The notes under the pieces were generated by a model. That model worked only from the letters and a program-made list of their open reading frames with translations, searched no databases and was not told the origin of the DNA. Made by a program: the position numbers and the translations under genes. Shown in pieces: positions 1 through 64,000 of a stretch of 64,000 nucleotides of DNA. The stretch lies in NCBI RefSeq assembly GCF_030068455.1, contig NZ_JAQOSQ010000007.1, positions 1 through 64,000 of the forward strand, in the 5' to 3' direction. Positions within the stretch are counted from its first letter, which is position 1. Each line of letters begins with the position of its first letter. This DNA is from Roseofilum casamattae BLCC-M143. GTDB taxonomy: Bacteria; Cyanobacteriota; Cyanobacteriia; Cyanobacteriales; Desertifilaceae.

Positions 1-420
1 ATGGGGACTCAGACCGAAATTGTCCGAAAAATTCAAGAGAAAAAAGCTGATTATGTTCTCTCATTAAAAAAGAATCATCCCACCCTTCATGCTGAAGTAG
101 AACTGAAGTTTAATTCTCTCAAAGATAACTCAGGTCAATTGGGAAATATTGACTATGCTCAAGTTTTAGGCAACATTATTCGCCAACATTGGGGTATTGA
201 AAACCAGGTTCATTGGACTTTAGATGTGACCTTTAATGAAGATTCCAGTCGGATTCGTTCCGGTCATAGTCCTCACAACTTTGCCCTTCTCAGACGTTGG
301 GCGCTCAATGCTCTTCGTCAGGAAACTACTCTCAAGCGTAGTTTACGACAGAAGCAGAAGCGGGCAGCTATGAATAATGACTATATGTTCTCTATCCTCA
401 GTTCCTTTTGTCAAGGGTGA
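1..420 (+). pseudogene. ISAs1-family transposase, partial and internally deleted
   Basis: This is the C-terminal part of a DDE transposase of the ISAs1 type; the frame is open at the left edge, so the first ATG need not be the true start. The visible protein opens with a segment like the family's catalytic-core middle (ADYVLSLKKNHPTLHAEV) and closes with the conserved C-terminal block (QHWGIENQVHWTLDVTF, then EDSSRIRSGHSPHNFALLRR). In intact family members roughly 90-100 residues separate these blocks, including a Gly/His/Arg-rich stretch. Here only about 20 residues remain, so an in-frame internal deletion has removed part of the core. The protein is very unlikely to be active. Family assignment is confident; the deletion size is estimated from memory of the family. 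Confidence 0.75.
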
Positions 421-439
421 TTGAGATGCTCTTACCCTG
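1..439 (+). mobile_element. ISAs1-family insertion sequence remnant (right part)
   Basis: The left part of this element lies outside the window. The transposase reading frame ends at 420. The sequence then runs into GAGATGCTCTTACCCTG at 423-439, which read on the opposite strand begins CAGGG, the terminal sequence typical of ISAs1-family inverted repeats. I therefore place the right end of the element at about 439. The transposase inside is internally deleted, so the copy is probably unable to move by itself. The other end and any target-site duplication cannot be seen. Confidence 0.7.
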
Positions 440-677
440 GTGTAAATGGCTCGTTGCAACCGTTATTCGCTGTCGCTGGCTTAGTAGCCGTCTTGAACCT
501 GAGATACAGTCGGTTTCCCTGCTTGCTGATACTTACGCCTTTGGGCGTTGACTTCTGGCAAGCTTTGAGATAAGCCCTCACCAGTTCGTGGTCTACCAAC
601 TTGGAGGCATCTATGCCATTTGAGCGAAAATACTCATTAGCTAGACTCCAAGCCTGGTTTATGTAATTGTCAGACAT
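432..677 (-). pseudogene. N-terminal fragment of an integrase-like protein, cut by the IS end
   Basis: An 81-codon reverse frame starts at ATG 677. It reads as a helical N-terminal segment (residues 1-45) followed by a basic beta-hairpin-like stretch, GVSISKQGNRLYLRFKT, resembling the start of cyanobacterial tyrosine recombinases. Its last three codons and stop (432-440) lie inside the terminal CAGGGTAA of the adjoining IS, so the natural C-terminus has been replaced. I infer that the IS inserted into this gene and truncated it. The catalytic Arg/His/Tyr residues of a recombinase would lie in the lost part and are not present. The integrase assignment rests only on the N-terminal flavour; it may instead be an unrelated small protein. 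Confidence 0.4.
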
Positions 678-1178
678 CTGCCTATTTTCTGCCTATTTCT
701 TCCTTAAGTGGGCGAAAGGTAGACTAGGTAAAGCGTTCAGAGCTTGAAATAGCGATAGCCAGGGAACCGGTAATGAGTTCGAGTCTCCTCACCAGCTTTT
801 AAAGATTTTCAGTACTGGGTGTGCCTCTCACTATTTGCGATCGCATAGCTGGGAAACCCCATTTCTTCGTCAATCTTGTCAACATCGATCGCGATCGCAG
901 GCTACATCTTCATGAGACGAGCGTGGTTGAAACTCTTTGTGTCAACATCATTTGTCGATTAATTGCCTATTGCGAGCAACCGAAGAAGCCTCGACTTCAT
1001 TTAGAGTGGGCTTTACCACCTTCTGCTTAACCCAAACTCAGGTTCCATAGTGAAGCATTGATACTAGCTAGTGGATAGTGCTATGGATTCTGATGTTCTT
1101 GGAAGCTTCGATGAGGCATAATTCATTGTATTCTATAAATAGTAAACGCAAAAACCATCGATAAGAGCATCGATTTCA
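678..1178. other. Intergenic region upstream of the Mrp operon
   Basis: About 500 bases with no supported gene. A 69-codon open frame at 821-1030 has no recognisable motif, spans HIP1-like GCGATCGC sequence and has no convincing ribosome binding site, so I do not call it. The AT-rich stretch at about 1090-1150 is the likely place for the promoter of the antiporter operon, but no single box stands out. Confidence 0.5.
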
Positions 1179-1520
1179 ATGTTAGAAGCATTTGTCTTAG
1201 CCACCATCCTCTGTGGATTTTTAGGCATCATCTGGAAGAAAAACCTGGTGATGAAGATTATCGCCATGGACATTATGAGTACTGGTGTCATTGCCTATTA
1301 CGTGCTCATTGCAGCACGCAATGGAGTCTTTGCGCCCATTCTGGCAGATGCAGTAATGGAGAACTATGCCGATCCGGTTCCACAAGCCGTCATCTTAACA
1401 GCGATCGTGATTGGTTTTTCCATCCAAGCAGTGATGTTAGTTGGCGTCATGAAACTGGCGAAAGATAACCCGACCTTAGAGACTGAGGCGATTGAAAAAC
1501 ATTATACTAAATCGCACTAA
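1179..1520 (+). CDS. mnhC: Na+/H+ antiporter subunit C (MrpC/MnhC, NuoK-like)
   Basis: A 113-residue membrane protein of the NuoK/4L-like family and the first gene of a seven-gene Mrp antiporter operon. Three hydrophobic segments are visible: about residues 1-20, 27-48 and 70-93. The second contains MKIIAMDIMSTGVIAYYVLIA, in the position where NuoK-type subunits carry their conserved membrane helix. In Mrp complexes this subunit packs against the ion-translocating D subunit and helps couple proton and sodium movement. The protein lies in the cytoplasmic or thylakoid membrane. The next gene starts 57 bases downstream after an AT-rich spacer of TTTTTAATT-like repeats. MnhC is favoured over NdhE because the following genes are D, E, F, G and B of the antiporter, not respiratory complex I genes. 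Confidence 0.85.
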   Translation: MLEAFVLATILCGFLGIIWKKNLVMKIIAMDIMSTGVIAYYVLIAARNGVFAPILADAVMENYADPVPQAVILTAIVIGFSIQAVMLVGVMKLAKDNPTLETEAIEKHYTKSH

Positions 1521-1577
1521 GACAGAGATTAGAACTATCTTTAATTTTGCATTTTTAATTTCTAATTTTTAATTGAT

Positions 1578-3023
1578 ATGACCTTGCTGACGATCGCCGC
1601 GATCGCCCTTCCCTTTATTATCGGACTCGGCATTTACCTGCTCCCCAAGCTGGACTGGTATCTCGCCTCTATCATTCCCTTAATTTCTGCCAGTTATGCC
1701 GTTTTTCTCTTTCGGCAACCCGCTCCCATTACTCTCGAACTCCTCGATAGTTATAGCGTTACCCTAGTTGCAGATTCCCTCAGCGGCTTTTTTCTCCTCA
1801 CCAACGCTCTGGTGACTGCCGCCGTTTTACTCTACTGTTGGCGCAGTAACAAAAGCCCTTTCTTCTATACCCAAACCATTATCTTACATGGCAGCGTCAA
1901 CGCCACATTTATTTGCGCCGACTTCATTAGTTTATATGTAGCGCTGGAAGTCATTAGTATTGCCGCCTTTCTGCTCATCGCCTATTCTCGCAGCGATCGC
2001 AGCATCTGGGTTGGTTTCCGCTATCTCTTTGTCAGCAATACCGCCATGCTCTTCTACCTCGTCGGTGCTGTCCTCGTCTACAAAGCCAATAACTCCTTTG
2101 CCTTCAGCGGACTCACCAACGCTCCCACAGAAGCTCTCGCCTTGATTTTCCTCGGACTGCTCGCCAAAGGAGGAATTTTCATCTCCGGACTCTGGTTACC
2201 TCTAACCCATTCCGAGTCCGAAACTCCCGTCTCCGCCATGCTTTCCGGCATCGTCATCAAAGCCGGAGTCTTTCCCCTGCTGCGCCTGGCTTTAATGTTC
2301 GATGCCATCGATCCCATCGTCCGCATGTTTGGGGTCGGTACGGCGCTGCTAGGGGTCAGTTATGCCGTATTTGAGAAAGACAGCAAGCGCATGTTAGCCT
2401 TTCATACCATTTCCCAATTAGGTTTCGTCCTCGCCGCTCCCCAAGTCGGCGGTTTTTATGCTCTAACTCACGGTTTAGTCAAATCCACATTATTTTTAAT
2501 TGCGGGAAATCTACCCAGTCGCAACCTGAAAGAATTACAACATCACCCGATTTCCAATCAGCTCTGGATTCCGCTTTTGCTTGCCAGTTTATCCATTTCT
2601 GGTTTTCCTCTCCTTGCTGGCTTTGGCGCGAAAAGTTTAACGCTGAAAAACTTACTCGATTGGCAGGCGATCGCAATGAATATCGCTGCTGTCGGTACGG
2701 CAATATCCTTTTCCAAATTCATCTTTATTCCCCATAAATCGACAGACCCAGAATCAGAAGCAAGCCAACCTAAACTCGGATTTTGGTTAGCCATCATCTT
2801 GTTACTGGGCGGTCTGGTTATCGGTAATGCCGTATACTTAAAAGCCTATACTCTCGCCAACATAATCAAAGCCTTAATTACCCTCGCCTTAGGATGGAGT
2901 GCTTACTGGTTAATCTTCCGGCGCTTAGCGATTAAAATTCCTCGAACGATCGAACAATTCGATCATCTGATTGGGGTGATGAGTCTCGTCTTAGTCGTAC
3001 TATTTTGGATGGCGCGGTCATGA
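1578..3023 (+). CDS. mnhD: Na+/H+ antiporter subunit D (MrpD/MnhD, proton-conducting transporter)
   Basis: A 481-residue polytopic protein of the NuoL/M/N-MrpA/D family, with about 14 hydrophobic helices spread along its length. The core holds the family signature region: SLYVALEVISIAAFLLIAYS near residue 115-135 contains the conserved helix-5 Glu, and GLLAKGGIFISGLWLPLTHSE near 200-215 contains the conserved helix-7 Lys and the HxxS/SPVSA-like segment. These residues form the proton half-channel in the family. It is the only large ion-channel-type subunit in the operon, since no MrpA-sized gene is present. The stop codon overlaps the next start in ATGA (3020-3023), implying translational coupling. 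Confidence 0.88.
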   Translation: MTLLTIAAIALPFIIGLGIYLLPKLDWYLASIIPLISASYAVFLFRQPAPITLELLDSYSVTLVADSLSGFFLLTNALVTAAVLLYCWRSNKSPFFYTQTIILHGSVNATFICADFISLYVALEVISIAAFLLIAYSRSDRSIWVGFRYLFVSNTAMLFYLVGAVLVYKANNSFAFSGLTNAPTEALALIFLGLLAKGGIFISGLWLPLTHSESETPVSAMLSGIVIKAGVFPLLRLALMFDAIDPIVRMFGVGTALLGVSYAVFEKDSKRMLAFHTISQLGFVLAAPQVGGFYALTHGLVKSTLFLIAGNLPSRNLKELQHHPISNQLWIPLLLASLSISGFPLLAGFGAKSLTLKNLLDWQAIAMNIAAVGTAISFSKFIFIPHKSTDPESEASQPKLGFWLAIILLLGGLVIGNAVYLKAYTLANIIKALITLALGWSAYWLIFRRLAIKIPRTIEQFDHLIGVMSLVLVVLFWMARS

Positions 3024-3409
3024 TTGGATATTTAGACATAATTTTACGACTGGTCATTTGGTTTTTACTAACCTCAGATATTAGCGTACCCAATATTATT
3101 ATCGGAGTTAGCGTGGCTTTTCTGCTGCCGCGCTCTGCCACGTCTCCCGCTCGGCTCAAAGACTGGATGCGTGCGCTGGGAGAAACTCTTGTTGCTATCC
3201 CGCAAGCCTATGCCGAGGCGATCGAAATTATGGTACGGCCTCATTTGCGCGAAGACATCACGATGGAGCGCGTCAAACCGCAACGGACGCCTGGATTAAT
3301 TTTCTTGGATATCTTTATTATTACTTTCACGCCCAAAACGATTGTTTTAAAATACCATGAAGATGGCTGGTATGAAGTCCACTGGATTAAGCGGAGATCG
3401 AGAAAATGA
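3020..3409 (+). CDS. mnhE: Na+/H+ antiporter subunit E (MrpE/MnhE)
   Basis: A 129-residue protein of the MnhE family. I chose the ATG at 3020, which overlaps the upstream stop as ATGA, over a TTG at 3005 that would add five residues inside the mnhD frame. Two hydrophobic segments (about residues 3-20 and 22-38) are followed by a cytoplasmic domain. This carries the family-typical run RPHLREDITMERVKP near 78-92 and TPKTIVLKYHEDGWYEVHWI near 107-126. MnhE is needed for assembly of the Mrp complex in other bacteria. The last codon overlaps the next start, again as ATGA at 3406-3409. Confidence 0.85.
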   Translation: MIGYLDIILRLVIWFLLTSDISVPNIIIGVSVAFLLPRSATSPARLKDWMRALGETLVAIPQAYAEAIEIMVRPHLREDITMERVKPQRTPGLIFLDIFIITFTPKTIVLKYHEDGWYEVHWIKRRSRK

Positions 3410-3657
3410 ATATTGTTTTGATCGCGATGAGTGCCGCTCTATTAATTCCAATTTATGAAGCCAGTAAAGATGATGATATTTGGCAAAAAATGCTCGCCTT
3501 TGCCAGTATTGCGACCAAAACATCAATTATGATTCTCGTGGTGTCGGTCTTGCGCGATGATTGGACAATTGGAGTAGTGGGGACAATTATTCTCAGCGTC
3601 GGAAATGCATCCTTAATGTTATTAGCACACTTACTGAAGCGATTGGGAGAGCAATGA
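3406..3657 (+). CDS. mnhF: Na+/H+ antiporter subunit F (MrpF/MnhF)
   Basis: An 83-residue small membrane protein in the MrpF position of the operon. Three hydrophobic helices are visible (about residues 2-17, 27-48 and 52-77), which fits the three-helix MrpF fold. It contains the short polar stretch RDDWTIG after helix 2, comparable to the Asp-containing loop of MrpF. Sequence similarity is less striking than for D, E and B, so position and size carry much of the assignment. Both ends overlap neighbours by four bases (ATGA at 3406-3409 and 3654-3657), consistent with tightly coupled translation of equimolar subunits. Confidence 0.75.
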   Translation: MNIVLIAMSAALLIPIYEASKDDDIWQKMLAFASIATKTSIMILVVSVLRDDWTIGVVGTIILSVGNASLMLLAHLLKRLGEQ

Positions 3658-3929
3658 TCGATCTATTAAGTTATAGCTGTATTGGTCTGGGAATAGTATT
3701 ATGGTTTTGGGGAACTTTCCCCCTATTGGGCAACCGTTCTGTTTTATTTAAATTGCACAGTCTTTCCGTTTCCGATACTCTTGGCTCCATGAGCATTGTC
3801 ATCGGGTTGTTGCTGAAAATTCCGCGAGAATGGCCCTTATTAATTTTAGGTCTAATTTCCCTGGCAATTTGGAATACGGTCTTGGGATATGTTTTGGCCT
3901 ATTGTTCGCGAGGGGAGAATGATGCTTGA
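3654..3929 (+). CDS. mnhG: Na+/H+ antiporter subunit G (MrpG/MnhG)
   Basis: A 91-residue protein starting at the ATG that overlaps the mnhF stop (ATGA). It has three hydrophobic segments (about residues 4-20, 38-55 and 59-80). The loop RSVLFKLHSLSVSDTLGSMSIVIG matches the MnhG/PhaG family pattern, in which a short His/Asp-containing segment (LHs...DTLG) joins helices 1 and 2. MnhG is part of the accessory half of the Mrp complex. A longer reading of this frame from 3561 would overlap most of mnhF and is not supported. Confidence 0.83.
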   Translation: MIDLLSYSCIGLGIVLWFWGTFPLLGNRSVLFKLHSLSVSDTLGSMSIVIGLLLKIPREWPLLILGLISLAIWNTVLGYVLAYCSRGENDA

Positions 3930-4491
3930 CGATCCATTTATTTATATAATTACGGCTTTGTTGCCATTGTCCGCCCTGCTTTTAGTCTTCCAAGCTAATC
4001 CTTATCATGCTTTGATAGTGCGCGGCATTTTAGGCGCGATCGCCGCCTTAGTTTATACCCTATTTGGCGCGGCTGACGTGGCCCTAACGGAGGCGTTGGT
4101 GGGTACGATGCTCGCCATTACCCTCTACGCCGTTGCCGTACGTTCTTCCTTGGTGGTGCGCGTCGGCCTGCTAAAATCCGAGGATAGCGAACTCAGTGAG
4201 GACTGGCGATCGCTCTTAGAACAGTTGCGCGGCTTATTCGCTCCCTATCAAGTGCGCGTAGAATTAGACTATTATCCCGATACCGATAGTCTCGAGCAAG
4301 CCCTAGCCGACAAAGATATTCACCTCACCTGTACCTCTTCGACAGCAGACAGCAAACCTTATTGCATTATTACTCGCGTCGATCGCCTTTATCAAATCCT
4401 GGATACCGAAGAATTATTATCTCGCACCATCCTTTCCATGGCCGGCCGAGAGCAGCGCAATGAGAGTAGTGAAATTAAAGGGGGTATTTAA
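3919..4491 (+). CDS. DUF4040 / MbhD-like antiporter subunit (detached C-terminal part of MrpA)
   Basis: About 190 residues. The first 90 hold three hydrophobic helices and the stretch RGILGAIAALVYTLFGAADVALTEALVGT, typical of the DUF4040/MbhD domain that forms part of MrpA in the classical seven-subunit antiporters. Here it is a separate gene without the NuoL-like main body. The C-terminal 100 residues are soluble and do not resemble a known domain. Starts at ATG 3919 and 3922 both overlap the mnhG end; AGGGGAG at 3911-3917 precedes them, and 3922 has the better spacing. The gene sits between G and B, so it should be a subunit of the same complex. Confidence 0.75.
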   Translation: MMLDDPFIYIITALLPLSALLLVFQANPYHALIVRGILGAIAALVYTLFGAADVALTEALVGTMLAITLYAVAVRSSLVVRVGLLKSEDSELSEDWRSLLEQLRGLFAPYQVRVELDYYPDTDSLEQALADKDIHLTCTSSTADSKPYCIITRVDRLYQILDTEELLSRTILSMAGREQRNESSEIKGGI

Positions 4492-4494
4492 TCG

Positions 4495-5157
4495 ATGAAA
4501 TGGCTGTATTTAGTGGCTGGAATTGCGTTTTTTGTGAAAATGTTGGCGATCGCAAATCCCGTTTTTACAGACTCCGAAATCCCGATTATCGAAGCTATTG
4601 TTGCCGAAACCGGAGTTCCCAACGCCGTCTCTGGCATTATCTTCAGAAACCGGCTCTACGATACCATCTTTGAAGTGGTGGTCTTCACCATCGCAATTAT
4701 GGGAGCAAAATTCTTGCTCGCCAACGAACAGCCTTCCACAACTGTCCGGCAATTTAGCGATCGCCCTTCCATCATCCTCGCTCGTCTCGGTGCCACCATC
4801 TCCGCATTAGTGGCGATCGAGCTAGCGCTGCGCGGCCATCTCAGTCCTGGAGGCGGTTTCGCGGCTGGAGTTGCGGGAGGAACTGCCATCGGACTTATTG
4901 CCATTACCTCACCTTCCGAGTTGATGGAAAGCATCTATCAGCGTTGGCGCGCCAGCATGTGGGAAAAAATCTCCGTTTTAGTCTTCATCGTCCTCGCCCT
5001 ATTAACTTTAGTCGGCATCGAACTTCCCTACGGAGAACTCGGCACATTCATCAGCGGCGGAACTATTCCCTTACTCAATATCCTCGTGGCCTTCAAAGTC
5101 GCTCTCGGTTCCTGGGCTGCTATCCTCGTGTTTATTCGCTATCGAGGACTGTTGTAA
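4495..5157 (+). CDS. mnhB: Na+/H+ antiporter subunit B (MrpB/MnhB)
   Basis: A 220-residue membrane protein ending the operon. The C-terminal part carries the MnhB hallmark RGHLSPGGGFAAGVAGG (about residues 115-131), between helices at about 98-113 and 125-142. Two more helices lie near 160-180 and 190-215. The N-terminal 95 residues hold two helices (3-20 and 60-80) like the MbhE/MrpA C-terminal end, so this gene may be a fusion of an MbhE-like segment with MnhB. It starts three bases after the previous stop, behind an AAAGGGGG ribosome binding site. The following 140 bases separate the operon from smc and include a small CCCGA/TCGGG hairpin at 5238-5250. Confidence 0.85.
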   Translation: MKWLYLVAGIAFFVKMLAIANPVFTDSEIPIIEAIVAETGVPNAVSGIIFRNRLYDTIFEVVVFTIAIMGAKFLLANEQPSTTVRQFSDRPSIILARLGATISALVAIELALRGHLSPGGGFAAGVAGGTAIGLIAITSPSELMESIYQRWRASMWEKISVLVFIVLALLTLVGIELPYGELGTFISGGTIPLLNILVAFKVALGSWAAILVFIRYRGLL

Positions 5158-5297
5158 CATTACGAATTACAGTACAATTATACCAGCTAAACCCCTCGAG
5201 CTAGATCCCACTACGGGGCGATCGCTCAATTAGTCGGCCCGAGGGTCGGGAATTCTCTATAATCTGAAGAGACCTCTTTCTCAGCGCGATTGCTTCT

Positions 5298-8200
5298 ATG
5301 GTTCACGTTAAGGGCGTGCAACTGACTAACTTTAAATCTTTTGGCGGAACAACCAGCGTGCCGTTGTTGCCGGGGTTTACCGTGATTTCCGGGCCGAATG
5401 GCTCGGGAAAGTCGAATATTTTGGATGCGCTGCTCTTTTGTTTGGGGTTATCCAGTTCTAAGGGAATGCGGGCCGAGAGACTGCCGGACTTGGTGAACCA
5501 TGCCAAAGGAGAGAAGCGCAAGTCCACTGTGGAAGCGAGCGTGACGGTTACGTTAGATTTATCCGACCTCGAGCGCAGTTTCTGGGAAGAAGAAGATGAC
5601 CCCGACGGTAACATTGAGTTAGATCCGCAGTGGAGCATTACTCGGCGCTTGCGGGTAACTCCGGCAGGAACTTATACCTCCACTTACTATATGAATGGGG
5701 AGGCTTGCACGTTAACCCAGTTGCACGAGTGCTTGAACCGGATGCGCATCTATCCGGAAGGCTATAACGTGGTGTTGCAAGGGGATGTCACCAGTATTAT
5801 CTCGATGAATGCGAAAGCGCGGCGGGAGATTATTGATGAGTTGGCAGGGGTGGCACAGTTCGATCGCAAAATCGATCTGGCGAAAGGCAAGTTAGAGGAA
5901 GTGAAGGAGAAGGAAGAGAATTCGCGCATTATCGAACAAGAGTTGATTGTACGGCGCGATCGCCTGGCGAAAGACCGAGCGAAGGCACAGAAATATCAGG
6001 CGTTGCGCGCGGAACTGTTGGAGAAACAGAAGTGGGAAGCTATATTGCACTGGCGCAAGTTACGTGCGGAAGAAGAAAAGTTGCGCGAAGCTATTGAAGA
6101 AGGCGATCGCACCCAACGAGAGTTTCAAGAAAGATTGCAAGGTATCGATACGGAGATTTCTGGAGTCAGTACAGAACTGGAGAGTTTGAACGCGCGAGTC
6201 AAGTCCTTGGGAGAAGAGCAACTGTTGCAACTCCAGTCTACTCTGGCGACGCAACAAGCCGAACTGACGCAACTGGAAACTAGGCAGCAGGAACTGGAAA
6301 GCAGCGAACAAGGCTTGAAAACCCAGCGGGAGAAAACCGATCGAGAGATTCACGGGTTCCGGGAAACTTTGGCGACGTTGCAGCATCAACAGCAGTTGGA
6401 AACGAATGCCCTATCCGGGTTACAAGATAGTCGGGATAAGGCGCAAGAGAGTTTAACCGAAACCCGAGAAAAAGCTTCGGCGATCGCCACGGCGTCTCAG
6501 GAATGGGTGGATCGGCAAACCTCTTTGAGTCACGAGGTGGAAAATATCCTTAAAATTCTGGAACCGCAACGCACGGAACAAGCGCAATTGACGGAACGAC
6601 AAGCGCAGTTAAAGCGGACGCTGGACGAGCAAACGGAGCGCGTGGCAGCTTTGGAACCGGCGATCGCCCAGCAGCACGAAACGGCGACAGAGCTGGAAGT
6701 TGAGGTCATCGAGCGATCGCAACGGATACAGGCGATCGCCATGGTCGTCTCCACGGCTGAGTATGACTTGCAAACCCAACAAGAAACCCAGAAACGACTG
6801 CTGAACGAACAGCGAGAGAAACAACGGCAACTGGATAAGTTGGAAGCGCAAGTGCAGGCCCAGCAAGAGGCGCAAGGTACTTATGCCAGCAAACTTATTC
6901 TGCAAGCGAACTTGGATGGGGTGCATGGGTTAGTGGCGAGTTTGGGTCATGTGGACTCGCGCTATCAGTTGGCCCTGGAAATTGCGGCCGGCGCGCGGTT
7001 GGGTCAGATTGTGGTTGAAGACGATACAATAGCCGCAGCGGCGATCGCCCTTTTGAAGCAAAAACGAGGGGGTCGCGCCACGTTCCTTCCCCTAAACAAA
7101 ATACGTGCCGGACGCTATCCCGATCGCAATGCTCTGCAACATGCCAGCGGTTTTATCGACTATGCGGTGAACTTAATTGACAGCGACCCCCGCTATAGCG
7201 ATATCTTTCGCTACGTCTTCGGAACCACTGCTGTCTTTGCCACCCTCAATGCCGCGCGTGCCTATATCGGCCAGCATCGCATGGTGACTCTGGAAGGGGA
7301 ACTCTTGGAAGCGTCGGGAGCCATGACAGGAGGGAGTCAGAGTCAGCGATCGAGCCTGCACTTCGGTACGGGTGCAGCCGGGGTGGAATCGGGGCAGCAG
7401 AAGGCGCTGCAAGAGCGTCTGAGCGAGATCGAGACACTTTTGACGCAAATTGAGGTGGAAGTGGAACGGCTCTCTGGGGCGGCAAAACAAGCCTCTAAGG
7501 AGTTGGTGGATGTTAGGGGCGGCCATCGAGAGAAGCAGTTGCAACTGGAACAATGTCGCAAGCAGATTCAGCAAGACCAAGAGCAGTTGCAGAAAACCCA
7601 GGAGTTGCTGGGGAAAACGGAGCGGGAGATTGGGGAAACGGAGCGCAGGTTGCAAACGCTACACCAGGAAATTCCCGGACAAGAGAAACAACTGGAGGAG
7701 TTGCGCCAGTCCCTCGCGCAGTTGGAGGAAAATCAAGCGCCGAAGGAGTGGCAAGTTATTCAAGCGGAGTTGCGCGAGAAAGAGAGCGTGTTGGATCGGC
7801 GGGAGCTGGCGTTGCGCGGGTGCGAGCAACAGTTGCAGGAGTTGGATAAGAAATGCGATCGCACTCATGAGAAGATTCGCCAAGGGTTGGAGCGAGTCAA
7901 CGAGCTGAAGACTCAGGAAGCGACCACTATGAGCCAGAATACTCGCGTTCGCCGCCAGCAAGCGGAAATTAAGCTACAAATGACGCAAACTCAGGGACAG
8001 TTAGCCATTTTGGAAGAAACTCTGGGTGCGGAGAAGAAGCAGCGGGATGCGGTGGAACAGAGTTTGCAAGAGTTGCACTTAAAGCGGCAGCAAGTGGAAT
8101 GGCAGCGGCAAAAGCTCGCGGAAAATCAGGAGACTCGCCGCGCAACGTTGGTGACATTGCGCACCTCAATTCAAGACGCCCACGCAGAACTGCCCGACCC

Positions 8201-8888
8201 CCGTCCCGAAGTACCGGAAGGGTTGAAGCCGAAGGAGTTGGAACAAACCCTGAAGCAGTTGCAGAAACAACTCCAGGCACTGGAACCGGTGAATATGTTG
8301 GCGATCGAAGAATACGAACAAACGAACGAACGTTTGGAAGCGTTGAGCGAAAAGTTAGCTATTTTGGAAAAAGAGCGCACGGAATTATTGCTGCGCGTCG
8401 AGAATTTTACCACTCTTCGCTATCGCGCGTTTATGCAAGCGTTTGATGCGGTGAATGAAAACTTCCAACAAATTTTTGCCGAACTTTCCGATGGGGATGG
8501 CTATTTACAATTGGATAATACCGAAGATCCGTTTAGCGGCGGATTGAACTTAATTGCGCATCCGAAAGGGAAACCCGTACAGCGCCTCGCCTCCATGTCT
8601 GGCGGAGAAAAATCCCTCACCGCATTGAGCTTTATTTTCTCCCTGCAACGCTATCGTCCTTCTCCATTTTATGCCTTTGATGAAGTGGATATGTTCCTCG
8701 ATGGTGCGAATGTAGAACGCTTATCAAAAATGATTAAAAAACAAAGTTTAGGAAAAGCACAATTCATCGTTGTTAGCTTGCGCCGTCCCATGATTGAAGC
8801 CTCCGAGCGCACCATCGGCGTAACGCAAGCGAGGGGCGGTTTTACCCAAGTTTTAGGAATTACAAATACGACAGATGTTGCCTCATAA
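5298..8888 (+). CDS. smc: Chromosome segregation protein SMC
   Basis: A 1196-residue SMC ATPase, normal length for the family, which compacts and separates sister chromosomes as a dimer with ScpA/ScpB. The N-terminal head has the Walker A motif GPNGSGKSN (about residues 34-42). Two long coiled coils, very rich in Gln/Glu/Leu/Arg, run about 170-510 and 690-1030. They flank a hinge at about 525-690 with the conserved GVHGLVASLG and AIALLKQKRGGRATFLPL. The C-terminal head carries the ABC signature SMSGGEKSLTALSFIF and Walker B FYAFDEVDMFLDG, then the D-loop. It starts at ATG 5298 with a normal N-terminal beta strand (VKGVQLTNFKSFGG). Neither scpA nor scpB is nearby. The coiled-coil codons produce several long but meaningless antisense frames. 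Confidence 0.97.
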   Translation: MVHVKGVQLTNFKSFGGTTSVPLLPGFTVISGPNGSGKSNILDALLFCLGLSSSKGMRAERLPDLVNHAKGEKRKSTVEASVTVTLDLSDLERSFWEEEDDPDGNIELDPQWSITRRLRVTPAGTYTSTYYMNGEACTLTQLHECLNRMRIYPEGYNVVLQGDVTSIISMNAKARREIIDELAGVAQFDRKIDLAKGKLEEVKEKEENSRIIEQELIVRRDRLAKDRAKAQKYQALRAELLEKQKWEAILHWRKLRAEEEKLREAIEEGDRTQREFQERLQGIDTEISGVSTELESLNARVKSLGEEQLLQLQSTLATQQAELTQLETRQQELESSEQGLKTQREKTDREIHGFRETLATLQHQQQLETNALSGLQDSRDKAQESLTETREKASAIATASQEWVDRQTSLSHEVENILKILEPQRTEQAQLTERQAQLKRTLDEQTERVAALEPAIAQQHETATELEVEVIERSQRIQAIAMVVSTAEYDLQTQQETQKRLLNEQREKQRQLDKLEAQVQAQQEAQGTYASKLILQANLDGVHGLVASLGHVDSRYQLALEIAAGARLGQIVVEDDTIAAAAIALLKQKRGGRATFLPLNKIRAGRYPDRNALQHASGFIDYAVNLIDSDPRYSDIFRYVFGTTAVFATLNAARAYIGQHRMVTLEGELLEASGAMTGGSQSQRSSLHFGTGAAGVESGQQKALQERLSEIETLLTQIEVEVERLSGAAKQASKELVDVRGGHREKQLQLEQCRKQIQQDQEQLQKTQELLGKTEREIGETERRLQTLHQEIPGQEKQLEELRQSLAQLEENQAPKEWQVIQAELREKESVLDRRELALRGCEQQLQELDKKCDRTHEKIRQGLERVNELKTQEATTMSQNTRVRRQQAEIKLQMTQTQGQLAILEETLGAEKKQRDAVEQSLQELHLKRQQVEWQRQKLAENQETRRATLVTLRTSIQDAHAELPDPRPEVPEGLKPKELEQTLKQLQKQLQALEPVNMLAIEEYEQTNERLEALSEKLAILEKERTELLLRVENFTTLRYRAFMQAFDAVNENFQQIFAELSDGDGYLQLDNTEDPFSGGLNLIAHPKGKPVQRLASMSGGEKSLTALSFIFSLQRYRPSPFYAFDEVDMFLDGANVERLSKMIKKQSLGKAQFIVVSLRRPMIEASERTIGVTQARGGFTQVLGITNTTDVAS

Positions 8889-8966
8889 TATTATTGTTGA
8901 TTCAAATAATAGTGATACCAAATCAAGTTACCACAGACTAGATTCAAGAATTAACCGAAACCCAGG

Positions 8967-8990
8967 AGAGACAAGGCATGCCTTGTCTCT
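8967..8990. repeat. Perfect 24-bp palindrome between smc and the glycosyltransferase
   Basis: The arms AGAGACAAGGCA and TGCCTTGTCTCT are exact reverse complements with no loop. This resembles the dispersed GTAGAGAC...GTCTCTAC palindromes common in filamentous cyanobacterial genomes. It sits downstream of both convergent genes, so it could fold as a transcript end, but no T-run follows. I see it as an interspersed repeat. Confidence 0.7.
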
Positions 8991-9060
8991 ACGGCAGACC
9001 CCGAAAACATCCTCAATAAAGATTGTGCAATCAATGCGACTTCTGGCTTGAGGGAGAGCG

Positions 9061-9075
9061 AAAAACCCGGTTTCT
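9061..9075. repeat. Copy of a 15-bp palindromic repeat (AGAAACCCGGTTTCT type)
   Basis: AAAAACCCGGTTTCT is one mismatch from the palindromic repeat also found at 34245-34259, 34294-34308 and 40902-40916. All copies are intergenic. Confidence 0.5.
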
Positions 9076-9092
9076 GAGAATGCCCACTCAGG

Positions 9093-10298
9093 TTATGGTA
9101 ATGATGGAGCGGGAGCTTCTAACACTTGTAACAGATCGGAAGCAACCCGCGACCAACTATAATGGATTTCGCTTAACTGACGGCCGTTGCGACCCATATT
9201 TTCTGCAAGAGCCAGATCGGATAAGAGTTCGTTAATCGGAGTGGCAAATGCGTCCGGGTTAGCATAGTCTTCAATTAATCGCCCATTCTTTTCTGGAATA
9301 ATAACTTCTGGGTTGCCACCTCGGACTGTGGTTAGAATGCACAATCCCGTTGCCATCGCTTCATAGTGTACGCGAGCTAAGGGTTCTTGCCACTGAGAGG
9401 CACAGACAAAGATATCGCCTAAGAGGAAATAATCTTGTACGCGATTGGGCTTAATAAACCCAGTCAGTCGTACGGAGTCTCCTAATGCAGTGGCTTGCTC
9501 TTTGAGAGTGCGAACGTAATCGTTTTCCTCATTTTTACCGTACCACTTACTGCCCACGAGCAAGAGTACGGCAGAAGGATGCTCGGCCAGAACTTTGGGA
9601 AAGGCTTCCAGGAGGATATGGGGGCCTTTTTTATCGGTTAAGCGGCCGACGCAAACCACTACTTTGCGTCCTTCCAGTCCGTATTCGGCTAATAATTGCG
9701 ATCGCCGCTCTTGTCCTAGGGGAGTCCATCGCGGTTGAAACTGCTCTAAATTGACTCCAGCATAGACGGGTTGTAATTTCTCTCGGTAACCGGGAAATAG
9801 TAAATCGATACCATCGGCAATGAACTGACTCACCGTCACTACCTTCTCCACTCGGTCTAAACACTGTCGAGCTAGATCGGGAGCAATTTTCTTCTCGTGG
9901 AACATCTCATTATGCATGCTCAGCAGAAAGCGAGTCTTCGGAGCAAGCCGAGCGATCGCCGGCAAATATTTAGGCCGATTGTAAAAAACAACCCAGTCAA
10001 ATGTCTCTTTAGTGACGAAATCGGCAACGGCTTGATAATAAGCTTCTGAGTCTCCTGGTGCAGCTCGTTGATAGCGAACGCCATCGCGGACTTCTGAGTC
10101 AGCTAAATCCGGATCGGTTACGGAAAAAACTGTGACGTCATGTTTTTTACTTAAATAAGGCAAGATTCCATCAATGTAAGTTTGAATTGCCCCACCGCGT
10201 ACACAAGGTACAGGTAATTTTTCTGTACAAACCAATACAATTTTCACGATCTTGCCAAACACTACTGTTTGTGATAAATTACGGCTGAATCCAAGCAT
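9093..10298 (-). CDS. GT4-family glycosyltransferase (CotSA-like)
   Basis: A 401-residue GT-B fold retaining glycosyltransferase. The C-terminal half holds the GT4 nucleotide-sugar-binding features: VVCVGRLTDKKGPHILLEAF near residues 212-231 and the E-x7-E motif in EPLARVHYEAMATGL near 307-321. The N-terminal half begins KIVLVCTEKLPVPCVRGGAIQTYI, with the glycine-rich acceptor loop. That strand starts at codon 19, so a GTG at 10247 is a good alternative start to the ATG at 10298 and would give a protein about 17 residues shorter. The gene is divergent from the synthase cluster across a 355-base gap, so it could glycosylate that product. The closest family types also act on surface polysaccharides, and the substrate is unknown. 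Confidence 0.85.
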   Translation of the reverse strand: MLGFSRNLSQTVVFGKIVKIVLVCTEKLPVPCVRGGAIQTYIDGILPYLSKKHDVTVFSVTDPDLADSEVRDGVRYQRAAPGDSEAYYQAVADFVTKETFDWVVFYNRPKYLPAIARLAPKTRFLLSMHNEMFHEKKIAPDLARQCLDRVEKVVTVSQFIADGIDLLFPGYREKLQPVYAGVNLEQFQPRWTPLGQERRSQLLAEYGLEGRKVVVCVGRLTDKKGPHILLEAFPKVLAEHPSAVLLLVGSKWYGKNEENDYVRTLKEQATALGDSVRLTGFIKPNRVQDYFLLGDIFVCASQWQEPLARVHYEAMATGLCILTTVRGGNPEVIIPEKNGRLIEDYANPDAFATPINELLSDLALAENMGRNGRQLSEIHYSWSRVASDLLQVLEAPAPSLP

Positions 10299-10653
10299 TC
10301 AAAGCCAATTTAAACGCATATGGGAGAAAAATGGAGTGGCCTGGAAAAATTAAGGAAGAATTGAGCCAGCGTGCGATCGCGATCGCATCGTCGCCTTCCT
10401 TTAAGATGTTACACTAAAATCGCCATCGTATCCATGAGAATTTCGGGTAATTTTAAATCTGTTTAATATATTCTTTAGGATCGTTTATCATTGGCGATAG
10501 AGCGTGTCATATGAAGGCAATGATAGAGAATTCATTAGAATTACCATTCATTGACAACTAAACGTGCTTGGCATACTTTGAGAATAAAAAGCCGAAGCAA
10601 GGAGCTGAGGAAAGCGTCCGATCGTTGTATATTGGTTTACTCATAAAAAACCT
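10299..10653. other. Divergent control region between glycosyltransferase and synthase cluster
   Basis: A 355-base gap that must hold the promoters of the two divergent units. It contains doubled GCGATCGC octamers at about 10374-10387 and an AT-rich stretch at about 10440-10480. I see no clear operator. The only open frame (10331-10417, 28 codons) looks accidental. Confidence 0.5.
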
Positions 10654-13600
10654 ATGGAGTCTCGCAAACATAAAGGAAACTCAGGAATCGCTGTCGTAGG
10701 AATGAGTTGCCGTTTTCCAGGTGCTAAAAACTATAGTCAGTTCTGGAAAAACCTGGAGGAAGGAGTTAATAGTATCGGTGAAATCCCACAACAAAGATGG
10801 TCGATCGATCGGTACTATTCCCCAACTCCTCAAGACCCTCACAAAACGATTAGTAAATGGGGCGGTTTTGTAGAAGGAGTCGACCGGTTCGACGCGCAGT
10901 TCTTCAATATTTCTCCACGGGAAGCCGAGAAAATTGACCCCCAGCATCGCATCATGTTGGAGCTGAGTTGGTCGTGCTTAGAAGATGCTGGATATGCTCC
11001 CAAACAACTCTCTGGAGAACCAGTTGGAGTCTTCATTGGGGTCTGCAACTATGACTACGACACGTTGCAACATAAGACTGATGAAAACACGAACGGTCAC
11101 AGCGGCACCGGCACGTGGGTCTGCATGTTACCCAACCGCATCTCCTCCTTCTTCAACTTCCACGGGCCGAGTATCCCCGTTGACGCTGCCTGCTCTAGCT
11201 CTCTAGTTGCCGTCCATCAAGCCATTGACGCGATCGCCAATAAGGAATGTCACGTTGCCCTTGTCGGTGGCGTCAGCGTATGCTCGAGTCCCACTCGCTA
11301 TATTCAAATGAGTCAGTTGGGGATGCTCTCCCCCACGGGTCAATGTAAAACCTTCGACAAAGATGCCGACGGTTACGTGCGCGGAGAAGGAGCGGGAGTT
11401 ATCTTGCTCAAGTCCGTCGAGCAAGCCGTTGCCGATGGCGATCGCATTTACGGCATCATTAGAGGCAGCGCCATCAACCACGGCGGCCGGGCGCGCACCC
11501 TCACCTCTCCCAACGTCTACGCCCAAGCCCAAGTCCTGCGCTCGGCATACACTCGAGCCAACATTCCTCCCGACACGGTGTCCTACATCGAAGCTCACGG
11601 CACCGGCACTCCCCTGGGCGACCCCATCGAAATCAACGCTTTGAAGCGAGGATTCCGCCAGCTCCATCAGCAGTACGGCCTCTCGAAAGAAAAGCAAGCC
11701 TATTGCGGACTCGGAGCCGTGAAAAGTAACATCGGCCACTTAGAAGGGGCTGCTGGCATCGCCGGATTGATCAAAATTCTGCTCGCCGTCCACCACAAGA
11801 AACTGCCAAAACTGGTTAACTTCAACGGACTCAATCCGCGCATCAAGCTGAAAGATAGCCCGTTTTATATTATTGAGAAAACCCGGAAGTGGAAGCGCCT
11901 GCGAACCGACTCCGGGAAAAAGATACCTCGGCGCGCTGGAGTGAGTTCCTTTGGCATCGGCGGCGTGAACGCCCACGTTATTGTCGAAGAAGTTCCCTCT
12001 CGTTACCGCAAGCGATCGCAAACCCTGTCATCAACCGGAGTGCACCCCTTCACGATTTCCGCGCAAACTCCAGAAGCATTACGAGACCTAGTGACTGACT
12101 GCTACGATCGCTTGGTTTCCGAAAGCCAGCTCTCCCTGTGCGATGCGTGCTACACTGCCGCAACCGGGCGATCGCATCAGTTTGCCGAACGATTAGCCAT
12201 CGCCGTCGAGTCGAAAGTCGAACTGCAAGAAAAACTAGCCGATATTCTGAAACAACGCGATCGCGCCAGCCTCCCCGGCATTTCCCGAGGCAAAGCCGAG
12301 CAAGCCAAGGGGAATATTGCCTTCCTCTTTACCGGACAAGGCGCTCAGTACGCCGAAATGGGGCGATCGCTCTACGAAAGCCAACCCATCTTTCAACAAG
12401 CCCTCGAGCAGTGTAACGAGATTCTCAACGACTATCTCGACCTTCCTCTCCTCGACGTTCTCTATGACGAAAACTGCTGGGACAAGCTCGATCGAACCCA
12501 ATACACCCAACCCGCCATCTTTGCCATTGAATACGCTCTGTATAAACTGTGGGAATCTTGGGGGATTAAACCGAACTGGGTGATGGGCCATAGCGTCGGA
12601 GAATATGCCGCCGCTTGCGTCGCTGGTATCTTTAGCCTGGAAGACGGACTGAAACTGATCGCCATGCGCGGCCGACTCATGCAAAAGTTGCCCGCTGGAG
12701 GCGAAATGGTCTCCCTCTTGGCAACGGAAGCTCAAGTGCGGGAGGCGCTTGCAGAAGCGAAAGTAGAAGACCGGGTCAACATAGCCGCCTTCAACGGGCC
12801 GAATAGCATTGTTATTTCCGGCGAGCATAACGCCATTGCTACCGTCGTCGAGAAACTAAAAGCACAAGGAATTAAAACCAAGCAACTGCAAGTCTCTCAC
12901 GCCTTCCACTCTCCCTTGATGGAGCCGATGCTAGCCGAGTTTAAAGCCGTTGCCGAAGAAATTAACTACAGCCAACCGCAGATTACCCTCATCTCCAACG
13001 TCACCGGACAACCCATTACCGAAGAGATCGCCAACGCCGACTATTGGGTGCGCCATATTCGGCAACCGGTTTACTTTGCGCAGAGCATTGAAGCCTTACA
13101 CCAGCAAGGATGCGATCGCTTTCTCGAAGTGGGACCGAAACCCATTCTCCTCGGTATGGGACGGCAGTGTTTGCCGGAAGGTGCGGGCATTTGGTTGCCC
13201 TCCCTACGTCCGAATGTGGAAGACGAACGGCAAATGTTCTCCAGCTTAGGAGAACTCTACGTGGGTGGAACTCCGATAGACTGGCAAGGAGTTTATCAAG
13301 ACCGACAGTATCAAAAAATTGCCTTACCCACCTATCCATTTCAACGGCAGCGCTATTGGATCGACGCGGAAGTGGTTGCGGAAACGCCAGTATTAACCAA
13401 TGCCAAAACCCTTCATCCTCTCTTGGGAAGTAAGCTGCAACTGGCAGGAGTCGATCGCCAACAGCACTTTAACGCCTACATTAGCGAAACCGCCCCCGTT
13501 TATCTAACCGATCACCGAGTCTTCGATCGCGCCCTCTTCCCAGCTACCGGTTATCTGGAAATGGCGATCGCCGCTGCCAAACATCAGTTTAATGCGGCCT

Positions 13601-16600
13601 GCGTCGGTGTCGAAAATGTTACCATCCGTCAAGGTCTCATCTTGCCAGAAGCAGAAGTCAAGCAACTGCAAACCATCATCACTCCCATCGACAACCGCCG
13701 CTATAAGTTCGAGATTTATAGCGCTCCGGCAGAAAGTGACGATCCCGCGTGGACGTTGCATACGGAAGGGAAGCTGAAAGCAGTTCCGGCCGATAGCGAC
13801 GAAGATGGTTCTCTCGAAGCCTATCGAGCCGAGTGTCAGGCAGCGATTACTGCAGAAGACCATTACGCCAGCTATCGCGAGATTGGTATTGAATATGGCG
13901 ATAGCTTCCAAGGGGTTGTCGAACTTGCGACGGGCAGAGAAAAAGTTGTCGCGCGCATCGAACTTCCCGAGGACTTGCGCGCCGACTTAAAAGACTACTA
14001 CATTCATCCCGCGCTCTTAGATGCCGCATTCCAAGCCATCGGTCAAGCTCTGGAGAATAAAGCGCCAGGCATGACCTATCTGCCCATCGGCATCGAGCAA
14101 CTCGCGCTCTACCACCATCCCGGTGCTGCGGTTTGGGCTGTGGCTCATATCGACTCGGCAACTCTGAAAGGAGATATTACTTTAGTTGATGCCAGCGGTA
14201 CGGTGCTGGTTGCGGTGCAAGGACTGAGCTTAGTCGCAACTACAGCTTCGGCTCTCTTGCGCACCTTGCAACCGGGACTGAAAGATTGGTACTACCAGAT
14301 AGACTGGAAACCCGCTGCTCTGGAAACCACGGCAGAGAGCGAACCGGGGACTTGGCTGGTGTTTGCGCAAAATAGCCAACTGGCAGATGCGATCGAAAAA
14401 GCGCTGAAACCCAAGCAACAGAAATGCATTTGGATTTCGGCAGGTAAGAAATATCGCAAGTTCAAAACTCCCCACTATCAAATTAATCCTACCTGCGCCG
14501 AGCACTACGAACAGTTGCTCGCCGACTGTTCGGAGATTAGCGGTATCGTTCATCTTTGGGGTCGAGACGAAGATAGCTCCGGTGCTCCAGATTTAGCCAA
14601 AGCCGTTGACCTCAGTTGCGGCAGTATTTTGCACTTAGTCCAGGCTCTGGGTAAAGCCTCCTTAGAGCGTCAACCCGACCTCTGGCTGGTCACTCAAGGT
14701 ACGCAAAACGTCACCGACCCCACAGAAGTCATTCAGCCCCACTACGGCACATTGTGGGGACTGGGACGAACGATCGCCCTCGAGCAAGCTCAGCTCAACT
14801 GTCGGCGCATCGACCTCGACCCCCAAGCTCCCATTAAGTCGAGTTTGCCGAAACTGGTGGAGGAGTTGCTCTCGCCCACAGAAGAAGACCAAATTGCCAT
14901 TCGCCAAGATACGCGCTATGTGGCTCGCTTAGGGCAATGCTTCGGCTCCGCTCAGCACAAGCAGTCAGGACGGAAAGCAGCGGAGACGAATATTCCAGTG
15001 CAGTTGAAACTGGAAGAATACGGCTCTATCGATAATATTGGTTGGAAACCGTTGCAGCGCCGCTCTCCGGGAGCTGGGGAAGTCGAGATTGAAGTTAAGG
15101 CAGTTGGGTTGAACTTCCGCGACGTACTCAACGCCTTGGGAATGCTGCAAGAGTATTATGCCGAACATTTGGGGATTACTCGCGCCGACCAGTTAACCTT
15201 CGGGTTTGAATGCGCTGGAACCATTGCGGCCGTAGGCGAAGGGGTGACAAAATGGCAAATTGGCGATCGCGTCATGGCCACATTACTCAACGACGGGTTT
15301 AGCAGTTTTCTCACCGTCCCTGCCACTCGCGTCATGCCGCAACCGGAGACCATGAATGCGACGCAAGCAGCGACTCTACCGCTGACGTTCCTCACGGCAT
15401 ACTATGGGTTGCAAGAGCTAGCCAAAATTCAGGCAGGCGATCGCGTTTTAATCCATTCTGCCGCAGGTGGAGTCGGTCAAGCAGCAGTCCAGATTGCCCA
15501 AGCAGCGGGTGCGGAAGTCTTTGCGACAGCGAGTCCGGGTAAATGGGACTTCCTCAAATCTTTGGGGATTAAGCATATTATGAACTCCCGCACCCTAGAC
15601 TTTGCCACGCAAGTGATGACGGACACGCAAGGCAAAGGAGTCGATATTGTCCTCAATAGTTTGAATGGCGACTTTATCGATAAGAGTTTAGAGGTGCTCG
15701 CCACTAACGGGCGGTTTGTCGAAATTGGTAAAATCGGGATTTGGACGGCGGAGGAAGTCGCCGAGAAGCGCCCCGATGCGGCGTATTTTCCCTTCGACTT
15801 AGGGGAAGTGGCAGACGCGCAACCGGATATTGTGACGCAATTGGGCGATCGCCTGGCGGTAGACTGGAATCAGGGAACTTTGAATGCCCTTCCCCACAAA
15901 ATCTTTGCCAGTAGCGACATCCAGGAAGCCTTCCGCTACATGCAACAAGCCAAGCATATCGGGAAAGTGGTTATCTCCATGCCCGTATCCCAGAACGAGG
16001 TAACCATTACCTCCGATGCCACCTACCTGATTACTGGGGGCTTGGGAGCGCTCGGTTTAGAAATCGCGCAATGGCTTGTGGAACAAGGAGCGCGCTCCTT
16101 GATGCTCACCTCTCGCCGCTCTCCTTCCGAAACCGCGCAAACGAAAATCGCGCAACTGGAAGCTACCGGTGCCTCGGTGCAAGTCGTCGCGGCAGATATT
16201 TCGCAAGAGAAAGCGGTGAGCAACTTAATGCAAACCTTGCCCCAAGATAACGGTAAAGGTTCTCTCCCGCTCAAAGGCATTATCCACGCCGCCGGAGTCT
16301 TAGACGATGCCTTGTTGCAAAACATGAGTTGGCAGCAGTTTACCAAAGTCCTGGCTCCGAAGATGAACGGCACCTGGTATCTGCACCAACACAGTCAGCA
16401 TCTTTCCCTCGACTTCTTCGTCTGCTTCTCCTCCATCGCCTCCATGCTCGGTTCTGCCGGACAAGGAAACTATGCCGCAGCCAACGGGTTTATGGATGCC
16501 ATGGCCAACTACCGTCAAGGACTGGGTTTACCCGCCCTTACCTTAAACTGGGGACCTTGGGGACAAGTGGGAATGGCAGCCAACTTAACCGAAGAGCACC

Positions 16601-17190
16601 AACATCGACTGGAAGCGAGCGGCTTAAAAGCTATTGCTCCGGAAGATGGAATGCAAGCGTTAGGAGAACTGCTCTCCGGAAGTTCCGGGCAAGTTGGAGT
16701 CTTTCCGGTGAAATGGTCGGCATTCCTGCAACAAGTGCCGGAGCGCTCTCAAGTTTCCTTCCTAGAGAACTTCAGCTCCTCGATAGCGGCAGAGGATATC
16801 GCGATCGATAATAGCGCAGACGAGGACGAAAAAGGCGATCGCCTGTTAGATGAAATTCAGGCAGCCCCCTCGGAAGAGCGCGACGCACTTCTCCTCGTTC
16901 ACCTCTCCGAAAAAATCTCCCATCTCTTAGGGATGAAAGACGGTCAAATCGATCGCGAAAAACCCTTAACCATGATGGGTCTCGACTCATTGATGGCGGT
17001 GGAGTTGCGCAACTTATTACAACGAGAACTGGAGGTGGATATTGCCATTCCGCAACTGATTGAAGGAATAAGTGTTCTGGAGATAACTGACTTGGTTTCG
17101 CAAAAAATCTTGCTCGACCAAATCAGTAGCGTCGATGATTCTGCAACTGAAGATATTCATGAAGATGATATGGAGGAAATTACCCTATGA
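10654..17190 (+). CDS. Type I polyketide synthase: KS-AT-DH-ER-KR-ACP
   Basis: A 2178-residue, fully reducing polyketide synthase module. KS: about residues 12-450, active Cys180 in VDAACSSS, His315 in EAHGTGT and His362 in KSNIGHLEG. AT: about 555-870, Ser647 in GHSVGEY; the HAFH at 749-752 indicates malonyl-CoA. DH: about 925-1190, His954 and Asp1123 (HPALLDAAFQ). The DH motif HxxxGxxxxP has Asp in place of Gly (HRVFDRALFP). A structural pseudo-KR (about 1215-1430) precedes the ER (about 1440-1765, NADPH loop HSAAGGVGQAA). KR: about 1785-2000, Tyr1940 and an LDD motif (B-type). ACP Ser is 2112 in GLDSL. There is no loading domain before the KS, so the starter comes from another protein or the KS acts iteratively. 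The stop overlaps the next ATG (ATGA). Confidence 0.95.
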   Translation: MESRKHKGNSGIAVVGMSCRFPGAKNYSQFWKNLEEGVNSIGEIPQQRWSIDRYYSPTPQDPHKTISKWGGFVEGVDRFDAQFFNISPREAEKIDPQHRIMLELSWSCLEDAGYAPKQLSGEPVGVFIGVCNYDYDTLQHKTDENTNGHSGTGTWVCMLPNRISSFFNFHGPSIPVDAACSSSLVAVHQAIDAIANKECHVALVGGVSVCSSPTRYIQMSQLGMLSPTGQCKTFDKDADGYVRGEGAGVILLKSVEQAVADGDRIYGIIRGSAINHGGRARTLTSPNVYAQAQVLRSAYTRANIPPDTVSYIEAHGTGTPLGDPIEINALKRGFRQLHQQYGLSKEKQAYCGLGAVKSNIGHLEGAAGIAGLIKILLAVHHKKLPKLVNFNGLNPRIKLKDSPFYIIEKTRKWKRLRTDSGKKIPRRAGVSSFGIGGVNAHVIVEEVPSRYRKRSQTLSSTGVHPFTISAQTPEALRDLVTDCYDRLVSESQLSLCDACYTAATGRSHQFAERLAIAVESKVELQEKLADILKQRDRASLPGISRGKAEQAKGNIAFLFTGQGAQYAEMGRSLYESQPIFQQALEQCNEILNDYLDLPLLDVLYDENCWDKLDRTQYTQPAIFAIEYALYKLWESWGIKPNWVMGHSVGEYAAACVAGIFSLEDGLKLIAMRGRLMQKLPAGGEMVSLLATEAQVREALAEAKVEDRVNIAAFNGPNSIVISGEHNAIATVVEKLKAQGIKTKQLQVSHAFHSPLMEPMLAEFKAVAEEINYSQPQITLISNVTGQPITEEIANADYWVRHIRQPVYFAQSIEALHQQGCDRFLEVGPKPILLGMGRQCLPEGAGIWLPSLRPNVEDERQMFSSLGELYVGGTPIDWQGVYQDRQYQKIALPTYPFQRQRYWIDAEVVAETPVLTNAKTLHPLLGSKLQLAGVDRQQHFNAYISETAPVYLTDHRVFDRALFPATGYLEMAIAAAKHQFNAACVGVENVTIRQGLILPEAEVKQLQTIITPIDNRRYKFEIYSAPAESDDPAWTLHTEGKLKAVPADSDEDGSLEAYRAECQAAITAEDHYASYREIGIEYGDSFQGVVELATGREKVVARIELPEDLRADLKDYYIHPALLDAAFQAIGQALENKAPGMTYLPIGIEQLALYHHPGAAVWAVAHIDSATLKGDITLVDASGTVLVAVQGLSLVATTASALLRTLQPGLKDWYYQIDWKPAALETTAESEPGTWLVFAQNSQLADAIEKALKPKQQKCIWISAGKKYRKFKTPHYQINPTCAEHYEQLLADCSEISGIVHLWGRDEDSSGAPDLAKAVDLSCGSILHLVQALGKASLERQPDLWLVTQGTQNVTDPTEVIQPHYGTLWGLGRTIALEQAQLNCRRIDLDPQAPIKSSLPKLVEELLSPTEEDQIAIRQDTRYVARLGQCFGSAQHKQSGRKAAETNIPVQLKLEEYGSIDNIGWKPLQRRSPGAGEVEIEVKAVGLNFRDVLNALGMLQEYYAEHLGITRADQLTFGFECAGTIAAVGEGVTKWQIGDRVMATLLNDGFSSFLTVPATRVMPQPETMNATQAATLPLTFLTAYYGLQELAKIQAGDRVLIHSAAGGVGQAAVQIAQAAGAEVFATASPGKWDFLKSLGIKHIMNSRTLDFATQVMTDTQGKGVDIVLNSLNGDFIDKSLEVLATNGRFVEIGKIGIWTAEEVAEKRPDAAYFPFDLGEVADAQPDIVTQLGDRLAVDWNQGTLNALPHKIFASSDIQEAFRYMQQAKHIGKVVISMPVSQNEVTITSDATYLITGGLGALGLEIAQWLVEQGARSLMLTSRRSPSETAQTKIAQLEATGASVQVVAADISQEKAVSNLMQTLPQDNGKGSLPLKGIIHAAGVLDDALLQNMSWQQFTKVLAPKMNGTWYLHQHSQHLSLDFFVCFSSIASMLGSAGQGNYAAANGFMDAMANYRQGLGLPALTLNWGPWGQVGMAANLTEEHQHRLEASGLKAIAPEDGMQALGELLSGSSGQVGVFPVKWSAFLQQVPERSQVSFLENFSSSIAAEDIAIDNSADEDEKGDRLLDEIQAAPSEERDALLLVHLSEKISHLLGMKDGQIDREKPLTMMGLDSLMAVELRNLLQRELEVDIAIPQLIEGISVLEITDLVSQKILLDQISSVDDSATEDIHEDDMEEITL

Positions 17191-20100
17191 ACCTGAATGA
17201 GATTTTAGCTAAAGTTTCTAGTTGTGGGATTAAACTTTGGGCAGAAGGAGAAGAGTTGAAGTTGCGCGCCCCCAAAGGTGCTCTGACGGCAGAGTTGCGG
17301 ACTTTAATTAAAGAGAACAAGCCGGAATTATTGAAACTATTGCAGCAAAATGTTGCCAGTTCCGAACCGTCCGTACCTTTAGTTCCGGTTGCCCGAACCG
17401 ATAACTTACTCCTGTCCTATCAGCAAGAGCGACTGTGGACGGTAACGCAGTTGATGGCAGATAGCTCGCCGCTGAATTTGTGTCAGGGGTTGCGCATTGA
17501 AGGGAAGCTGGATGTTCCGCTGCTGCAAGACTGTTTGCAGGAAATGGTGGTGCGTCACGAGACCTTGAGAACGACGTTTGCGCTCTCCGATGCGGGTTTG
17601 GTGCAAGAGGTACTTCCAGAACTAGAAGTCACTTTGGCAGTGGAAGAGTTTGCGAAGCTGACGAAGGCGAAAAAGACAGAAGTCGTGAAGGAGAAAGTCA
17701 CCGAGGAGTTGGCGCAGTCTTTTGATGTGGCGCAAGCTCCCTTGTTTTCGTTTAAGTTATTAAAATTCAGCAAAAAAGAAGCCGTTTTAATCTCCGTTTT
17801 CCATCACATTATCACCGATGGATTATCGCACAACTTGCTCTCGGAAGAGCTGCTGAAACTCTACGATGCAAAGCTGGACGGGCGCGAGTCTCCCCTACCC
17901 GAGTTAGAGATTCAGTATGTGGATTATGTAGCTTGGCAGCGCGAGTACTTGCAGGGAGAAACTCTGGAGAAAGGGGTGGCTTATTGGAAAGAACAATTAG
18001 CCAACGTCGAGACATTATATCCCGTTCCGTGCGATCGCTTTCAAGCCACCGCATCCATGGCGCGCGGAGACCAGGAGTATTTCCAGATTCCCGATAAAGT
18101 TGCGACTGCCGTACAAAAATTCGGTCAAGAAAATAACGTCACGCCGGTTGTTGTCTTCTTATCGGTTTTCTACACGCTCATCTATCAATATTCGCAGAAA
18201 AACGATATCGTGCTCGGGTTTCCCGTCGCTGGCAGATCTCATCCGAAGCTGCAAAGTGCGATCGGATTTTTTGCCGACATTATGCTGTTGCGCGCCAACA
18301 TTGAAGGAAAATCGACGTTCCAAGAATTATTGGCGAACATCAAGAAAGCCACGCTCGATGCTTACGCTTATCAGCATATTCCGCTCAACTACGTCAGTGA
18401 GTTCGTGCAACCGCAAGGGGCGCAAAGTTATAAGAACTTATTCCAACTGTTCTTTGACTATATCGACATTGGCGAAAGCGCTCCCAGCTATGAGAACTTT
18501 GCGACGACTTCGGTTGAAGAAAAACTGCCAGCAGATATCGATTTATTCTTTACCTTAATTAAGATCGAAGGAGAACTGAAAGGCTCCCTCACTTACAACC
18601 CCCACTTATTCGCGCCAGAGACAATTTCTGGGTTCATTGAATCTTATCTGGAAATCTTGCAAGCGGTTCTGGAAACCCCAGAGAGCAAGGTGGATAACTT
18701 GGCGCTGTCTGAGAGTTTAGCCGCTCATAAAACCGAGATTCATAGCCCCGAAACCCAGCGCGCTCTGGTGGAAACTGCTCTGAAAGCTAACCCTGCGGTA
18801 GAAGATTGTGCGGTATTACTCCAAGGAGAAGAACGCATTGCTTACGTGCAAGTTGCCGATGCTGCTGTTGCGGAGAAACTAGGCGCTTACTTATCTCAAT
18901 CTACTTTATCTCCCGATTTAATTCCCAGTGCGTTTATCCCGGTTTCGCAGTTACCGAAAACTGAAGCAGGAGAAGTAGACGAAACTGCACTAACTGGTTT
19001 AGAAGTTATCGACGATGGCGTTATCTCAACTTGGGAAAACGAACTGCGCTCCCTATCCGATATTGAAGAAGTCGCCGTTATCGCGCAACCCCGTACCAGT
19101 TTTTCCGTTAACACCGATACCGTAGAGGAAAATGCCGTAGGGGCGGGTTCGCCAACATCTTCGCCAGAAAAGGATACGATTAGTAAACCCGCCCTTACCA
19201 ATATCGCCGATACCTGCGAAGTAGACGAAATTGCCGAATCGACAGAATTTGATACCTGGACGGACTTGCTCCCCGGTACGGAGAATCCCGCGATTATCAG
19301 TATCGACGATCGCGCGCCACTAACTCACGCTGACTTAAAATCATTCCTCCAGTCTCCAGCTAAGAATGCCAGTTTAGCAGCATTGGGGATTAAAAACGGC
19401 GATCGCGTTTGCTCCGCTATTCCCAACGGACCGGAAGCCGCTGTCGCATTTTTATCCATGGCACAAGAATGCGTCTTCGCGCCGATCAACATTGCCTATA
19501 CGGAAAAACAAGTACTATTCGAGCTAGAAGATCTCAGTGCTGTTGCCCTAATTCTGCAACGGGGACGGGCGGAAAACGAGAAACTGCAAGCCTGCGCCGA
19601 AGGTATTGGCGTGCGGGTTATCGAACTGGTTCCCGATACGGAAACTTGCGGTATCTTCACTTTGGAAGAAGTAACGACAAACGCGAAGACAGTCAAAGCC
19701 GTCAAACGCCAGAAACCCAGTCGCGACGATGTTGCCTTAGTTCTGCATACGAGCGGAACGACGCGAAAACCGAAAACCGTTCCCCTAACTCACGGTAACT
19801 TAACCGCCGGTTCTCTCACCATCAGTCGCACCATCGCGCTAACTCCAGAGGACATTTGCGTTAATGTGATGCCCTTATTCCACATTCACGGACTATCGGT
19901 AAATATCTTAGGCTCCATGCTCGCCGGTGCTAGCGTTATTTGTACCTCTGGGTTATATGGAACTGAAAATGGGATTGCAGATTTCTTTAGCTGGTTGCAA
20001 GGTATTGACAAAATCATGCCAACGTGGTACTCGGCAGTTCCTACCATGCACCAGACTATCTTAGACTATGCCGAAGAGGCGATCGCCAAAACCGGTAGCG

Positions 20101-21590
20101 CTCCCCCCCATTCTCTCCGGTTAATCCGCAACTGCTCTGCTGCTTTGCTTCCGACTATTGCCGAACGCATGGAGAGTGCCTTTGACTGCGAGATTTTGCC
20201 CACCTACGCCATGACCGAATCTATGCCCATTTGCTCTCCAGAACTGGGTTTGGGACTCTCGCGGCGAGGTTCTGTGGGACGCGCGGCCGGGCCGAAACTA
20301 ATTATTGGCGAAGTGCAAGAGAACGAGAAAGGTAAGCCAACGTTGAATATTCTTCCTCCTCATGCCGAAGGAGAAGTCATGGTGCGCGGCGCTTGCGTCA
20401 CTTCCGGATACGAGTTGCGCGACTGGATGGACTATAACCCGAATGAGGAAGCGTTTATCGACGGTTGGTTGCGCACGGGGGATAAAGGCTATATCGACGA
20501 AGACGGATATGTCTATCTCGTCGGCCGGTTTAAGGAGATTATTAACCGGGGTGGCGAAAAGATTAGCCCCATGCTCATCGAAGATTTATTGCAACAACAT
20601 CCCGCTGTCGGACAAGTAGTAGTCTTTGCTGCTCCCCACGAATTGTATGGGGAAGTTGTCGGAGCTGCTATCGTGCCGGCATCTGATGTAATTGAGAAAC
20701 CTTCCCTCACTACTCTCCGACAGTTTGCCTTGCAGCAAAAAGAACTGGAACTCCAGTGGTTGCCCGAGTGTTTGGTCTGGATGGACGCTATTCCGAAAGG
20801 ACATACGGGCAAACCCGCGCGCATTGGTTTAGGCAAACGGTTGGGACTGCCGACTATTCCAACCGATGCTACTGGAGTTCCGAATACTTATATTGCGACA
20901 GAAAAACCGGATAAGACCTATGTCTTAGAAACCGTGCAAAGTCGCAATGCTGGATGTTATTCCTTGCAGCAGTTAGGCATTTACTTTACCGCCAAAACAG
21001 CGGACGTATCTCTGGCTAGCTTGCAACAGGATATCGCGAAAATTGAGGTGCGCGATCGCATCGGCAACCTCACCTTTATCAGTCCTTCTGCCATTACTCA
21101 GTTAGAGCAACTTCCGATAACCGCAAGCGGCAAAATCGACCGGAAAAAACTCCGCAGTTTCGCCCAACCTGTAGGGGCGGGTTCGCCAACATCTAGTTTG
21201 CAAAACGGCAATCTCGAAAACCCGCCCCAAGGCAACGAAATCGAGCAGCAAATTATCCAAGTTTGGAAAGAAGTGCTACAACTAGAAACAGTTGGCATTC
21301 ACGATAACTTCTTCGAGTTGGGAGGTAAATCAGTTCTATTGGTTCAAGTCTATGGTAAATTGCAAGAATTGTTCGACCTCAACTTAAAAGTGGTGGACTT
21401 ACTTGCCTATCCTACCGTGGGTTCATTGAGCCAATATATTGCGAGCAATGGTTCTCCAACCGGAGCTAATGGCAGTTCGGCGAAGACAGCTAAAGCGAAG
21501 GAAAGCAATGAAAAACGCTTGACCAAACGCTTGGCGAAAAAAGACCGAGGGAGCGCGCGGAAAAAACATCGTTCTACCGCTCGCAAATAA
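17187..21590 (+). CDS. NRPS-like protein: docking-condensation-acyl ligase-PCP
   Basis: A 1467-residue protein. Residues 1-55 form a TubC-type N-terminal docking domain (MNLNEILAKVSSCGIKLWAE). A condensation domain follows (about 70-500) with the intact HHxxxDG at 206-212 (HHIITDG). Next comes a leftover adenylation C-terminal subdomain (about 530-630, ending LPKTEAGEVD). The complete activating domain spans about 695-1220: LHTSGTTRKPKTVPLTHGNL near 850, PLFHIHGL and GRFKEIINRGGEKI. PLFHIHGL is typical of acyl- or oxalyl-CoA ligases, in place of the FD motif of amino-acid A domains, so a carboxylic acid is the likely substrate. A second A-type C-terminal subdomain (about 1240-1325, LPITASGKIDRKKL) and a PCP (Ser1382 in GGKS) follow. 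The tail is very basic. Two 62-bp-type repeats lie in frame at codons 651 and 1329. Confidence 0.9.
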   Translation: MNLNEILAKVSSCGIKLWAEGEELKLRAPKGALTAELRTLIKENKPELLKLLQQNVASSEPSVPLVPVARTDNLLLSYQQERLWTVTQLMADSSPLNLCQGLRIEGKLDVPLLQDCLQEMVVRHETLRTTFALSDAGLVQEVLPELEVTLAVEEFAKLTKAKKTEVVKEKVTEELAQSFDVAQAPLFSFKLLKFSKKEAVLISVFHHIITDGLSHNLLSEELLKLYDAKLDGRESPLPELEIQYVDYVAWQREYLQGETLEKGVAYWKEQLANVETLYPVPCDRFQATASMARGDQEYFQIPDKVATAVQKFGQENNVTPVVVFLSVFYTLIYQYSQKNDIVLGFPVAGRSHPKLQSAIGFFADIMLLRANIEGKSTFQELLANIKKATLDAYAYQHIPLNYVSEFVQPQGAQSYKNLFQLFFDYIDIGESAPSYENFATTSVEEKLPADIDLFFTLIKIEGELKGSLTYNPHLFAPETISGFIESYLEILQAVLETPESKVDNLALSESLAAHKTEIHSPETQRALVETALKANPAVEDCAVLLQGEERIAYVQVADAAVAEKLGAYLSQSTLSPDLIPSAFIPVSQLPKTEAGEVDETALTGLEVIDDGVISTWENELRSLSDIEEVAVIAQPRTSFSVNTDTVEENAVGAGSPTSSPEKDTISKPALTNIADTCEVDEIAESTEFDTWTDLLPGTENPAIISIDDRAPLTHADLKSFLQSPAKNASLAALGIKNGDRVCSAIPNGPEAAVAFLSMAQECVFAPINIAYTEKQVLFELEDLSAVALILQRGRAENEKLQACAEGIGVRVIELVPDTETCGIFTLEEVTTNAKTVKAVKRQKPSRDDVALVLHTSGTTRKPKTVPLTHGNLTAGSLTISRTIALTPEDICVNVMPLFHIHGLSVNILGSMLAGASVICTSGLYGTENGIADFFSWLQGIDKIMPTWYSAVPTMHQTILDYAEEAIAKTGSAPPHSLRLIRNCSAALLPTIAERMESAFDCEILPTYAMTESMPICSPELGLGLSRRGSVGRAAGPKLIIGEVQENEKGKPTLNILPPHAEGEVMVRGACVTSGYELRDWMDYNPNEEAFIDGWLRTGDKGYIDEDGYVYLVGRFKEIINRGGEKISPMLIEDLLQQHPAVGQVVVFAAPHELYGEVVGAAIVPASDVIEKPSLTTLRQFALQQKELELQWLPECLVWMDAIPKGHTGKPARIGLGKRLGLPTIPTDATGVPNTYIATEKPDKTYVLETVQSRNAGCYSLQQLGIYFTAKTADVSLASLQQDIAKIEVRDRIGNLTFISPSAITQLEQLPITASGKIDRKKLRSFAQPVGAGSPTSSLQNGNLENPPQGNEIEQQIIQVWKEVLQLETVGIHDNFFELGGKSVLLVQVYGKLQELFDLNLKVVDLLAYPTVGSLSQYIASNGSPTGANGSSAKTAKAKESNEKRLTKRLAKKDRGSARKKHRSTARK
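19137..19198. repeat. 62-bp inverted repeat inside the NRPS-like gene
   Basis: Arms GTAGGGGCGGGTT (19137-19149) and AACCCGCCCTTAC (19186-19198). The frame reads through it as VGAGSPTS at the start and KPALT at the end, in the linker before the acyl ligase domain. Confidence 0.9.
21171..21231. repeat. 61-bp inverted repeat inside the NRPS-like gene
   Basis: Left arm GTAGGGGCGGGTT is perfect; the right arm AACCCGCCCC has lost its TAC end (reads CAAG). It codes VGAGSPTS at the start, in the linker between the adenylation region and the PCP. The degraded arm suggests an old insertion. Confidence 0.85.
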
Positions 21591-21635
21591 TTACTAAACC
21601 CATCCCTCTGTAGGGTCTGGTTTACCGATGAATCT

Positions 21636-21697
21636 GTAGGGGCGGGTTTACACACCATATCGTTTGCGAGCGAAAAGATGGGTGAACTCGCCCCTAC
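21636..21697. repeat. 62-bp inverted repeat between synthase genes
   Basis: Arms GTAGGGGCGGGTT (21636-21648) and AACTCGCCCCTAC (21685-21697), between the NRPS-like gene and the second PKS. A partial left arm, GTAGGGTCTGGTTTACC, begins at 21610. The element could extend the next reading frame upstream, which is why the longer start at 21664 is not used. Confidence 0.9.
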
Positions 21698-21747
21698 GGG
21701 CAAGCATAGACAATCTTTTTTATCCCAAAAACTCAAGGAAACGAACG

Positions 21748-24700
21748 ATGACTCAACAGGACGAGAACTTAAGCGATATTGAAATTGATGAGAATGATAT
21801 TGCCATCGTTGGGATGTCCGGTCGATTTCCCGGCGCGAAAAATCTAGACGAGTTTTGGCATAATCTGAAGAATGGCGTTGAGTCTATTTCTTTCTTATCG
21901 GAGAGACAGTTATTAAAATCGGGAATAGAGCGCGAGTTATTGGACGACCCCAACTATGTCAGAGTGAGTGGTTCGATTTCTGATATTGACTTATTTGATG
22001 CGAAATTTTTTAACTATTCTCCTAGAGAAGCGCAAGAGATTGACCCGCAACAGCGACTCTTCTTAGAATGCTCTTGGGAAGCGATAGAAAGTGCTGGTTA
22101 CGACCCGGAAAATTATGATGGTTCTATCGGCGTTTATGCCGGAAGCGGACTGCCCACTTATTTAATGTCGCACTTAGGCGAGAAAGACTTTATCGTCCTC
22201 AGCAGTAAGTCCTTCGAGCAAATGGTCGGCAATGATAAAGATTATCTCGCAACTCGGGTTGCTTATAAGCTGAATCTAACCGGTCCGGCGATTAACGTGC
22301 AAACGGCTTGCTCGACTTCTTTGGTTGCCGTCCATTTAGCCTGTCAAAGTATTCTGAACGGGGAATGCGATATGGCTCTAGCCGGAGGTATTTCGGTCCA
22401 AGTGCCGCAAGAAGTGGGTTACTTATACCAAGAAGGAATGATTTTATCTCCCGACGGTCATTGTCGCGCTTTTGATGCTAATGCTCAAGGTACGGTATTT
22501 GGGAATGGTATTGGCGTCGTCTTGTTGAAAGGATTGGAAGATGCGATCGCAGATGGCGATCCGATCTATGCTGTAGTGAAAGGCTCGGCGATTAATAATG
22601 ACGGTTCTCTGAAACTGGGATATACCGCTCCCAGCGTGGAAGGGCAAGCGTCGGTTATTTCGGAAGCGCAAGCGGTTGCCGGAGTTGACCCCAGTAGCAT
22701 ATCTTATGTAGAAGCTCACGGGACGGGAACGAAACTGGGCGACCCTATTGAGATTGAAGCGTTGAGTCGGGTATTCTCGGAAGATACGGACGATAAACAA
22801 TTTTGCGCTATTGGTTCGGTGAAGGCCAATGTAGGACATTTAAATACGGCTGCGGGTGTGGTGGCGCTGATTAAGACCGTCTTGTCATTGAAGCATAAAG
22901 TCTTAGTCCCGAGCATAAACTACGATCGCCCCAATCCCCAAATTGATTTCGAGAATAGTCCCTTTTACGTTAATACTGAGTTAGTCGATTGGGAAACCAA
23001 TGGAGAACCTCGGCGCGCTGGAGTTAGCTCTTTTGGCGTTGGGGGAACCAACTCCCACGTAGTATTGCAAGAACCTCCGGAAGTTATCGTCGAAAAAAAT
23101 AAGGAAGAGAGACCTCGCCACGTGCTCGCACTTTCGGGGAAAACGCCGGAAGCTCTCCGCGACTTGGCGCGCAACTATCAGAATTATCTGCAAAATAACC
23201 CCGACGTTAATCTCGCCGATGTTTGCTACAGCGCCAATACCGGGCGCGCGCAGTTCTCCTGCAAACTAGCAGTATCGGCGGCGGATACCAAGGAACTGGT
23301 CGAGAAATTATCGATAAGTCCCGAAAATGGTAGGGGCGGGTTCAGCAGTAATGTTGTTTTCAGCCAAGATAGTAGTGAACCCGCCCCTACAGGCCCCGTG
23401 ATATCTAATTCTGGGAAAGTCGCATTCTTGTTTACCGGACAAGGCTCCCAAGTGGTAGACATGGGATTGGAACTCTATCTCCATTCTGACGTATTTCGGG
23501 ATGCGATCGCCGAGTGCGACGAACTTCTCGACTTAGAGCCACCGTTGCTCGACGTGCTCTATCCCAATTTAAAGCAAAAGAAACGGGGACGGAAACCGAA
23601 GAAAACTCTACTCGACCAAACCTCTTATACGCAACCGGCCCTATTTGCCGTCGAATATGCCCTCGCGCAAGTTTGGCTTTCTTGGGGTATTAAGCCAGAT
23701 ATCGTCATGGGACATAGCGTCGGCGAATATGTAGCCGCAGTTATTGCTGGAGTCTTTAGTCTCGAAGATGGGTTAAAACTGATTGAAGCGCGCGCCAAGT
23801 TGATGCAAGAATTGCCTGCTGGTGGCGGGATGCTTTCTGCCATGGTATCAGAAACCGACCTAAAACCGATACTCGCCGAATATGGCGATAAAGTAGCAGT
23901 CGGAGCGCTCAACGGGCCGCAGAGTACAGTTATTTCTGGTAAGAATAAGGTATTGGATGCGATCGCCGCAACTCTGGAAGAAAAAGGCATCAAAACCAAA
24001 GCGCTGCAAGTCTCCCACGCTTTCCACTCCCCGCTAATGGAACCCATGTTAGCGGAATTCGAGACTATCGCCAAAGAGCTAACCTACGATACTCCCGAGA
24101 TTCCCTTGGTCTCTAATGTCACCGGAAAGCTCGCGGATGTTACCATTGCCAGCGCTCAATATTGGGTAGACCACGTGCGGCAACCGGTGCGCTTTGCTCA
24201 ATCCATGCAAACCTTGCACCAACAGGGATACGACCTCTTCCTCGAAGTGGGACCGCAACCGGTATTATTGGGAATGGGACGGAAATGCCTGCCCGCCGAT
24301 ACCGGTATTTGGTTACCTTCTTTGCGCTCCGGTGCGGACGACTGGGAACAAATCCTCGATAGTTTAGCCGAGTTATACGCGCAAGGAATAACTGTAGATT
24401 GGTCGGCGTTTGATGAAGACTATTACCGGCAGAAGGTAGTTGTCCCGACTTATCCTTTCCAGCGAGAGCGTCATTGGATTGAACCTTTCGCCAGCCAACC
24501 GTCCGGACGGGCGGGTTTACAAACCATCTGGTCTGGAAATGGAGATCTCGGTGAACCCGCCCCTACAGCATCTTATCCGTTATTAGGACATAAATTCCCG
24601 CTCCCCCTCACCGAGCAGGTGCGCTTCCAAACCCAATTTAGTCCCGAGTTTCCCTCCTACACCAAAGACCACCGCTACTATGACAAAGTCGTAGTTGCCG

Positions 24701-27408
24701 GAGCCTCTCATATTGTCATGGGATGGTTGGCAGCACAGCAAGCCCTGAAGAGCGACGCTTGCGTCTTAGATGATATCGAGTTTACCCAGATTTTAGGGGG
24801 AGACGATACGCGCACGGTGCAAGTTGTGCTCGAGCAAACGGCTGAAGGTGAATACGATTATCAGTTAATTAGCTGTTTAGCCGGTGAGGAAAATAACCCT
24901 GATACTACGTGGATCGTGCATACGACGGCGAAGGTGAGGGGATTGGCAGAGTCCGAGCGCGAGAAAGATACGCTGGATTTGGAGGCAATTCGCGCGCGAT
25001 GCGATCGCAATCTTCCCAGTAGCGATTACTACTCCGCCGTCCTCGACCCCCTCGACGGACAATTTATGCTCGGCACCACCTTCCAATGGACGGAAGAAGC
25101 CTGGCTCGGCAATGGAGAAGGCTTGATTAAGCTCAAATCTCCCGCCACCCATCCGGAAATGGATGAATACTGGCCCCATCCCGGTGCCATCGATGCTGGT
25201 ATTGTCCCGGTAGCCCTACTTTCAGTTTCTAGAGAAACGGATAACGGCGATGGAGCAACCGAACCCGCAGCGTATGCCTTTACCCGCGCCGATAGCTTCC
25301 GCATCCTGCAAGCCATTGACAAAAATGAAGAATTATGGTATTATACCAAGCTAGATGAGTATGCCACTCCCGACCAACTGCGCGGCAACACTTATTTAGT
25401 TACTTCCAGTGGGGATATCGTCGCCGAATATATCGGTATCGACTTCCGCGAGCTGAGTCGCAAGTTATTGCTGAAGAGCTTTGGCTTAGATTTGGATGAC
25501 TGGTACTATCAACTGCAATGGCAACCGTCGGAGTCTAGTACGGAAGCAACAATAGAGGACAGCGGAACTTACGCGATATTAGCACCGAATGTAGAAGTCG
25601 GCGATCGCATTTCCGCTGCGTTAACCGAAAAAGGCTATCAAACTATCCTCGCTTATCCGGGAGAGAAATACGAGCAAACCGACGCCCAACATTATCAACT
25701 GCGTCCGACTGCTGCGGAAGATTTCGGTCAATGGTGGGAAACCATCAATGCCAGCGATGCAACCATTCGCGGAATATTGCACCTTTGGGGATTAGACGGT
25801 CAACCGATAGCGTCGAGCAATATTGACAACAAGCAAGAATTAACTTGCGCGAGCATCTTGAATCTCTTGCAAGGCGTACCTTCCGCCAACGAATTACCTC
25901 CTCTGTGGTTAGTCACCCAAGGTGGACAAGCCGTAACCGACGATACCCTAGTTGCTCCGGAACAATCCTTACTTTGGGGTCTGGGTAAAGTCATTCCCAT
26001 GGAACATCCAGAACTGCAATGTCGTTGCATCGACCTCGACCCGAAATCCAACTCTCCCGAGCAAGACTTCATTAAAGAACTCTTATCGCCAACGGGAGAA
26101 AACCAGGTCGGGTATCGCGACGGGGAGCGCTATGCACTGCGCATGGCATCCGCGCGAGTCGAGAGCAAACCGGTAACCCCGACCCCAGACGGATCGTACC
26201 TGATTACGGGAGGTTTAGGCGCATTGGGATTGGCGATCGCCGAAAACCTAGTATCAGAAGGCGCGCAACACCTGATACTCACCGGACGCTCCACCCCCTC
26301 CGAGTCCGCCCAACAAACCATTTCCGCCTTAGAAGAAACCGGCGCAACTATCTCCGTCTTCCAAGCCGACATTTCCGATAAAGAACATGTGGTTGGGTTG
26401 TTCGAGCAGATAAAAAAATTACCAGCATTAAAAGGAGTCATCCACGCCGCTGGTTTATTAGACGATAGCGTCCTGCAACAAATGACCTGGGAGCGCTTCT
26501 CCAAAGTCCTGGCGCCGAAAGTCTCCGGCACCTGGTACTTACACGAATCCACCAAAGACTTAGATCTCGACTTCTTCGCCTGCTTCTCCTCCATTGCCTC
26601 CATGCTCGGTTCCCCCGGACAAAGCAACTATGCCGCCGCCAACGGCTTCATGGATGCGATCGTTTATACTCGTCGTAGCCAGGGATTACCCGGAATTAGC
26701 ATTAACTGGGGACCTTGGGCAAACATCGGTCTAGCCGCGCGCATGGGAGCGCAACAGCAAAACCGCCTCGCCGACCAAGGAATCCAGATGATTCCCGCCG
26801 AGCAAGGGTTACAAGCACTGACGGAACTATTGGGAAGCGAACAAACCCAAGCGGCTGTCTTCCCCGTCAACTGGCCCCAGTTCTTAATCCAAATGGGAGG
26901 AAGCAATAGTCCTCCCATACTCCAAGAAATTGCCGGTCAGTTCGACCTGGAAAATCTGGGAGGTGGCTCCGGACCGAGGTTGCGCGAATTCTTAGAACAG
27001 GTAAAAGCGGCTTCTGGCGATCGCAGATTATCCCTAATCTTAGAATATCTCACCACAACCGTCGCCAAAGTCTTGCGCCGTTCTCCGAAAGATTTACCCG
27101 ACGCCGAAGAAGGCTTTTTCAACTTAGGTCTCGATTCCTTGATGACTATCGATTTAGCCCAAAAAATTCAAAACGATTTGGGAATTTCCCTCTCGTCTAC
27201 CGCCACTTTTGAATATCCGAATATTCAAGAACTTACCGGTTATGTCGATGAAGTTATTCCCAAAATCGAGGTCGTCGAAGAAGAAGCCGAAGGCGCGGTT
27301 TCCGAAATCGATACCGAACGCTTGATGCAAGAAATTGCCCAACTATCAGGAGAGGAGTTAGATCAATCCATTGATGAAGCTTTAACCGAACTGTATGCAT
27401 TAATCTGA
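21748..27408 (+). CDS. Type I polyketide synthase: KS-AT-DH-KR-ACP
   Basis: A 1886-residue module starting at ATG 21748 behind AAGGA; an upstream in-frame start at 21664 would only translate the intergenic repeat. KS: about residues 20-440, Cys188 in VQTACSTS, plus EAHGTGT and KANVGHLN. AT: about 555-890, with GHSVGEY and HAFHSPLM, indicating malonyl-CoA. DH-like domain: about 945-1220. Its His975 is present in DHRYYDKVVVAG, but the motif has Asp in place of Gly and Ala in place of Pro; the second motif, HPGAIDAG, keeps its Asp. KR: about 1470-1690, NADPH loop TGGLGALG, Tyr1628 and LDD (B-type). There is no ER. ACP: Ser1797 in GLDSL. The acidic C-terminal helix looks like a docking tail. Two in-frame repeats lie in the KS-AT and AT-DH linkers (codons 528 and 920). 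Confidence 0.94.
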   Translation: MTQQDENLSDIEIDENDIAIVGMSGRFPGAKNLDEFWHNLKNGVESISFLSERQLLKSGIERELLDDPNYVRVSGSISDIDLFDAKFFNYSPREAQEIDPQQRLFLECSWEAIESAGYDPENYDGSIGVYAGSGLPTYLMSHLGEKDFIVLSSKSFEQMVGNDKDYLATRVAYKLNLTGPAINVQTACSTSLVAVHLACQSILNGECDMALAGGISVQVPQEVGYLYQEGMILSPDGHCRAFDANAQGTVFGNGIGVVLLKGLEDAIADGDPIYAVVKGSAINNDGSLKLGYTAPSVEGQASVISEAQAVAGVDPSSISYVEAHGTGTKLGDPIEIEALSRVFSEDTDDKQFCAIGSVKANVGHLNTAAGVVALIKTVLSLKHKVLVPSINYDRPNPQIDFENSPFYVNTELVDWETNGEPRRAGVSSFGVGGTNSHVVLQEPPEVIVEKNKEERPRHVLALSGKTPEALRDLARNYQNYLQNNPDVNLADVCYSANTGRAQFSCKLAVSAADTKELVEKLSISPENGRGGFSSNVVFSQDSSEPAPTGPVISNSGKVAFLFTGQGSQVVDMGLELYLHSDVFRDAIAECDELLDLEPPLLDVLYPNLKQKKRGRKPKKTLLDQTSYTQPALFAVEYALAQVWLSWGIKPDIVMGHSVGEYVAAVIAGVFSLEDGLKLIEARAKLMQELPAGGGMLSAMVSETDLKPILAEYGDKVAVGALNGPQSTVISGKNKVLDAIAATLEEKGIKTKALQVSHAFHSPLMEPMLAEFETIAKELTYDTPEIPLVSNVTGKLADVTIASAQYWVDHVRQPVRFAQSMQTLHQQGYDLFLEVGPQPVLLGMGRKCLPADTGIWLPSLRSGADDWEQILDSLAELYAQGITVDWSAFDEDYYRQKVVVPTYPFQRERHWIEPFASQPSGRAGLQTIWSGNGDLGEPAPTASYPLLGHKFPLPLTEQVRFQTQFSPEFPSYTKDHRYYDKVVVAGASHIVMGWLAAQQALKSDACVLDDIEFTQILGGDDTRTVQVVLEQTAEGEYDYQLISCLAGEENNPDTTWIVHTTAKVRGLAESEREKDTLDLEAIRARCDRNLPSSDYYSAVLDPLDGQFMLGTTFQWTEEAWLGNGEGLIKLKSPATHPEMDEYWPHPGAIDAGIVPVALLSVSRETDNGDGATEPAAYAFTRADSFRILQAIDKNEELWYYTKLDEYATPDQLRGNTYLVTSSGDIVAEYIGIDFRELSRKLLLKSFGLDLDDWYYQLQWQPSESSTEATIEDSGTYAILAPNVEVGDRISAALTEKGYQTILAYPGEKYEQTDAQHYQLRPTAAEDFGQWWETINASDATIRGILHLWGLDGQPIASSNIDNKQELTCASILNLLQGVPSANELPPLWLVTQGGQAVTDDTLVAPEQSLLWGLGKVIPMEHPELQCRCIDLDPKSNSPEQDFIKELLSPTGENQVGYRDGERYALRMASARVESKPVTPTPDGSYLITGGLGALGLAIAENLVSEGAQHLILTGRSTPSESAQQTISALEETGATISVFQADISDKEHVVGLFEQIKKLPALKGVIHAAGLLDDSVLQQMTWERFSKVLAPKVSGTWYLHESTKDLDLDFFACFSSIASMLGSPGQSNYAAANGFMDAIVYTRRSQGLPGISINWGPWANIGLAARMGAQQQNRLADQGIQMIPAEQGLQALTELLGSEQTQAAVFPVNWPQFLIQMGGSNSPPILQEIAGQFDLENLGGGSGPRLREFLEQVKAASGDRRLSLILEYLTTTVAKVLRRSPKDLPDAEEGFFNLGLDSLMTIDLAQKIQNDLGISLSSTATFEYPNIQELTGYVDEVIPKIEVVEEEAEGAVSEIDTERLMQEIAQLSGEELDQSIDEALTELYALI
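23330..23390. repeat. 61-bp inverted repeat inside the second PKS gene
   Basis: Arms GTAGGGGCGGGTT (23330-23342) and AACCCGCCCCTAC (23378-23390), both perfect. Translated as GRGGF at the start and SEPAPTG at the end, in the KS-AT linker. The left arm is read in a different frame from the other coding copies because this copy is one base shorter. Confidence 0.92.
24505..24566. repeat. 62-bp inverted repeat inside the second PKS gene
   Basis: Left arm GGACGGGCGGGTT is diverged; right arm AACCCGCCCCTAC is perfect. Translated as GRAGLQTI at the start and GEPAPTA at the end, in the AT-DH linker. Confidence 0.88.
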
Positions 27409-27417
27409 CATTGTGCT

Positions 27418-27479
27418 GTAGGGGCGGGTTAACCAACCATCTAGTTTACGAACCAAAATGTATGTAAACCCGCCCTTAC
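27418..27479. repeat. 62-bp inverted repeat between PKS genes (first copy)
   Basis: Arms GTAGGGGCGGGTT (27418-27430) and AACCCGCCCTTAC (27467-27479). The core contains AACCATCTAGTTT, shared with other copies, which shows this is a related family and not chance palindromes. Confidence 0.9.
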
Positions 27480-27497
27480 CCCCTGGTCTACGCAAAA

Positions 27498-27560
27498 GAT
27501 TGGGCGGGTTTAGAAAAGTTATCGTGAAACCTAATAAATCTTGGTAAAACCCGCCCCTAC
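27498..27560. repeat. 63-bp inverted repeat between PKS genes (second copy)
   Basis: Left arm GATTGGGCGGGTT is partly diverged; right arm AACCCGCCCCTAC (27548-27560) is perfect. It lies 18 bases after the previous copy, making a tandem pair. The remaining spacer to the next start carries a 14-base direct repeat, TTAATTATTCATTG, at 27567-27580 and 27588-27601. Confidence 0.85.
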
Positions 27561-27606
27561 AGATCGTTAATTATTCATTGTTCATTATTAATTATTCATT
27601 GAAAAA

Positions 27607-30600
27607 ATGGTTACTGAACTCTCTAAAGAACAACGTCTTCTGCTCGCCGTGCGCCAAGCGAGCGCCAAACTGAACGCAATTGAAGAAGCCAAAAATGAGG
27701 CGATCGCAATTGTCGGGATGGGCTGCCGATTTCCTGGCGGCGGCGACAGTCCGGAAGCCTATTGGGACGTACTCAAACAATCGAAAGACGCGCTCATCGA
27801 TATCCCTAAAGATCGCTGGGATATCGACGAATATTACGACTCCGACCCCGAAGCTCCGGGGAAAATGTACGTGCGTCAAGGCTATTTCCTCCAGCAAAAA
27901 GTCGATGAATTCGAGCCAGCCTTCTTCGGAATTTCCGGACTGGAAGCGGCAAAAATGGATCCCTCGCAGCGCATACTTTTAGAAGTAAGCTGGGAAGCCT
28001 TAGAAGATGCCGGAATTGCGCCGAAAAGTCTAAAAAATACCGAAACAGGCGTTTATGTCGGTCAGTGTTTTAACGATTATGCCCGAGTCGGCACCGATGT
28101 TTCCGTCAATCATCTTCCCGACTTCTATTTAGGGACGGGGACGGCAATGAATATTACTGCCGGACGCATCGCTTATGTCCTGGGACTGCAAGGGCCGACG
28201 TTTTGCTTGGATACCACCTGTTCCTCTTCCTTAGTTACCGTCCATTTAGCCGCCCAAAGTTTGCGATCGGGCGAGTGCAATTTAGCACTGGCTGGGGGCG
28301 TAAATCTAATGCTTCATCCCTCTACAACTCACGGTTTCTGCAAGGGTAGAGCGCTCGCTGCCGATAGCCGGTGTAAAACATTTGACGCGGGTGCCGATGG
28401 GTACGCGCGGGGTGAAGGATGCGGGATGCTCGTATTGAAACGGATGCGGGATGCGGTTGCCGATGGCGATCGCATTTTAGCATTAGTGCGCGGCTCGGCA
28501 ATCAACCACGACGGCCCCAGCAGCGGCTTAACCGTCCCCAACCAACAAGCGCAGAAAAAGGTAATTCGCCAAGCTTTAAATAGCGCAAAATTAGAGCCGA
28601 GCGATGTTAGCTATGTCGAGTGCCACGGCACGGGAACTTCGTTGGGCGACCCCTTGGAAGTGAAGGGACTCAATGAAGTCTACGGCGAAGAACGCAAGCG
28701 CGACAATCCTTTATTATTAGGGGCAGTGAAGAGTAATGTCGGACACTTAGAAGCTGCCGCTGGTGTCGCCGGATTGATTAAAATTATCTTATCTTTGCAG
28801 CACGAAGAAATTCCGGCAAACATGAATTTCAAGCAACCGAATCCTCGGATTGAATGGAATAAAATGGCGGTGAAAGTGTTAGCGAAATCCACGCCTTGGG
28901 TGCGCGGAGAAAAAGAGCGATGTGCTGGAGTCAGTGGATTTGGCATGAGCGGAACCAATGCTCACATTATTCTTTCCGAAGCTCCTCAACCCGTCGCTCA
29001 GTCTGAAGAGAATAGTCCTCGTTCTTCTCAGGTCTTAACCATATCGGCGCGCAATGAGAAATCCCTGCAAGAATTAATCCAGCGCTATCATACTTATCTG
29101 GCAAATAGCGAATTAGATTTAGCTGCTATTTGCCATACCGCGAATACCGGACGCAACGAGTTTAATCATCGTATCGCGATCGTGGCTAATAGTCGCGAAG
29201 ATTGTGCGAAAAAACTGGGCAAACTTAAGGGTGGTGACGACGACGTAACCGGAGTTTATTCGGCGAAGTTAGCGAATAGTTCTCGTCCGCCGAAAATTGG
29301 CTGGTTGTTCACCGGACAAGGTTCCCAATACGTCAATATGGGACGGGAGTTGTACGAAACTTCTTCCGTATTCCGCGATGCCATAGACTCTTGCGCGCAA
29401 GTCTTGGATACAGAGCTAGAAACGCCACTACTTTCCGTCCTTTATCCAGAAGACGAATCTACCACAAAAGCAGGCACTATCGACCAAACCGCTTACACGC
29501 AACCGGTCTTATTTTCCATCGAATACGCATTAGCAAAACTCTGGCAGTCTTTAGGCATTCAACCCGATATTATGACCGGTCATAGTGTGGGCGAATATCC
29601 GGCCGCAGTTATTGCTGGAGTCTTTAGTCTAGAGGATGGCTTAAAACTTATTGCCGCGCGGGGACGGTTGATGCAACAGTTGCCTGCTGGCGGCACCATG
29701 GTTTCCCTGATGGCAGGGTTGGATAAAGTACAAGAACTGGTGGAAAAATCTGGCGGGAAAGTTAGTATTGCTGCACTCAACGGACCGGAAAGTACGGTAA
29801 TTTCTGGGGAAGAAGAAGCGGTGATGGCGATCGCCAAATCCCTAGAAGACGAAGGCATCAAAACCAAGCAACTGCAAGTCTCCCACGCCTTCCACTCCGC
29901 CTTAATGGAACCCATGCTTGCGGACTTTGAGGCCGTGGCGAAGGAGGTGACCTACCATACACCGCGCATTCCTATTGTCTCCAACTCAACGGATGCGATC
30001 GCAGATAAAACAATTACCACTCCTCAGTACTGGGTCGATCGTATCCGGCAAGCGGTACAATTCTACCCCAGTATGCAAGTTTTGGCTAAAGAAGACATCG
30101 AGATCTTCCTCGAAATTGGCTCTAAACCCATCTTAATGGGTCTCGGCCGTCAATGCCTGATGGGCAGCAAGAAAACCTGGCTCCCCAGCTTGCGTCCGGG
30201 CAAAAAAGATTGGGTGCAAATGTTGCAAAGTTTGGGACAACTTTACATCGCTGGAGTTAAAATCAATTGGGCTAACCTCGATCGAGAATTTGCTTACCAA
30301 ACCGTAAGTTTACCCACCTATCCTTGGACGAGACGGCGCTATTGGATTACCGACCTGCAAGATAAAGACAAGAATATTCTCCCCACCGCTGAGGTCAAAA
30401 CACCGGTCAAAGCGCAACCCGTCGTTGAGATAAAACCGGAGAAAAAAGTTGCAGTTGCTCCCGTAAAAGCGATCGCAAAACCGGTAGCCGAACCTGTCTT
30501 AGCTACTGCAAAAGTCAGTACGGGTAAACTTCGCTTGCTTAGTCCCCAAGAAATGAGCGTTTCTCCAGTTAGAGAAGAATCTCCCGTGGCGGCAAAACGG

Positions 30601-31527
30601 AAGCTAACCCTAATTCCGATAACTTCTACGGAACTGGATTTAAACGAACCACCAAAACCAACTGTTGCTCCAGAAACTCCTGTAGTGGCGGCTCCAAATC
30701 CTCCTGTTTCTTTACCTGCAAACCAACCTTCTGTAAACATGACCGAACTGATAACCACACTCAAACAACAGTTAGCTGAAGCGCTCTATTTAGACCTATC
30801 TGAAATTGAAGAAGACCAAACGTTTATCGATTTGGGATTAGACTCTATTGTTGGGGTGGAATGGATTGCGACTATTAACCAAACTTACGGTCTCAATATC
30901 AAAGCAACCAAGCTTTATGACTATCCTACATTGCGCGAGTTTGCCAACCATATTAGTGGAGAATTATCGACGAATGGAAATGGCGCGAGTGTCAGCGCGC
31001 CTCCAGTTCAAGCTGCTGTCGTAACGAGTGTAGCAACGAGTATCCCTGCACCTGTAACAGCAGTCACGGTGGATGTTTCCGGAATTGTACAGACATTGAA
31101 AGAACAACTGGCAGAAGCTTTATATCTCGAGATTGATGAAGTGGGAGAAGACGAGCAGTTTGTCGATTTGGGATTAGATTCTATTGTGGGCGTTGAGTGG
31201 ATTGCAACCATTAACAAAACCTACAATTTGGATGTGAAAGCTACCAAGTTGTACGACTATCCAACGCTCTCGGATTTCTCCAATTATATTGCTGGAGAAG
31301 TTGCAGCATCTGGAAATGGAGCGAGCGTCCAGGTAACTCAACCTTCACCGGCTCCCATGCAACCTGCGAAAGTCTCGCAGCAACCTCTCTCTCGTCCTAC
31401 AGTTGCTGCGCCGGAAGATCCCAGACAAAAGTTACGGGAAATTTTGGCAAAAGTGGCCAATAAGGAGTTGGATATTGCGGTTGCCAATCAAATGATTCAA
31501 ACTTTAAAACAACAAGTTAAACGTTAA
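27607..31527 (+). CDS. Type I polyketide synthase: KS-AT-ACP-ACP
   Basis: A 1306-residue module with no reductive domain. An N-terminal helix (residues 1-30) is followed by KS (about 35-460, Cys205 in DTTCSSS, ECHGTGT, KSNVGHLE). The AT spans about 560-890, with Ser660 in GHSVGEY and HAFHSALM, indicating malonyl-CoA. A Lys/Pro/Val-rich linker of about 130 residues leads to two closely similar ACPs (Ser1080 and Ser1192). Both read GLDSIVGVEW, with Trp six residues after the Ser. Known work on beta-branching ACPs links that Trp to recognition by HMG-CoA-synthase cassettes; none is visible here. The C-terminal 40 residues form an amphipathic helix of docking type. No thioesterase follows. The product of this module should keep its beta-keto group. 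The ATG has no clear ribosome binding site. Confidence 0.94.
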   Translation: MVTELSKEQRLLLAVRQASAKLNAIEEAKNEAIAIVGMGCRFPGGGDSPEAYWDVLKQSKDALIDIPKDRWDIDEYYDSDPEAPGKMYVRQGYFLQQKVDEFEPAFFGISGLEAAKMDPSQRILLEVSWEALEDAGIAPKSLKNTETGVYVGQCFNDYARVGTDVSVNHLPDFYLGTGTAMNITAGRIAYVLGLQGPTFCLDTTCSSSLVTVHLAAQSLRSGECNLALAGGVNLMLHPSTTHGFCKGRALAADSRCKTFDAGADGYARGEGCGMLVLKRMRDAVADGDRILALVRGSAINHDGPSSGLTVPNQQAQKKVIRQALNSAKLEPSDVSYVECHGTGTSLGDPLEVKGLNEVYGEERKRDNPLLLGAVKSNVGHLEAAAGVAGLIKIILSLQHEEIPANMNFKQPNPRIEWNKMAVKVLAKSTPWVRGEKERCAGVSGFGMSGTNAHIILSEAPQPVAQSEENSPRSSQVLTISARNEKSLQELIQRYHTYLANSELDLAAICHTANTGRNEFNHRIAIVANSREDCAKKLGKLKGGDDDVTGVYSAKLANSSRPPKIGWLFTGQGSQYVNMGRELYETSSVFRDAIDSCAQVLDTELETPLLSVLYPEDESTTKAGTIDQTAYTQPVLFSIEYALAKLWQSLGIQPDIMTGHSVGEYPAAVIAGVFSLEDGLKLIAARGRLMQQLPAGGTMVSLMAGLDKVQELVEKSGGKVSIAALNGPESTVISGEEEAVMAIAKSLEDEGIKTKQLQVSHAFHSALMEPMLADFEAVAKEVTYHTPRIPIVSNSTDAIADKTITTPQYWVDRIRQAVQFYPSMQVLAKEDIEIFLEIGSKPILMGLGRQCLMGSKKTWLPSLRPGKKDWVQMLQSLGQLYIAGVKINWANLDREFAYQTVSLPTYPWTRRRYWITDLQDKDKNILPTAEVKTPVKAQPVVEIKPEKKVAVAPVKAIAKPVAEPVLATAKVSTGKLRLLSPQEMSVSPVREESPVAAKRKLTLIPITSTELDLNEPPKPTVAPETPVVAAPNPPVSLPANQPSVNMTELITTLKQQLAEALYLDLSEIEEDQTFIDLGLDSIVGVEWIATINQTYGLNIKATKLYDYPTLREFANHISGELSTNGNGASVSAPPVQAAVVTSVATSIPAPVTAVTVDVSGIVQTLKEQLAEALYLEIDEVGEDEQFVDLGLDSIVGVEWIATINKTYNLDVKATKLYDYPTLSDFSNYIAGEVAASGNGASVQVTQPSPAPMQPAKVSQQPLSRPTVAAPEDPRQKLREILAKVANKELDIAVANQMIQTLKQQVKR

Positions 31528-31545
31528 GTAGCAGCAAGTTTTTCA

Positions 31546-31701
31546 GTGAGTAAAAGCCTTGTCCAAAAACTAGTAAAACAACAAAAAAATGCCGATCTTA
31601 TAGATTCGATCGCCATTCTACCTTCCGAAGAGTTTACTCCTCTGCTGATACAACTCTCTCGCGAAGAACTTCTCGCGCGGTTTCAACCCAACTCGCTCTG
31701 A
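31546..31701 (+). CDS. Possible 51-residue protein after the PKS cluster
   Basis: A GTG-started frame 18 bases after the last PKS stop codes for 51 residues. It begins SKSLVQKLVKQQ and ends ILPSEEFTPLLIQLSREELLARF before a short tail. It is amphipathic, with two likely helices, and has no match that I recognise. There is no good ribosome binding site, so it may be translated by coupling or not at all. The composition (Leu, Glu, Gln, Ser) looks protein-like rather than random. It ends three bases before the end of the opposing CHAT gene. It could be a docking-type peptide or the remnant of a longer gene. Confidence 0.35.
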   Translation: MSKSLVQKLVKQQKNADLIDSIAILPSEEFTPLLIQLSREELLARFQPNSL

Positions 31702-31704
31702 GCC

Positions 31705-34062
31705 TTACTTATCGGCGACTTGTGGAATAGTATCGAGGAGAAACTGCCATTGGGCGATCGCCGTATTCGTCCACAACCAGTCGCGAGTCTCTAATGCTTG
31801 TGGCTGAAAGTGAGCCGGATCTTTTTGGATAACCAACTGGTACATGGCTGCGGCTTCGCTGTCTTTCTCTTCTCTAGCATAGATCAACGCTTGACCGGCA
31901 TAAGCGGTTAACCGTTCGGCAGAGTCGGGACTGTAGGTGAGCGAGATGGCTTTCGCGAAGTTGTCCTCGGCACGATCGTAGTTTTCCTCGGCATAATAGG
32001 CAAACGCCAAAGCATTATAGTATTTGGCTTGAGTCCGATCGCCTCTGACTGCCGCATCCCAATAGCGACGCGCATCATCAAAACTATAATCGCGATCGCC
32101 TTGTTGGATCGCTTGCCAGACTAATCGTCCCCAGAGATAATTAATTTCGGCAATATTGCGATCGCGATCGGGAACGGCGTTTAAAGCATTCATGGCATAG
32201 GAAACTACGCCGCTATCGAGCAGTGCTTCTACTTCTGTAGCACCAGCAGGAATATTACCTTCTGTAAACTGGGCGATCGCGCGCTTCATCCGATTGATAT
32301 TAGGATTGTCAGAGTCGGGAAACAGAGTGGGATCGGATGGATCGGGAACCAGAGAAGGATGAGGTAATCTCTGCCGAAAATGAGGCATTCCGTATATAAT
32401 GCCGATCGCCACGAGCAGGACTGTTCCGACGATCGCTCCACCATAGAGAATTTTACCCGACCAACTGCTGAAGTACTGAGATTTCAGCGTTTCGGTGCTC
32501 GGTTGCGGGGGATCGGGAACCATAGAGGGTTGCGGAGTCTGGCGTAACAAGCCATCGAGCAACCCATTGGTATCTCGATATTCCGGTTCGAGAGCTAAGA
32601 TATTGCGATAAGCTGCGATCGCCTCTTCGGTTCGTCCTTGCTGCTGGAGAGCTAACCCCAAGTCATAATGAGCGGGGAGATATTCCGGGTTGGTAACGAT
32701 CGCCACTTGATAGGCTGCGATCGCATCTTCAATCCGTCCTTGCTCGTACAACTGTGTGCCATCGCGATGGTAGGCTTGATAGTCTCCCAGTCCCCGTTGC
32801 AGTGCAGGCGCTATAGTGGCGAGGGCGCGATCGCCAGCGGAGATTGGGAGAACTGGCTCGTCAAGGGCAACCGAACTTGCGGGAAACGGGGGGGGATATT
32901 CTGCCAGTTTCGGGCGCTCTGGAGGGGAAAAGCGGTCGAATCCAGGCTGTAAATAGAGGATGGGTAGAGCGAAATATAAGGCCTTGGAACCATAAGCGGA
33001 GATTAATCCTTGGCGCGTTCGGTTCAGACTCAGATCGATCGCATATTCCCGTTTCAGATTGCGATAAAACAGTTGGCTGAAGACCGCTGCCACGCGATCG
33101 GGAATGCGATCGCCCATCGCCAGAACTGCTGGAATGCCGCGCTTGAGCAAGCTTTCCGCCAGAGTTGTATTCCCCGCACCGGCGCTCCAGCACGAGTTAA
33201 ACAGAGCCATACAAATCCCATTATTAACCAGCAAACCGGCTAAGTCTTCCCCATTCAGTTGTTCGGTTAAGCCATTTTCTTGATTTTGCAGATAAATTTC
33301 GCCGCCAAAGGGACTGGGTTGACTGTGACCGGAATAGTGGAAAATATGATACTGTCGTTGTTCTAAAGCTTGTGTCAGTTGTTCGCGATCGGGAGACGAG
33401 AGAATATCGAGTTGCACGTTTAAACCGAGAGACTCTTGCGTGGCAAACTCGGCTTGCAACTGATTCATCTCCCGATCCAACGCCAATCCCTGGCGATCGC
33501 TGGGAGCGGAAAGTACCATCAGAATTTTTAACGGATCTGCGGGTATCCGCGCGGCTAAAGGCTGCCGTCTCGAGGAGGGATAGTAGCGCGAAAAGAGAAT
33601 ATCCGTATTCGTGGTTAAGGGGCGATCGCCGGCATGAAGAGTTTCCCAAGGCAAGCGCACGATTTCTGCATCCTTTAACCGTAACCGCAACCGGAGAGCT
33701 TGTCCGCGATTGTGAGCGATACCTTGCGCCGTCGTCCAGCTTTGCGCGATCGTACCTTGAAATAAGCCGTCATAAAGTTGCTGTCCCAGTCCGAGCAAAT
33801 CCTTGGCATCAGAGGACAGGGGAGTTTGGAACAGAGGATCGCCAATTAAGCGATCGGTTAATTCCAGCCAATCTGCGATCGGCCAGTAGACTTGTTCTTC
33901 AGCCAGAGGCACCCCCGGAGCCACTAACTCAGTTCGGACTAAATAGGCTCTAGTCCTGGCTGAATCCCCCACCCCCAGAATATGGGCAGATGCTCCCATG
34001 GGTGCGATTCGGCTGACTGGTGTTACTGACAAATGAAATTCTTGAGTCACCACCCGCACCAT
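31705..34062 (-). CDS. CHAT-domain protease-like protein with TPRs and a transmembrane helix
   Basis: A 785-residue protein. The N-terminal 130 residues are not recognised. The CHAT (caspase-like, HetF-associated) peptidase domain spans about 150-390. Its dyad is His246 in HYSGHSQPS and Cys291 in FNSCWSAGAG, so it is probably catalytically competent. Two TPR units follow at about 430-500 (GTQLYEQGRIEDAIAAYQVA, LPAHYDLGLALQQQGRTEEAI). A single membrane helix (about 538-558, ILYGGAIVGTVLLVAIGIIYG) and a second TPR-like region (about 600-760) complete it. It should be membrane anchored with the CHAT domain on one side and the C-terminal TPRs on the other. Multi-TPR CHAT proteins are common in cyanobacteria; their substrates are mostly unknown. 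Confidence 0.88.
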   Translation of the reverse strand: MVRVVTQEFHLSVTPVSRIAPMGASAHILGVGDSARTRAYLVRTELVAPGVPLAEEQVYWPIADWLELTDRLIGDPLFQTPLSSDAKDLLGLGQQLYDGLFQGTIAQSWTTAQGIAHNRGQALRLRLRLKDAEIVRLPWETLHAGDRPLTTNTDILFSRYYPSSRRQPLAARIPADPLKILMVLSAPSDRQGLALDREMNQLQAEFATQESLGLNVQLDILSSPDREQLTQALEQRQYHIFHYSGHSQPSPFGGEIYLQNQENGLTEQLNGEDLAGLLVNNGICMALFNSCWSAGAGNTTLAESLLKRGIPAVLAMGDRIPDRVAAVFSQLFYRNLKREYAIDLSLNRTRQGLISAYGSKALYFALPILYLQPGFDRFSPPERPKLAEYPPPFPASSVALDEPVLPISAGDRALATIAPALQRGLGDYQAYHRDGTQLYEQGRIEDAIAAYQVAIVTNPEYLPAHYDLGLALQQQGRTEEAIAAYRNILALEPEYRDTNGLLDGLLRQTPQPSMVPDPPQPSTETLKSQYFSSWSGKILYGGAIVGTVLLVAIGIIYGMPHFRQRLPHPSLVPDPSDPTLFPDSDNPNINRMKRAIAQFTEGNIPAGATEVEALLDSGVVSYAMNALNAVPDRDRNIAEINYLWGRLVWQAIQQGDRDYSFDDARRYWDAAVRGDRTQAKYYNALAFAYYAEENYDRAEDNFAKAISLTYSPDSAERLTAYAGQALIYAREEKDSEAAAMYQLVIQKDPAHFQPQALETRDWLWTNTAIAQWQFLLDTIPQVADK

Positions 34063-34456
34063 TCTTGCTTTGCGATCGCATGAGTCGAGCGCGCACAGTT
34101 GGCGTGCCCTATTTCTCTTTACAGGAGCGAGAGTCCCCAGTCAGGGAATTTCCACGCAATCTGAGTTGCAAAAACGGAGACGAGATAACATCAGTTTTGG
34201 TTGCGTTCAATTGTGAAGTGGATGGGGGATCTCGGCGGGATCTCAGAAACCGGGTTTCTAGCTCTACCTAAAGCTAGAAGTCGCATCGATTGCAGAAACC
34301 CGGTTTCTAGCCTCACGATAAGCGAGAGGGAAACGGGGCATAAATGGCGATCGGTTGACGCTATCCTTTTCTTGTATTATTATTGTATTATTAGGTTCAC
34401 CCATCAAAACCCTTGCAATAATTCCCTATTTATCCAGCGCCAAGCGCTCTACTCCC
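34063..34456. other. Intergenic region between the CHAT gene and rtcB
   Basis: A gap of 394 bases with divergent flanking genes, so it carries both promoters. It holds a pair of palindromic 15-mers (34245-34308) and an AT-rich stretch (TTTTCTTGTATTATTATTG) at about 34368-34386, which is a plausible rtcB promoter. Short frames here have no protein-like features. Confidence 0.5.
34245..34308. repeat. Paired 15-bp palindromes AGAAACC(G/C)GGTTTCT
   Basis: Copies at 34245-34259 (AGAAACCGGGTTTCT) and 34294-34308 (AGAAACCCGGTTTCT). They are each palindromic around a central G or C and are also reverse complements of each other, so the transcript could form a long hairpin. Both are followed by AG. 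Related single copies lie at 9061 and 40902. Confidence 0.75.
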
Positions 34457-35638
34457 ATGCCTTACGAACAGCTCGATTTTTCTCAAGCTAAACCCGTTCT
34501 TTCCTGGGCAAATCATCCGTTGAGCCATGACGAAACTCGCATGGCAAAAAATGTAGCATCCTTACCTTTCGTGTTTAAACATGTTGCCTTAATGCCCGAC
34601 GTTCACCTGGGTAAAGGCGCATTAGTCGGCTCGGTGATTGCCACCAAAGAATCGATTATTCCTGCTGCGGTTGGAGTCGATATCGGTTGCGGCATGGCAG
34701 CAGTAAAAACACCATTTTACGCCGACCAACTGGACAAAAAGCTGAAGAAAATCCGTCAAGATATTGAAGCAGAAATTCCGGTTGGATTTAATCAAAATAA
34801 AAATATCGAAAAATCCGTCACTAATTGGCAAGGATGGCGCGCTTTCAAAGAGCTGCACAAAGGCGTGCAACATCTGGATGGCAAAGCGATGAAACAACTG
34901 GGTTCTTTGGGTGGGGGAAACCACTTTATTGAAGTCTGCTTGGATTTGCATAACCAAGTGTGGTTAATGCTCCATTCTGGTTCTCGAAATATCGGCAACC
35001 AATTGGCACAAAACCATATTAAAACTGCCAAAAACTTAGCCAAACTTTCGGAAACCAAACTTCCGGATCCCGATCTGTCTTATTTCGTCGCTGGAACGGC
35101 TGAATTCCAATCTTACTGGCGCGATTTACAATGGGCGCAAAACTACGCTCGGTTTAATCGAGAAGTGATGATGGCGCGGGTAAAACGGGTGGTGGAAAAA
35201 TACCTCACCGGTGGTAAACCAATGAAACCTTTGCTTGAGGTGAATTGCCATCATAATTACGCCGAAAAAGAAACACATTTTGGCGAAGAAGTTTACGTGA
35301 CGCGCAAAGGAGCCGTCCGAGCGCAGGAAAATGACTATGGCATTATTCCCGGTTCTATGGGCGCCAAATCTTATATTGTGAAGGGAAAAGGTTATGCTCA
35401 TAGCTACTGTTCGTGTTCTCACGGTGCGGGACGATTGATGTCGCGCAGCAAGGCGAAAAAATCTTACACTATTGAAGATTTAATCGTGCAAACTGAGGGC
35501 ATTGAGTGCCGCAAAGATCGCGGCGTGATTGACGAAATTCCTGGCGCTTATAAACCCATCGAACAGGTGATGAAACACCAATCGGATCTGGTGGAAATTG
35601 TTGCAACTCTGAAGCAAGTGATTTGCGTGAAAGGGTGA
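34457..35638 (+). CDS. rtcB: RtcB-family RNA ligase
   Basis: A 393-residue protein of the RtcB family, which joins RNA 2',3'-cyclic phosphate or 3'-phosphate ends to 5'-OH ends using GTP and Mn2+. Conserved motifs are all visible: ALMPDVHLGKGA (residues 41-52), GVDIGCGM (75-82), SLGGGNHFIEV (about 153-163), HSGSRNIGNQ, HNYAEKE (about 263) and CSCSHGAGRLMSRSKAKK (about 317-334), which contains the His that accepts GMP. The ATG at 34457 gives a normal N-terminus; an upstream in-frame start at 34355 would add 34 hydrophobic residues not seen in the family. There is no archease or RtcA gene beside it. A strong intrinsic terminator follows. Confidence 0.93.
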   Translation: MPYEQLDFSQAKPVLSWANHPLSHDETRMAKNVASLPFVFKHVALMPDVHLGKGALVGSVIATKESIIPAAVGVDIGCGMAAVKTPFYADQLDKKLKKIRQDIEAEIPVGFNQNKNIEKSVTNWQGWRAFKELHKGVQHLDGKAMKQLGSLGGGNHFIEVCLDLHNQVWLMLHSGSRNIGNQLAQNHIKTAKNLAKLSETKLPDPDLSYFVAGTAEFQSYWRDLQWAQNYARFNREVMMARVKRVVEKYLTGGKPMKPLLEVNCHHNYAEKETHFGEEVYVTRKGAVRAQENDYGIIPGSMGAKSYIVKGKGYAHSYCSCSHGAGRLMSRSKAKKSYTIEDLIVQTEGIECRKDRGVIDEIPGAYKPIEQVMKHQSDLVEIVATLKQVICVKG

Positions 35639-35652
35639 TGCTAATAGTATTG

Positions 35653-35691
35653 GGTGAAGAGTTTCCATGGTATGGAGTCTTCACCTTTTTT
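35653..35691 (+). terminator. Intrinsic terminator after rtcB
   Basis: Stem GGTGAAGA (35653-35660) pairs with TCTTCACC (35678-35685), with an inner TCCAT/ATGGA pairing, followed by TTTTTT at 35686-35691. It lies 14 bases after the rtcB stop. Confidence 0.88.
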
Positions 35692-35769
35692 ATTGCTGTT
35701 TCGTATTTGCGATCGCTTCATGAAGATGCAGCCGACGATCGCGATCGACCGAGTTGACGAAGAAATTAT

Positions 35770-35814
35770 GTAGGGACATTCATGTCGCGCAGCGAAATGG
35801 CTGTTCGCCCCTAC
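35770..35814. repeat. Short GTAGGGxC...GTTCGCCCCTAC inverted repeat
   Basis: Left end GTAGGGACATTC, right end GTTCGCCCCTAC, imperfectly complementary over 45 bases. It resembles the 62-bp family only in its terminal GTAGGG/CCCTAC, so it is probably a separate palindrome family. Confidence 0.6.
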
Positions 35815-35834
35815 AGTTTTGGCGGGGTCAGCAC

Positions 35835-36125
35835 TTAAACGCCAAGGTCTGCCAATACAACTTCCAGACGCTCCAAGGTCATATTTTGCTCGATATAGCG
35901 AGGCAGATCGGGATTATAGGGACTGTGCAGGCGATCGATCGCCACAATTTTAGCCTCTTCTGGTAATACAGGAACATCGGGATCGAAGGCAGTCGATCGC
36001 ATCAGAGAACTAGAAAAGCCTTTAAACACTAAAATGCGATCGTCCTCGCCATCGATTTCTGCGGCAACTAACAGCACTTCTTGGGGACGTTTTAAGGTGT
36101 ATTGTTCCAGACGACGAGAGAGCAT
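35835..36125 (-). CDS. Conserved cyanobacterial hypothetical protein (96 residues)
   Basis: A 96-residue acidic protein. It reads as a compact alpha/beta domain: SRRLEQYTLKRPQEVLLVAAEIDGEDDRILVFKGF forms a likely beta hairpin, followed by SSSLMRSTAFDPDVPVLPEEAKI and a C-terminal helix. The sequence has the look of a small protein conserved in cyanobacteria and plastid-bearing plants, but I cannot name a function. There is no signal peptide or membrane helix. It lies 20 bases after the end of the next upstream gene on the same strand, so the two are probably co-transcribed. Confidence 0.75.
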   Translation of the reverse strand: MLSRRLEQYTLKRPQEVLLVAAEIDGEDDRILVFKGFSSSLMRSTAFDPDVPVLPEEAKIVAIDRLHSPYNPDLPRYIEQNMTLERLEVVLADLGV

Positions 36126-36145
36126 GACCGAGTTTTAAGTGAGGA

Positions 36146-36742
36146 TTATTGTTCGACAGCCATTCGCCCTTGTTTGCCGAGGCGAATTAAAACAAAGTAA
36201 CTAAAATAGGTAACATAAACAATCAGGCCGAGAATACCGATAAAGCCTAAAAATTGTTCGGTAGAGCCACTATGGAACAGTTGTTTATACGCCCAAGGCG
36301 CTTCGAGCCACACTCGGCAAAAATCATTTTGAATCAGATCGACTTTCGGCAGCAGAGCGCATTGCAAGGAAGGAAGTTGCGCGATCGCCCCCAGTGCCAT
36401 ATATATAGTTATGCCCCAGCGCCAGGCTCCAAAACAGAGCACGATCGGACGAGCGGGAGGGATGTCGTCAATCTCTTCGTTTAAGTCGATCCAAAACCAC
36501 AAGGAGATCGGGATGAGTATTCGCGCGACGATCGCTGTCACAAAACTAATTGGAGCCGCTGCGATCGCGAGATAAACTGTAATAGCAAGCAAGCTCGCCA
36601 CGCGCCAGTAGATCGCCATCAGGTGGAGTAAAGGTTGAGACTGTTTCACTACCGACCAGATTAAGAGAACTAATGGAATGCCTACAGCCATTAATACAGC
36701 TAATCGATAATCCATCCAAACAAGCGATCGCATCAATTCCAT
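36146..36742 (-). CDS. DUF3177-like membrane protein
   Basis: A 198-residue integral membrane protein with about five or six hydrophobic helices (residues 12-30, 40-60, 62-83, 108-122 and 163-188). The start MRSLVWMDYRLAVLMAVGIPLVLLIW fits the DUF3177 family, which is found in cyanobacteria and has no known role. It is the upstream partner of the 96-residue protein. The ATG at 36742 is the only sensible start. The family assignment is from memory of the N-terminal pattern and is moderately sure. Confidence 0.7.
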   Translation of the reverse strand: MELMRSLVWMDYRLAVLMAVGIPLVLLIWSVVKQSQPLLHLMAIYWRVASLLAITVYLAIAAAPISFVTAIVARILIPISLWFWIDLNEEIDDIPPARPIVLCFGAWRWGITIYMALGAIAQLPSLQCALLPKVDLIQNDFCRVWLEAPWAYKQLFHSGSTEQFLGFIGILGLIVYVTYFSYFVLIRLGKQGRMAVEQ

Positions 36743-36945
36743 AATGTTATACGTGCCTCTGTGTATCTCAAGAGCTATTCCCTCAATTCAGCATAGCAGA
36801 ACCATTGGTTCGCGCAGCCGATGAGAATCTCTACCAAGATCCGTCCCTGAGCAATTACTCAATCTCTGCGTGCTGTTGAATGTACTGTTAAAGGCTATAA
36901 TCCTCAGATAGTTGTGCCATCAGTGGCTTTCCTGCGGACGCTTTC

Positions 36946-36970
36946 ATGTCCCGAGGAAACGGGGGGACAT
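36946..36970 (+). promoter_or_regulatory. Hairpin in the leader of the ParA-like gene
   Basis: ATGTCCC (36946-36952) can pair with GGGACAT (36964-36970) around an 11-base loop, 43 bases before the ATG at 37014. There is no T-run, so it is not a terminator. Its role is unknown. Confidence 0.35.
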
Positions 36971-37013
36971 CTCGTGGTTCTTTATCTAATTTATTCTGAC
37001 TTGACACTAACCT

Positions 37014-37949
37014 ATGGGATATATTATTTCAACCGTGAATATGAAAGGGGGAGTGGGTAAAACCACCCTGACGGTCAACCTAGCAGCATGTCTAGCCAAA
37101 TATCACGATAAACGAGTGCTCATTGTCGATCTCGACACGCAAATTAGCGCGACGTTGAGCATGATGTCGCCTTCTGATTTTGCCAAGTTGCGCCGGGAGA
37201 AACGAACCTTAAGACAACTGGTCACCGAAACTATTAACCCGCGAGTGAAAGCCGCGTTTCCGATTCAAGAGATTATTATTCCTTATGCCTGCAATTTACC
37301 TAAGTTGCACTTATTGCCGGGGGATATTGACATGTATGATGAATTTTCCGTTTCGGAAATGTTATATGAAAAAGCCGTTCATCAGGAGCGCGCGCCCTTT
37401 GAAACGGTTTGGAACAAATTTGAACGAGTCCTGATTAGCAGCATTCTCGCACCTATTATTAATGACTACGATTATATTGTTTTAGATTGTGCGCCGGGAT
37501 ATAATCTCTTAACTCGAAGTGCCTTAACGGCCAGTGACTTTTATTTACTTCCAGCTCGCCCAGAACCGCTTTCTCTGATTGGAATTCAGCTCTTGGAGAG
37601 ACGGCTCGTGAAACTTAAGGAAGTCCATCAGTATGAAAATCCGGTGAATATCGAAATGCTCGGTATTGTCTTTACTATGGCGGGAGGATTTTTGGGTCGG
37701 TATTATCGACAAGTAATGAATCGAGTCCGAACTGACTATAGCGAAGCGAAGTTATTTACGACTCGCATTCCTTCCGATGTTAATGTCTCGAAATCGGTAG
37801 ATAGTTTCTTGCCGGTTATTTTAGCTCATCCCAATAGTCGCGGTTCTAAAGCCTTTCAGAAATTAGCGGATGAGTTACTCAGTAAACTCAATACCACGAT
37901 CTCGCGCCGAAATCAGCGATCGCAAGTTAAAATGTCCGATTTAGATTAA
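37014..37949 (+). CDS. ParA/MinD-family ATPase, orphan
   Basis: A 311-residue P-loop ATPase of the ParA/Soj type. The deviant Walker A motif KGGVGKTT is at residues 12-19, and VDLDTQISAT (about 40-49) is the A' motif. VLDCAPGYNLLTRSA near 155-169 is Walker B followed by the switch. The protein is longer than MinD and has a ParA-like C-terminal part ending in a basic Lys/Arg-rich tail. No parB-like gene or parS-type repeat lies beside it, so it is an orphan. Such proteins in cyanobacteria position carboxysomes, chemoreceptor arrays or plasmids; nothing here tells which. Confidence 0.85.
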   Translation: MGYIISTVNMKGGVGKTTLTVNLAACLAKYHDKRVLIVDLDTQISATLSMMSPSDFAKLRREKRTLRQLVTETINPRVKAAFPIQEIIIPYACNLPKLHLLPGDIDMYDEFSVSEMLYEKAVHQERAPFETVWNKFERVLISSILAPIINDYDYIVLDCAPGYNLLTRSALTASDFYLLPARPEPLSLIGIQLLERRLVKLKEVHQYENPVNIEMLGIVFTMAGGFLGRYYRQVMNRVRTDYSEAKLFTTRIPSDVNVSKSVDSFLPVILAHPNSRGSKAFQKLADELLSKLNTTISRRNQRSQVKMSDLD

Positions 37950-38111
37950 CGCGAGTTCGGGATAAGCCGAACAGGATTTAACCTGAGGGGGCAACAAGGA
38001 GGTTGAAAAGCTTGGCTTGTAAGGAATGTAGGATTTTTATTGAAGGTATAGCGATCGCGATCGACCATCAGTTAAGATTGGCGCATGGTTCTCTAAGCTC
38101 GGAGGATATCG

Positions 38112-38744
38112 ATGATGCGTTTATGGATTTACTCGAGTACGCTCGCTTTTAGTCTGGGTCTCGTCTTCAATCTAGCGATCGCTAATCGGGTTTTCGGACA
38201 AAACTGCCCTCGTTTAGTTAATTACATGATTGATTCCCAAGGGCGCTGCATCGATCTCGATAACTGGGGTAGTACTACTACTCCCGTACCATCTCGGGGA
38301 AGTTCAACTCCCGCACCATCTGGAGGCAGTACTGTTAGTGAAATTGCCTTGGACGAAAGATTATATCCCGGAAAAGATTTACCATATAGCAAAACAGTAA
38401 GTCTGGGCGATCGCAACAATATTACCGCGATCGGCGTTCTCACCGATTGGTGGCAGAAACGTCCCACCGAGATCCGAGTCTATGAATCAAATCGAGGTCA
38501 GAAAGGAAAATTAGTCGGTTCTGCTGATTTCTCGACCTATTCAGACCGAGTTTGCGGCCCTCAATTTAATCGTAAGTGTCGGTGGAGCGACGACGATGAA
38601 AGTCATGCCGTTGCTCAACTTTTGGTTCCCATCACCACCCCAGTTACGACCTCCGAAGTCGTCGTTGAGGTGAATGGGTTGCTCGATCGGGCTAATGAAT
38701 ATGTTTTGCTCATGGGAATTAGGGTAGTTTATAGTGGTTCGTAG
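38112..38744 (+). CDS. Secreted hypothetical protein
   Basis: A 210-residue protein with a clear signal peptide: hydrophobic residues 5-24 end at a likely cleavage site in RVFGQ-N. A low-complexity linker rich in Ser, Pro, Thr and Gly spans residues 55-78. The remaining 130 residues look like a beta-rich domain (AIGVLTDWWQKRPTEIRVYES, SEVVVEVNGLLDRANEYVLLMGIRVVYSG). Four Cys in the mature part could form disulfides. It has a strong ribosome binding site, GGAGG at 38101-38105, six bases before the ATG. I do not recognise the family. Confidence 0.75.
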   Translation: MMRLWIYSSTLAFSLGLVFNLAIANRVFGQNCPRLVNYMIDSQGRCIDLDNWGSTTTPVPSRGSSTPAPSGGSTVSEIALDERLYPGKDLPYSKTVSLGDRNNITAIGVLTDWWQKRPTEIRVYESNRGQKGKLVGSADFSTYSDRVCGPQFNRKCRWSDDDESHAVAQLLVPITTPVTTSEVVVEVNGLLDRANEYVLLMGIRVVYSGS

Positions 38745-38759
38745 GCTCTGGTAACCGTC

Positions 38760-39353
38760 GTGGCTGAATTACCAACAATTAAATTCCTCGCCCAACCCAC
38801 ATCCGATGCTTGGGTCGAACAAGCGCTTTCTAATTTCAATACTGTATTACTAGACCATTCCCATTGCGAGCGCAAGGCTGCGGGAGTGGCGCTGAACCTG
38901 ATGTTTCGCTATCCGTCCAGTCAAGATTTAGTCAGAAAATTAACTGCGATCGCTCGGGAAGAGTTGGAGCATTTCGAGCAAGTCAATCAATGGTTAGATA
39001 AGCTGGGAATTCCTCTCGCTCCCCTCTCTGCAGCTCCTTATGCTTCCGGTCTCAAGGCAGAAATCCGTTCTGGCGAACCAGAGAGAATGTTAGATTCGTT
39101 ACTGGTTTCTGCGTTAATTGAAGCCCGTTCCCACGAGCGTCTCGGGTTGCTCGCGGCTCATTTAGGCGATCGCGAAATTGCTCGATTTTATCGAGGACTG
39201 ATGGCATCGGAAGCGCGCCATTATGGCATTTACTGGGTCTTAGCTACCACTTATTTCGATCCAGATATGGTCAACACGCGCTTAGAGTATCTGGGGGAAA
39301 TAGAAAGTAATTTACTCTCTACCCTACATCACGAACCCCGAATTCACAGTTAA
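38760..39353 (+). CDS. miaE: MiaE-like tRNA (ms2io6A) hydroxylase
   Basis: A 197-residue protein with the ferritin-like diiron fold of MiaE, which hydroxylates the isopentenyl side chain of ms2i6A37 in tRNA using O2. The metal-ligand motifs are visible in order: LLDHSHCERKAAG (about 31-43), AREELEHFEQV (about 67-77), IEARSHERLGLL (about 119-130) and SEARHYGIYW (about 149-158). The start is a GTG at 38760, sixteen bases after the previous stop; no ATG precedes the first conserved helix. Downstream lies a protein-kinase fragment, not a functional partner. Confidence 0.87.
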   Translation: MAELPTIKFLAQPTSDAWVEQALSNFNTVLLDHSHCERKAAGVALNLMFRYPSSQDLVRKLTAIAREELEHFEQVNQWLDKLGIPLAPLSAAPYASGLKAEIRSGEPERMLDSLLVSALIEARSHERLGLLAAHLGDREIARFYRGLMASEARHYGIYWVLATTYFDPDMVNTRLEYLGEIESNLLSTLHHEPRIHS

Positions 39354-39354
39354 A

Positions 39355-39420
39355 ACAAATTCTCTGGAGATTGGTAACGTTATTCACCGAGATATTAAGC
39401 CGGCAAATATCATGAAGTGA
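39355..39420 (+). pseudogene. Fragment of a Ser/Thr protein kinase (catalytic loop)
   Basis: An untagged stretch between miaE and the SSADH gene translates, up to a stop at 39418-39420, as TNSLEIGNVIHRDIKPANIMK. HRDIKPANI is the catalytic-loop signature of bacterial Hanks-type kinases, including the Asp base, the Lys and the Asn metal ligand. Neither the N-terminal lobe nor the DFG motif is adjacent. I read it as the relic of a kinase gene mostly deleted here. It is too long a match for chance but too short to be functional. Confidence 0.7.
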
Positions 39421-39455
39421 TACAAATTGTAGACTTTCTGGATAGCCGTCCGGGA

Positions 39456-39500
39456 TTGTATCTAAGATCGAGATATATAAAGCATTCCAATAAGATACAA
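39456..39500. promoter_or_regulatory. Inverted repeat flanking a possible promoter of the SSADH gene
   Basis: TTGTATCT (39456-39463) and AGATACAA (39493-39500) are exact reverse complements 29 bases apart. Between them lies GAGATATATAAAG, which could serve as a -10 region. The start codon is at 39528. This could be an operator or a hairpin leader; a GCCCC/CCCCTACAG repeat remnant follows. Confidence 0.35.
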
Positions 39501-39527
39501 CCCCTACAGATTGGATGGAGGACTCGG

Positions 39528-40892
39528 ATGGGTATTGCAACCATTAATCCAGCAACAGGAGAGACCCTAAAAACCTTTACGGCACTGACCGATACGGAAA
39601 TTGAGGAGAAGCTGGCAGTAGCCGATCGCGCGTTTCGCCAATACCGAAAAACCAGCTTTGCCGAGCGATCGCAGTGGTTGCGGCAAACGGCAGATATCGT
39701 GGAAAAGGAAGCGGAAACCTTCGGCAAAATGATTACCGAAGAAATGGGGAAACCGATCGCTCAGGCGATCGCCGAAGTGAAAAAATGCGCTTCCGTCTGC
39801 CACTATTATGCCGACAATGCCGAAGCTTTCCTCGCGCCGACTTATACCGAAACTGACGCTAGCGAGAGCTTTGTGGCGTACCATCCCCTGGGAGCCATCT
39901 TAGCTGTCATGCCGTGGAACTTTCCCTTCTGGCAAGTCTTTCGCTTTGCCGCTCCCGCTCTCATGGCCGGGAATGTGGGACTGTTAAAACATGCCTCTAA
40001 CGTACCGCAATGCGCGATCGCCCTCGAAGACATTTTCCGACGGGGAGGCTTTCCGGATGGAGCTTTCCAAACCCTACTCATCGGCGCCGATAAAGTCGCC
40101 CAAATTGTCAGCGACGATCGCGTGAAAGCCGCCACCCTCACCGGTTCCGAACCGGCCGGAGCCAGTTTAGCCTCCATTGCCGGAAAACACATTAAGAAAA
40201 CTGTCCTCGAACTGGGAGGAAGCGATCCCTTCATCGTCCTGGAAAGCGCCGATCTTGATGACGCCGTCAAAACCGCTGTAACCGCGCGAATGCTAAATAA
40301 CGGTCAGTCTTGCATTGCCGCCAAACGACTTATTTTAGTTGGCGCGATCGCCGATCCCTTTGAAAAAGCACTCTTAGAAGCCTACAAAACCCTCACCGTC
40401 GGCGACCCCACCGATCCCAACACCGATATCGGCCCCCTCGCCACGGCAGCTATTCTGAGCGAACTCGACAGGTTAGTCCGAGAGTGCGTCAGTCAAGGCG
40501 CGCAAGCACTCATCGGCGGCCGACCTCTCGATCGCGCGGGGAACTTCTATCCTCCCACATTGCTCGCCAATATCCCTCCCGGAACTCCAGCAGACACCGA
40601 GGAATTTTTCGGTCCGGTAGGCTTAATCTTCCGCGTGAATACTCTAGATGAAGCCATCGAACTGGCCAACTCCACAAGTCTCGGTTTGGGTGCCAGTGCG
40701 TGGACGAATAACCCAGAAGAGCGCGATCGCCTCATCCGCGACATCGATGCCGGAGCCGTTTTCATTAACGGTATGGTGAAATCCGATCCTCGCCTGCCGT
40801 TTGGCGGTATTAAGCGATCGGGTTACGGACGAGAACTGAGCGTTGTAGGCATCCGCGAGTTCGTTAACTTAAAAACCGTCTGGATTAAATAA
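39528..40892 (+). CDS. gabD: Succinate-semialdehyde dehydrogenase (NAD(P)+)
   Basis: A 454-residue aldehyde dehydrogenase. The catalytic Glu sits in LELGGSDPFIV (about residues 225-235) and the catalytic Cys in NNGQSCIAAKR (about 258-268). The N-terminal NPATGETLKTF and PWNFPFWQVFR are typical of the SSADH branch. It is followed 59 bases later by a 2-oxoglutarate decarboxylase-type gene, the arrangement known from Synechococcus 7002. There the two enzymes convert 2-oxoglutarate to succinate and so complete the TCA cycle. I chose ATG 39528, which has GGAGG six bases upstream; an earlier frame start at 39417 reads through the kinase relic and repeat sequence. Confidence 0.9.
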   Translation: MGIATINPATGETLKTFTALTDTEIEEKLAVADRAFRQYRKTSFAERSQWLRQTADIVEKEAETFGKMITEEMGKPIAQAIAEVKKCASVCHYYADNAEAFLAPTYTETDASESFVAYHPLGAILAVMPWNFPFWQVFRFAAPALMAGNVGLLKHASNVPQCAIALEDIFRRGGFPDGAFQTLLIGADKVAQIVSDDRVKAATLTGSEPAGASLASIAGKHIKKTVLELGGSDPFIVLESADLDDAVKTAVTARMLNNGQSCIAAKRLILVGAIADPFEKALLEAYKTLTVGDPTDPNTDIGPLATAAILSELDRLVRECVSQGAQALIGGRPLDRAGNFYPPTLLANIPPGTPADTEEFFGPVGLIFRVNTLDEAIELANSTSLGLGASAWTNNPEERDRLIRDIDAGAVFINGMVKSDPRLPFGGIKRSGYGRELSVVGIREFVNLKTVWIK

Positions 40893-40901
40893 CTCAGAAC
40901 C

Positions 40902-40916
40902 AGAAACCCAGTTTCT
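40902..40916. repeat. Copy of the AGAAACCCxGTTTCT palindrome
   Basis: AGAAACCCAGTTTCT, intergenic between the two TCA-bypass genes; one mismatch from the copies at 34245-34308. Confidence 0.55.
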
Positions 40917-40951
40917 CTGTCTTTCCTCATTATTAATTGTTAATCGATCTC

Positions 40952-42589
40952 ATGAATACTGCCGAACTACTCATCCGTTGTCTGGAAAATGAAGGCGTTC
41001 AATACATCTTTGGACTGCCGGGAGAAGAAAATATGGCCGTGCTCAAAGCCTTAACCAATTCTCCCATTCAATTTATTACGACTCGACACGAACAAGGGGC
41101 CGCATTTATGGCTGATGTTTACGGACGCCTCACCGGTAAAGCCGGAGTTTGTCTCTCTACCCTGGGTCCCGGAGCCACAAACTTAATGACCGGAGTTGCC
41201 GACGCAAACCTCGATGGCGCGCCACTTGTAGCGATCACCGGTCAGGTGGGAACCGACCGAATGCATATCGAATCTCACCAATATTTAGACTTGGTCGCCA
41301 TGTTTAATCCAGTTACCAAGTGGAGCACGCAAATTGTTCGACCCAGCAATACCCGCGAAATTGTCCGCCGCGCCTTTAAGTTAGCGCAAACGGAAAAACC
41401 GGGAGCCGTACATATCGATCTGCCGGAAAATATTGCCGATATGCCGGTTGAAGGCGAACCGTTACAACGAGATACCAAAGATAAGTCCTATGCGGCCTAT
41501 CATAGTTTTAACGAAGCTGCTTTAGTTATTTCTAAAGCCAAGTTTCCCTTAATTTTAGTCGGTAATGGAGCCATTCGCGCCAATGCCAGCGAAGCTTTGA
41601 CCGAGTTTGCCACTCATTTAAGTATTCCAGTTGCCAATACATTTATGGGGAAAGGCGCTATTCCTTATACCCATCCCCTGGCCTTGTGGACAACTGGTCT
41701 CAAGCAGCGAGATTTTATTAGTTGCGCTTTCGATCGCACGGATCTGGTCATTGCGATCGGCTACGATTTAATTGAATATTCTCCGAAAAAGTGGAACCCA
41801 GACGGAAAAATTCCAATTATTCATATCAGCTCCGCTCAAGCCGAAATCGATAGCAGCTATATTCCAGTTGTGGAAGTAGTGGGAGATATTTCCGATTCTT
41901 TGCTGGAGTTAATTCGTCGCTGCGAGCGTTCGGAGAAACCCGATCCTTATATTCATGAATTGCGATCGGAAATTCGCGAGGATTACGAACAATATGCCAA
42001 TGATACTGGGTTTCCGATTAAGCCGCAAAAAATTATTTACGATCTGCGGCAAGTCATGAATCCCAACGATATTGTCATCTCCGATGTTGGCGCTCACAAA
42101 ATGTGGATGGCTCGCCAGTATCATTGCGATCGCCCCAATACTTGCCTAATCTCCAATGGCTTTGCAGCAATGGGGATTGGCATTCCCGGCGCGATCGCGG
42201 CTAAGTTAGTCTATCCCGATCGCAATGTGGTTGCCGTGACAGGAGATGGCGGGTTTATGATGAACTGTCAGGAATTAGAGACTGCTCTTCGCGTTAAAAC
42301 ACCATTCGTGACGATTATTTTTAACGACGGAGGTTATGGGTTAATTGAGTGGAAACAAGATGACCGCTACGGCGAATCATCGTTTATTAAATTCGGCAAT
42401 CCCGACTTCGTTCGCTTTGCCGAAAGTATGGGACTCAAAGGCTATCGCGTGAACTCTGCTGAAGAGCTGATTCCGACGTTGGAAGAGGCCTTAACTCAAC
42501 CGGTTCCAGCAGTCATTGATTGTCCGGTTGACTATCGCGAAAATGCGCGGTTTAGTCAAAAATCAGGAGGCTTGCACTGCTCCATTTAA
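40952..42589 (+). CDS. 2-oxoglutarate decarboxylase (ThDP enzyme, acetolactate-synthase-like)
   Basis: A 545-residue thiamine diphosphate enzyme of the acetohydroxyacid synthase superfamily. The catalytic Glu is in TTRHEQGAAFMADVYGR (about residues 45-61). LGPGATNLMTGVADA follows at about 73-87. The ThDP-Mg motif begins GDGGFMMNCQELETAL and ends IIFNDGGYG (about 429-459). Such genes are often annotated as acetolactate synthase. Here the direct SSADH partner argues for 2-oxoglutarate decarboxylase, which makes succinic semialdehyde in cyanobacteria. The start is ATG 40952, after an AT-rich spacer; a TTG at 40937 is possible but weaker. Substrate assignment is inferred from context and not from active-site residues. 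Confidence 0.85.
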   Translation: MNTAELLIRCLENEGVQYIFGLPGEENMAVLKALTNSPIQFITTRHEQGAAFMADVYGRLTGKAGVCLSTLGPGATNLMTGVADANLDGAPLVAITGQVGTDRMHIESHQYLDLVAMFNPVTKWSTQIVRPSNTREIVRRAFKLAQTEKPGAVHIDLPENIADMPVEGEPLQRDTKDKSYAAYHSFNEAALVISKAKFPLILVGNGAIRANASEALTEFATHLSIPVANTFMGKGAIPYTHPLALWTTGLKQRDFISCAFDRTDLVIAIGYDLIEYSPKKWNPDGKIPIIHISSAQAEIDSSYIPVVEVVGDISDSLLELIRRCERSEKPDPYIHELRSEIREDYEQYANDTGFPIKPQKIIYDLRQVMNPNDIVISDVGAHKMWMARQYHCDRPNTCLISNGFAAMGIGIPGAIAAKLVYPDRNVVAVTGDGGFMMNCQELETALRVKTPFVTIIFNDGGYGLIEWKQDDRYGESSFIKFGNPDFVRFAESMGLKGYRVNSAEELIPTLEEALTQPVPAVIDCPVDYRENARFSQKSGGLHCSI

Positions 42590-42633
42590 GGCTATCTCTA
42601 TTAGCCGACTGCGGTAGTCGCGCTACGAGTACG

Positions 42634-43038
42634 TTAATCTTCGTCGAGATGTTCGGCAACGTTACGATACAGATTGATGATATGGCGATCGCTCAAACAA
42701 TAATACACTTTCCTGCCTCGTTTCTCGTAACGGACTAAACGATGAGCGCGCAGAGTTCGCAGTTGATGGGAAACAGCAGACTCAGTTAACTCTAGGGTTG
42801 CTGCTAAGTCGCAGACGCAGAGTTCTTCGGTTGCTAATAGAGATAAGATGCGCAAGCGATTGGGATCTCCCAAGATACTAAAGAATTCTGCCATTTTTTG
42901 TGCTTTTTGTGGATGCAGAACCTGAAACTCTAGGTTGTGTAAGTGGTTTTGGTCTAACTCGTGGGGAGAGCAGCTTGGCGAGTCCTTGTGCGCTTCCACA
43001 GTGGCGTCAGACTCGGAGCGATGGGGTTGGGATGACAT
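42634..43038 (-). CDS. smtB: SmtB-type zinc-responsive ArsR-family repressor
   Basis: A 134-residue winged-helix regulator, 5'-adjacent to and divergent from a metallothionein gene. The DNA-binding core is [47 protein letters not shown] (described here in parts: recognition helix [10 protein letters not shown] at about residues 84-93). Helix alpha-3 holds CVC at about 73-75. The C-terminal helix carries [17 protein letters not shown], matching the alpha-5 zinc site (Asp, His, His, Glu) of SmtB. The His-rich N-terminal arm (residues 1-40) fits the alpha-3N ligand region. In the known system Zn binding releases it from the smtA operator. Confidence 0.93.
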
Positions 43039-43084
43039 AAATGAGGATAGATAGGATCGATCGCCATTTTACAATATCTAAACA

Positions 43085-43131
43085 ATCATTCAGATATTCT
43101 GTGCTAACATATGAACAGATGTTCAGATATT
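43085..43131. promoter_or_regulatory. SmtB operator/promoter region
   Basis: A 12-2-12 imperfect inverted repeat has left arm AACATATGAACA (43106-43117) and right arm TGTTCAGATATT (43120-43131), with the core TGAACA-GA-TGTTCA. This matches the known SmtB-site consensus (TGAACA...TTCA). A second half-site-like TTCAGATATTC starts at about 43090. It lies between the divergent smtB and smtA starts, so one site could control both. A GGAG ribosome binding site precedes smtA. Confidence 0.88.
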
Positions 43132-43150
43132 AAACAAAAGGAGACAGACA

Positions 43151-43318
43151 ATGGTAGCTGTAACCCAAATGAAATGTGCCTGCGATTCTTGCCTATGTGT
43201 TGTTGATGTAGCAACAGCGCTACAGAAATCCGGACAGGTTTATTGCAGCGAGGCTTGCGCTAACGGTCATCCCGACGGTTCTGGATGCGGACATCCCGGA
43301 TGTCAATGCGATAAATAA
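43151..43318 (+). CDS. smtA: Metallothionein SmtA
   Basis: A 55-residue Cys- and His-rich metallothionein, divergent from smtB. Nine Cys are placed as in the cyanobacterial family: KCACDSCLC (residues 8-16), YCSEACANGH (about 31-40) and GCGHPGCQC (about 45-53), with His in the last two blocks. Synechococcus SmtA binds four zinc ions in a single cluster through such residues, and the same is expected here. GGAG lies seven bases before the ATG. The gene is easily missed because of its length. Confidence 0.95.
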   Translation: MVAVTQMKCACDSCLCVVDVATALQKSGQVYCSEACANGHPDGSGCGHPGCQCDK

Positions 43319-43352
43319 GTAACATTTGCGTTATCTTCAAGGAGCGATCGCA

Positions 43353-44810
43353 TTACCGAGGACGAGTCATCGTTTCCGGAACCACAATGCGATCGAACTC
43401 CTTGGCAGAAATGTAGTCGAGTTGAAGGCAAGCTTCCTTGAGCGTGAGGTCGTGCTCTAAAGCATAGTGAGCAACTTTCGCCGCTTTATCGTAACCGATG
43501 GCCGGACTCAATGCCGTCACCAACATGAGCGACTCGTTCAGATAAAAGTCGATGCGCTTGCGGTTGGGTTGCAAGTCTTGTAATAGAAACTCGGTAAAAT
43601 TATTGCAACTGTCTCCTAAAATCGCGATGGATTCCAAGAGATTGAAAATCATCATTGGCTTAAATACATTTAGCTCGAAATGACCCTGAGAACCGGCGAT
43701 CGCGATCGCCGTATCGTATCCCATGACTTGCGCCGCCACCATGGTCATGGCCTCGCATTGCGTCGGATTCACTTTCCCCGGCATAATCGACGAACCCGGT
43801 TCATTTTCCGGTAAAATCAACTCGCCCAAACCGCACCGAGGACCGCTACCCAAAAAGCGAATATCGTTGGCAATTTTCATTAAAGAAACAGCCAAAGTTT
43901 TCAATGCTCCGCTGGCCATTACAATGGCGTCATGAGCCGCGATCGCCGCAAACTTATTCTCAGCAGAAATAAACGGATATTCAGTTAACTCTGCAATCTT
44001 ACGAGCCGCCATTTCCGCAAACCCAACCGGTGCATTCAGTCCCGTTCCTACCGCCGTTCCACCAAGAGCTAACTCGTAGAGACTGGGTAACGTTTGTTCG
44101 ATCCGTTGTAGATTTGCCGTTAGTTGCGCCACATACCCGGAAAACTCTTGACCCAGAGTTAGGGGAACCGCATCTTGCAAATGAGTGCGACCGATCTTGA
44201 CGATATCGGCAAACTCCTCTGACTTTTGTTGCAGCGCATCGCGCATTTTTGTTACGTTCGGAAGCAAACGCTGGTGCAAGGCGAGAACTGCAGCAATATG
44301 CATCGCTGTCGGAAACGTATCGTTAGACGACTGGGACATATTTACATGGTCGTTGGGATGGATGGGAGTTTTGCTGCCTAACTCTCCTCCCGCGATCGCG
44401 ATCGCCCGGTTGGCAATAACCTCATTCACATTCATATTACATTGCGTACCGCTCCCCGTCATCCAGACGCGCAAGGGAAAATGGTCGTGAAGCTCCCCCG
44501 CAATAATCTCATCCGCCGCTTGCACGATTAACTCAGTCTCATCTTCTGCGAGTTTACCCAACTCCTGGTTCGTCAGGGCCGCTGCCTTTTTCAGGATGGC
44601 AAACGCGACAATGACTTCCTGGGGAATATAATTATTGCCAATTGAGAAATATTTTAGCGATCGCTGAGTTTGCGCGCCCCAATAGCGATCGTCGGGAACC
44701 TCAATTTCCCCCATACTATCGGTTTCCACCCGCATCTTCCCTGACTCTTGCGCCATTCTCGCTCCCTCTACAACGCCATCGACAATGTTGATTGTAGAGG
44801 TGGTTGCCAT
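43353..44810 (-). CDS. fumC: Fumarate hydratase, class II
   Basis: A 485-residue class II fumarase, which interconverts fumarate and L-malate as a homotetramer. Conserved blocks are [19 protein letters not shown] (about 118-136), [13 protein letters not shown] (about 158-170), [19 protein letters not shown] (about 208-226) and the signature [15 protein letters not shown] (about 339-353). The N-terminus is about 25 residues longer than usual. An ATG at 44735, giving [14 protein letters not shown], would match the family better, and neither start has a good ribosome binding site. It lies close to the TCA-bypass pair but on the opposite strand and separated by smtBA, so it is not one operon with it. 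Confidence 0.95.
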
Positions 44811-44846
44811 TTGGGGGAAGGGGCAGGATTTAATTAAAAATTAGGT

Positions 44847-45698
44847 CTAGGGTAGATTCTCCGGTTCTATGCCCATTTGTCGCAAGCGTTCTTGCAATTG
44901 TTGAATTTTCTGCGCTTGTTCCTCAACAACAACTTCAGCATTCTCAGCTCGCTGGCGCTCTTGCTCGGCTCGCTGGCTCTCTTGCTCGGCTCGCTCGCGC
45001 TCCTGCACTACTTTAGCTTTCTCCAGTTCGGCTTCTTCTTTCGGTAACAATACGAGATTATCTTGAGGATCGTAGAAGCGCAACCAAGGGGCATTTTCTT
45101 TGGTTAACTCTCCATCCCACACGCCCAACCACAATTCTAAACTGGCGCACCATAACCATCCGCGATGGTTGGGGATAATTTCCTCATACTTACCTTGACT
45201 GCCTAGATGCCATCCTTGCAAGGAATTGCGATCGAAGGGATTATAGATGAAATAGTCGTTGGTTTTGAAGGTTTGTTCGTATAAGGTCTTTTTGAGGTTG
45301 CGATCGATCCGCGCTGTCGATGGAGACATTAGCTCGACAATGACATTGGGATAGCGTCCGTGCTCTTCCCAAACCACCCAACTGAGGCGCTCTTTGGTTC
45401 CATCCACGTTCAGGGTGGCAAAAAAATCGGGTCCGCGAAAGTCCTGGTTCTTTATCTGTTGGGTGCTGTAATAGACGAACATATTACCGCTGGTATAGTA
45501 ATCGTCGCGTCCCTGGTAAGCTTGGTGCAACGAGTCAATGAGCACATTCATTGCGATGCGATGGCGATTACTTTCCAAGGGTTCTCCGTCATCGTATGGT
45601 AGGTCAGTTGGAGGCAGGGGAATGACTTTTTTGGCGATCGCTTCCTCTGCAACAGTTTCTGCTTGAGGTCGTTGTTCGTCAATCAATTCAACCGACAT
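44847..45698 (-). CDS. Uma2-family (DUF820) putative endonuclease, copy 1
   Basis: A 283-residue protein. The first 210 residues are a Uma2/DUF820 domain of the PD-(D/E)xK-like superfamily: GRDDYYTSGNMFVYY, RGPDFFATLN with its Asp, then VIVELMSPSTARID with its Glu, and YEQTFKTNDYF. The C-terminal 70 residues form a coiled coil of repeated Glu/Gln/Arg-Ala units (EQESQRAEQERQRAENAE). The ATG at 45698 has GGAG upstream and a TATACT -10 (45730-45735, reverse strand). An in-frame start at 45722 would add eight residues. The function of Uma2 proteins is largely unproven. A near-identical neighbour follows. Confidence 0.85.
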   Translation of the reverse strand: MSVELIDEQRPQAETVAEEAIAKKVIPLPPTDLPYDDGEPLESNRHRIAMNVLIDSLHQAYQGRDDYYTSGNMFVYYSTQQIKNQDFRGPDFFATLNVDGTKERLSWVVWEEHGRYPNVIVELMSPSTARIDRNLKKTLYEQTFKTNDYFIYNPFDRNSLQGWHLGSQGKYEEIIPNHRGWLWCASLELWLGVWDGELTKENAPWLRFYDPQDNLVLLPKEEAELEKAKVVQERERAEQESQRAEQERQRAENAEVVVEEQAQKIQQLQERLRQMGIEPENLP

Positions 45699-45779
45699 AG
45701 GTTTCTCCCTCAATCGGAACATTGTTGCCAGTATAGCTTAATGCTGTATGGTCGCAGAGGGAGCTTACTACAGGTTAGT

Positions 45780-46568
45780 CTAGGACAGATTATCCGGATC
45801 TACGCCCATTTGTCGCAAGCGCTCTTGTAACTGTTCAATCTCCCGAGCTTGTTCCCGAACAACCTCTTCAGCGTTCTCAGCTCGATCGCGCTCCAGTTCG
45901 GCTTCTTCTTTCGGTAACAATACGAGATTGTCTTGAGGATCGTAGAAGCGCAACCAAGGGGCATTTTCTTTCGTTAATTCTCCATCCCACACGCCCAACC
46001 ACAATTCTAAACTGGCGCACCATAACCATCCGCGATCGTTGGGGATAATCTCCTCATACTTACCCTGACTGCCTAAGTGCCATCCTTGCAAGGAATTGCG
46101 ATCGAAGGGATTATAGACGAAATAGTCGTTGGTTTTGAAGGTTTGTTCGTATAAGGTCTTTTTTTGGTTGCGATCGATATGGGCTGTCGATTTGGACATT
46201 AGCTCTACAATGACATTGGGATAGCGTCCGTGCTCTTCCCAAACCACCCAACTGAGGCGCTCTTTGGTTCCATCCACGTTCAGGGTGGCGAAAAAGTCTG
46301 GCCCGCGAAAGTCCTGGTTCTTTATCTGTTGGGTGCTGTAATAGACGAACATATTACCGCTGGTATAGTAATCGTCGCGTCCCTGGTAAGCTTGGTGCAA
46401 CGAGTCAATGAGCACATTCATAGCGATGCGATGGCGATTACTTTCCAAGGGTTCTCCGTCATCGTATGGTAGGTCAGTTGGAGGAAGAGGAATGACTTCT
46501 TCTGCTGAAGTTTCCTCTGCAACAGTTTCTGCTTGAGGTCGTTGTTCGTCAATCAATTCAACCGACAT
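45780..46568 (-). CDS. Uma2-family (DUF820) putative endonuclease, copy 2
   Basis: A 262-residue paralogue. It is nearly identical to its downstream neighbour over the first 225 residues, with about ten changes such as MSKSTAHID for MSPSTARID and EETSAEE for EEAIAKK. It lacks about 24 residues of the Glu/Gln/Arg repeat in the coiled-coil tail, so the repeat has contracted here or expanded in the other copy. The upstream region is also duplicated: TATACT lies the same 32 bases from the ATG. A recent tandem duplication is the simplest explanation. The gene begins just after the end of the MTHFR-like gene, on the same strand. Confidence 0.85.
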   Translation of the reverse strand: MSVELIDEQRPQAETVAEETSAEEVIPLPPTDLPYDDGEPLESNRHRIAMNVLIDSLHQAYQGRDDYYTSGNMFVYYSTQQIKNQDFRGPDFFATLNVDGTKERLSWVVWEEHGRYPNVIVELMSKSTAHIDRNQKKTLYEQTFKTNDYFVYNPFDRNSLQGWHLGSQGKYEEIIPNDRGWLWCASLELWLGVWDGELTKENAPWLRFYDPQDNLVLLPKEEAELERDRAENAEEVVREQAREIEQLQERLRQMGVDPDNLS

Positions 46569-46607
46569 GGGCTGCTTCCTCAATAGGAAAATTATCCCCA
46601 GTATAGC

Positions 46608-47498
46608 TTAGGCTAATGGTGCAATCTCGGCTAAGTCGAGAATCTGGGGAATCAAATCTTCTCGCTTCACCGCCATTAAATGTACGCCTTGGCAGATATC
46701 TCGAGCGAGTTTAATTTGTTCGGCCGCAATTCTCATCCCTTCTAATAGAGGTTTTTCGGCATTCGCTAAACGCTCGATAATCTCATCGGGAATCTGAACT
46801 CCGGGAACGCAGCGATTGATAAATTGCGCATTTTTCGCCGATTTCAGTAAGAAAATTCCGGCGAGAATGGGTTTATCCGACTGGGAGGCAACTTGCGTCA
46901 TGAATTTATCCAAACGCTCGAAGTCGGTAATCAGTTGACTTTGGAAAAATTGCGCCCCTGCTGCTAGTTTTTTCTCAAATCTACTTTGCAGTCCCGACCA
47001 ACTTTTCAGTTGCGGATCGACAGCAGCTCCGGCGAGCATATTTAAGGCGCCGTCGGTGAGAGGTTTATCGTTGCTATCGATGCCTTGATTGAGTTTATCG
47101 ATAACTTTGAGTAAGCGCACGGACTCCAGTTCAAAAACGGCGCGGCCGTCGGGATGGTCGCCGGCTTTTACAGGGTCGCCAGTGAGGGCTAAGATGTTAT
47201 GGATACCAAGAGCGTTGGCTCCCATGAGGTCCGATTGCAGAGCCATGCGGTTGCGATCGCGACAGGTCATCTGACAGATTGGTTCAATACCATTTTGCTG
47301 CAAGAGAACGCTACATGCGAGAGACGACATGCGCAGTACGGCACGGGAACCATCGGTAATGTTTACCGCATGAACTCTACCTTTGAGTGGTTTCACCATC
47401 TCTAACATGTGACTGGGGTCTCCCCCTTTTGGCGGCATTGCTTCAGCCGTAATAATAAATTCTCCAGAGTATAAAGCTTGTCGGAACGAACTAGTCAT
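46608..47498 (-). CDS. metF: Methylenetetrahydrofolate reductase-family protein
   Basis: A 296-residue TIM-barrel protein of the MTHFR family, which reduces 5,10-methylene-THF to 5-methyl-THF for methionine synthesis using FAD. The conserved start FIITAEAMPPKGGDPSHMLE places the catalytic Glu on strand 1, and VNITDGSRA follows. GIHNILALTGDP (about residues 96-107) is the flavin-binding strand, and GAQFFQSQLITDFE (about 181-194) matches the family's AxxFxxTQxxFD pattern, although Thr is Ser here. The protein is of the shorter bacterial type. Its role in one-carbon metabolism is inferred from family. Confidence 0.85.
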   Translation of the reverse strand: MTSSFRQALYSGEFIITAEAMPPKGGDPSHMLEMVKPLKGRVHAVNITDGSRAVLRMSSLACSVLLQQNGIEPICQMTCRDRNRMALQSDLMGANALGIHNILALTGDPVKAGDHPDGRAVFELESVRLLKVIDKLNQGIDSNDKPLTDGALNMLAGAAVDPQLKSWSGLQSRFEKKLAAGAQFFQSQLITDFERLDKFMTQVASQSDKPILAGIFLLKSAKNAQFINRCVPGVQIPDEIIERLANAEKPLLEGMRIAAEQIKLARDICQGVHLMAVKREDLIPQILDLAEIAPLA

Positions 47499-47539
47499 GA
47501 TTGATTAAAAGCGTTTTATTATATTGACAACGGCGAACG

Positions 47540-48547
47540 TTATAAGGGTTGGGAATAGCCCAAGGCTTGTTTAACGTCTGCCAGAGTTTTCGATGCGATC
47601 GCATCTGCTTTTTCGCGACCCGATCGCAATACTGACTCAAGATACCCGCGATCGTCCATAATTTCCTTATACTTGGTTTGAATCGGGGTTAATGCTTGGA
47701 TAACGGTTTCTGTCAGTAGAGGTTTGAACTGTCCCCATCCCATATCAGCGCATTCTGTAGCTACCGCTTCTTTCGACTGACCGGAAAGCAGCATATATAA
47801 GCTCAGTAAATTCTGGCATTCCGGACGCTCGGGATTGTCAAATTCTAAACCGCGAACCGGGTCGGTTTTGCACCGTTTAAGTTTGCGAGTAATAACATCG
47901 GGAGGGTCGAGCAAGCTAATCCGACTTTGTTCGCTCGGGTCGGATTTCGACATTTTTTTCGTCCCATCGGTTAAGCTCATCACTCGCGCTCCCTCTTTCC
48001 GAATCAAAGGATCTGGCAGTTTGAGAATAGTTTCGCCTTTCCCGTATAGGTGATTGACTCGAACGGCAATATCGCGGGTGAGTTCGAGGTGTTGTTTTTG
48101 GTCTTCGCCAACGGGAACGCGATCGGCTTGATAGAGTAAAATATCGGCAGCCATCAACACTGGATAATCGAGCAAACCCGTGCTCACATCTTCTCCTTGC
48201 TTAATCGCTTTTTCCTTAAATTGAATCATACCTTGCAGCCAGTTCAAGGGAGTGATGCAGTTAAGCAGCCACGTCAGCTCGCTGTGTGCGGGAATATGAG
48301 ATTGAATGAAAATCGTGCTATGTTCGAGGTCGATACCGCAGGCCAGATAGAGAGCGGCGATGGTGTAGGTATCGGCGGCTAGAGTTTCTGGATTGTGGGG
48401 GACGGTGATGGCGTGTAAATCGACGACGCAAAAGTAGTTTTCGTATTGGCTTTGTCCCTCTACCCAGTTGCGAATGGCACCGAGGTAGTTGCCGAGATGA
48501 AGATTACCGGTGGGTTGAACTCCGGAAAGAATACGCTGTTTACTCAT
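47540..48547 (-). CDS. trpS: Tryptophanyl-tRNA synthetase
   Basis: A 335-residue class I synthetase, standard length for bacterial TrpRS. The ATP-binding HIGH-type motif is in PTGNLHLGNYLGA (residues 11-23), and KKMSKSDPSEQSRI (about 197-210) is the KMSKS loop. The adjacent ALYLACGIDLEHSTIFIQSH and GLLDYPVLMAADILLYQAD are typical of TrpRS. I chose ATG 48547; the frame is open back to 48664, but the extra 39 residues have no family counterpart. It is divergent from map across a 249-base gap. Confidence 0.96.
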   Translation of the reverse strand: MSKQRILSGVQPTGNLHLGNYLGAIRNWVEGQSQYENYFCVVDLHAITVPHNPETLAADTYTIAALYLACGIDLEHSTIFIQSHIPAHSELTWLLNCITPLNWLQGMIQFKEKAIKQGEDVSTGLLDYPVLMAADILLYQADRVPVGEDQKQHLELTRDIAVRVNHLYGKGETILKLPDPLIRKEGARVMSLTDGTKKMSKSDPSEQSRISLLDPPDVITRKLKRCKTDPVRGLEFDNPERPECQNLLSLYMLLSGQSKEAVATECADMGWGQFKPLLTETVIQALTPIQTKYKEIMDDRGYLESVLRSGREKADAIASKTLADVKQALGYSQPL

Positions 48548-48796
48548 TCTCTTGAGGTTGACGGGACAATAGTTGGGGAAAAGGCGGACGCTTTGGCGAT
48601 CGTGAACTTTCATTACGATACACCAATCTGGAACGACTCGCTGCGATCGCATTGCCAGGAGCAAGCCAACAGAGGCTGCCTTGATAGCAATGACATTCGC
48701 ACTTACAATACCAATAATCCTCCTAAATTTAGGTTTAGCGAGAAGCGATCGGAGTAGTATTGAAGACTCTAAAATCTGGATTGAGATATTAAGACT

Positions 48797-49585
48797 ATGG
48801 GAAGTGAAACCATCGTATTGTTATCGCGTCGCGAGATTGCCAAAATGCGGCAAGCGGGTATATTAGCCAATCAGTTGCTCGACCATCTCGCGCCGATGGT
48901 GCAACCGGGAGTCAGTACGTTGGAGTTGAATGATGAGGCCGAACGCTGGACGCAGGAACATAATGCCATTAGCGCGCCTTTAGGATATCACGGCTTTCCG
49001 AAGTCGATTTGTACGAGCGTGAATGAGGTCATTTGCCACGGTATTCCCAATGGGAAACAGAAGCTGAAAGATGGGGATATCATTAATATTGATGTTACGC
49101 CGATTCTCGATGGCTATTACGGCGATACGTCTCGTACCTTTTTTGTCGGTACTCCCTCTCCAGTGTCCAAGAAGCTGGTTGAGGTAACCTATGAGTGCAT
49201 GATGCGCGGCATTGCAGCGGTGAAACCGGGCGCGCGCATTGGCGATATTGGTGCGGCGATTCAGGAATATGCCGAAGCCAATGGATTTTCTGTAGTGCGC
49301 GATTTTGTCGGCCATGGCATTAATCGGGAGTTCCATACGGCGCCGCAAGTACCTCACTATGGAACGCGCGGGAAAGGGAAGCGCTTGCGCAAGGGAATGG
49401 TGTTTACCATCGAACCGATGATTAATGAGGGAACTTATGAAGCTGAGGTGCTCGATGACGACTGGACTGCGGTGACGAAGGATGGTAAATTGTCGGCTCA
49501 GTTTGAACATACGATCGCAGTTACCGAAACCGGTGTAGAAATCTTGACATTACCGGAGTCGGAAGAGGAGCGGAAAACGGCTTAG
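48797..49585 (+). CDS. map: Methionine aminopeptidase, type I
   Basis: A 262-residue type I methionine aminopeptidase, which removes the initiator Met. Metal ligands are visible: IINIDVTPILDGYYGDTSRTF (Asp residues at about 98 and 109), GHGINREFHTAP with its His (about 172-183), then TIEPMINEG (Glu, about 204-212) and FEHTIAVTE (Glu, about 236). The N-terminal helix begins IVLLSRREIAKMRQAG. After the stop the sequence is an AT-rich run of TTAATTAACAATTAATAAT repeats at about 49586-49620. A second protein-processing gene, def, lies 3 kb away on the other strand. Confidence 0.96.
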   Translation: MGSETIVLLSRREIAKMRQAGILANQLLDHLAPMVQPGVSTLELNDEAERWTQEHNAISAPLGYHGFPKSICTSVNEVICHGIPNGKQKLKDGDIINIDVTPILDGYYGDTSRTFFVGTPSPVSKKLVEVTYECMMRGIAAVKPGARIGDIGAAIQEYAEANGFSVVRDFVGHGINREFHTAPQVPHYGTRGKGKRLRKGMVFTIEPMINEGTYEAEVLDDDWTAVTKDGKLSAQFEHTIAVTETGVEILTLPESEEERKTA

Positions 49586-49664
49586 TATTAATTAACAATT
49601 AATAATTAATAATTAACAACGCGAAACAGCACCGTAGTGCTAATTGATGAATTGCCATAGGATT

Positions 49665-50411
49665 ATGTTCGAGTTTTGGACGAAAACTAGCGGTACTTGG
49701 ATTAATGTGGCGACGGTGCTGGTGGGAACGGGATTAGGGTTGCTGCTGAAGCAACAGTTGCCACAACGGATGCAACGGACAATTACTCAGGGTATGGGGT
49801 TGATTACTCTGTACATTGGCGTCAGCATGGCAGGGAGTTTGAGTAATGCGAGTGCCGGTTCGATTGATGGTGTTGTGCTAGCTGTCATTAGCTTAACCTT
49901 GGGTGGAATATTGGGGGAATGGTGGCAGATTGAGGAGCGACTGAATGGATTTGGCGATCGCCTGAAACGGTTGTTTCGCGGCGGCGGACGATTCACAGAA
50001 GGTTTTGTGACGGCGAGTTTGCTCTTCTGCGTCGGCCCTCTCACCTTGATTGGCTCCATGAATAACGGACTCACCGGAGACGACAGCTTGCTGGCTTTAA
50101 AAGCAACCATGGATGGCTTGGTCTCAATTGCGCTCGCCGGAAGTTATGGCATTGGTGTCGGATTTTCCGTTATTACGATTATCCTCTTCCAAGGCGGAAT
50201 CTCTGTCCTTGCTGCCAGCGTAGGGCAATTGTTGCCCGATCCAGCACAAGATCCGCGCATTTTCTTGGTGACTGGAGTGGGCGGTATTGTGATGTTGGGG
50301 TTGGGTTTGAATTTACTCGATATTAGTAAACTCAGGATTGGGTCATTTTTGCCGGCGTTTTTGGTAGCACCTTTGGTGTATGCGATCGCCCAATGGATCG
50401 TCAATTTCTAA
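49665..50411 (+). CDS. DUF554-family membrane protein
   Basis: A 248-residue integral membrane protein of the DUF554 family (YdfK/YqgA-type). The start GTWINVATVLVGTGLGLLLK fits the family N-terminus. About six or seven helices follow, with SLLFCVGPLTLIGSMNNGL (about 119-137) as the conserved signature loop. The ATG at 49665 gives the family-like N-terminus; an upstream ATG at 49644 adds seven polar residues. Function is unknown in the family. The gene converges on the prolyl oligopeptidase with 15 bases between stops. Confidence 0.85.
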   Translation: MFEFWTKTSGTWINVATVLVGTGLGLLLKQQLPQRMQRTITQGMGLITLYIGVSMAGSLSNASAGSIDGVVLAVISLTLGGILGEWWQIEERLNGFGDRLKRLFRGGGRFTEGFVTASLLFCVGPLTLIGSMNNGLTGDDSLLALKATMDGLVSIALAGSYGIGVGFSVITIILFQGGISVLAASVGQLLPDPAQDPRIFLVTGVGGIVMLGLGLNLLDISKLRIGSFLPAFLVAPLVYAIAQWIVNF

Positions 50412-50426
50412 TCGGGCGTTTTATCC

Positions 50427-52505
50427 TTAACTTGGACGGGAATGAATCCCACGCTCCATTCCTAAAATAGCGCTCAAAAATGCCCATTTATCCACCACTT
50501 CTTCAATTTGTTTGCTGGTGGGTTTTCCGGCTCCATGACCGGCTTTTGTTTCAATCCGAATTAATATGGGAGCCTTGCCACCTTGCGCCTCTTGCAGAGC
50601 GGCGGCAAACTTGAAACTATGGGAAGGAACAACCCGATCGTCGCGATCGCTGGTTGTAATTAAAGTGGCTGGATAATCGGTTCCGGATTGGGTATTGTGC
50701 AAGGGAGAATAGCCATAGAGCGTTGGAAATTCATCGGCATTTTCCGAACATCCATACTCGTCGCACCATGCCCAACCAATGGTAAATTTATGGAAGCGGA
50801 GCATATCCATAACGCCAACGGCAGGGAGCGCGGCAGCAAATAAATCCGGACGTTGCACTAAGCACGCTCCAACTAACAATCCACCATTACTTCCACCGGC
50901 GATCGCCAATTTTTCCGAACTCGTATATTGATTCGCAATTAACCATTCCCCGGCAGAAATAAAATCGTCAAATACATTCTGTTTCCTGCCTTTCATTCCC
51001 GCTTCATGCCACTGCTCGCCATATTCTCCTCCTCCGCGAAGATTGGCAACGGCATACACTCCACCGCGCTCCATCCAAACTAAATTACTCACGGAAAAAC
51101 TGGGAGTTAGGGGAATATTAAATCCGCCATAACCGTAGAGGAGAGTCGGATTATTACCATCGAGAGTAATGCCTTTTTTATGCGTAATAAATAGGGAAAC
51201 TTTCGTGCCATCTTTACTCGGATAAAAGACTTGCTTCGTCTCGTAATCATCTGGGTTAAAGTCCACCTGCGGCTCGCGATAGAGTTCGCTTTCTCCGGTT
51301 TGCAGATTGTACCGATAGATGCGAGAGGGAGTGGTATAACTCGTAAAGCTATAGAAGGTTTCCGTATCCTCCGGTTTGCCGTTAAATCCGCTGGCAGAAC
51401 CGACACCAGGAAGTTCTACTGTCTCCAGCAACGTACCGCTGCGATCGCAAATTTGCACCTGAGAATGGGCATCTTGTAGATAGCGAACGATAAAGTTCCG
51501 ATTGATGTAACTAACGCTGGCGATCGCATTTTCGGATTCGGGAATAATCTCTTGCCACTCTTGCGGATCTGGGGTTTGCAAATCGATCGCAACTACGCGC
51601 CATTTTGGTGCATCTAAACTGGTCTGAAACCAAAATGTCGAACCCTCATTTCCAATTAAATCGAATCCGGCAATAAACTCCGAAATTAACTCCACAATTT
51701 CGCCAGATTCTGCAGTTAAATCTTGATAAAAAATCAAGTTTTTCGATTCCGTCGAACGGGAGATAGAAATGATTAGATATTTTCCATCTTCAGTAATCTC
51801 AGTTCCAAACAACCACTCTTTTTGGTCGGGACGTTCGTAAATGAGCCGATCGTCCGATTGTGGAGTGCCTAACTGATGGTAATAGAGCTTGCCATAAAAA
51901 TTCTGTTCCTGGTATGCTTGTCCCTCTGTGGGTTCGGCATAACGACTGTAATAAAACCCGCGATTATCCTTCGACCAGGTCACTCCAGAGAACTTAATCC
52001 AGTCTAGGCGATCGCTTAAATCTTCTCCAGTTTCGATGTTGCGAACGTGCCATTGTTGCCAATCCGAACCCGATTTGGATAGTCCATAGGCTAAATATTG
52101 ACCGTCCTCAGAAACCGATATCCCGGAGAGAGCAATGGTTCCATCTTCCGATAATATATTCGGATCGAGTAAGATTTCTGGCTCGCTCTCAGTATTGACT
52201 AAAGTGTAGAGAACGGACTGATTTTGGATGCCACTATTTTTGAAATAGAATAGCCGATCGCCTTGTTTAAATGGAATACCATATTTCTCATAATTCCATA
52301 AATGCTCCAACCGTTCTTTAAGCGGATGGCGATCGCTAATCTGACCTAAAAAATCAAAGGTTGCTTGATTTTGCGATTCCACCCATGCTTTCGTTTCATC
52401 GGACTCGAGATCTTCGAGCCATCGGTAAGGATCGGCAACTAACGTACCGTGATAATTATCAACCTGAGCAATTTTACGGGTTTGAGGAATCTGGAATGTT
52501 TGCAT
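50427..52505 (-). CDS. Prolyl oligopeptidase (S9A)
   Basis: A 692-residue serine peptidase that cleaves short proline-containing peptides. The N-terminal part has DPYRWLEDLESDETKAWV, then a seven-bladed beta-propeller (about residues 75-410). The C-terminal alpha/beta hydrolase domain carries the oxyanion/nucleophile region GGSNGGLLVGACLVQRPDLF (Ser near 532), DRDDRVVPSHS with the Asp (about 617) and GHGAGKP with the His (about 654). RGGGEYGEQWHEAG is a strong S9A signature. No signal peptide is visible, so it is probably cytoplasmic. Confidence 0.95.
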   Translation of the reverse strand: MQTFQIPQTRKIAQVDNYHGTLVADPYRWLEDLESDETKAWVESQNQATFDFLGQISDRHPLKERLEHLWNYEKYGIPFKQGDRLFYFKNSGIQNQSVLYTLVNTESEPEILLDPNILSEDGTIALSGISVSEDGQYLAYGLSKSGSDWQQWHVRNIETGEDLSDRLDWIKFSGVTWSKDNRGFYYSRYAEPTEGQAYQEQNFYGKLYYHQLGTPQSDDRLIYERPDQKEWLFGTEITEDGKYLIISISRSTESKNLIFYQDLTAESGEIVELISEFIAGFDLIGNEGSTFWFQTSLDAPKWRVVAIDLQTPDPQEWQEIIPESENAIASVSYINRNFIVRYLQDAHSQVQICDRSGTLLETVELPGVGSASGFNGKPEDTETFYSFTSYTTPSRIYRYNLQTGESELYREPQVDFNPDDYETKQVFYPSKDGTKVSLFITHKKGITLDGNNPTLLYGYGGFNIPLTPSFSVSNLVWMERGGVYAVANLRGGGEYGEQWHEAGMKGRKQNVFDDFISAGEWLIANQYTSSEKLAIAGGSNGGLLVGACLVQRPDLFAAALPAVGVMDMLRFHKFTIGWAWCDEYGCSENADEFPTLYGYSPLHNTQSGTDYPATLITTSDRDDRVVPSHSFKFAAALQEAQGGKAPILIRIETKAGHGAGKPTSKQIEEVVDKWAFLSAILGMERGIHSRPS

Positions 52506-52613
52506 TGAGTGAGGAAATTCGGTAGTAAATGGTAACCAATGAATAATGACCGATACATTATTGTAGTTGATGGATCGGTCATTACTGATTTAATTTCAGT
52601 TTGTCAGCGAGAG

Positions 52614-52814
52614 CTATCGATTCGCGTTAGCATCTTGGACGGCAGCAAAAAATGACCAGCCAGTTAAGGGGATACACAGAGCTAGAATCGCGCTAGTAAC
52701 TACAACTCCGAGATCTGGTTCTCCAGACGAGAGTTCAAAAATACAGCCAATAACGGCGATCGCGGCTACGCAGGAGACCGCTAAGAGTAGAGCACTTTTC
52801 GGAGTTAAAGCCAT
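52614..52814 (-). CDS. Small two-helix membrane protein
   Basis: A 66-residue protein with two hydrophobic helices (about residues 8-26 and 36-57) and a short acidic loop, SSGEPDLG, between them. The C-terminal tail is polar. It ends 108 bases before the oligopeptidase start and begins nine bases after the def stop on the same strand, so it may be expressed with def. I do not recognise a family. Confidence 0.6.
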   Translation of the reverse strand: MALTPKSALLLAVSCVAAIAVIGCIFELSSGEPDLGVVVTSAILALCIPLTGWSFFAAVQDANANR

Positions 52815-52823
52815 AGGAGAGTT

Positions 52824-53399
52824 CTAGGAATAGGGTTTCACGTCTTGGGCAGAGAACCCAAATTTTTGTAGTTCTTCGTTTAAGGCCATCGCATTTTCGA
52901 CGCGATCGACAAACATAACACCGTGCAGGTGATCCAGCTCGTGTTGGATGGCACGAGAGAGCAGCCCATCTGCTTTCAGGGTTTGCGGCCGCCCATTTTC
53001 ATCTTTATAGATGAGTTCAATGGCATCGGGTCGATGGACATCCATATAAACTCCGGGGACGCTCAAGCATCCTTCCTGATAGGTGCAAAGTTCTCGACCG
53101 AAGGCTTTAATTTTAGGATTAATTAAAATAAGGGGAGTGTTCGCTGCTTCTTCTGGATCGCAATCTACCACCACAATCTGCTTGGCGATCGCCACTTGGG
53201 GAGCTGCTAGTCCGATGCCATCCGAACTATACATGGTTTGCAACATCTCTTTTGCCAGTTGGCGAATGCTATCGTCAATCTTAGCGATCCGTTTGGCGGG
53301 AGTCCGAAGCGCGCGATCGCCAAGGGTATGGATATCGAGTGGAGGGCGATCGAGTTTTTTCTTTTCTACCAGAACACTAGAACTCATAGGGCTTGTCAT
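52824..53399 (-). CDS. def: Peptide deformylase
   Basis: A 191-residue metalloprotease that removes the N-formyl group from new proteins. All three family motifs are present: GIGLAAPQV (about residues 60-68), EGCLSVPG (about 107-114, Cys ligand) and QHELDHLHG (about 150-158, His ligands and catalytic Glu). The N-terminus has about 20 polar residues before the first strand; a second ATG four codons in is also possible. Upstream lies a tandem repeat of TCTATTGTAAA. Confidence 0.95.
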   Translation of the reverse strand: MTSPMSSSVLVEKKKLDRPPLDIHTLGDRALRTPAKRIAKIDDSIRQLAKEMLQTMYSSDGIGLAAPQVAIAKQIVVVDCDPEEAANTPLILINPKIKAFGRELCTYQEGCLSVPGVYMDVHRPDAIELIYKDENGRPQTLKADGLLSRAIQHELDHLHGVMFVDRVENAMALNEELQKFGFSAQDVKPYS

Positions 53400-53450
53400 A
53401 TATTTGGATTAAGTCGCTCAAAGCAAGGCACGGATCGTGCAGACTCTTTA

Positions 53451-53483
53451 TCTATTGTAAATCTATTGTAAATCTATTGTAAC
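53451..53483. repeat. Three tandem copies of TCTATTGTAAA
   Basis: An 11-bp unit is repeated three times (53451-53461, 53462-53472, 53473-53483; the last ends TAAC). It lies upstream of def and just after the next small gene, possibly within the def promoter region. Each unit contains the -10-like TATTGT. Confidence 0.8.
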
Positions 53484-53502
53484 CAGGTCTCGGCCAACTC
53501 TC

Positions 53503-53691
53503 TTAAGCCCGGTCGGATGCTGAGGACGGGAAGGTTTGCTTAAATTCTTCAATCAGATCGTCAATCTCTTCCAAGGCTTGATTGACATCAATTCGCAAAC
53601 TTCCTAGGTCTGGCTTTTCTAGCAACTGAACTAGAGTGTCTCGCTTGCTTTCAATTAAGGTAAGTTTTGCACGAATTGTTGACGAGTCCAT
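53503..53691 (-). CDS. Small coiled-coil hypothetical protein
   Basis: A 62-residue, mostly helical protein: IRAKLTLIESKRDTLVQLLEK and IDVNQALEEIDDLIEEFKQTF form two heptad-like helices joined by PDLGSLR. It resembles small cyanobacterial proteins of unknown role; no function is assigned. The start at 53691 is the only ATG; the protein lacks Cys, signal peptide or membrane segment. Confidence 0.6.
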   Translation of the reverse strand: MDSSTIRAKLTLIESKRDTLVQLLEKPDLGSLRIDVNQALEEIDDLIEEFKQTFPSSASDRA

Positions 53692-53781
53692 AGTGTCCTC
53701 AATGGATTAAGGTTATCTTCTAGCTTAACAAAACTTGATACATTCTGTTCGATTTCCATAAAAGCGATCGATAAGAAAGCC

Positions 53782-53802
53782 CTGCACTCGGTAGGGGTGC
53801 AG
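53782..53802 (-). terminator. Weak intrinsic terminator candidate
   Basis: Stem CTGCAC (53782-53787) pairs with GTGCAG (53797-53802) around a 9-base loop. On the reverse strand it is followed by GGGCTTTCTT, a weak T-rich tail. It lies about 50 bases after the stop of the reverse-strand gene at 53851. Confidence 0.4.
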
Positions 53803-53850
53803 AGCTGATTCTAAATTAATAATTCGGAATGAACAAAACGCGATCGCTGC

Positions 53851-54159
53851 TTATTTGCGTCCCATCTTGCGAGCCATTGCACCGAAATCGAGAGATCCCG
53901 TGTTGCTACTAGGGCGACGGTTGGGCGTTACCGGAGTAGAAGATTGGGCAGGAGTACTTGCTTGAGAAGAGTTAGAGAAAGAACTTTGAGGTTGAGCACC
54001 TTCAGGAGTTACTTTCATCTCGAGAGAAGAAGCTTGAACTACTTCGGTCGCGCGCTTTCCTTTGGGGTAGGTTTTGCGAGTTGATTGCTTGCGGCGCATG
54101 AAGTCGATATCGCCGAAGGTTTTAGCCTCATCGGGAGGTAAGAAAAAGTCTTGAGCCAT
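53851..54159 (-). CDS. Conserved cyanobacterial hypothetical protein
   Basis: A 102-residue protein. The N-terminal 35 residues, ending in DFMRRKQSTRKTYPKGKRA, are basic, and the middle (about 45-85) is a Ser/Gln/Pro/Thr-rich linker. A short C-terminal motif, DFGAMARKMGRK, closes it. It looks intrinsically disordered with conserved ends, as in a small family found in cyanobacteria. I do not know a function. A weak hairpin follows the gene. Confidence 0.7.
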   Translation of the reverse strand: MAQDFFLPPDEAKTFGDIDFMRRKQSTRKTYPKGKRATEVVQASSLEMKVTPEGAQPQSSFSNSSQASTPAQSSTPVTPNRRPSSNTGSLDFGAMARKMGRK

Positions 54160-54354
54160 GAGTGGAGGACGATTCTAATAAGTTGTATAAACAGATGTTA
54201 TGTTAAATTTTATCACAGTTTCTCAGATTTGGAAAACTTTTCTAAATTTTTCTAACGTCCCTTCATACTCCTCTAGAGAGAGTAGGCGATCGCCCAACCC
54301 CAGGAAGTATGATAAAATAATCAACATTAATTGTTACTCTCGGTATCTGCGATC

Positions 54355-55104
54355 GTGTTAGCCACCCCCTCCACCTACAAAATTACTTGGGAAAAGTTAC
54401 CAGATGACTACCAACTACCAGACGATCCCGTGGATAATATCAACCAACCCGCTCTTGCGGCAGCCTTAACGGAAAGCTTGCAGTTGGCAGGACGATTGCC
54501 AGAAACGGCTTTAACTCCGACTAACTATGGCATCTGCGCCACCGTTAACGATAAAATTGTGGTGAAAGCACCCGATTGGGCTTATATCGATCGCGTTCGC
54601 GTCGATCGTTCGGAAGTCATACGCAGCTACACGCCACAATTGCAAGGAGACATTCCGGCGATCGCCCTCGAATTCTTATCGGATACCGACGGCGGAGAAT
54701 ATTCCATCAAAGAAACCTATCCTCCCGGCAAATACTTCTATTACGAGCAAATTCTGCAAATCCCCAACTACGGCATTTTCGATCCCGCCACGGGAATTCT
54801 GGAATTGTACCGTTTGGACGACAACCGACGCTATCAATTGATAGAACCAAACGAACAAGGAAGATTTTGGCTTCCGGAAATGAACCTCTATTTAGGGGTA
54901 TGGGAAGGAGGTCGCGAAAATCGAAACAGCTATTGGTTGCGCTGGTGGGATGAAGATGGCAATTTGCTGCTTTGGGGAACAGAGCAAGTGGCGCGCCAGC
55001 GCCAAACTATAGATATGGAACGCCAACGAGCGGAGAGAGAACGCCAGCGAGCCGAACAACTAGCAGCGAAATTACGTGCTGCGGGAATCGATCCCGACGC
55101 TTAA
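54355..55104 (+). CDS. Uma2-family (DUF820) putative endonuclease, diverged copy
   Basis: About 249 residues of a Uma2/DUF820-type protein, clearly different from the tandem pair at 44847-46568. The core has DWAYIDRVRVDRSEVIRSY, DIPAIALEFLSDTDGGEYS (Glu of the nuclease-like core) and YYEQILQIPNYGIFDPATG. The end is a short coiled coil of ERQRAER repeats and the common RAAGIDPD tail, similar to the tail RQMGVDPD of the other copies. I prefer GTG 54355; a TTG at 54331 would add eight residues. Confidence 0.75.
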   Translation: MLATPSTYKITWEKLPDDYQLPDDPVDNINQPALAAALTESLQLAGRLPETALTPTNYGICATVNDKIVVKAPDWAYIDRVRVDRSEVIRSYTPQLQGDIPAIALEFLSDTDGGEYSIKETYPPGKYFYYEQILQIPNYGIFDPATGILELYRLDDNRRYQLIEPNEQGRFWLPEMNLYLGVWEGGRENRNSYWLRWWDEDGNLLLWGTEQVARQRQTIDMERQRAERERQRAEQLAAKLRAAGIDPDA

Positions 55105-55181
55105 TCCTGGCTCCAATAGGGACGGCGATCGCCTGACAATATGCTATGCTATTCCCCATTCCCCAGCGCTGTATTTCACCA

Positions 55182-55823
55182 ATGGATAGAAGTTTGATTT
55201 CTCCAGAGTGCGATCGCTATCCGCAATTCGCACAACCTCTGAAGTTAGGCGTCTTAGCGTCCGGAAGTGGCAGTAATTTTGAAGCCTTGTTAGACTCCAT
55301 CGCTGCAGGCAAACTCCACGCTCATATTAATGTCCTCATCTACAATAATCCTGGAGCTAAAGCTGCCGCTCGTGCCGGACGCTGGGGGATTCCAGCGATA
55401 TTACTGAACCATCGCGACTATCCGCGCCGGGAAGAACTCGATGCCGCGATCGTGGAAACCCTGAAAGAACATGGGGTGCAATGGGTGATTATGGCCGGCT
55501 GGATGCGCATTGTCACTGAAGTTCTGCTGAGTGCGTTTCCCAACCGCGTCATTAACATTCATCCCAGTTTATTGCCCAGTTTTCGCGGAGTTCGCGCGAT
55601 CGAGCAAGCCTTAGATGCTCGAGTAAAAATTACCGGTTGTACGGTTCATTTAGCCGCCTTAGAAGTGGATACCGGCCCGATTTTAGTGCAAGCAGCCGTC
55701 CCTATTTTACCTGACGATACTCCGGAGACATTGCACGCGAGAGTTCAAATTCAAGAACACCGGATTTTCCCTCAAGGGATTGCTCTGGCAGCTCAAAAGT
55801 ATGGAGTTGATGGGATTGTATAG
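55182..55823 (+). CDS. purN: Phosphoribosylglycinamide formyltransferase
   Basis: A 213-residue GAR transformylase that uses 10-formyl-THF in purine synthesis. The N-terminal LGVLASGSGSNFEALLDSI holds the phosphate-binding loop. The folate site and catalytic Asn/His/Asp are visible in VINIHPSLLPSFRG (about residues 125-138) and in GCTVHLAALEVDTGPILVQ (about 152-170). The ATG at 55182 gives a 20-residue extension before the first strand; an earlier ATG at 55146 is less likely. No other pur genes adjoin. Confidence 0.95.
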   Translation: MDRSLISPECDRYPQFAQPLKLGVLASGSGSNFEALLDSIAAGKLHAHINVLIYNNPGAKAAARAGRWGIPAILLNHRDYPRREELDAAIVETLKEHGVQWVIMAGWMRIVTEVLLSAFPNRVINIHPSLLPSFRGVRAIEQALDARVKITGCTVHLAALEVDTGPILVQAAVPILPDDTPETLHARVQIQEHRIFPQGIALAAQKYGVDGIV

Positions 55824-55833
55824 GAACTGGGAA

Positions 55834-57672
55834 TCAAGGTTGAGGCTTGAGAAAAATACCCAAACCATTATGAATGCGAGCCGCACTACGAGGAGAACGA
55901 TCGCGCAATTGGCCTCCTAAGTAAAGGCCCGTCGAGCTACCGCCATCGAGATTCAGAGCTTCCACCGCTCCCAAACGCTGCATAATTTGGGCAATTTCGC
56001 TTAAACTCGGCCCCTTACCGTAGGCGCGATCGTGGACTGCGGCAATAATTAAACGACCTTGGGGATTTAACCCGATCGCGCTGCGCGATGCTTTCTGTCG
56101 AATAAATGCCGGACTAAATCCCTCCGCTTCCGCATTTAAAACCACTCGACCTTGTTTCACCAACAGAGGGCCGGCACCTAAAGCAAATGGATAGCGGTTT
56201 TCCAGAGCGGGAAAAGAGGAACGTTGCACTTGCACGGAAGTTCCTGGCAAAAAGAAGGGACGGGGAGTATCGCCGCGATAGACCAAGAGATAGCCTTGGG
56301 GAGGAATGGGAACCCCTTCGCTTCTCGCACTAGGAATATCCGTTTGTCCGATAATGCGATCGCCACTGACCGAAACAATTGTCTCATTATTGGTAAGCGT
56401 CGTGTAGGTTTGGCCCCAAGCCGGAGTATAGCGAGAGAGTCCGGCTTTCACATAACCGCTATTCAAATACAAAATAGGAGAGCGCTCTCCCGTTGCCGCT
56501 ATCAGAGTTTCTGTTAGGCTCAAGCGATCGATGAGAAACTCGCCACGGTCATTCCAGGCGATCGCCCCGCGATTGAGAATCGGTCCCGAAAGCCAGACTC
56601 CATCCCGTAAAATAGCTCCCAACGGCAAGCGATTATTCCGATTGAAAAAACCCGCATTAATCCCTGCGGCAGCCCCCACTTGAGGCGCTAGCTTCACCAG
56701 GGGAAGGGTTCCTTGCATTCCCGGTTGGCTTTGACCGCCAATCGGTCGCAGGTGCAGATCGGGATGCTTCGGATCGACCTCTAACCAGACTACCGGAAAC
56801 TGCGACGAACCGAGATTCACCATCTGTTGGCGCCATTGAATTCCGGGACTCCACTGGATTTGTTTCGTTGGAATATGGCCATCCAAACGCAAATCGATCG
56901 CCACCCGATACGGAGCATTTAACGTCACAATTTGCGGCCGAACTCCCTTGCTCTTCAACATAATTTCAATCTCCGTGCGTCCCGACTGCGGCGAAACCTT
57001 AACGCTGGAGATAGCATTACCCGGTTTGGATTCAAACTCCTCGAGCAGTTGCGGAGCAATTGTGGCATCTACAGAAACGATCGCTTTTCCGGGAGCATGA
57101 TTCAGGCGCACGGGAGTGGAGCGATCCACATTAACAACCAAGCGCTCTCCCCAGGCTTGCGTCCCCTGGCGAATGCCCAACACTCGACTGGGAGATGTTT
57201 GCACCATCAACGTATTACCTTGGGGAACCATTTGCCATCCCAGTTGCCCGATCCAATCCGTCACATCCACATACCTAAATTGCGGAGCAGAACGGCGATC
57301 GCTCTCTCCCAAACGCGCCGTTAGAATTGCTTGGGTTTGTCCGAGGGGAGCGTACCACTGAATCGCTTGTTGCTTGGGGTTAGACGTACTCAGCAGTTCG
57401 ACTCCCAAACTCGACGATAATCCCATATCGCTAATTCCGATACGGACTCGACCATTTTCTTGCCATTGCGTCCAAGGAACGGATAATCGTTTGCCATTAA
57501 TAACGATCTGGTTGCGCTGCTGGGAAAGAGTTTGCGAGAGTCGAGTCGAGGCAGGTTCGCGACAAACTCGGGCAACCCCATCCGCACAGGATTTACTGCC
57601 ATCGATCGGCAGAGGATTAGAGTTAGAGACGATTTCCGAGCCTAACAAGGCGACAACCAATAACGACAACAT
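55834..57672 (-). CDS. Phosphodiester glycosidase (NAGPA) family protein, secreted
   Basis: A 612-residue exported protein. The signal peptide is MLSLLVVALLGSEIVS. The middle (about 45-270) looks like a copper-amine-oxidase-N/AMIN-type beta region: RLSVPWTQWQENGRVRIGIS, then VNVDRSTPVRLNHAP. The C-terminal half (about 320-605) is the NAGPA domain, with INAGFFNRNNRLPLGAI near 345-361 and the signature ALNLDGGSSTGLYLGG near 570-585. NAGPA proteins hydrolyse phosphodiester-linked sugars or modify cell-wall polymers. The exact substrate is not known. It converges on purN with 10 bases between stops. Confidence 0.85.
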   Translation of the reverse strand: MLSLLVVALLGSEIVSNSNPLPIDGSKSCADGVARVCREPASTRLSQTLSQQRNQIVINGKRLSVPWTQWQENGRVRIGISDMGLSSSLGVELLSTSNPKQQAIQWYAPLGQTQAILTARLGESDRRSAPQFRYVDVTDWIGQLGWQMVPQGNTLMVQTSPSRVLGIRQGTQAWGERLVVNVDRSTPVRLNHAPGKAIVSVDATIAPQLLEEFESKPGNAISSVKVSPQSGRTEIEIMLKSKGVRPQIVTLNAPYRVAIDLRLDGHIPTKQIQWSPGIQWRQQMVNLGSSQFPVVWLEVDPKHPDLHLRPIGGQSQPGMQGTLPLVKLAPQVGAAAGINAGFFNRNNRLPLGAILRDGVWLSGPILNRGAIAWNDRGEFLIDRLSLTETLIAATGERSPILYLNSGYVKAGLSRYTPAWGQTYTTLTNNETIVSVSGDRIIGQTDIPSARSEGVPIPPQGYLLVYRGDTPRPFFLPGTSVQVQRSSFPALENRYPFALGAGPLLVKQGRVVLNAEAEGFSPAFIRQKASRSAIGLNPQGRLIIAAVHDRAYGKGPSLSEIAQIMQRLGAVEALNLDGGSSTGLYLGGQLRDRSPRSAARIHNGLGIFLKPQP

Positions 57673-57817
57673 GAATGACTCACTCCCAAACTATTTCGAC
57701 ACAATCGGCATTGAGCTATTATCCATCAGTATTTTCCTGCAATCCGCACGACTCTTCTTGTCCTGGGAAATGTAAGTTAAAACATCGAGTGGATTAAGAC
57801 GATTTGCTACGCTAAAA

Positions 57818-57849
57818 TAGCCAGGGGGTACGTACGATGCTCCTGGCTA
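57818..57849 (-). terminator. Intrinsic terminator after the 2TM-domain gene
   Basis: Stem TAGCCAGG (57818-57825) pairs with CCTGGCTA (57842-57849) around a 16-base loop. On the reverse strand it is followed by TTTTAG. It lies 34 bases after the stop of the gene at 57883-58143. Confidence 0.65.
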
Positions 57850-57882
57850 TTAACTGAATATAAGTTTTGACTGGCTCTGAGG

Positions 57883-58143
57883 TTATTTGGAGTCGGACGA
57901 TGGCGAGTAGTCTGCGATCGCAAAAATGAAAGTTCCGTGGAAGACAATTAGCAGCAACCAGCCCAAACTAAACCAAGTAAGCCATAATAGGCTATTGGGC
58001 TGGATTTGATGGACGAACCACAATCCGGAATTGAGGGCAGTATAGATCGCAATATGGAGAGCAAAATTGATCCGGTCGTCCAAACGTCGATATTCTGGAT
58101 CGTTACGATCGGGTTTTCGAGGCCAGCGAGGAGGCATAGGCAA
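57883..58143 (-). CDS. 2TM domain-containing protein
   Basis: An 86-residue protein with two membrane helices: INFALHIAIYTALNSGLWFVHQ (about residues 25-46) and LLWLTWFSLGWLLLIVFHGTFIFA (about 53-76). The N-terminus is basic and Pro-rich, with RNDPEYRRLDDRI before helix 1, typical of the 2TM domain family. The role is unknown. It is divergent from remA across 16 bases, so the two starts share a very short control region. Confidence 0.75.
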   Translation of the reverse strand: MPMPPRWPRKPDRNDPEYRRLDDRINFALHIAIYTALNSGLWFVHQIQPNSLLWLTWFSLGWLLLIVFHGTFIFAIADYSPSSDSK

Positions 58144-58159
58144 ATATTAGTGGTTTCCT

Positions 58160-58414
58160 ATGAGTATTGAACTAATTAACATCGGCTTTGGGAATATTGT
58201 CAATGCCCAGCGAGCGATCGCTATCGTCACGCCAGAGTCGGCCCCAATTAAACGAACCATTAGTGAAGCTCGCGATCGCTCCCAGTTGATTGATGCGACC
58301 TACGGCCGGCGCACGCGCTCGGTTATTATTATGGATTCCGGTCATATCATTCTGTCTTCGATTCAGCCAGAAACTATATGCCATCGATTAACCGCTCGCA
58401 AAGCGAATCCATAA
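58160..58414 (+). CDS. remA: RemA-like regulator (DUF370)
   Basis: An 84-residue protein of the RemA/DUF370 family. [32 protein letters not shown] and [21 protein letters not shown] match the conserved core, described here in pieces: the first 18 residues hold the INIGFGN motif, and the [16 protein letters not shown] strands follow. Bacillus RemA forms a ring that binds DNA and activates biofilm genes. As in Bacillus, it precedes gmk (29 bases). The function in cyanobacteria is not established. Confidence 0.88.
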
Positions 58415-58443
58415 GTCCAGTGCAGGAGAGAACATACTATATA

Positions 58444-59010
58444 ATGACGAATACCAGCCATTCGGGAAAACTCGCGGTCATTGCCGGACCGAGCGGAGTC
58501 GGGAAAGGAACCCTAGTGCGATCGCTCCTGCAACGCCATCAAGAGATTTATCTATCTATTTCGATGACCACTCGCTCGCCACGGGAGGGAGAAGTTGACG
58601 GTCGAGATTATTTCTTCGTCAGTCGCGATCGCTTTCAACAACTCGTGGGAGAGAATCAATTACTGGAATGGGCCGAGTTTGCCGGCAACTGTTACGGGAC
58701 TCCACGAGCGCAAATTGAAGACAACATTCGTCAAGGAAGAATCGTATTACTAGAAATCGAACTCGAAGGCGCTCGGCAAATTAAAGACTCATTTCCCGAA
58801 GCTCTCAGACTATTTATTTTACCGCCTTCGATCGCCGAACTCGAGCGACGGTTGCGCTCTCGCCAAAGCGACTCCCCGGAAGCAATTGCCCGCCGTCTGG
58901 AGCGCGCGACGATCGAAATAGCGGCGGCCGATGAATTCGATCGGCAAATTATTAACGATAATTTGGATGAGGCGATCGCAGAGATTGAATCTGCTCTATT
59001 CGCTGATTAG
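58444..59010 (+). CDS. gmk: Guanylate kinase
   Basis: A 188-residue enzyme converting GMP to GDP. The P-loop is GPSGVGKGTLVRSLL (residues 15-29). SMTTRSPREGEVDGRDYFFVSR (about 41-62, in two pieces: TTRSPREGEVDGRDY is the GMP-binding segment) and EIELEGARQIKD follow. I chose ATG 58444; the earlier open frame from 58378 overlaps remA. Its last 15 bases overlap the 3' end of the convergent gene at 58996. Confidence 0.95.
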   Translation: MTNTSHSGKLAVIAGPSGVGKGTLVRSLLQRHQEIYLSISMTTRSPREGEVDGRDYFFVSRDRFQQLVGENQLLEWAEFAGNCYGTPRAQIEDNIRQGRIVLLEIELEGARQIKDSFPEALRLFILPPSIAELERRLRSRQSDSPEAIARRLERATIEIAAADEFDRQIINDNLDEAIAEIESALFAD

Positions 59011-60408
59011 TTCTACTGCATTTTCTGTAGAGGCTGGTGCTGAAGAGTGCGCGGTTAATAAGCTCTCCCATTCCACAGTCGAGTCCTGTTGCTCTAACCA
59101 CGCGATCGCCCCTTGCGGGCCGTCCTGTGACGCTCTGAGCAGTGCCCCCCAAACTAATGCTCCTTCATCTTGGGGATTATCGGCGATCGCGGTGCGAATG
59201 CGCTGCCAGAGGACTCCGCGATCGTCGGCTAAAAGGCGATCGATTTCCGAGCGATCTGCGGCGGACTGATAGACTGCTAATGCATCATCCCAACGACCGT
59301 CGAGTAATTGAGCTAATACCTCTTCCCCCATAGACTCCCGATCGCGATTGACCGTATCTTGACTCCATTGGGCATGACGAGAAATTAACTCCAATTGACC
59401 TTGAGCATCATCCGACCATTGAGCAGATTTGCGCAACGGTTGTAAGCGTTGTTGCGCTTTGGTCCACAAGCCTCCTTTAGCTAATTTTAATCCTTCTTGA
59501 TATTCCGGAACTTGAAGAACTGGCAATCCCAAAGAGATGGCTTTCAGCTCGAAAGGAGCGGGTAAAAAATCGTTGGTTTGCAGTTGATAGGCTTTAAATT
59601 TAGGCTCTAAGCCACTAGTTTGATTGACTGTTAACAACATCTGCGATGAATTGCCTCCAGACTTAGACCATACCGGAAGTTCGTTCGCCGGACTCGTCCA
59701 ACTGAGGAGGGAGCCAATATAAGTCGTGTTGGCATTGTAATAGATGGTTTGCCCGTAGCGAATGGTTTGTCCGGCTCTGACCATTTCTCCAGTCAGATGA
59801 ACCCAACGTTGAGAGCGATCGTTCACTAACGCACTATTTCCCCACTTTAGTGTCGTTAGCGGAAAATGACGATTAGAGATTCCGTCTTCGAGTTGCAAGG
59901 GAGCAATAACTGACGCTTCTGTTGGCGAGTCAATCTGAACTTGGCTAATTAGGCGATAAATAGGTTGGTCTCGCTTGAAGGGTTCGGGATCGACGGCTCG
60001 ACGATAAACTCGCAATTGACGGATCGACTCGCATGGTACTGGCGGCACTGATTCGGCGTCACATCCCGGCTGGCGAGCAAAAACCGGTAAAATTATATCT
60101 TCATAAGGGCCGATTTGCATCTGTAAAGGGTATCCGGCACGAGAGCCAGAGCGCTCGAGTTTGGCCCTCACTTCTTCCAGAGTTTGCAGTGAAGTGCGAT
60201 TCGTTTCAGCGAGATGGTTTAGCTCGGGGAGATATTGGTTCATCCAGATTAAGGCATCGGGATCGACCATTAAAGCGATCGCCACCCAAACTCCAGCGAT
60301 AACTCCACTCAGGCCGACGGTCAAGACAAAAAGACTGAAGAGAGCATGTAAAGATTGTTGCGATTTTGAAGTCTTCTGGGGCGACATGGGATGAATATCT
60401 TTGTCCAT
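58996..60408 (-). CDS. Membrane-anchored hypothetical protein
   Basis: A 470-residue protein with one N-terminal transmembrane helix (about residues 24-48, LFVLTVGLSGVIAGVWVAIALMV in two parts) and a large extracytoplasmic region. The middle (about 95-300) contains beta-rich sequence, including YPLQMQIGPYEDIILPVFARQ and RWVHLTGEMVRAGQTIRYGQ. The C-terminal 170 residues are helical and TPR-like (LAKGGLWTKAQQRLQPLRKS, LLDGRWDDALAVYQSA). I recognise it only as the type of long hypothetical conserved in cyanobacteria. Its stop lies 15 bases inside gmk, in convergent overlap. Confidence 0.7.
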   Translation of the reverse strand: MDKDIHPMSPQKTSKSQQSLHALFSLFVLTVGLSGVIAGVWVAIALMVDPDALIWMNQYLPELNHLAETNRTSLQTLEEVRAKLERSGSRAGYPLQMQIGPYEDIILPVFARQPGCDAESVPPVPCESIRQLRVYRRAVDPEPFKRDQPIYRLISQVQIDSPTEASVIAPLQLEDGISNRHFPLTTLKWGNSALVNDRSQRWVHLTGEMVRAGQTIRYGQTIYYNANTTYIGSLLSWTSPANELPVWSKSGGNSSQMLLTVNQTSGLEPKFKAYQLQTNDFLPAPFELKAISLGLPVLQVPEYQEGLKLAKGGLWTKAQQRLQPLRKSAQWSDDAQGQLELISRHAQWSQDTVNRDRESMGEEVLAQLLDGRWDDALAVYQSAADRSEIDRLLADDRGVLWQRIRTAIADNPQDEGALVWGALLRASQDGPQGAIAWLEQQDSTVEWESLLTAHSSAPASTENAVELISE

Positions 60409-60487
60409 GAGTGATTCAGTCAGAAATTAAGAACGATCGTTGAGCAGACGGAGTTTCAACAGTTTGGGTTGCACTCGTAGGACTTGC

Positions 60488-60595
60488 TTATCCTTGTCCT
60501 TCAGTGTACTCCGCTTCCAGCAACTCATCGGGGCGGAAATTGAATGCTCGAACATTGGCTTCCAAATCGGAGGCTCTTCCCATGACTAGTTTCAT
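60488..60595 (-). CDS. Possible 35-residue protein
   Basis: A reverse-strand ATG frame of 36 codons reads MKLVMGRASDLEANVRAF and then NFRPDELLEAEYTEGQG. Its acidic, helix-forming composition looks protein-like. TTGACA lies 17 bases upstream of the start but no ribosome binding site is seen. It could be a small real gene or chance. I do not recognise a family. Confidence 0.35.
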   Translation of the reverse strand: MKLVMGRASDLEANVRAFNFRPDELLEAEYTEGQG

Positions 60596-60721
60596 GGATT
60601 TTATTTTTTGTCAAGGTAAAGTAAGATTATGTAATAAAAGAAAGTAGCTGGTTGATAAACATTAAGATTTTGCAAGACTTCTTATCAAAATATGTCAGAT
60701 AGACGCAAAAATACTTATAGA

Positions 60722-60745
60722 ATTAGTTTTTTTGGTAAAACTAAT
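60722..60745 (+). promoter_or_regulatory. Hairpin in the probable chlH leader (1)
   Basis: ATTAGTTTT (60722-60730) pairs perfectly with AAAACTAAT (60737-60745) around TTTGGT. It is AT-rich and is not followed by a T-run. It lies about 130 bases before chlH. Confidence 0.5.
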
Positions 60746-60760
60746 CCTATGTGTCAAAAT

Positions 60761-60795
60761 TACATAGTCCCGTGCTGCATGGCGAAGGCTATGTA
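60761..60795 (+). promoter_or_regulatory. Hairpin in the probable chlH leader (2)
   Basis: TACATAG (60761-60767) pairs with CTATGTA (60789-60795) around a 21-base loop, followed by GGGGAG...CCCCCC sequence that could fold further. It lies 76 bases before the chlH start, so it could affect chlH expression. Confidence 0.4.
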
Positions 60796-60871
60796 GGGGA
60801 GTTTATCCCCCCTCGGCAAACTGACACTCAACAACAGACAAGGGATCGAGATAACGAAGGAACCTCCAACC

Positions 60872-63800
60872 ATGTACACCCAGGTTAAATCCAACATTCG
60901 CCGCGTCACTGTCACCGACACTCCTCCAACCCCAGGTATTGATGGGGAAACTTTAGAATCTCTAGCTAGAGGCGAGTCCGTTTCTCCAGTACCTCAAGGA
61001 GAGCGAACCATCGTCAAGGTGGTGTACATCGTCATGGAGGGACAATACCAAAGTGCCCTCACTCAAGCCGCGCAAAGCATTAACCGCAATGCCAACAACG
61101 ATCGCATTGGCGTGGAACTGAGCGGCTATTTAATTGAAGAACTGCGCAATCCCGAGAACTACGAAGAGTTCGAGCGAGATATGGAAACCGCCAATATCTT
61201 TATTGGCTCGCTCGTCTTTATCGAGGATTTAGCCGATAAGATTGTGGCGACCGTCACTCCCCATCGCGATCGCCTCGATGCGGCTGTGGTCTTTCCCTCC
61301 ATGCCACAAGTGATGCGCCTGAACAAGCTGGGCAGCTTCAGCATGGCGCAGTTGGGGCAGTCGAAAAGCGCGATCGCCTCGTTCATGAAGAAGCGCAAAG
61401 AAGCCAGCGGTTCTTCGTTCCAAGATGGAATGCTGAAACTCTTGCGCACCCTGCCGAAAGTCCTGAAATACATGCCCATCGATAAAGCTCAGGACGCGCG
61501 CAACTTCATGCTCTCTTTCCAATATTGGTTGGGGGGTTCGCCAGAAAACTTGAGCAACTTCCTGTTGATGCTGGCGGACAAATACGTTCTTACTGGCGAT
61601 AAAGGTCATTCTTCCACAGCAGAGATTGCTCCTCTGCAATACAACGATCCGGTGGTCTATCCCGATATGGGAATCTGGCATCCTCTCGCGCCGAAAATGT
61701 TTGAAGATCGAGCAGAATACTTGGCTTGGTATCGCAGTCGCGACGATATCCCAGAAGACCTGAAAGACCCCCTAGCTCCCTGCGTGGGTTTGGTGCTGCA
61801 ACGGACGCACTTGGTGACTGGCGATGACGCTCACTATGTGGCTCTGGTGCAAGAGCTGGAATCGAGAGGAGCGAGAGTTCTTGGTGTCTTCGCGGGTGGT
61901 TTAGACTTCTCCAAACCGGTGGATGCTTACTTCTGGGATACCAACTCGGAAACTCCTGTGGTCGATACCGTCATCTCTCTGACTGGATTTGCTCTCGTCG
62001 GGGGGCCGGCGCGCCAAGACCACCCGAAAGCGGTAGAATCTCTACGACGGCTGAATCGTCCTTACATGGTGGCTCTGCCTTTGGTCTTCCAAACTACGGA
62101 AGAGTGGGAAGCTTCCGAGTTGGGACTGCACCCGGTACAAGTGGCTCTGCAAATTGCGATTCCGGAACTCGATGGGGCGATCGAACCGATTATTTTGTCG
62201 GGACGGGATGGCGCAACTGGGAAGGCGATCGCCCTGCAAGATAGAATTGAATCCGTTGCCAGTCGTGCCATGAAGTGGGCGAACCTGCGCCGCAAACCGA
62301 AACTGGAGAAAAAAGTCGCCATTACGGTCTTTAGTTTCCCTCCGGATAAAGGGAATGTGGGAACCGCCGCATACCTGGATGTATTTGGCAGTATCTACGA
62401 AGTGGTACGAGCATTGCGCGACAACGGTTACGATATTGGCGAACTGCCGGAATCTCCGCAAGCAATGATGGAAGCAGTAATTCACGATGCTTCTGCACAA
62501 TATGCGTCTCCAGAGCTGAATGTGGCTTATCGCATGTCCGTGCAAGAATACGAGCGCCTTACTCCTTACTCCGAGCGCTTGGAAGAAAACTGGGGTCCCC
62601 CTCCTGGAAACTTGAATAGCGACGGACAAAACCTGCTGGTTTATGGTAAGCACTTCGGCAACCTGTTTATTGGGGTACAACCTACTTTCGGGTATGAAGG
62701 CGATCCCATGCGCTTGCTCTTCTCCCGTTCGGCTTCTCCCCACCACGGGTTTGCTGCTTACTATACCTATCTGGAGAATATCTGGGGAGCCGATGCGGTA
62801 CTCCATTTCGGAACTCACGGTTCCCTCGAGTTCATGCCTGGTAAGCAAATGGGAATGTCCGGCGAGTGCTATCCAGATAATCTGATTGGTTCGATTCCCA
62901 ACTTGTACTACTATGCGGCCAACAACCCTTCCGAAGCAACGATCGCCAAACGTCGCGGTTATGCTGCCACCATTTCTTACCTGACTCCTCCTGCTGAAAA
63001 TGCCGGTTTGTACAAAGGATTGGCAGAACTGAGCGATTTGATTGGTTCTTATCAGCAACTGAAGCATACTCCCCGAGGCGAGCAAATCGTTCTGACGATT
63101 ATCGAGAAATGCCGCCAAGTTAACCTCGACCAAGATATTGTTTTACCAGATACCGTAGGGGCGGGTTCTGCAACCTCTGACTCTTCCAACCAAAATGTCA
63201 GTGAACCCGCCCCTACAGCGGGCCTGTCTTTGGAAGAGCGCGATAACCTGGTGGGTGCGGTCTACAACAAGTTGATGGAGATTGAGTCGCGCTTGTTGCC
63301 TTGCGGTTTGCATATCGTCGGGAAACCGCCAACAGCGACGGAGGCGATCGCAACTCTCGTTAATATCGCCAATATCGATCGCCCGGAAGATGGCATCGAG
63401 TCCCTTCCTCGGATTATTGCTCGCAGCATCGACCAAGATATCGATCGCATCTACGAAAGTAGCGATCGCGGCATCCTGGAAGACGTGGAACTCTACAACC
63501 AAATCGTACAAGCGACTCGGTTGGCCGTCACCGCTCTAGTGGAAGAACAAACTAATGCTGAAGGTCGGGTATCTCTGGTCTCCCGGTTGAACTTCCTCAA
63601 TATGGGTAAAAAAGCGCCTTGGGTGCGCGCGCTCAACGATCTCGGATATACCAATCTGGATACGGAAGCGCTGAAAACTCTGATGGAATATCTGGAGTTC
63701 TGCTTGGAGCAAGTCTGCGCGGATAACGAGTTGGGCGGCCTGTTGCAAGCTCTGGAAGGAGAATACATCCTTCCCGGCCCCGGAGGCGACCCCATCCGCA

Positions 63801-64000
63801 ACCCGGATGTGCTGCCTACTGGTAAAAATATCCACGCTCTCGATCCCCAGTCTATTCCGACAGAAGCAGCGATTAAATCTGCCAAGCGCGTCGTAGACCA
63901 ACTGCTGCAACGCCACCAGATGTCTAACGACGGTCAACTTCCGGAAACCATTGCAACGGTTCTCTGGGGAACGGATAACATCAAAACCTTTGGCGAATCT
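60872..64000 (+). CDS. chlH: Magnesium chelatase subunit H, partial at the right edge
   Basis: The first 1043 codons of ChlH, which normally has about 1330. It binds protoporphyrin IX and, with ChlI and ChlD, inserts Mg2+ as the first step of chlorophyll synthesis. The frame starts at ATG 60872 with AAGGA upstream, reads [16 protein letters not shown], and stays open to position 64000. Family blocks are [16 protein letters not shown] (about 52-67), [23 protein letters not shown] (about 212-234, in two parts) and [20 protein letters not shown] (about 645-664). [19 protein letters not shown] follows at about 800-818. Between codons 762 and 782 a 62-bp repeat is inserted in frame, in a loop before [11 protein letters not shown]. 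The 5' leader is about 280 bases long and structured. Confidence 0.97.
63155..63216. repeat. 62-bp inverted repeat inside chlH
   Basis: Arms GTAGGGGCGGGTT (63155-63167) and AACCCGCCCCTAC (63204-63216) are both perfect. It starts exactly on a codon and translates as VGAGSATS at the left and SEPAPTA at the right. It is 36 kb from the cluster of other copies, so the family is dispersed and not confined to the synthase genes. Confidence 0.93.

Follow-up and report, generated by a model that had tools for sequence, protein, structure and literature searches.

A stretch of cyanobacterial DNA from the genus Roseofilum carries palindromic repeats inside housekeeping and synthase genes. They very probably belong to a double-foot REP family copied by a cognate RAYT, of which a 62-nt coding subfamily persists within genes and changes there in frame, apparently also by inversion of its core. 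The initial annotation had read them as one element, probably mobile in origin, placed in frame in linkers. Below, the window is the whole stretch of 64,000 nt that was analysed, and the genus genomes are labelled G000 (the genome of the window) to G005.

Copies in the window and its genome

All eight copies previously noted lie where they had been placed, with lengths of 61–63 nt as described, see Table 1. Arm matches with at most two mismatches number 17 in the window against 1.13 expected, and none of 100 shuffles contained as many. A strict pattern finds 23 copies in the window genome (5.1 Mb, 74 contigs), while its reversed control finds 0. The claim that these are copies of one element is thus upheld, and chance palindromes are ruled out both by the shuffles and by the control. 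Seven of the strict copies are in the window, six of them inside 19137–27560; the one at 21636 is kept out of the strict set by a single arm mismatch. The clustering of six strict copies within 8.4 kb of NRPS/PKS genes is far beyond chance, as about 7e-9 such sets are expected. At the level of single arms, the whole genome contains 36 exact and 18 one-mismatch places, against 14 in total for the reversed control. Decayed single arms therefore barely exceed the background, while exact arms are abundant.

Some details of the earlier description need adjustment. The shared 13-base arms are both perfect in the copies at 23330 and 63155, but the other six copies have one to three mismatches in one arm. 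Five of the eight copies (19137, 21171, 23330, 24505 and 63155) are in frame within long ORFs, and those at 21636, 27418 and 27498 lie between long ORFs. The location in linkers is correct for the four NRPS/PKS copies, which fall between Pfam domains, but the chlH copy lies inside a single CobN-Mg_chel match.

Table 1. Copies of the repeat in the window and the genes that contain them.
Feature	Coordinates	Strand	Remarks
62-bp double-foot REP copy, in frame (VGAGSPTSSPEKDTISKPALT)	19137..19198	.	between Condensation and AMP-binding; core orientation B
61-bp copy, in frame (VGAGS..., right end then shifted)	21171..21231	.	between AMP-binding_C and PP-binding
62-bp intergenic copy	21636..21697	.	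upstream of the next open frame's first ATG, 21748
61-bp copy, in frame (GRGGFSSNVVFSQDSSEPAPT)	23330..23390	.	between KS linker and acyltransferase; orthologous site of G005 has the 29-bp short form
62-bp copy, in frame (GRAGLQTIWSGNGDLGEPAPT)	24505..24566	.	between acyltransferase and dehydratase
62-bp intergenic copy	27418..27479	.	
63-bp intergenic copy	27498..27560	.	
62-bp copy, in frame in chlH (21 residues)	63155..63216	.	
NRPS-type gene (TubC_N, Condensation, AMP-binding, PP-binding)	17187..21590	+	two copies inside
PKS gene (KS, AT, DH, KR, ACP)	21748..27408	+	two copies inside; start is the open frame's first ATG
chlH (CobN/Mg-chelatase family)	60872..64000	+	one copy inside; runs off the window; start is the first ATG of the open frame

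Anatomy of the element

The two arms, GTAGGGGCGGGTT and AACCCGCCCCTAC, are 13 nt each and pair across the whole element, with a variable core between them. The element is mostly 62–63 nt long in the genus, and the 62-nt class has a 36-nt core. Structure prediction for single-stranded DNA gives an outer stem between the two arms in all eight window copies (z from -2.3 to -7.6). A general core AACCATCTAGTTT, proposed from the window copies, is not borne out, as the consensus of 56 cores of the genus is CACCAAATTTTTCGTCTTCCAACCAAGATCTTGGTG and is only weakly conserved (22 bits over 36 nt). A core-less form of 29 nt also exists, GTAGGGGCGGGTTTGAAACCCGCCCCTAC (VGAGLKPAPT). With small variations it replaces the long form at some orthologous sites: chlH, gltB, the eCIS core, L266a and QueA in G003, and pksB in G005.

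The feet GT[AG]G and C[TC]AC are present at the two ends of one hairpin. Opposite an intact GTAG, the foot is CTAC at 214 of 249 ends in other genera; the corresponding counts in this genus are CTAC at 52 and CCAC at 31 of 184 ends. The dinucleotide CT, which the text of PMC8266576 gives as a cleavage site of TnpAREP, stands directly 5' of GTAG in 21% of ends both in the genus (39 of 184) and in other genera (52 of 249), against a background of 5.7%. Before GTAG, CC is commoner than CT in the genus (53 vs 39 of the 184 ends).

Between distant species the arms differ by 11.0%, third positions included, the cores by 38.5% and the flanking four-fold sites by 38.6% (44 pairs that are not independent). 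Pairs were taken with both arms within four mismatches, which makes the value for the arms slightly too low, and flipped pairs are counted in the value for the cores. The arms thus seem to be held as DNA, while the core drifts freely.

Distribution across genomes

A search for the arms through the genome and its relatives, as the initial annotation had proposed, reveals a dispersed family. Besides the 23 strict copies of the window genome, all six genomes of the genus that were searched have the element, with 21–113 copies each. The numbers are highest in G003 (108) and G004 (113), both with an arm-flanked RAYT, versus 21–62 in the other four. Matches occur in 13 of 39 genomes searched, i.e. 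the six of the genus and seven that belong to the same order but not to the same family. Within the family, two further genera (g2 and g3), with four genomes between them, gave no match. When a stricter pattern was applied to the whole phylum, 34 of the 386 cyanobacterial genomes matched, spread over 19 of 142 genera. A copy from Roseofilum halophilum is 89.6% identical to one of G004 over 67 nt, core included.

At least 108 stretches came from a scan of named genomes, to which many cyanobacteria and a small number of MAGs contribute. The same arms are seen in the MAG stretches L110, L113, L114, L133, L164, L179 and L190, and the MAG hosts among the matches listed are Acidobacteria, Solibacter, Desulfobacterales, Desulfomonilaceae, Desulfomicrobiaceae and Methylococcaceae. 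The arms outside cyanobacteria may reflect horizontal spread or mis-binned contigs.

It could be argued that the arms are not selfish at all and are kept for a host function, such as binding of gyrase or a nucleoid protein or an mRNA hairpin, and the slow change of the arms relative to flanking four-fold sites (11% vs 38.6%) is what such a function would leave. The occurrence of the element is patchy, however, as it is present in 34 of 386 genomes and none of the four from g2 and g3 gave a match; this speaks against a host function and makes it improbable.

Copies inside genes

Copies inside genes are biased both in frame and in length. In-frame copies in long ORFs make up 9 of 23 in G000, 6 of 21 in G001, 17 of 51 in G005 and 3 of 14 in G004, a share of 29–39% across the copies examined in G000, G001 and G005. 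The sample of genomic contexts comprised 51 of the 63 strict copies of G005, all 21 of G001 and 14 of the 113 of G004, with G002 and G003 outside it. Among pieces of other genomes, where both feet were required to be intact, three of 115 copies are in frame, two of them in Roseofilum halophilum. A length of 62 nt is found in 33 of 35 coding copies versus 23 of 74 non-coding copies (p 1e-10), and the two coding exceptions are the window copies of 61 nt. All 26 coding copies sampled from G005, G001 and G004 are in phase 0; frame 2 is absent because the foot itself contains TAG.

The coding 62-nt copies read VGAGS...EPAPT or close variants, confirming the similar translated ends noticed in the window. 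That the lengths are not multiples of three had appeared as a puzzle, to be explained by flanking bases or a duplication; the former holds, as a 62-mer plus one flanking base makes 21 codons, but the latter is unsupported (see below). The hosts include ChlH, a CobN-like protein, glutamate synthase (two sites) and a paralogue of it, Mfd, oxoprolinase, a tRNA synthetase with a CAAD domain, QueA, a subtilase, a CHAT protein and the NRPS/PKS pair. We suggest that the 62-nt subfamily of the genus reads through in frame 0, so that copies in interdomain linkers could survive as inserts of 21 residues. This would account for the VGAGS...EPAPT inserts in ChlH, glutamate synthase, Mfd, QueA and the PKS/NRPS linkers.

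Orthologous sites

Across the six species of the genus, sites are often occupied rather than empty, and their sizes differ in steps of three. The anchor-to-anchor stretch at orthologous coding sites is 63 nt, or 63 nt plus or minus multiples of three. No clean empty site and no target-site duplication was found at the orthologous sites compared in the genus, which leaves the proposed duplication at insertion unsupported; with clean empty counterparts this rare, the inserted unit is not defined. To our knowledge, no target-site duplication is expected of a Y1/HUH enzyme.

At the chlH site, G002 has a 62-bp form with the opposite core and G003 a 29-bp form, and in G001, G004 and G005 there is no recognisable element. 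The oxoprolinase of G002 contains a tandem doubling (+75 nt vs G001), and in an eCIS-core gene of G003 (L379) the left arm has expanded to eleven arms in steps of 15 bp, all in frame as SVGAG repeats. The genus offers many orthologous in-frame sites (17 compared) at which the fate of the element, from insertion and persistence to inversion and loss of the core, can be traced. The comparison includes one orthologue at the pksB2 site and zero at the Mfd site.

A second, decayed Mfd copy is present in the window genome (L031 4771–4826), and its two arms have changed in a matching way (GGGGTGGGTT / AACCCACCCC). Relative to four orthologues, this stretch of L031 has an extra 60 nt.

Core orientation and openness of both strands

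At six of the 17 orthologous coding sites, the 36-nt core is found in opposite orientations in different species. Orientation was called with a position matrix from 56 cores, applied to 57 cores at the 17 sites; the set omits chance matches at site 4, cores not of 36 nt and two rows duplicating pksA and CobN, and a 33-nt core of G002 at site 4, which scores in the opposite orientation, was left out of the count.

The clearest similarity between reversed cores is seen in QueA, where the core of G001 agrees with the reverse complement of that of G004 at 32 of 36 positions, a value that 0 of 1508 background pairs reach. At the tRNA synthetase site, six reversed pairs agree at 26–30 of 36 positions (8.7% to 0.3% of background pairs reach them), and the best of these, G002 vs G003, is equalled or exceeded by 0.3% of the background. 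As the QueA site of G004 and G005 is also nested, the less ambiguous of the two cases is that of the tRNA synthetase. At chlH, gltB1, pksA1 and L266a the inverted core match is not above the background of unrelated copies, and independent insertion or exchange is thus possible at these four.

From the reversed cores we infer that the inversions took place within the resident element. Their cause could be the RAYT itself, or else recombination or template switching at the hairpin. Alternatively, opposite cores could be the product of cassette exchange or re-insertion, in which the core of another copy arrives by gene conversion or by RAYT insertion into the element. The background-level matches at chlH, gltB1, pksA1 and L266a are what an exchange would give, and nested and tandem forms do occur, QueA included. 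However, the same core is recognisable in reverse at QueA (32/36) and at the tRNA synthetase site (up to 30/36), and we consider exchange a realistic but somewhat doubtful explanation.

The coding 62-mers are also unusual in being open in frame 0 on both strands, in 33 of 33 cases. Codon shuffles give 25.8 (sd 1.9), with 0 of 2000 reaching 33, and among flanking 39-nt windows in the same register the other strand is open in 303 of 459. This is consistent with cores having been read in either direction in the past. An undecayed ancestral palindrome, open on both strands from the beginning, would likewise combine such openness with conserved arms, given that the arms and inner arms are partly palindromic and the copies are related. 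Yet the cores of distant species differ by 38.5%, the same as four-fold sites, and when look-alike cores are dropped and the inner arms kept constant, 27 of 27 remain open both ways against 22.3 (sd 1.5) in shuffles, 4 of 3000 of which do as well. We therefore find an ancestral palindrome rather unlikely.

Inversion in place, together with the openness of both strands, may be taken one step further. It can be speculated that the element acts as a reversible coding cassette, whose core flips in place within essential enzymes over evolutionary time. Selection would keep both strands open, each being translated in turn, and the DNA of the arms would stay constant so that flip, core loss and regain remain possible, with the RAYT or the hairpin driving the flips. 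We offer this tentatively, as an idea that deserves serious attention but may well be wrong. In more general terms, copies would persist in genes through divergence of the core and its inversion between the inverted arms, and further in-frame changes would include the exchange of 62-nt and 29-nt forms and the gain of tandem arms or elements.

The RAYT partner

A transposase sharing the ends of the element, which the initial annotation had suggested looking for, does exist: a RAYT gene lies beside the arms in related genomes, but the window genome has no arm-flanked RAYT. A search of the genus for Y1 transposases (PF01797) found none in the window genome, and three Y1 loci of G004 are embedded in arrays of the element. 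Y1 transposases in general were rejected as the partner, as 26 of the 30 genus loci listed are without an arm (at most two mismatches). Of the remaining loci, a single weak arm is present at L073, and the other three (L056, L065 and L068) are in arrays. The gene in L056 (G004) encodes 145 residues and is a different and more distant RAYT-like gene, likewise between copies. The surroundings of the G004 RAYT in L068 (800–2500) form an array of composite units of about 120 nt with half elements interleaved.

Homologues were collected by a protein search with one array enzyme of G004 in the 39 and 386 genomes, with similarity as the sole criterion and at most 30 loci listed per search. The nine best of the 57 distinct RAYT genes measured (at least 172 bits, eight genera) all have an arm 8–49 nt from one end of the gene. 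An arm had been flagged at four of the other 48 (L086, L320, L329 and L330), of which two have true arms within reach; the apparent arms in L329 and L330 turned out on inspection to be another repeat, GTAGGGGCGGGGTCTCCCCGCCC. This related repeat occurs in or beside cyanobacterial RAYT genes, at about 1433 in L329 and at about 1373 and 1402 in L330. The weakest of the nine flanked genes, L077 (with one internal stop), is barely more similar than the next, arm-free homologues. In a tree of 51 rows, from which duplicates, fragments and short rows were omitted, seven of the nine arm-flanked genes form one branch (82/89), and the two others are placed outside it without resolution.

The association also holds between genomes: a RAYT match is present in 17 of the 34 element-bearing genomes versus 50 of the 352 others (odds ratio 6, p 4e-6). 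The other 17 element-bearing genomes are without a RAYT match at 1e-12, including G215, which has 79 forward matches of the element. The NCBIfam model REP_Tyr_transpos scores above its cut-off in three of the eight RAYT proteins scanned and below it in five, and a PDB sequence search with the RAYT gave no match at 0.001.

From this association, we infer that the RAYT moves the elements. The arms would pair to a hairpin around the variable core, with a GTAG foot on either strand, and such single-stranded hairpins would most likely be copied by the cognate clade of RAYT (TnpAREP, HUH/Y1). Other species would still carry this clade, flanked by the same ends, and the window genome would keep a small stock of copies while lacking the cognate enzyme. 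Short inverted ends, TA beside GGGG and scattered copies in many genera, all seen here, would also suit a MITE of the usual kind, whose autonomous parent would share the arms and encode a DDE transposase (for example of the IS630/Tc1 type with a TA target). But the genes that adjoin these arms are Y1/HUH RAYTs and the flanks are without a constant duplication, so that a DDE origin appears highly improbable.

The sole RAYT of the window genome is distant and without these arms (L089, G000:C2, about 112.4–113.1 kb). A different double-foot REP, GTAGAGACAAGGCATGCCTTGTCTTTAC, is found near it, which suggests that each RAYT has its own repeat.

Relation to known systems

The initial annotation knew of no described family for this motif, but the kind has been described, as double-foot REPs (text of PMC6006769) and as GTAG REPs in genes (text of PMC3733652). 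The element is a double-foot REP family with a RAYT. According to the text of PMC6006769, double-foot REPs (GTAG...CTAC) belong to TnpAREP subclass 2.4, whose RAYTs have the motifs NH[IFV]H, WQ and YIxNNP and may contain in-frame REP insertions between HUH and Y. The features in common are the GTAG foot with its reverse complement CTAC at the far end, flanking of the RAYT in Cyanobacteria, insertion in the RAYT between HUH and Y, and the NHxH and WQ motifs. REPtron-type flanking is seen for nine of the nine closest RAYTs in other genomes and is absent in the window genome. In the RAYT L086 of G003, the short form is inserted in frame (VGAGFKPAPT) between NHIH and WQ, i.e. between the HUH and Y motifs. 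The NHFH and WQ motifs of L074 agree with the subclass and its YIIDNP is one residue off YIxNNP. The RAYT family appears subclass 2.4-like. Unlike in the text (not the figures) of PMC6006769, the loop is here a core of 36–37 nt, copies are found in unrelated housekeeping genes and both core orientations occur.

GTAG-tagged REPs inserted in frame in genes have been reported in PMC3733652. With its GTAG-12, -15 and -16 REPs, the element has in common the GTAG-tagged palindromes, some in frame, the cyanobacterial hosts and the link to a RAYT. By their description, however, these have stems of 5–13 bp and loops of 2–20 bp, shorter than the core here. The likeness to Rickettsia palindromic elements, raised from the window alone, is real in effect, as both are palindromes placed in frame in many unrelated genes, but the feet differ: RPE-4/6 of R. 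conorii are CGTC repeats, apparently without a dedicated transposase in the text of PMC3733652, while GTAG feet and a RAYT are found here. With GTAG/CTAC feet instead of CGTC, membership among the Rickettsia elements was rejected. The present family thus ties protein-inserting palindromes to a transposase clade, which the Rickettsia case, as described in PMC3733652, apparently lacks.

The element is also similar to REPINs in being RAYT-dependent, non-autonomous and a symmetric hairpin. A REPIN consists of two REPs, each with its own hairpin; here the outer stem joins the two arms in eight of eight window copies, and REPIN membership was rejected.

Among the open-access papers listed for the arm sequence, none deals with a cyanobacterial repeat as far as titles and opening lines of abstracts show, and VGAGLKPAPT, shorter forms of it and the short palindrome were not found there either. 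In-place core inversion and coding palindromes read both ways were not found in the titles and abstract starts of the open-access papers listed, and the accessible text of the RepRanger paper contains nothing on the motif. Thus the sequence family, its spread into the housekeeping genes of one genus and its reversible cores look new, none being found described in open-access text.

Other repeats in the window

Two neighbouring ORFs on the minus strand, 44847–45722 and 45780–46583, have 300 nt in common at 95% identity (45021–45320 and 45891–46190), which points to tandem duplication or conversion of recent date. The PKS-like ORF 27607–31527 contains, close to its end, a direct repeat of 237 nt (30757–30993 and 31093–31329, 71%), perhaps representing tandem carrier domains.
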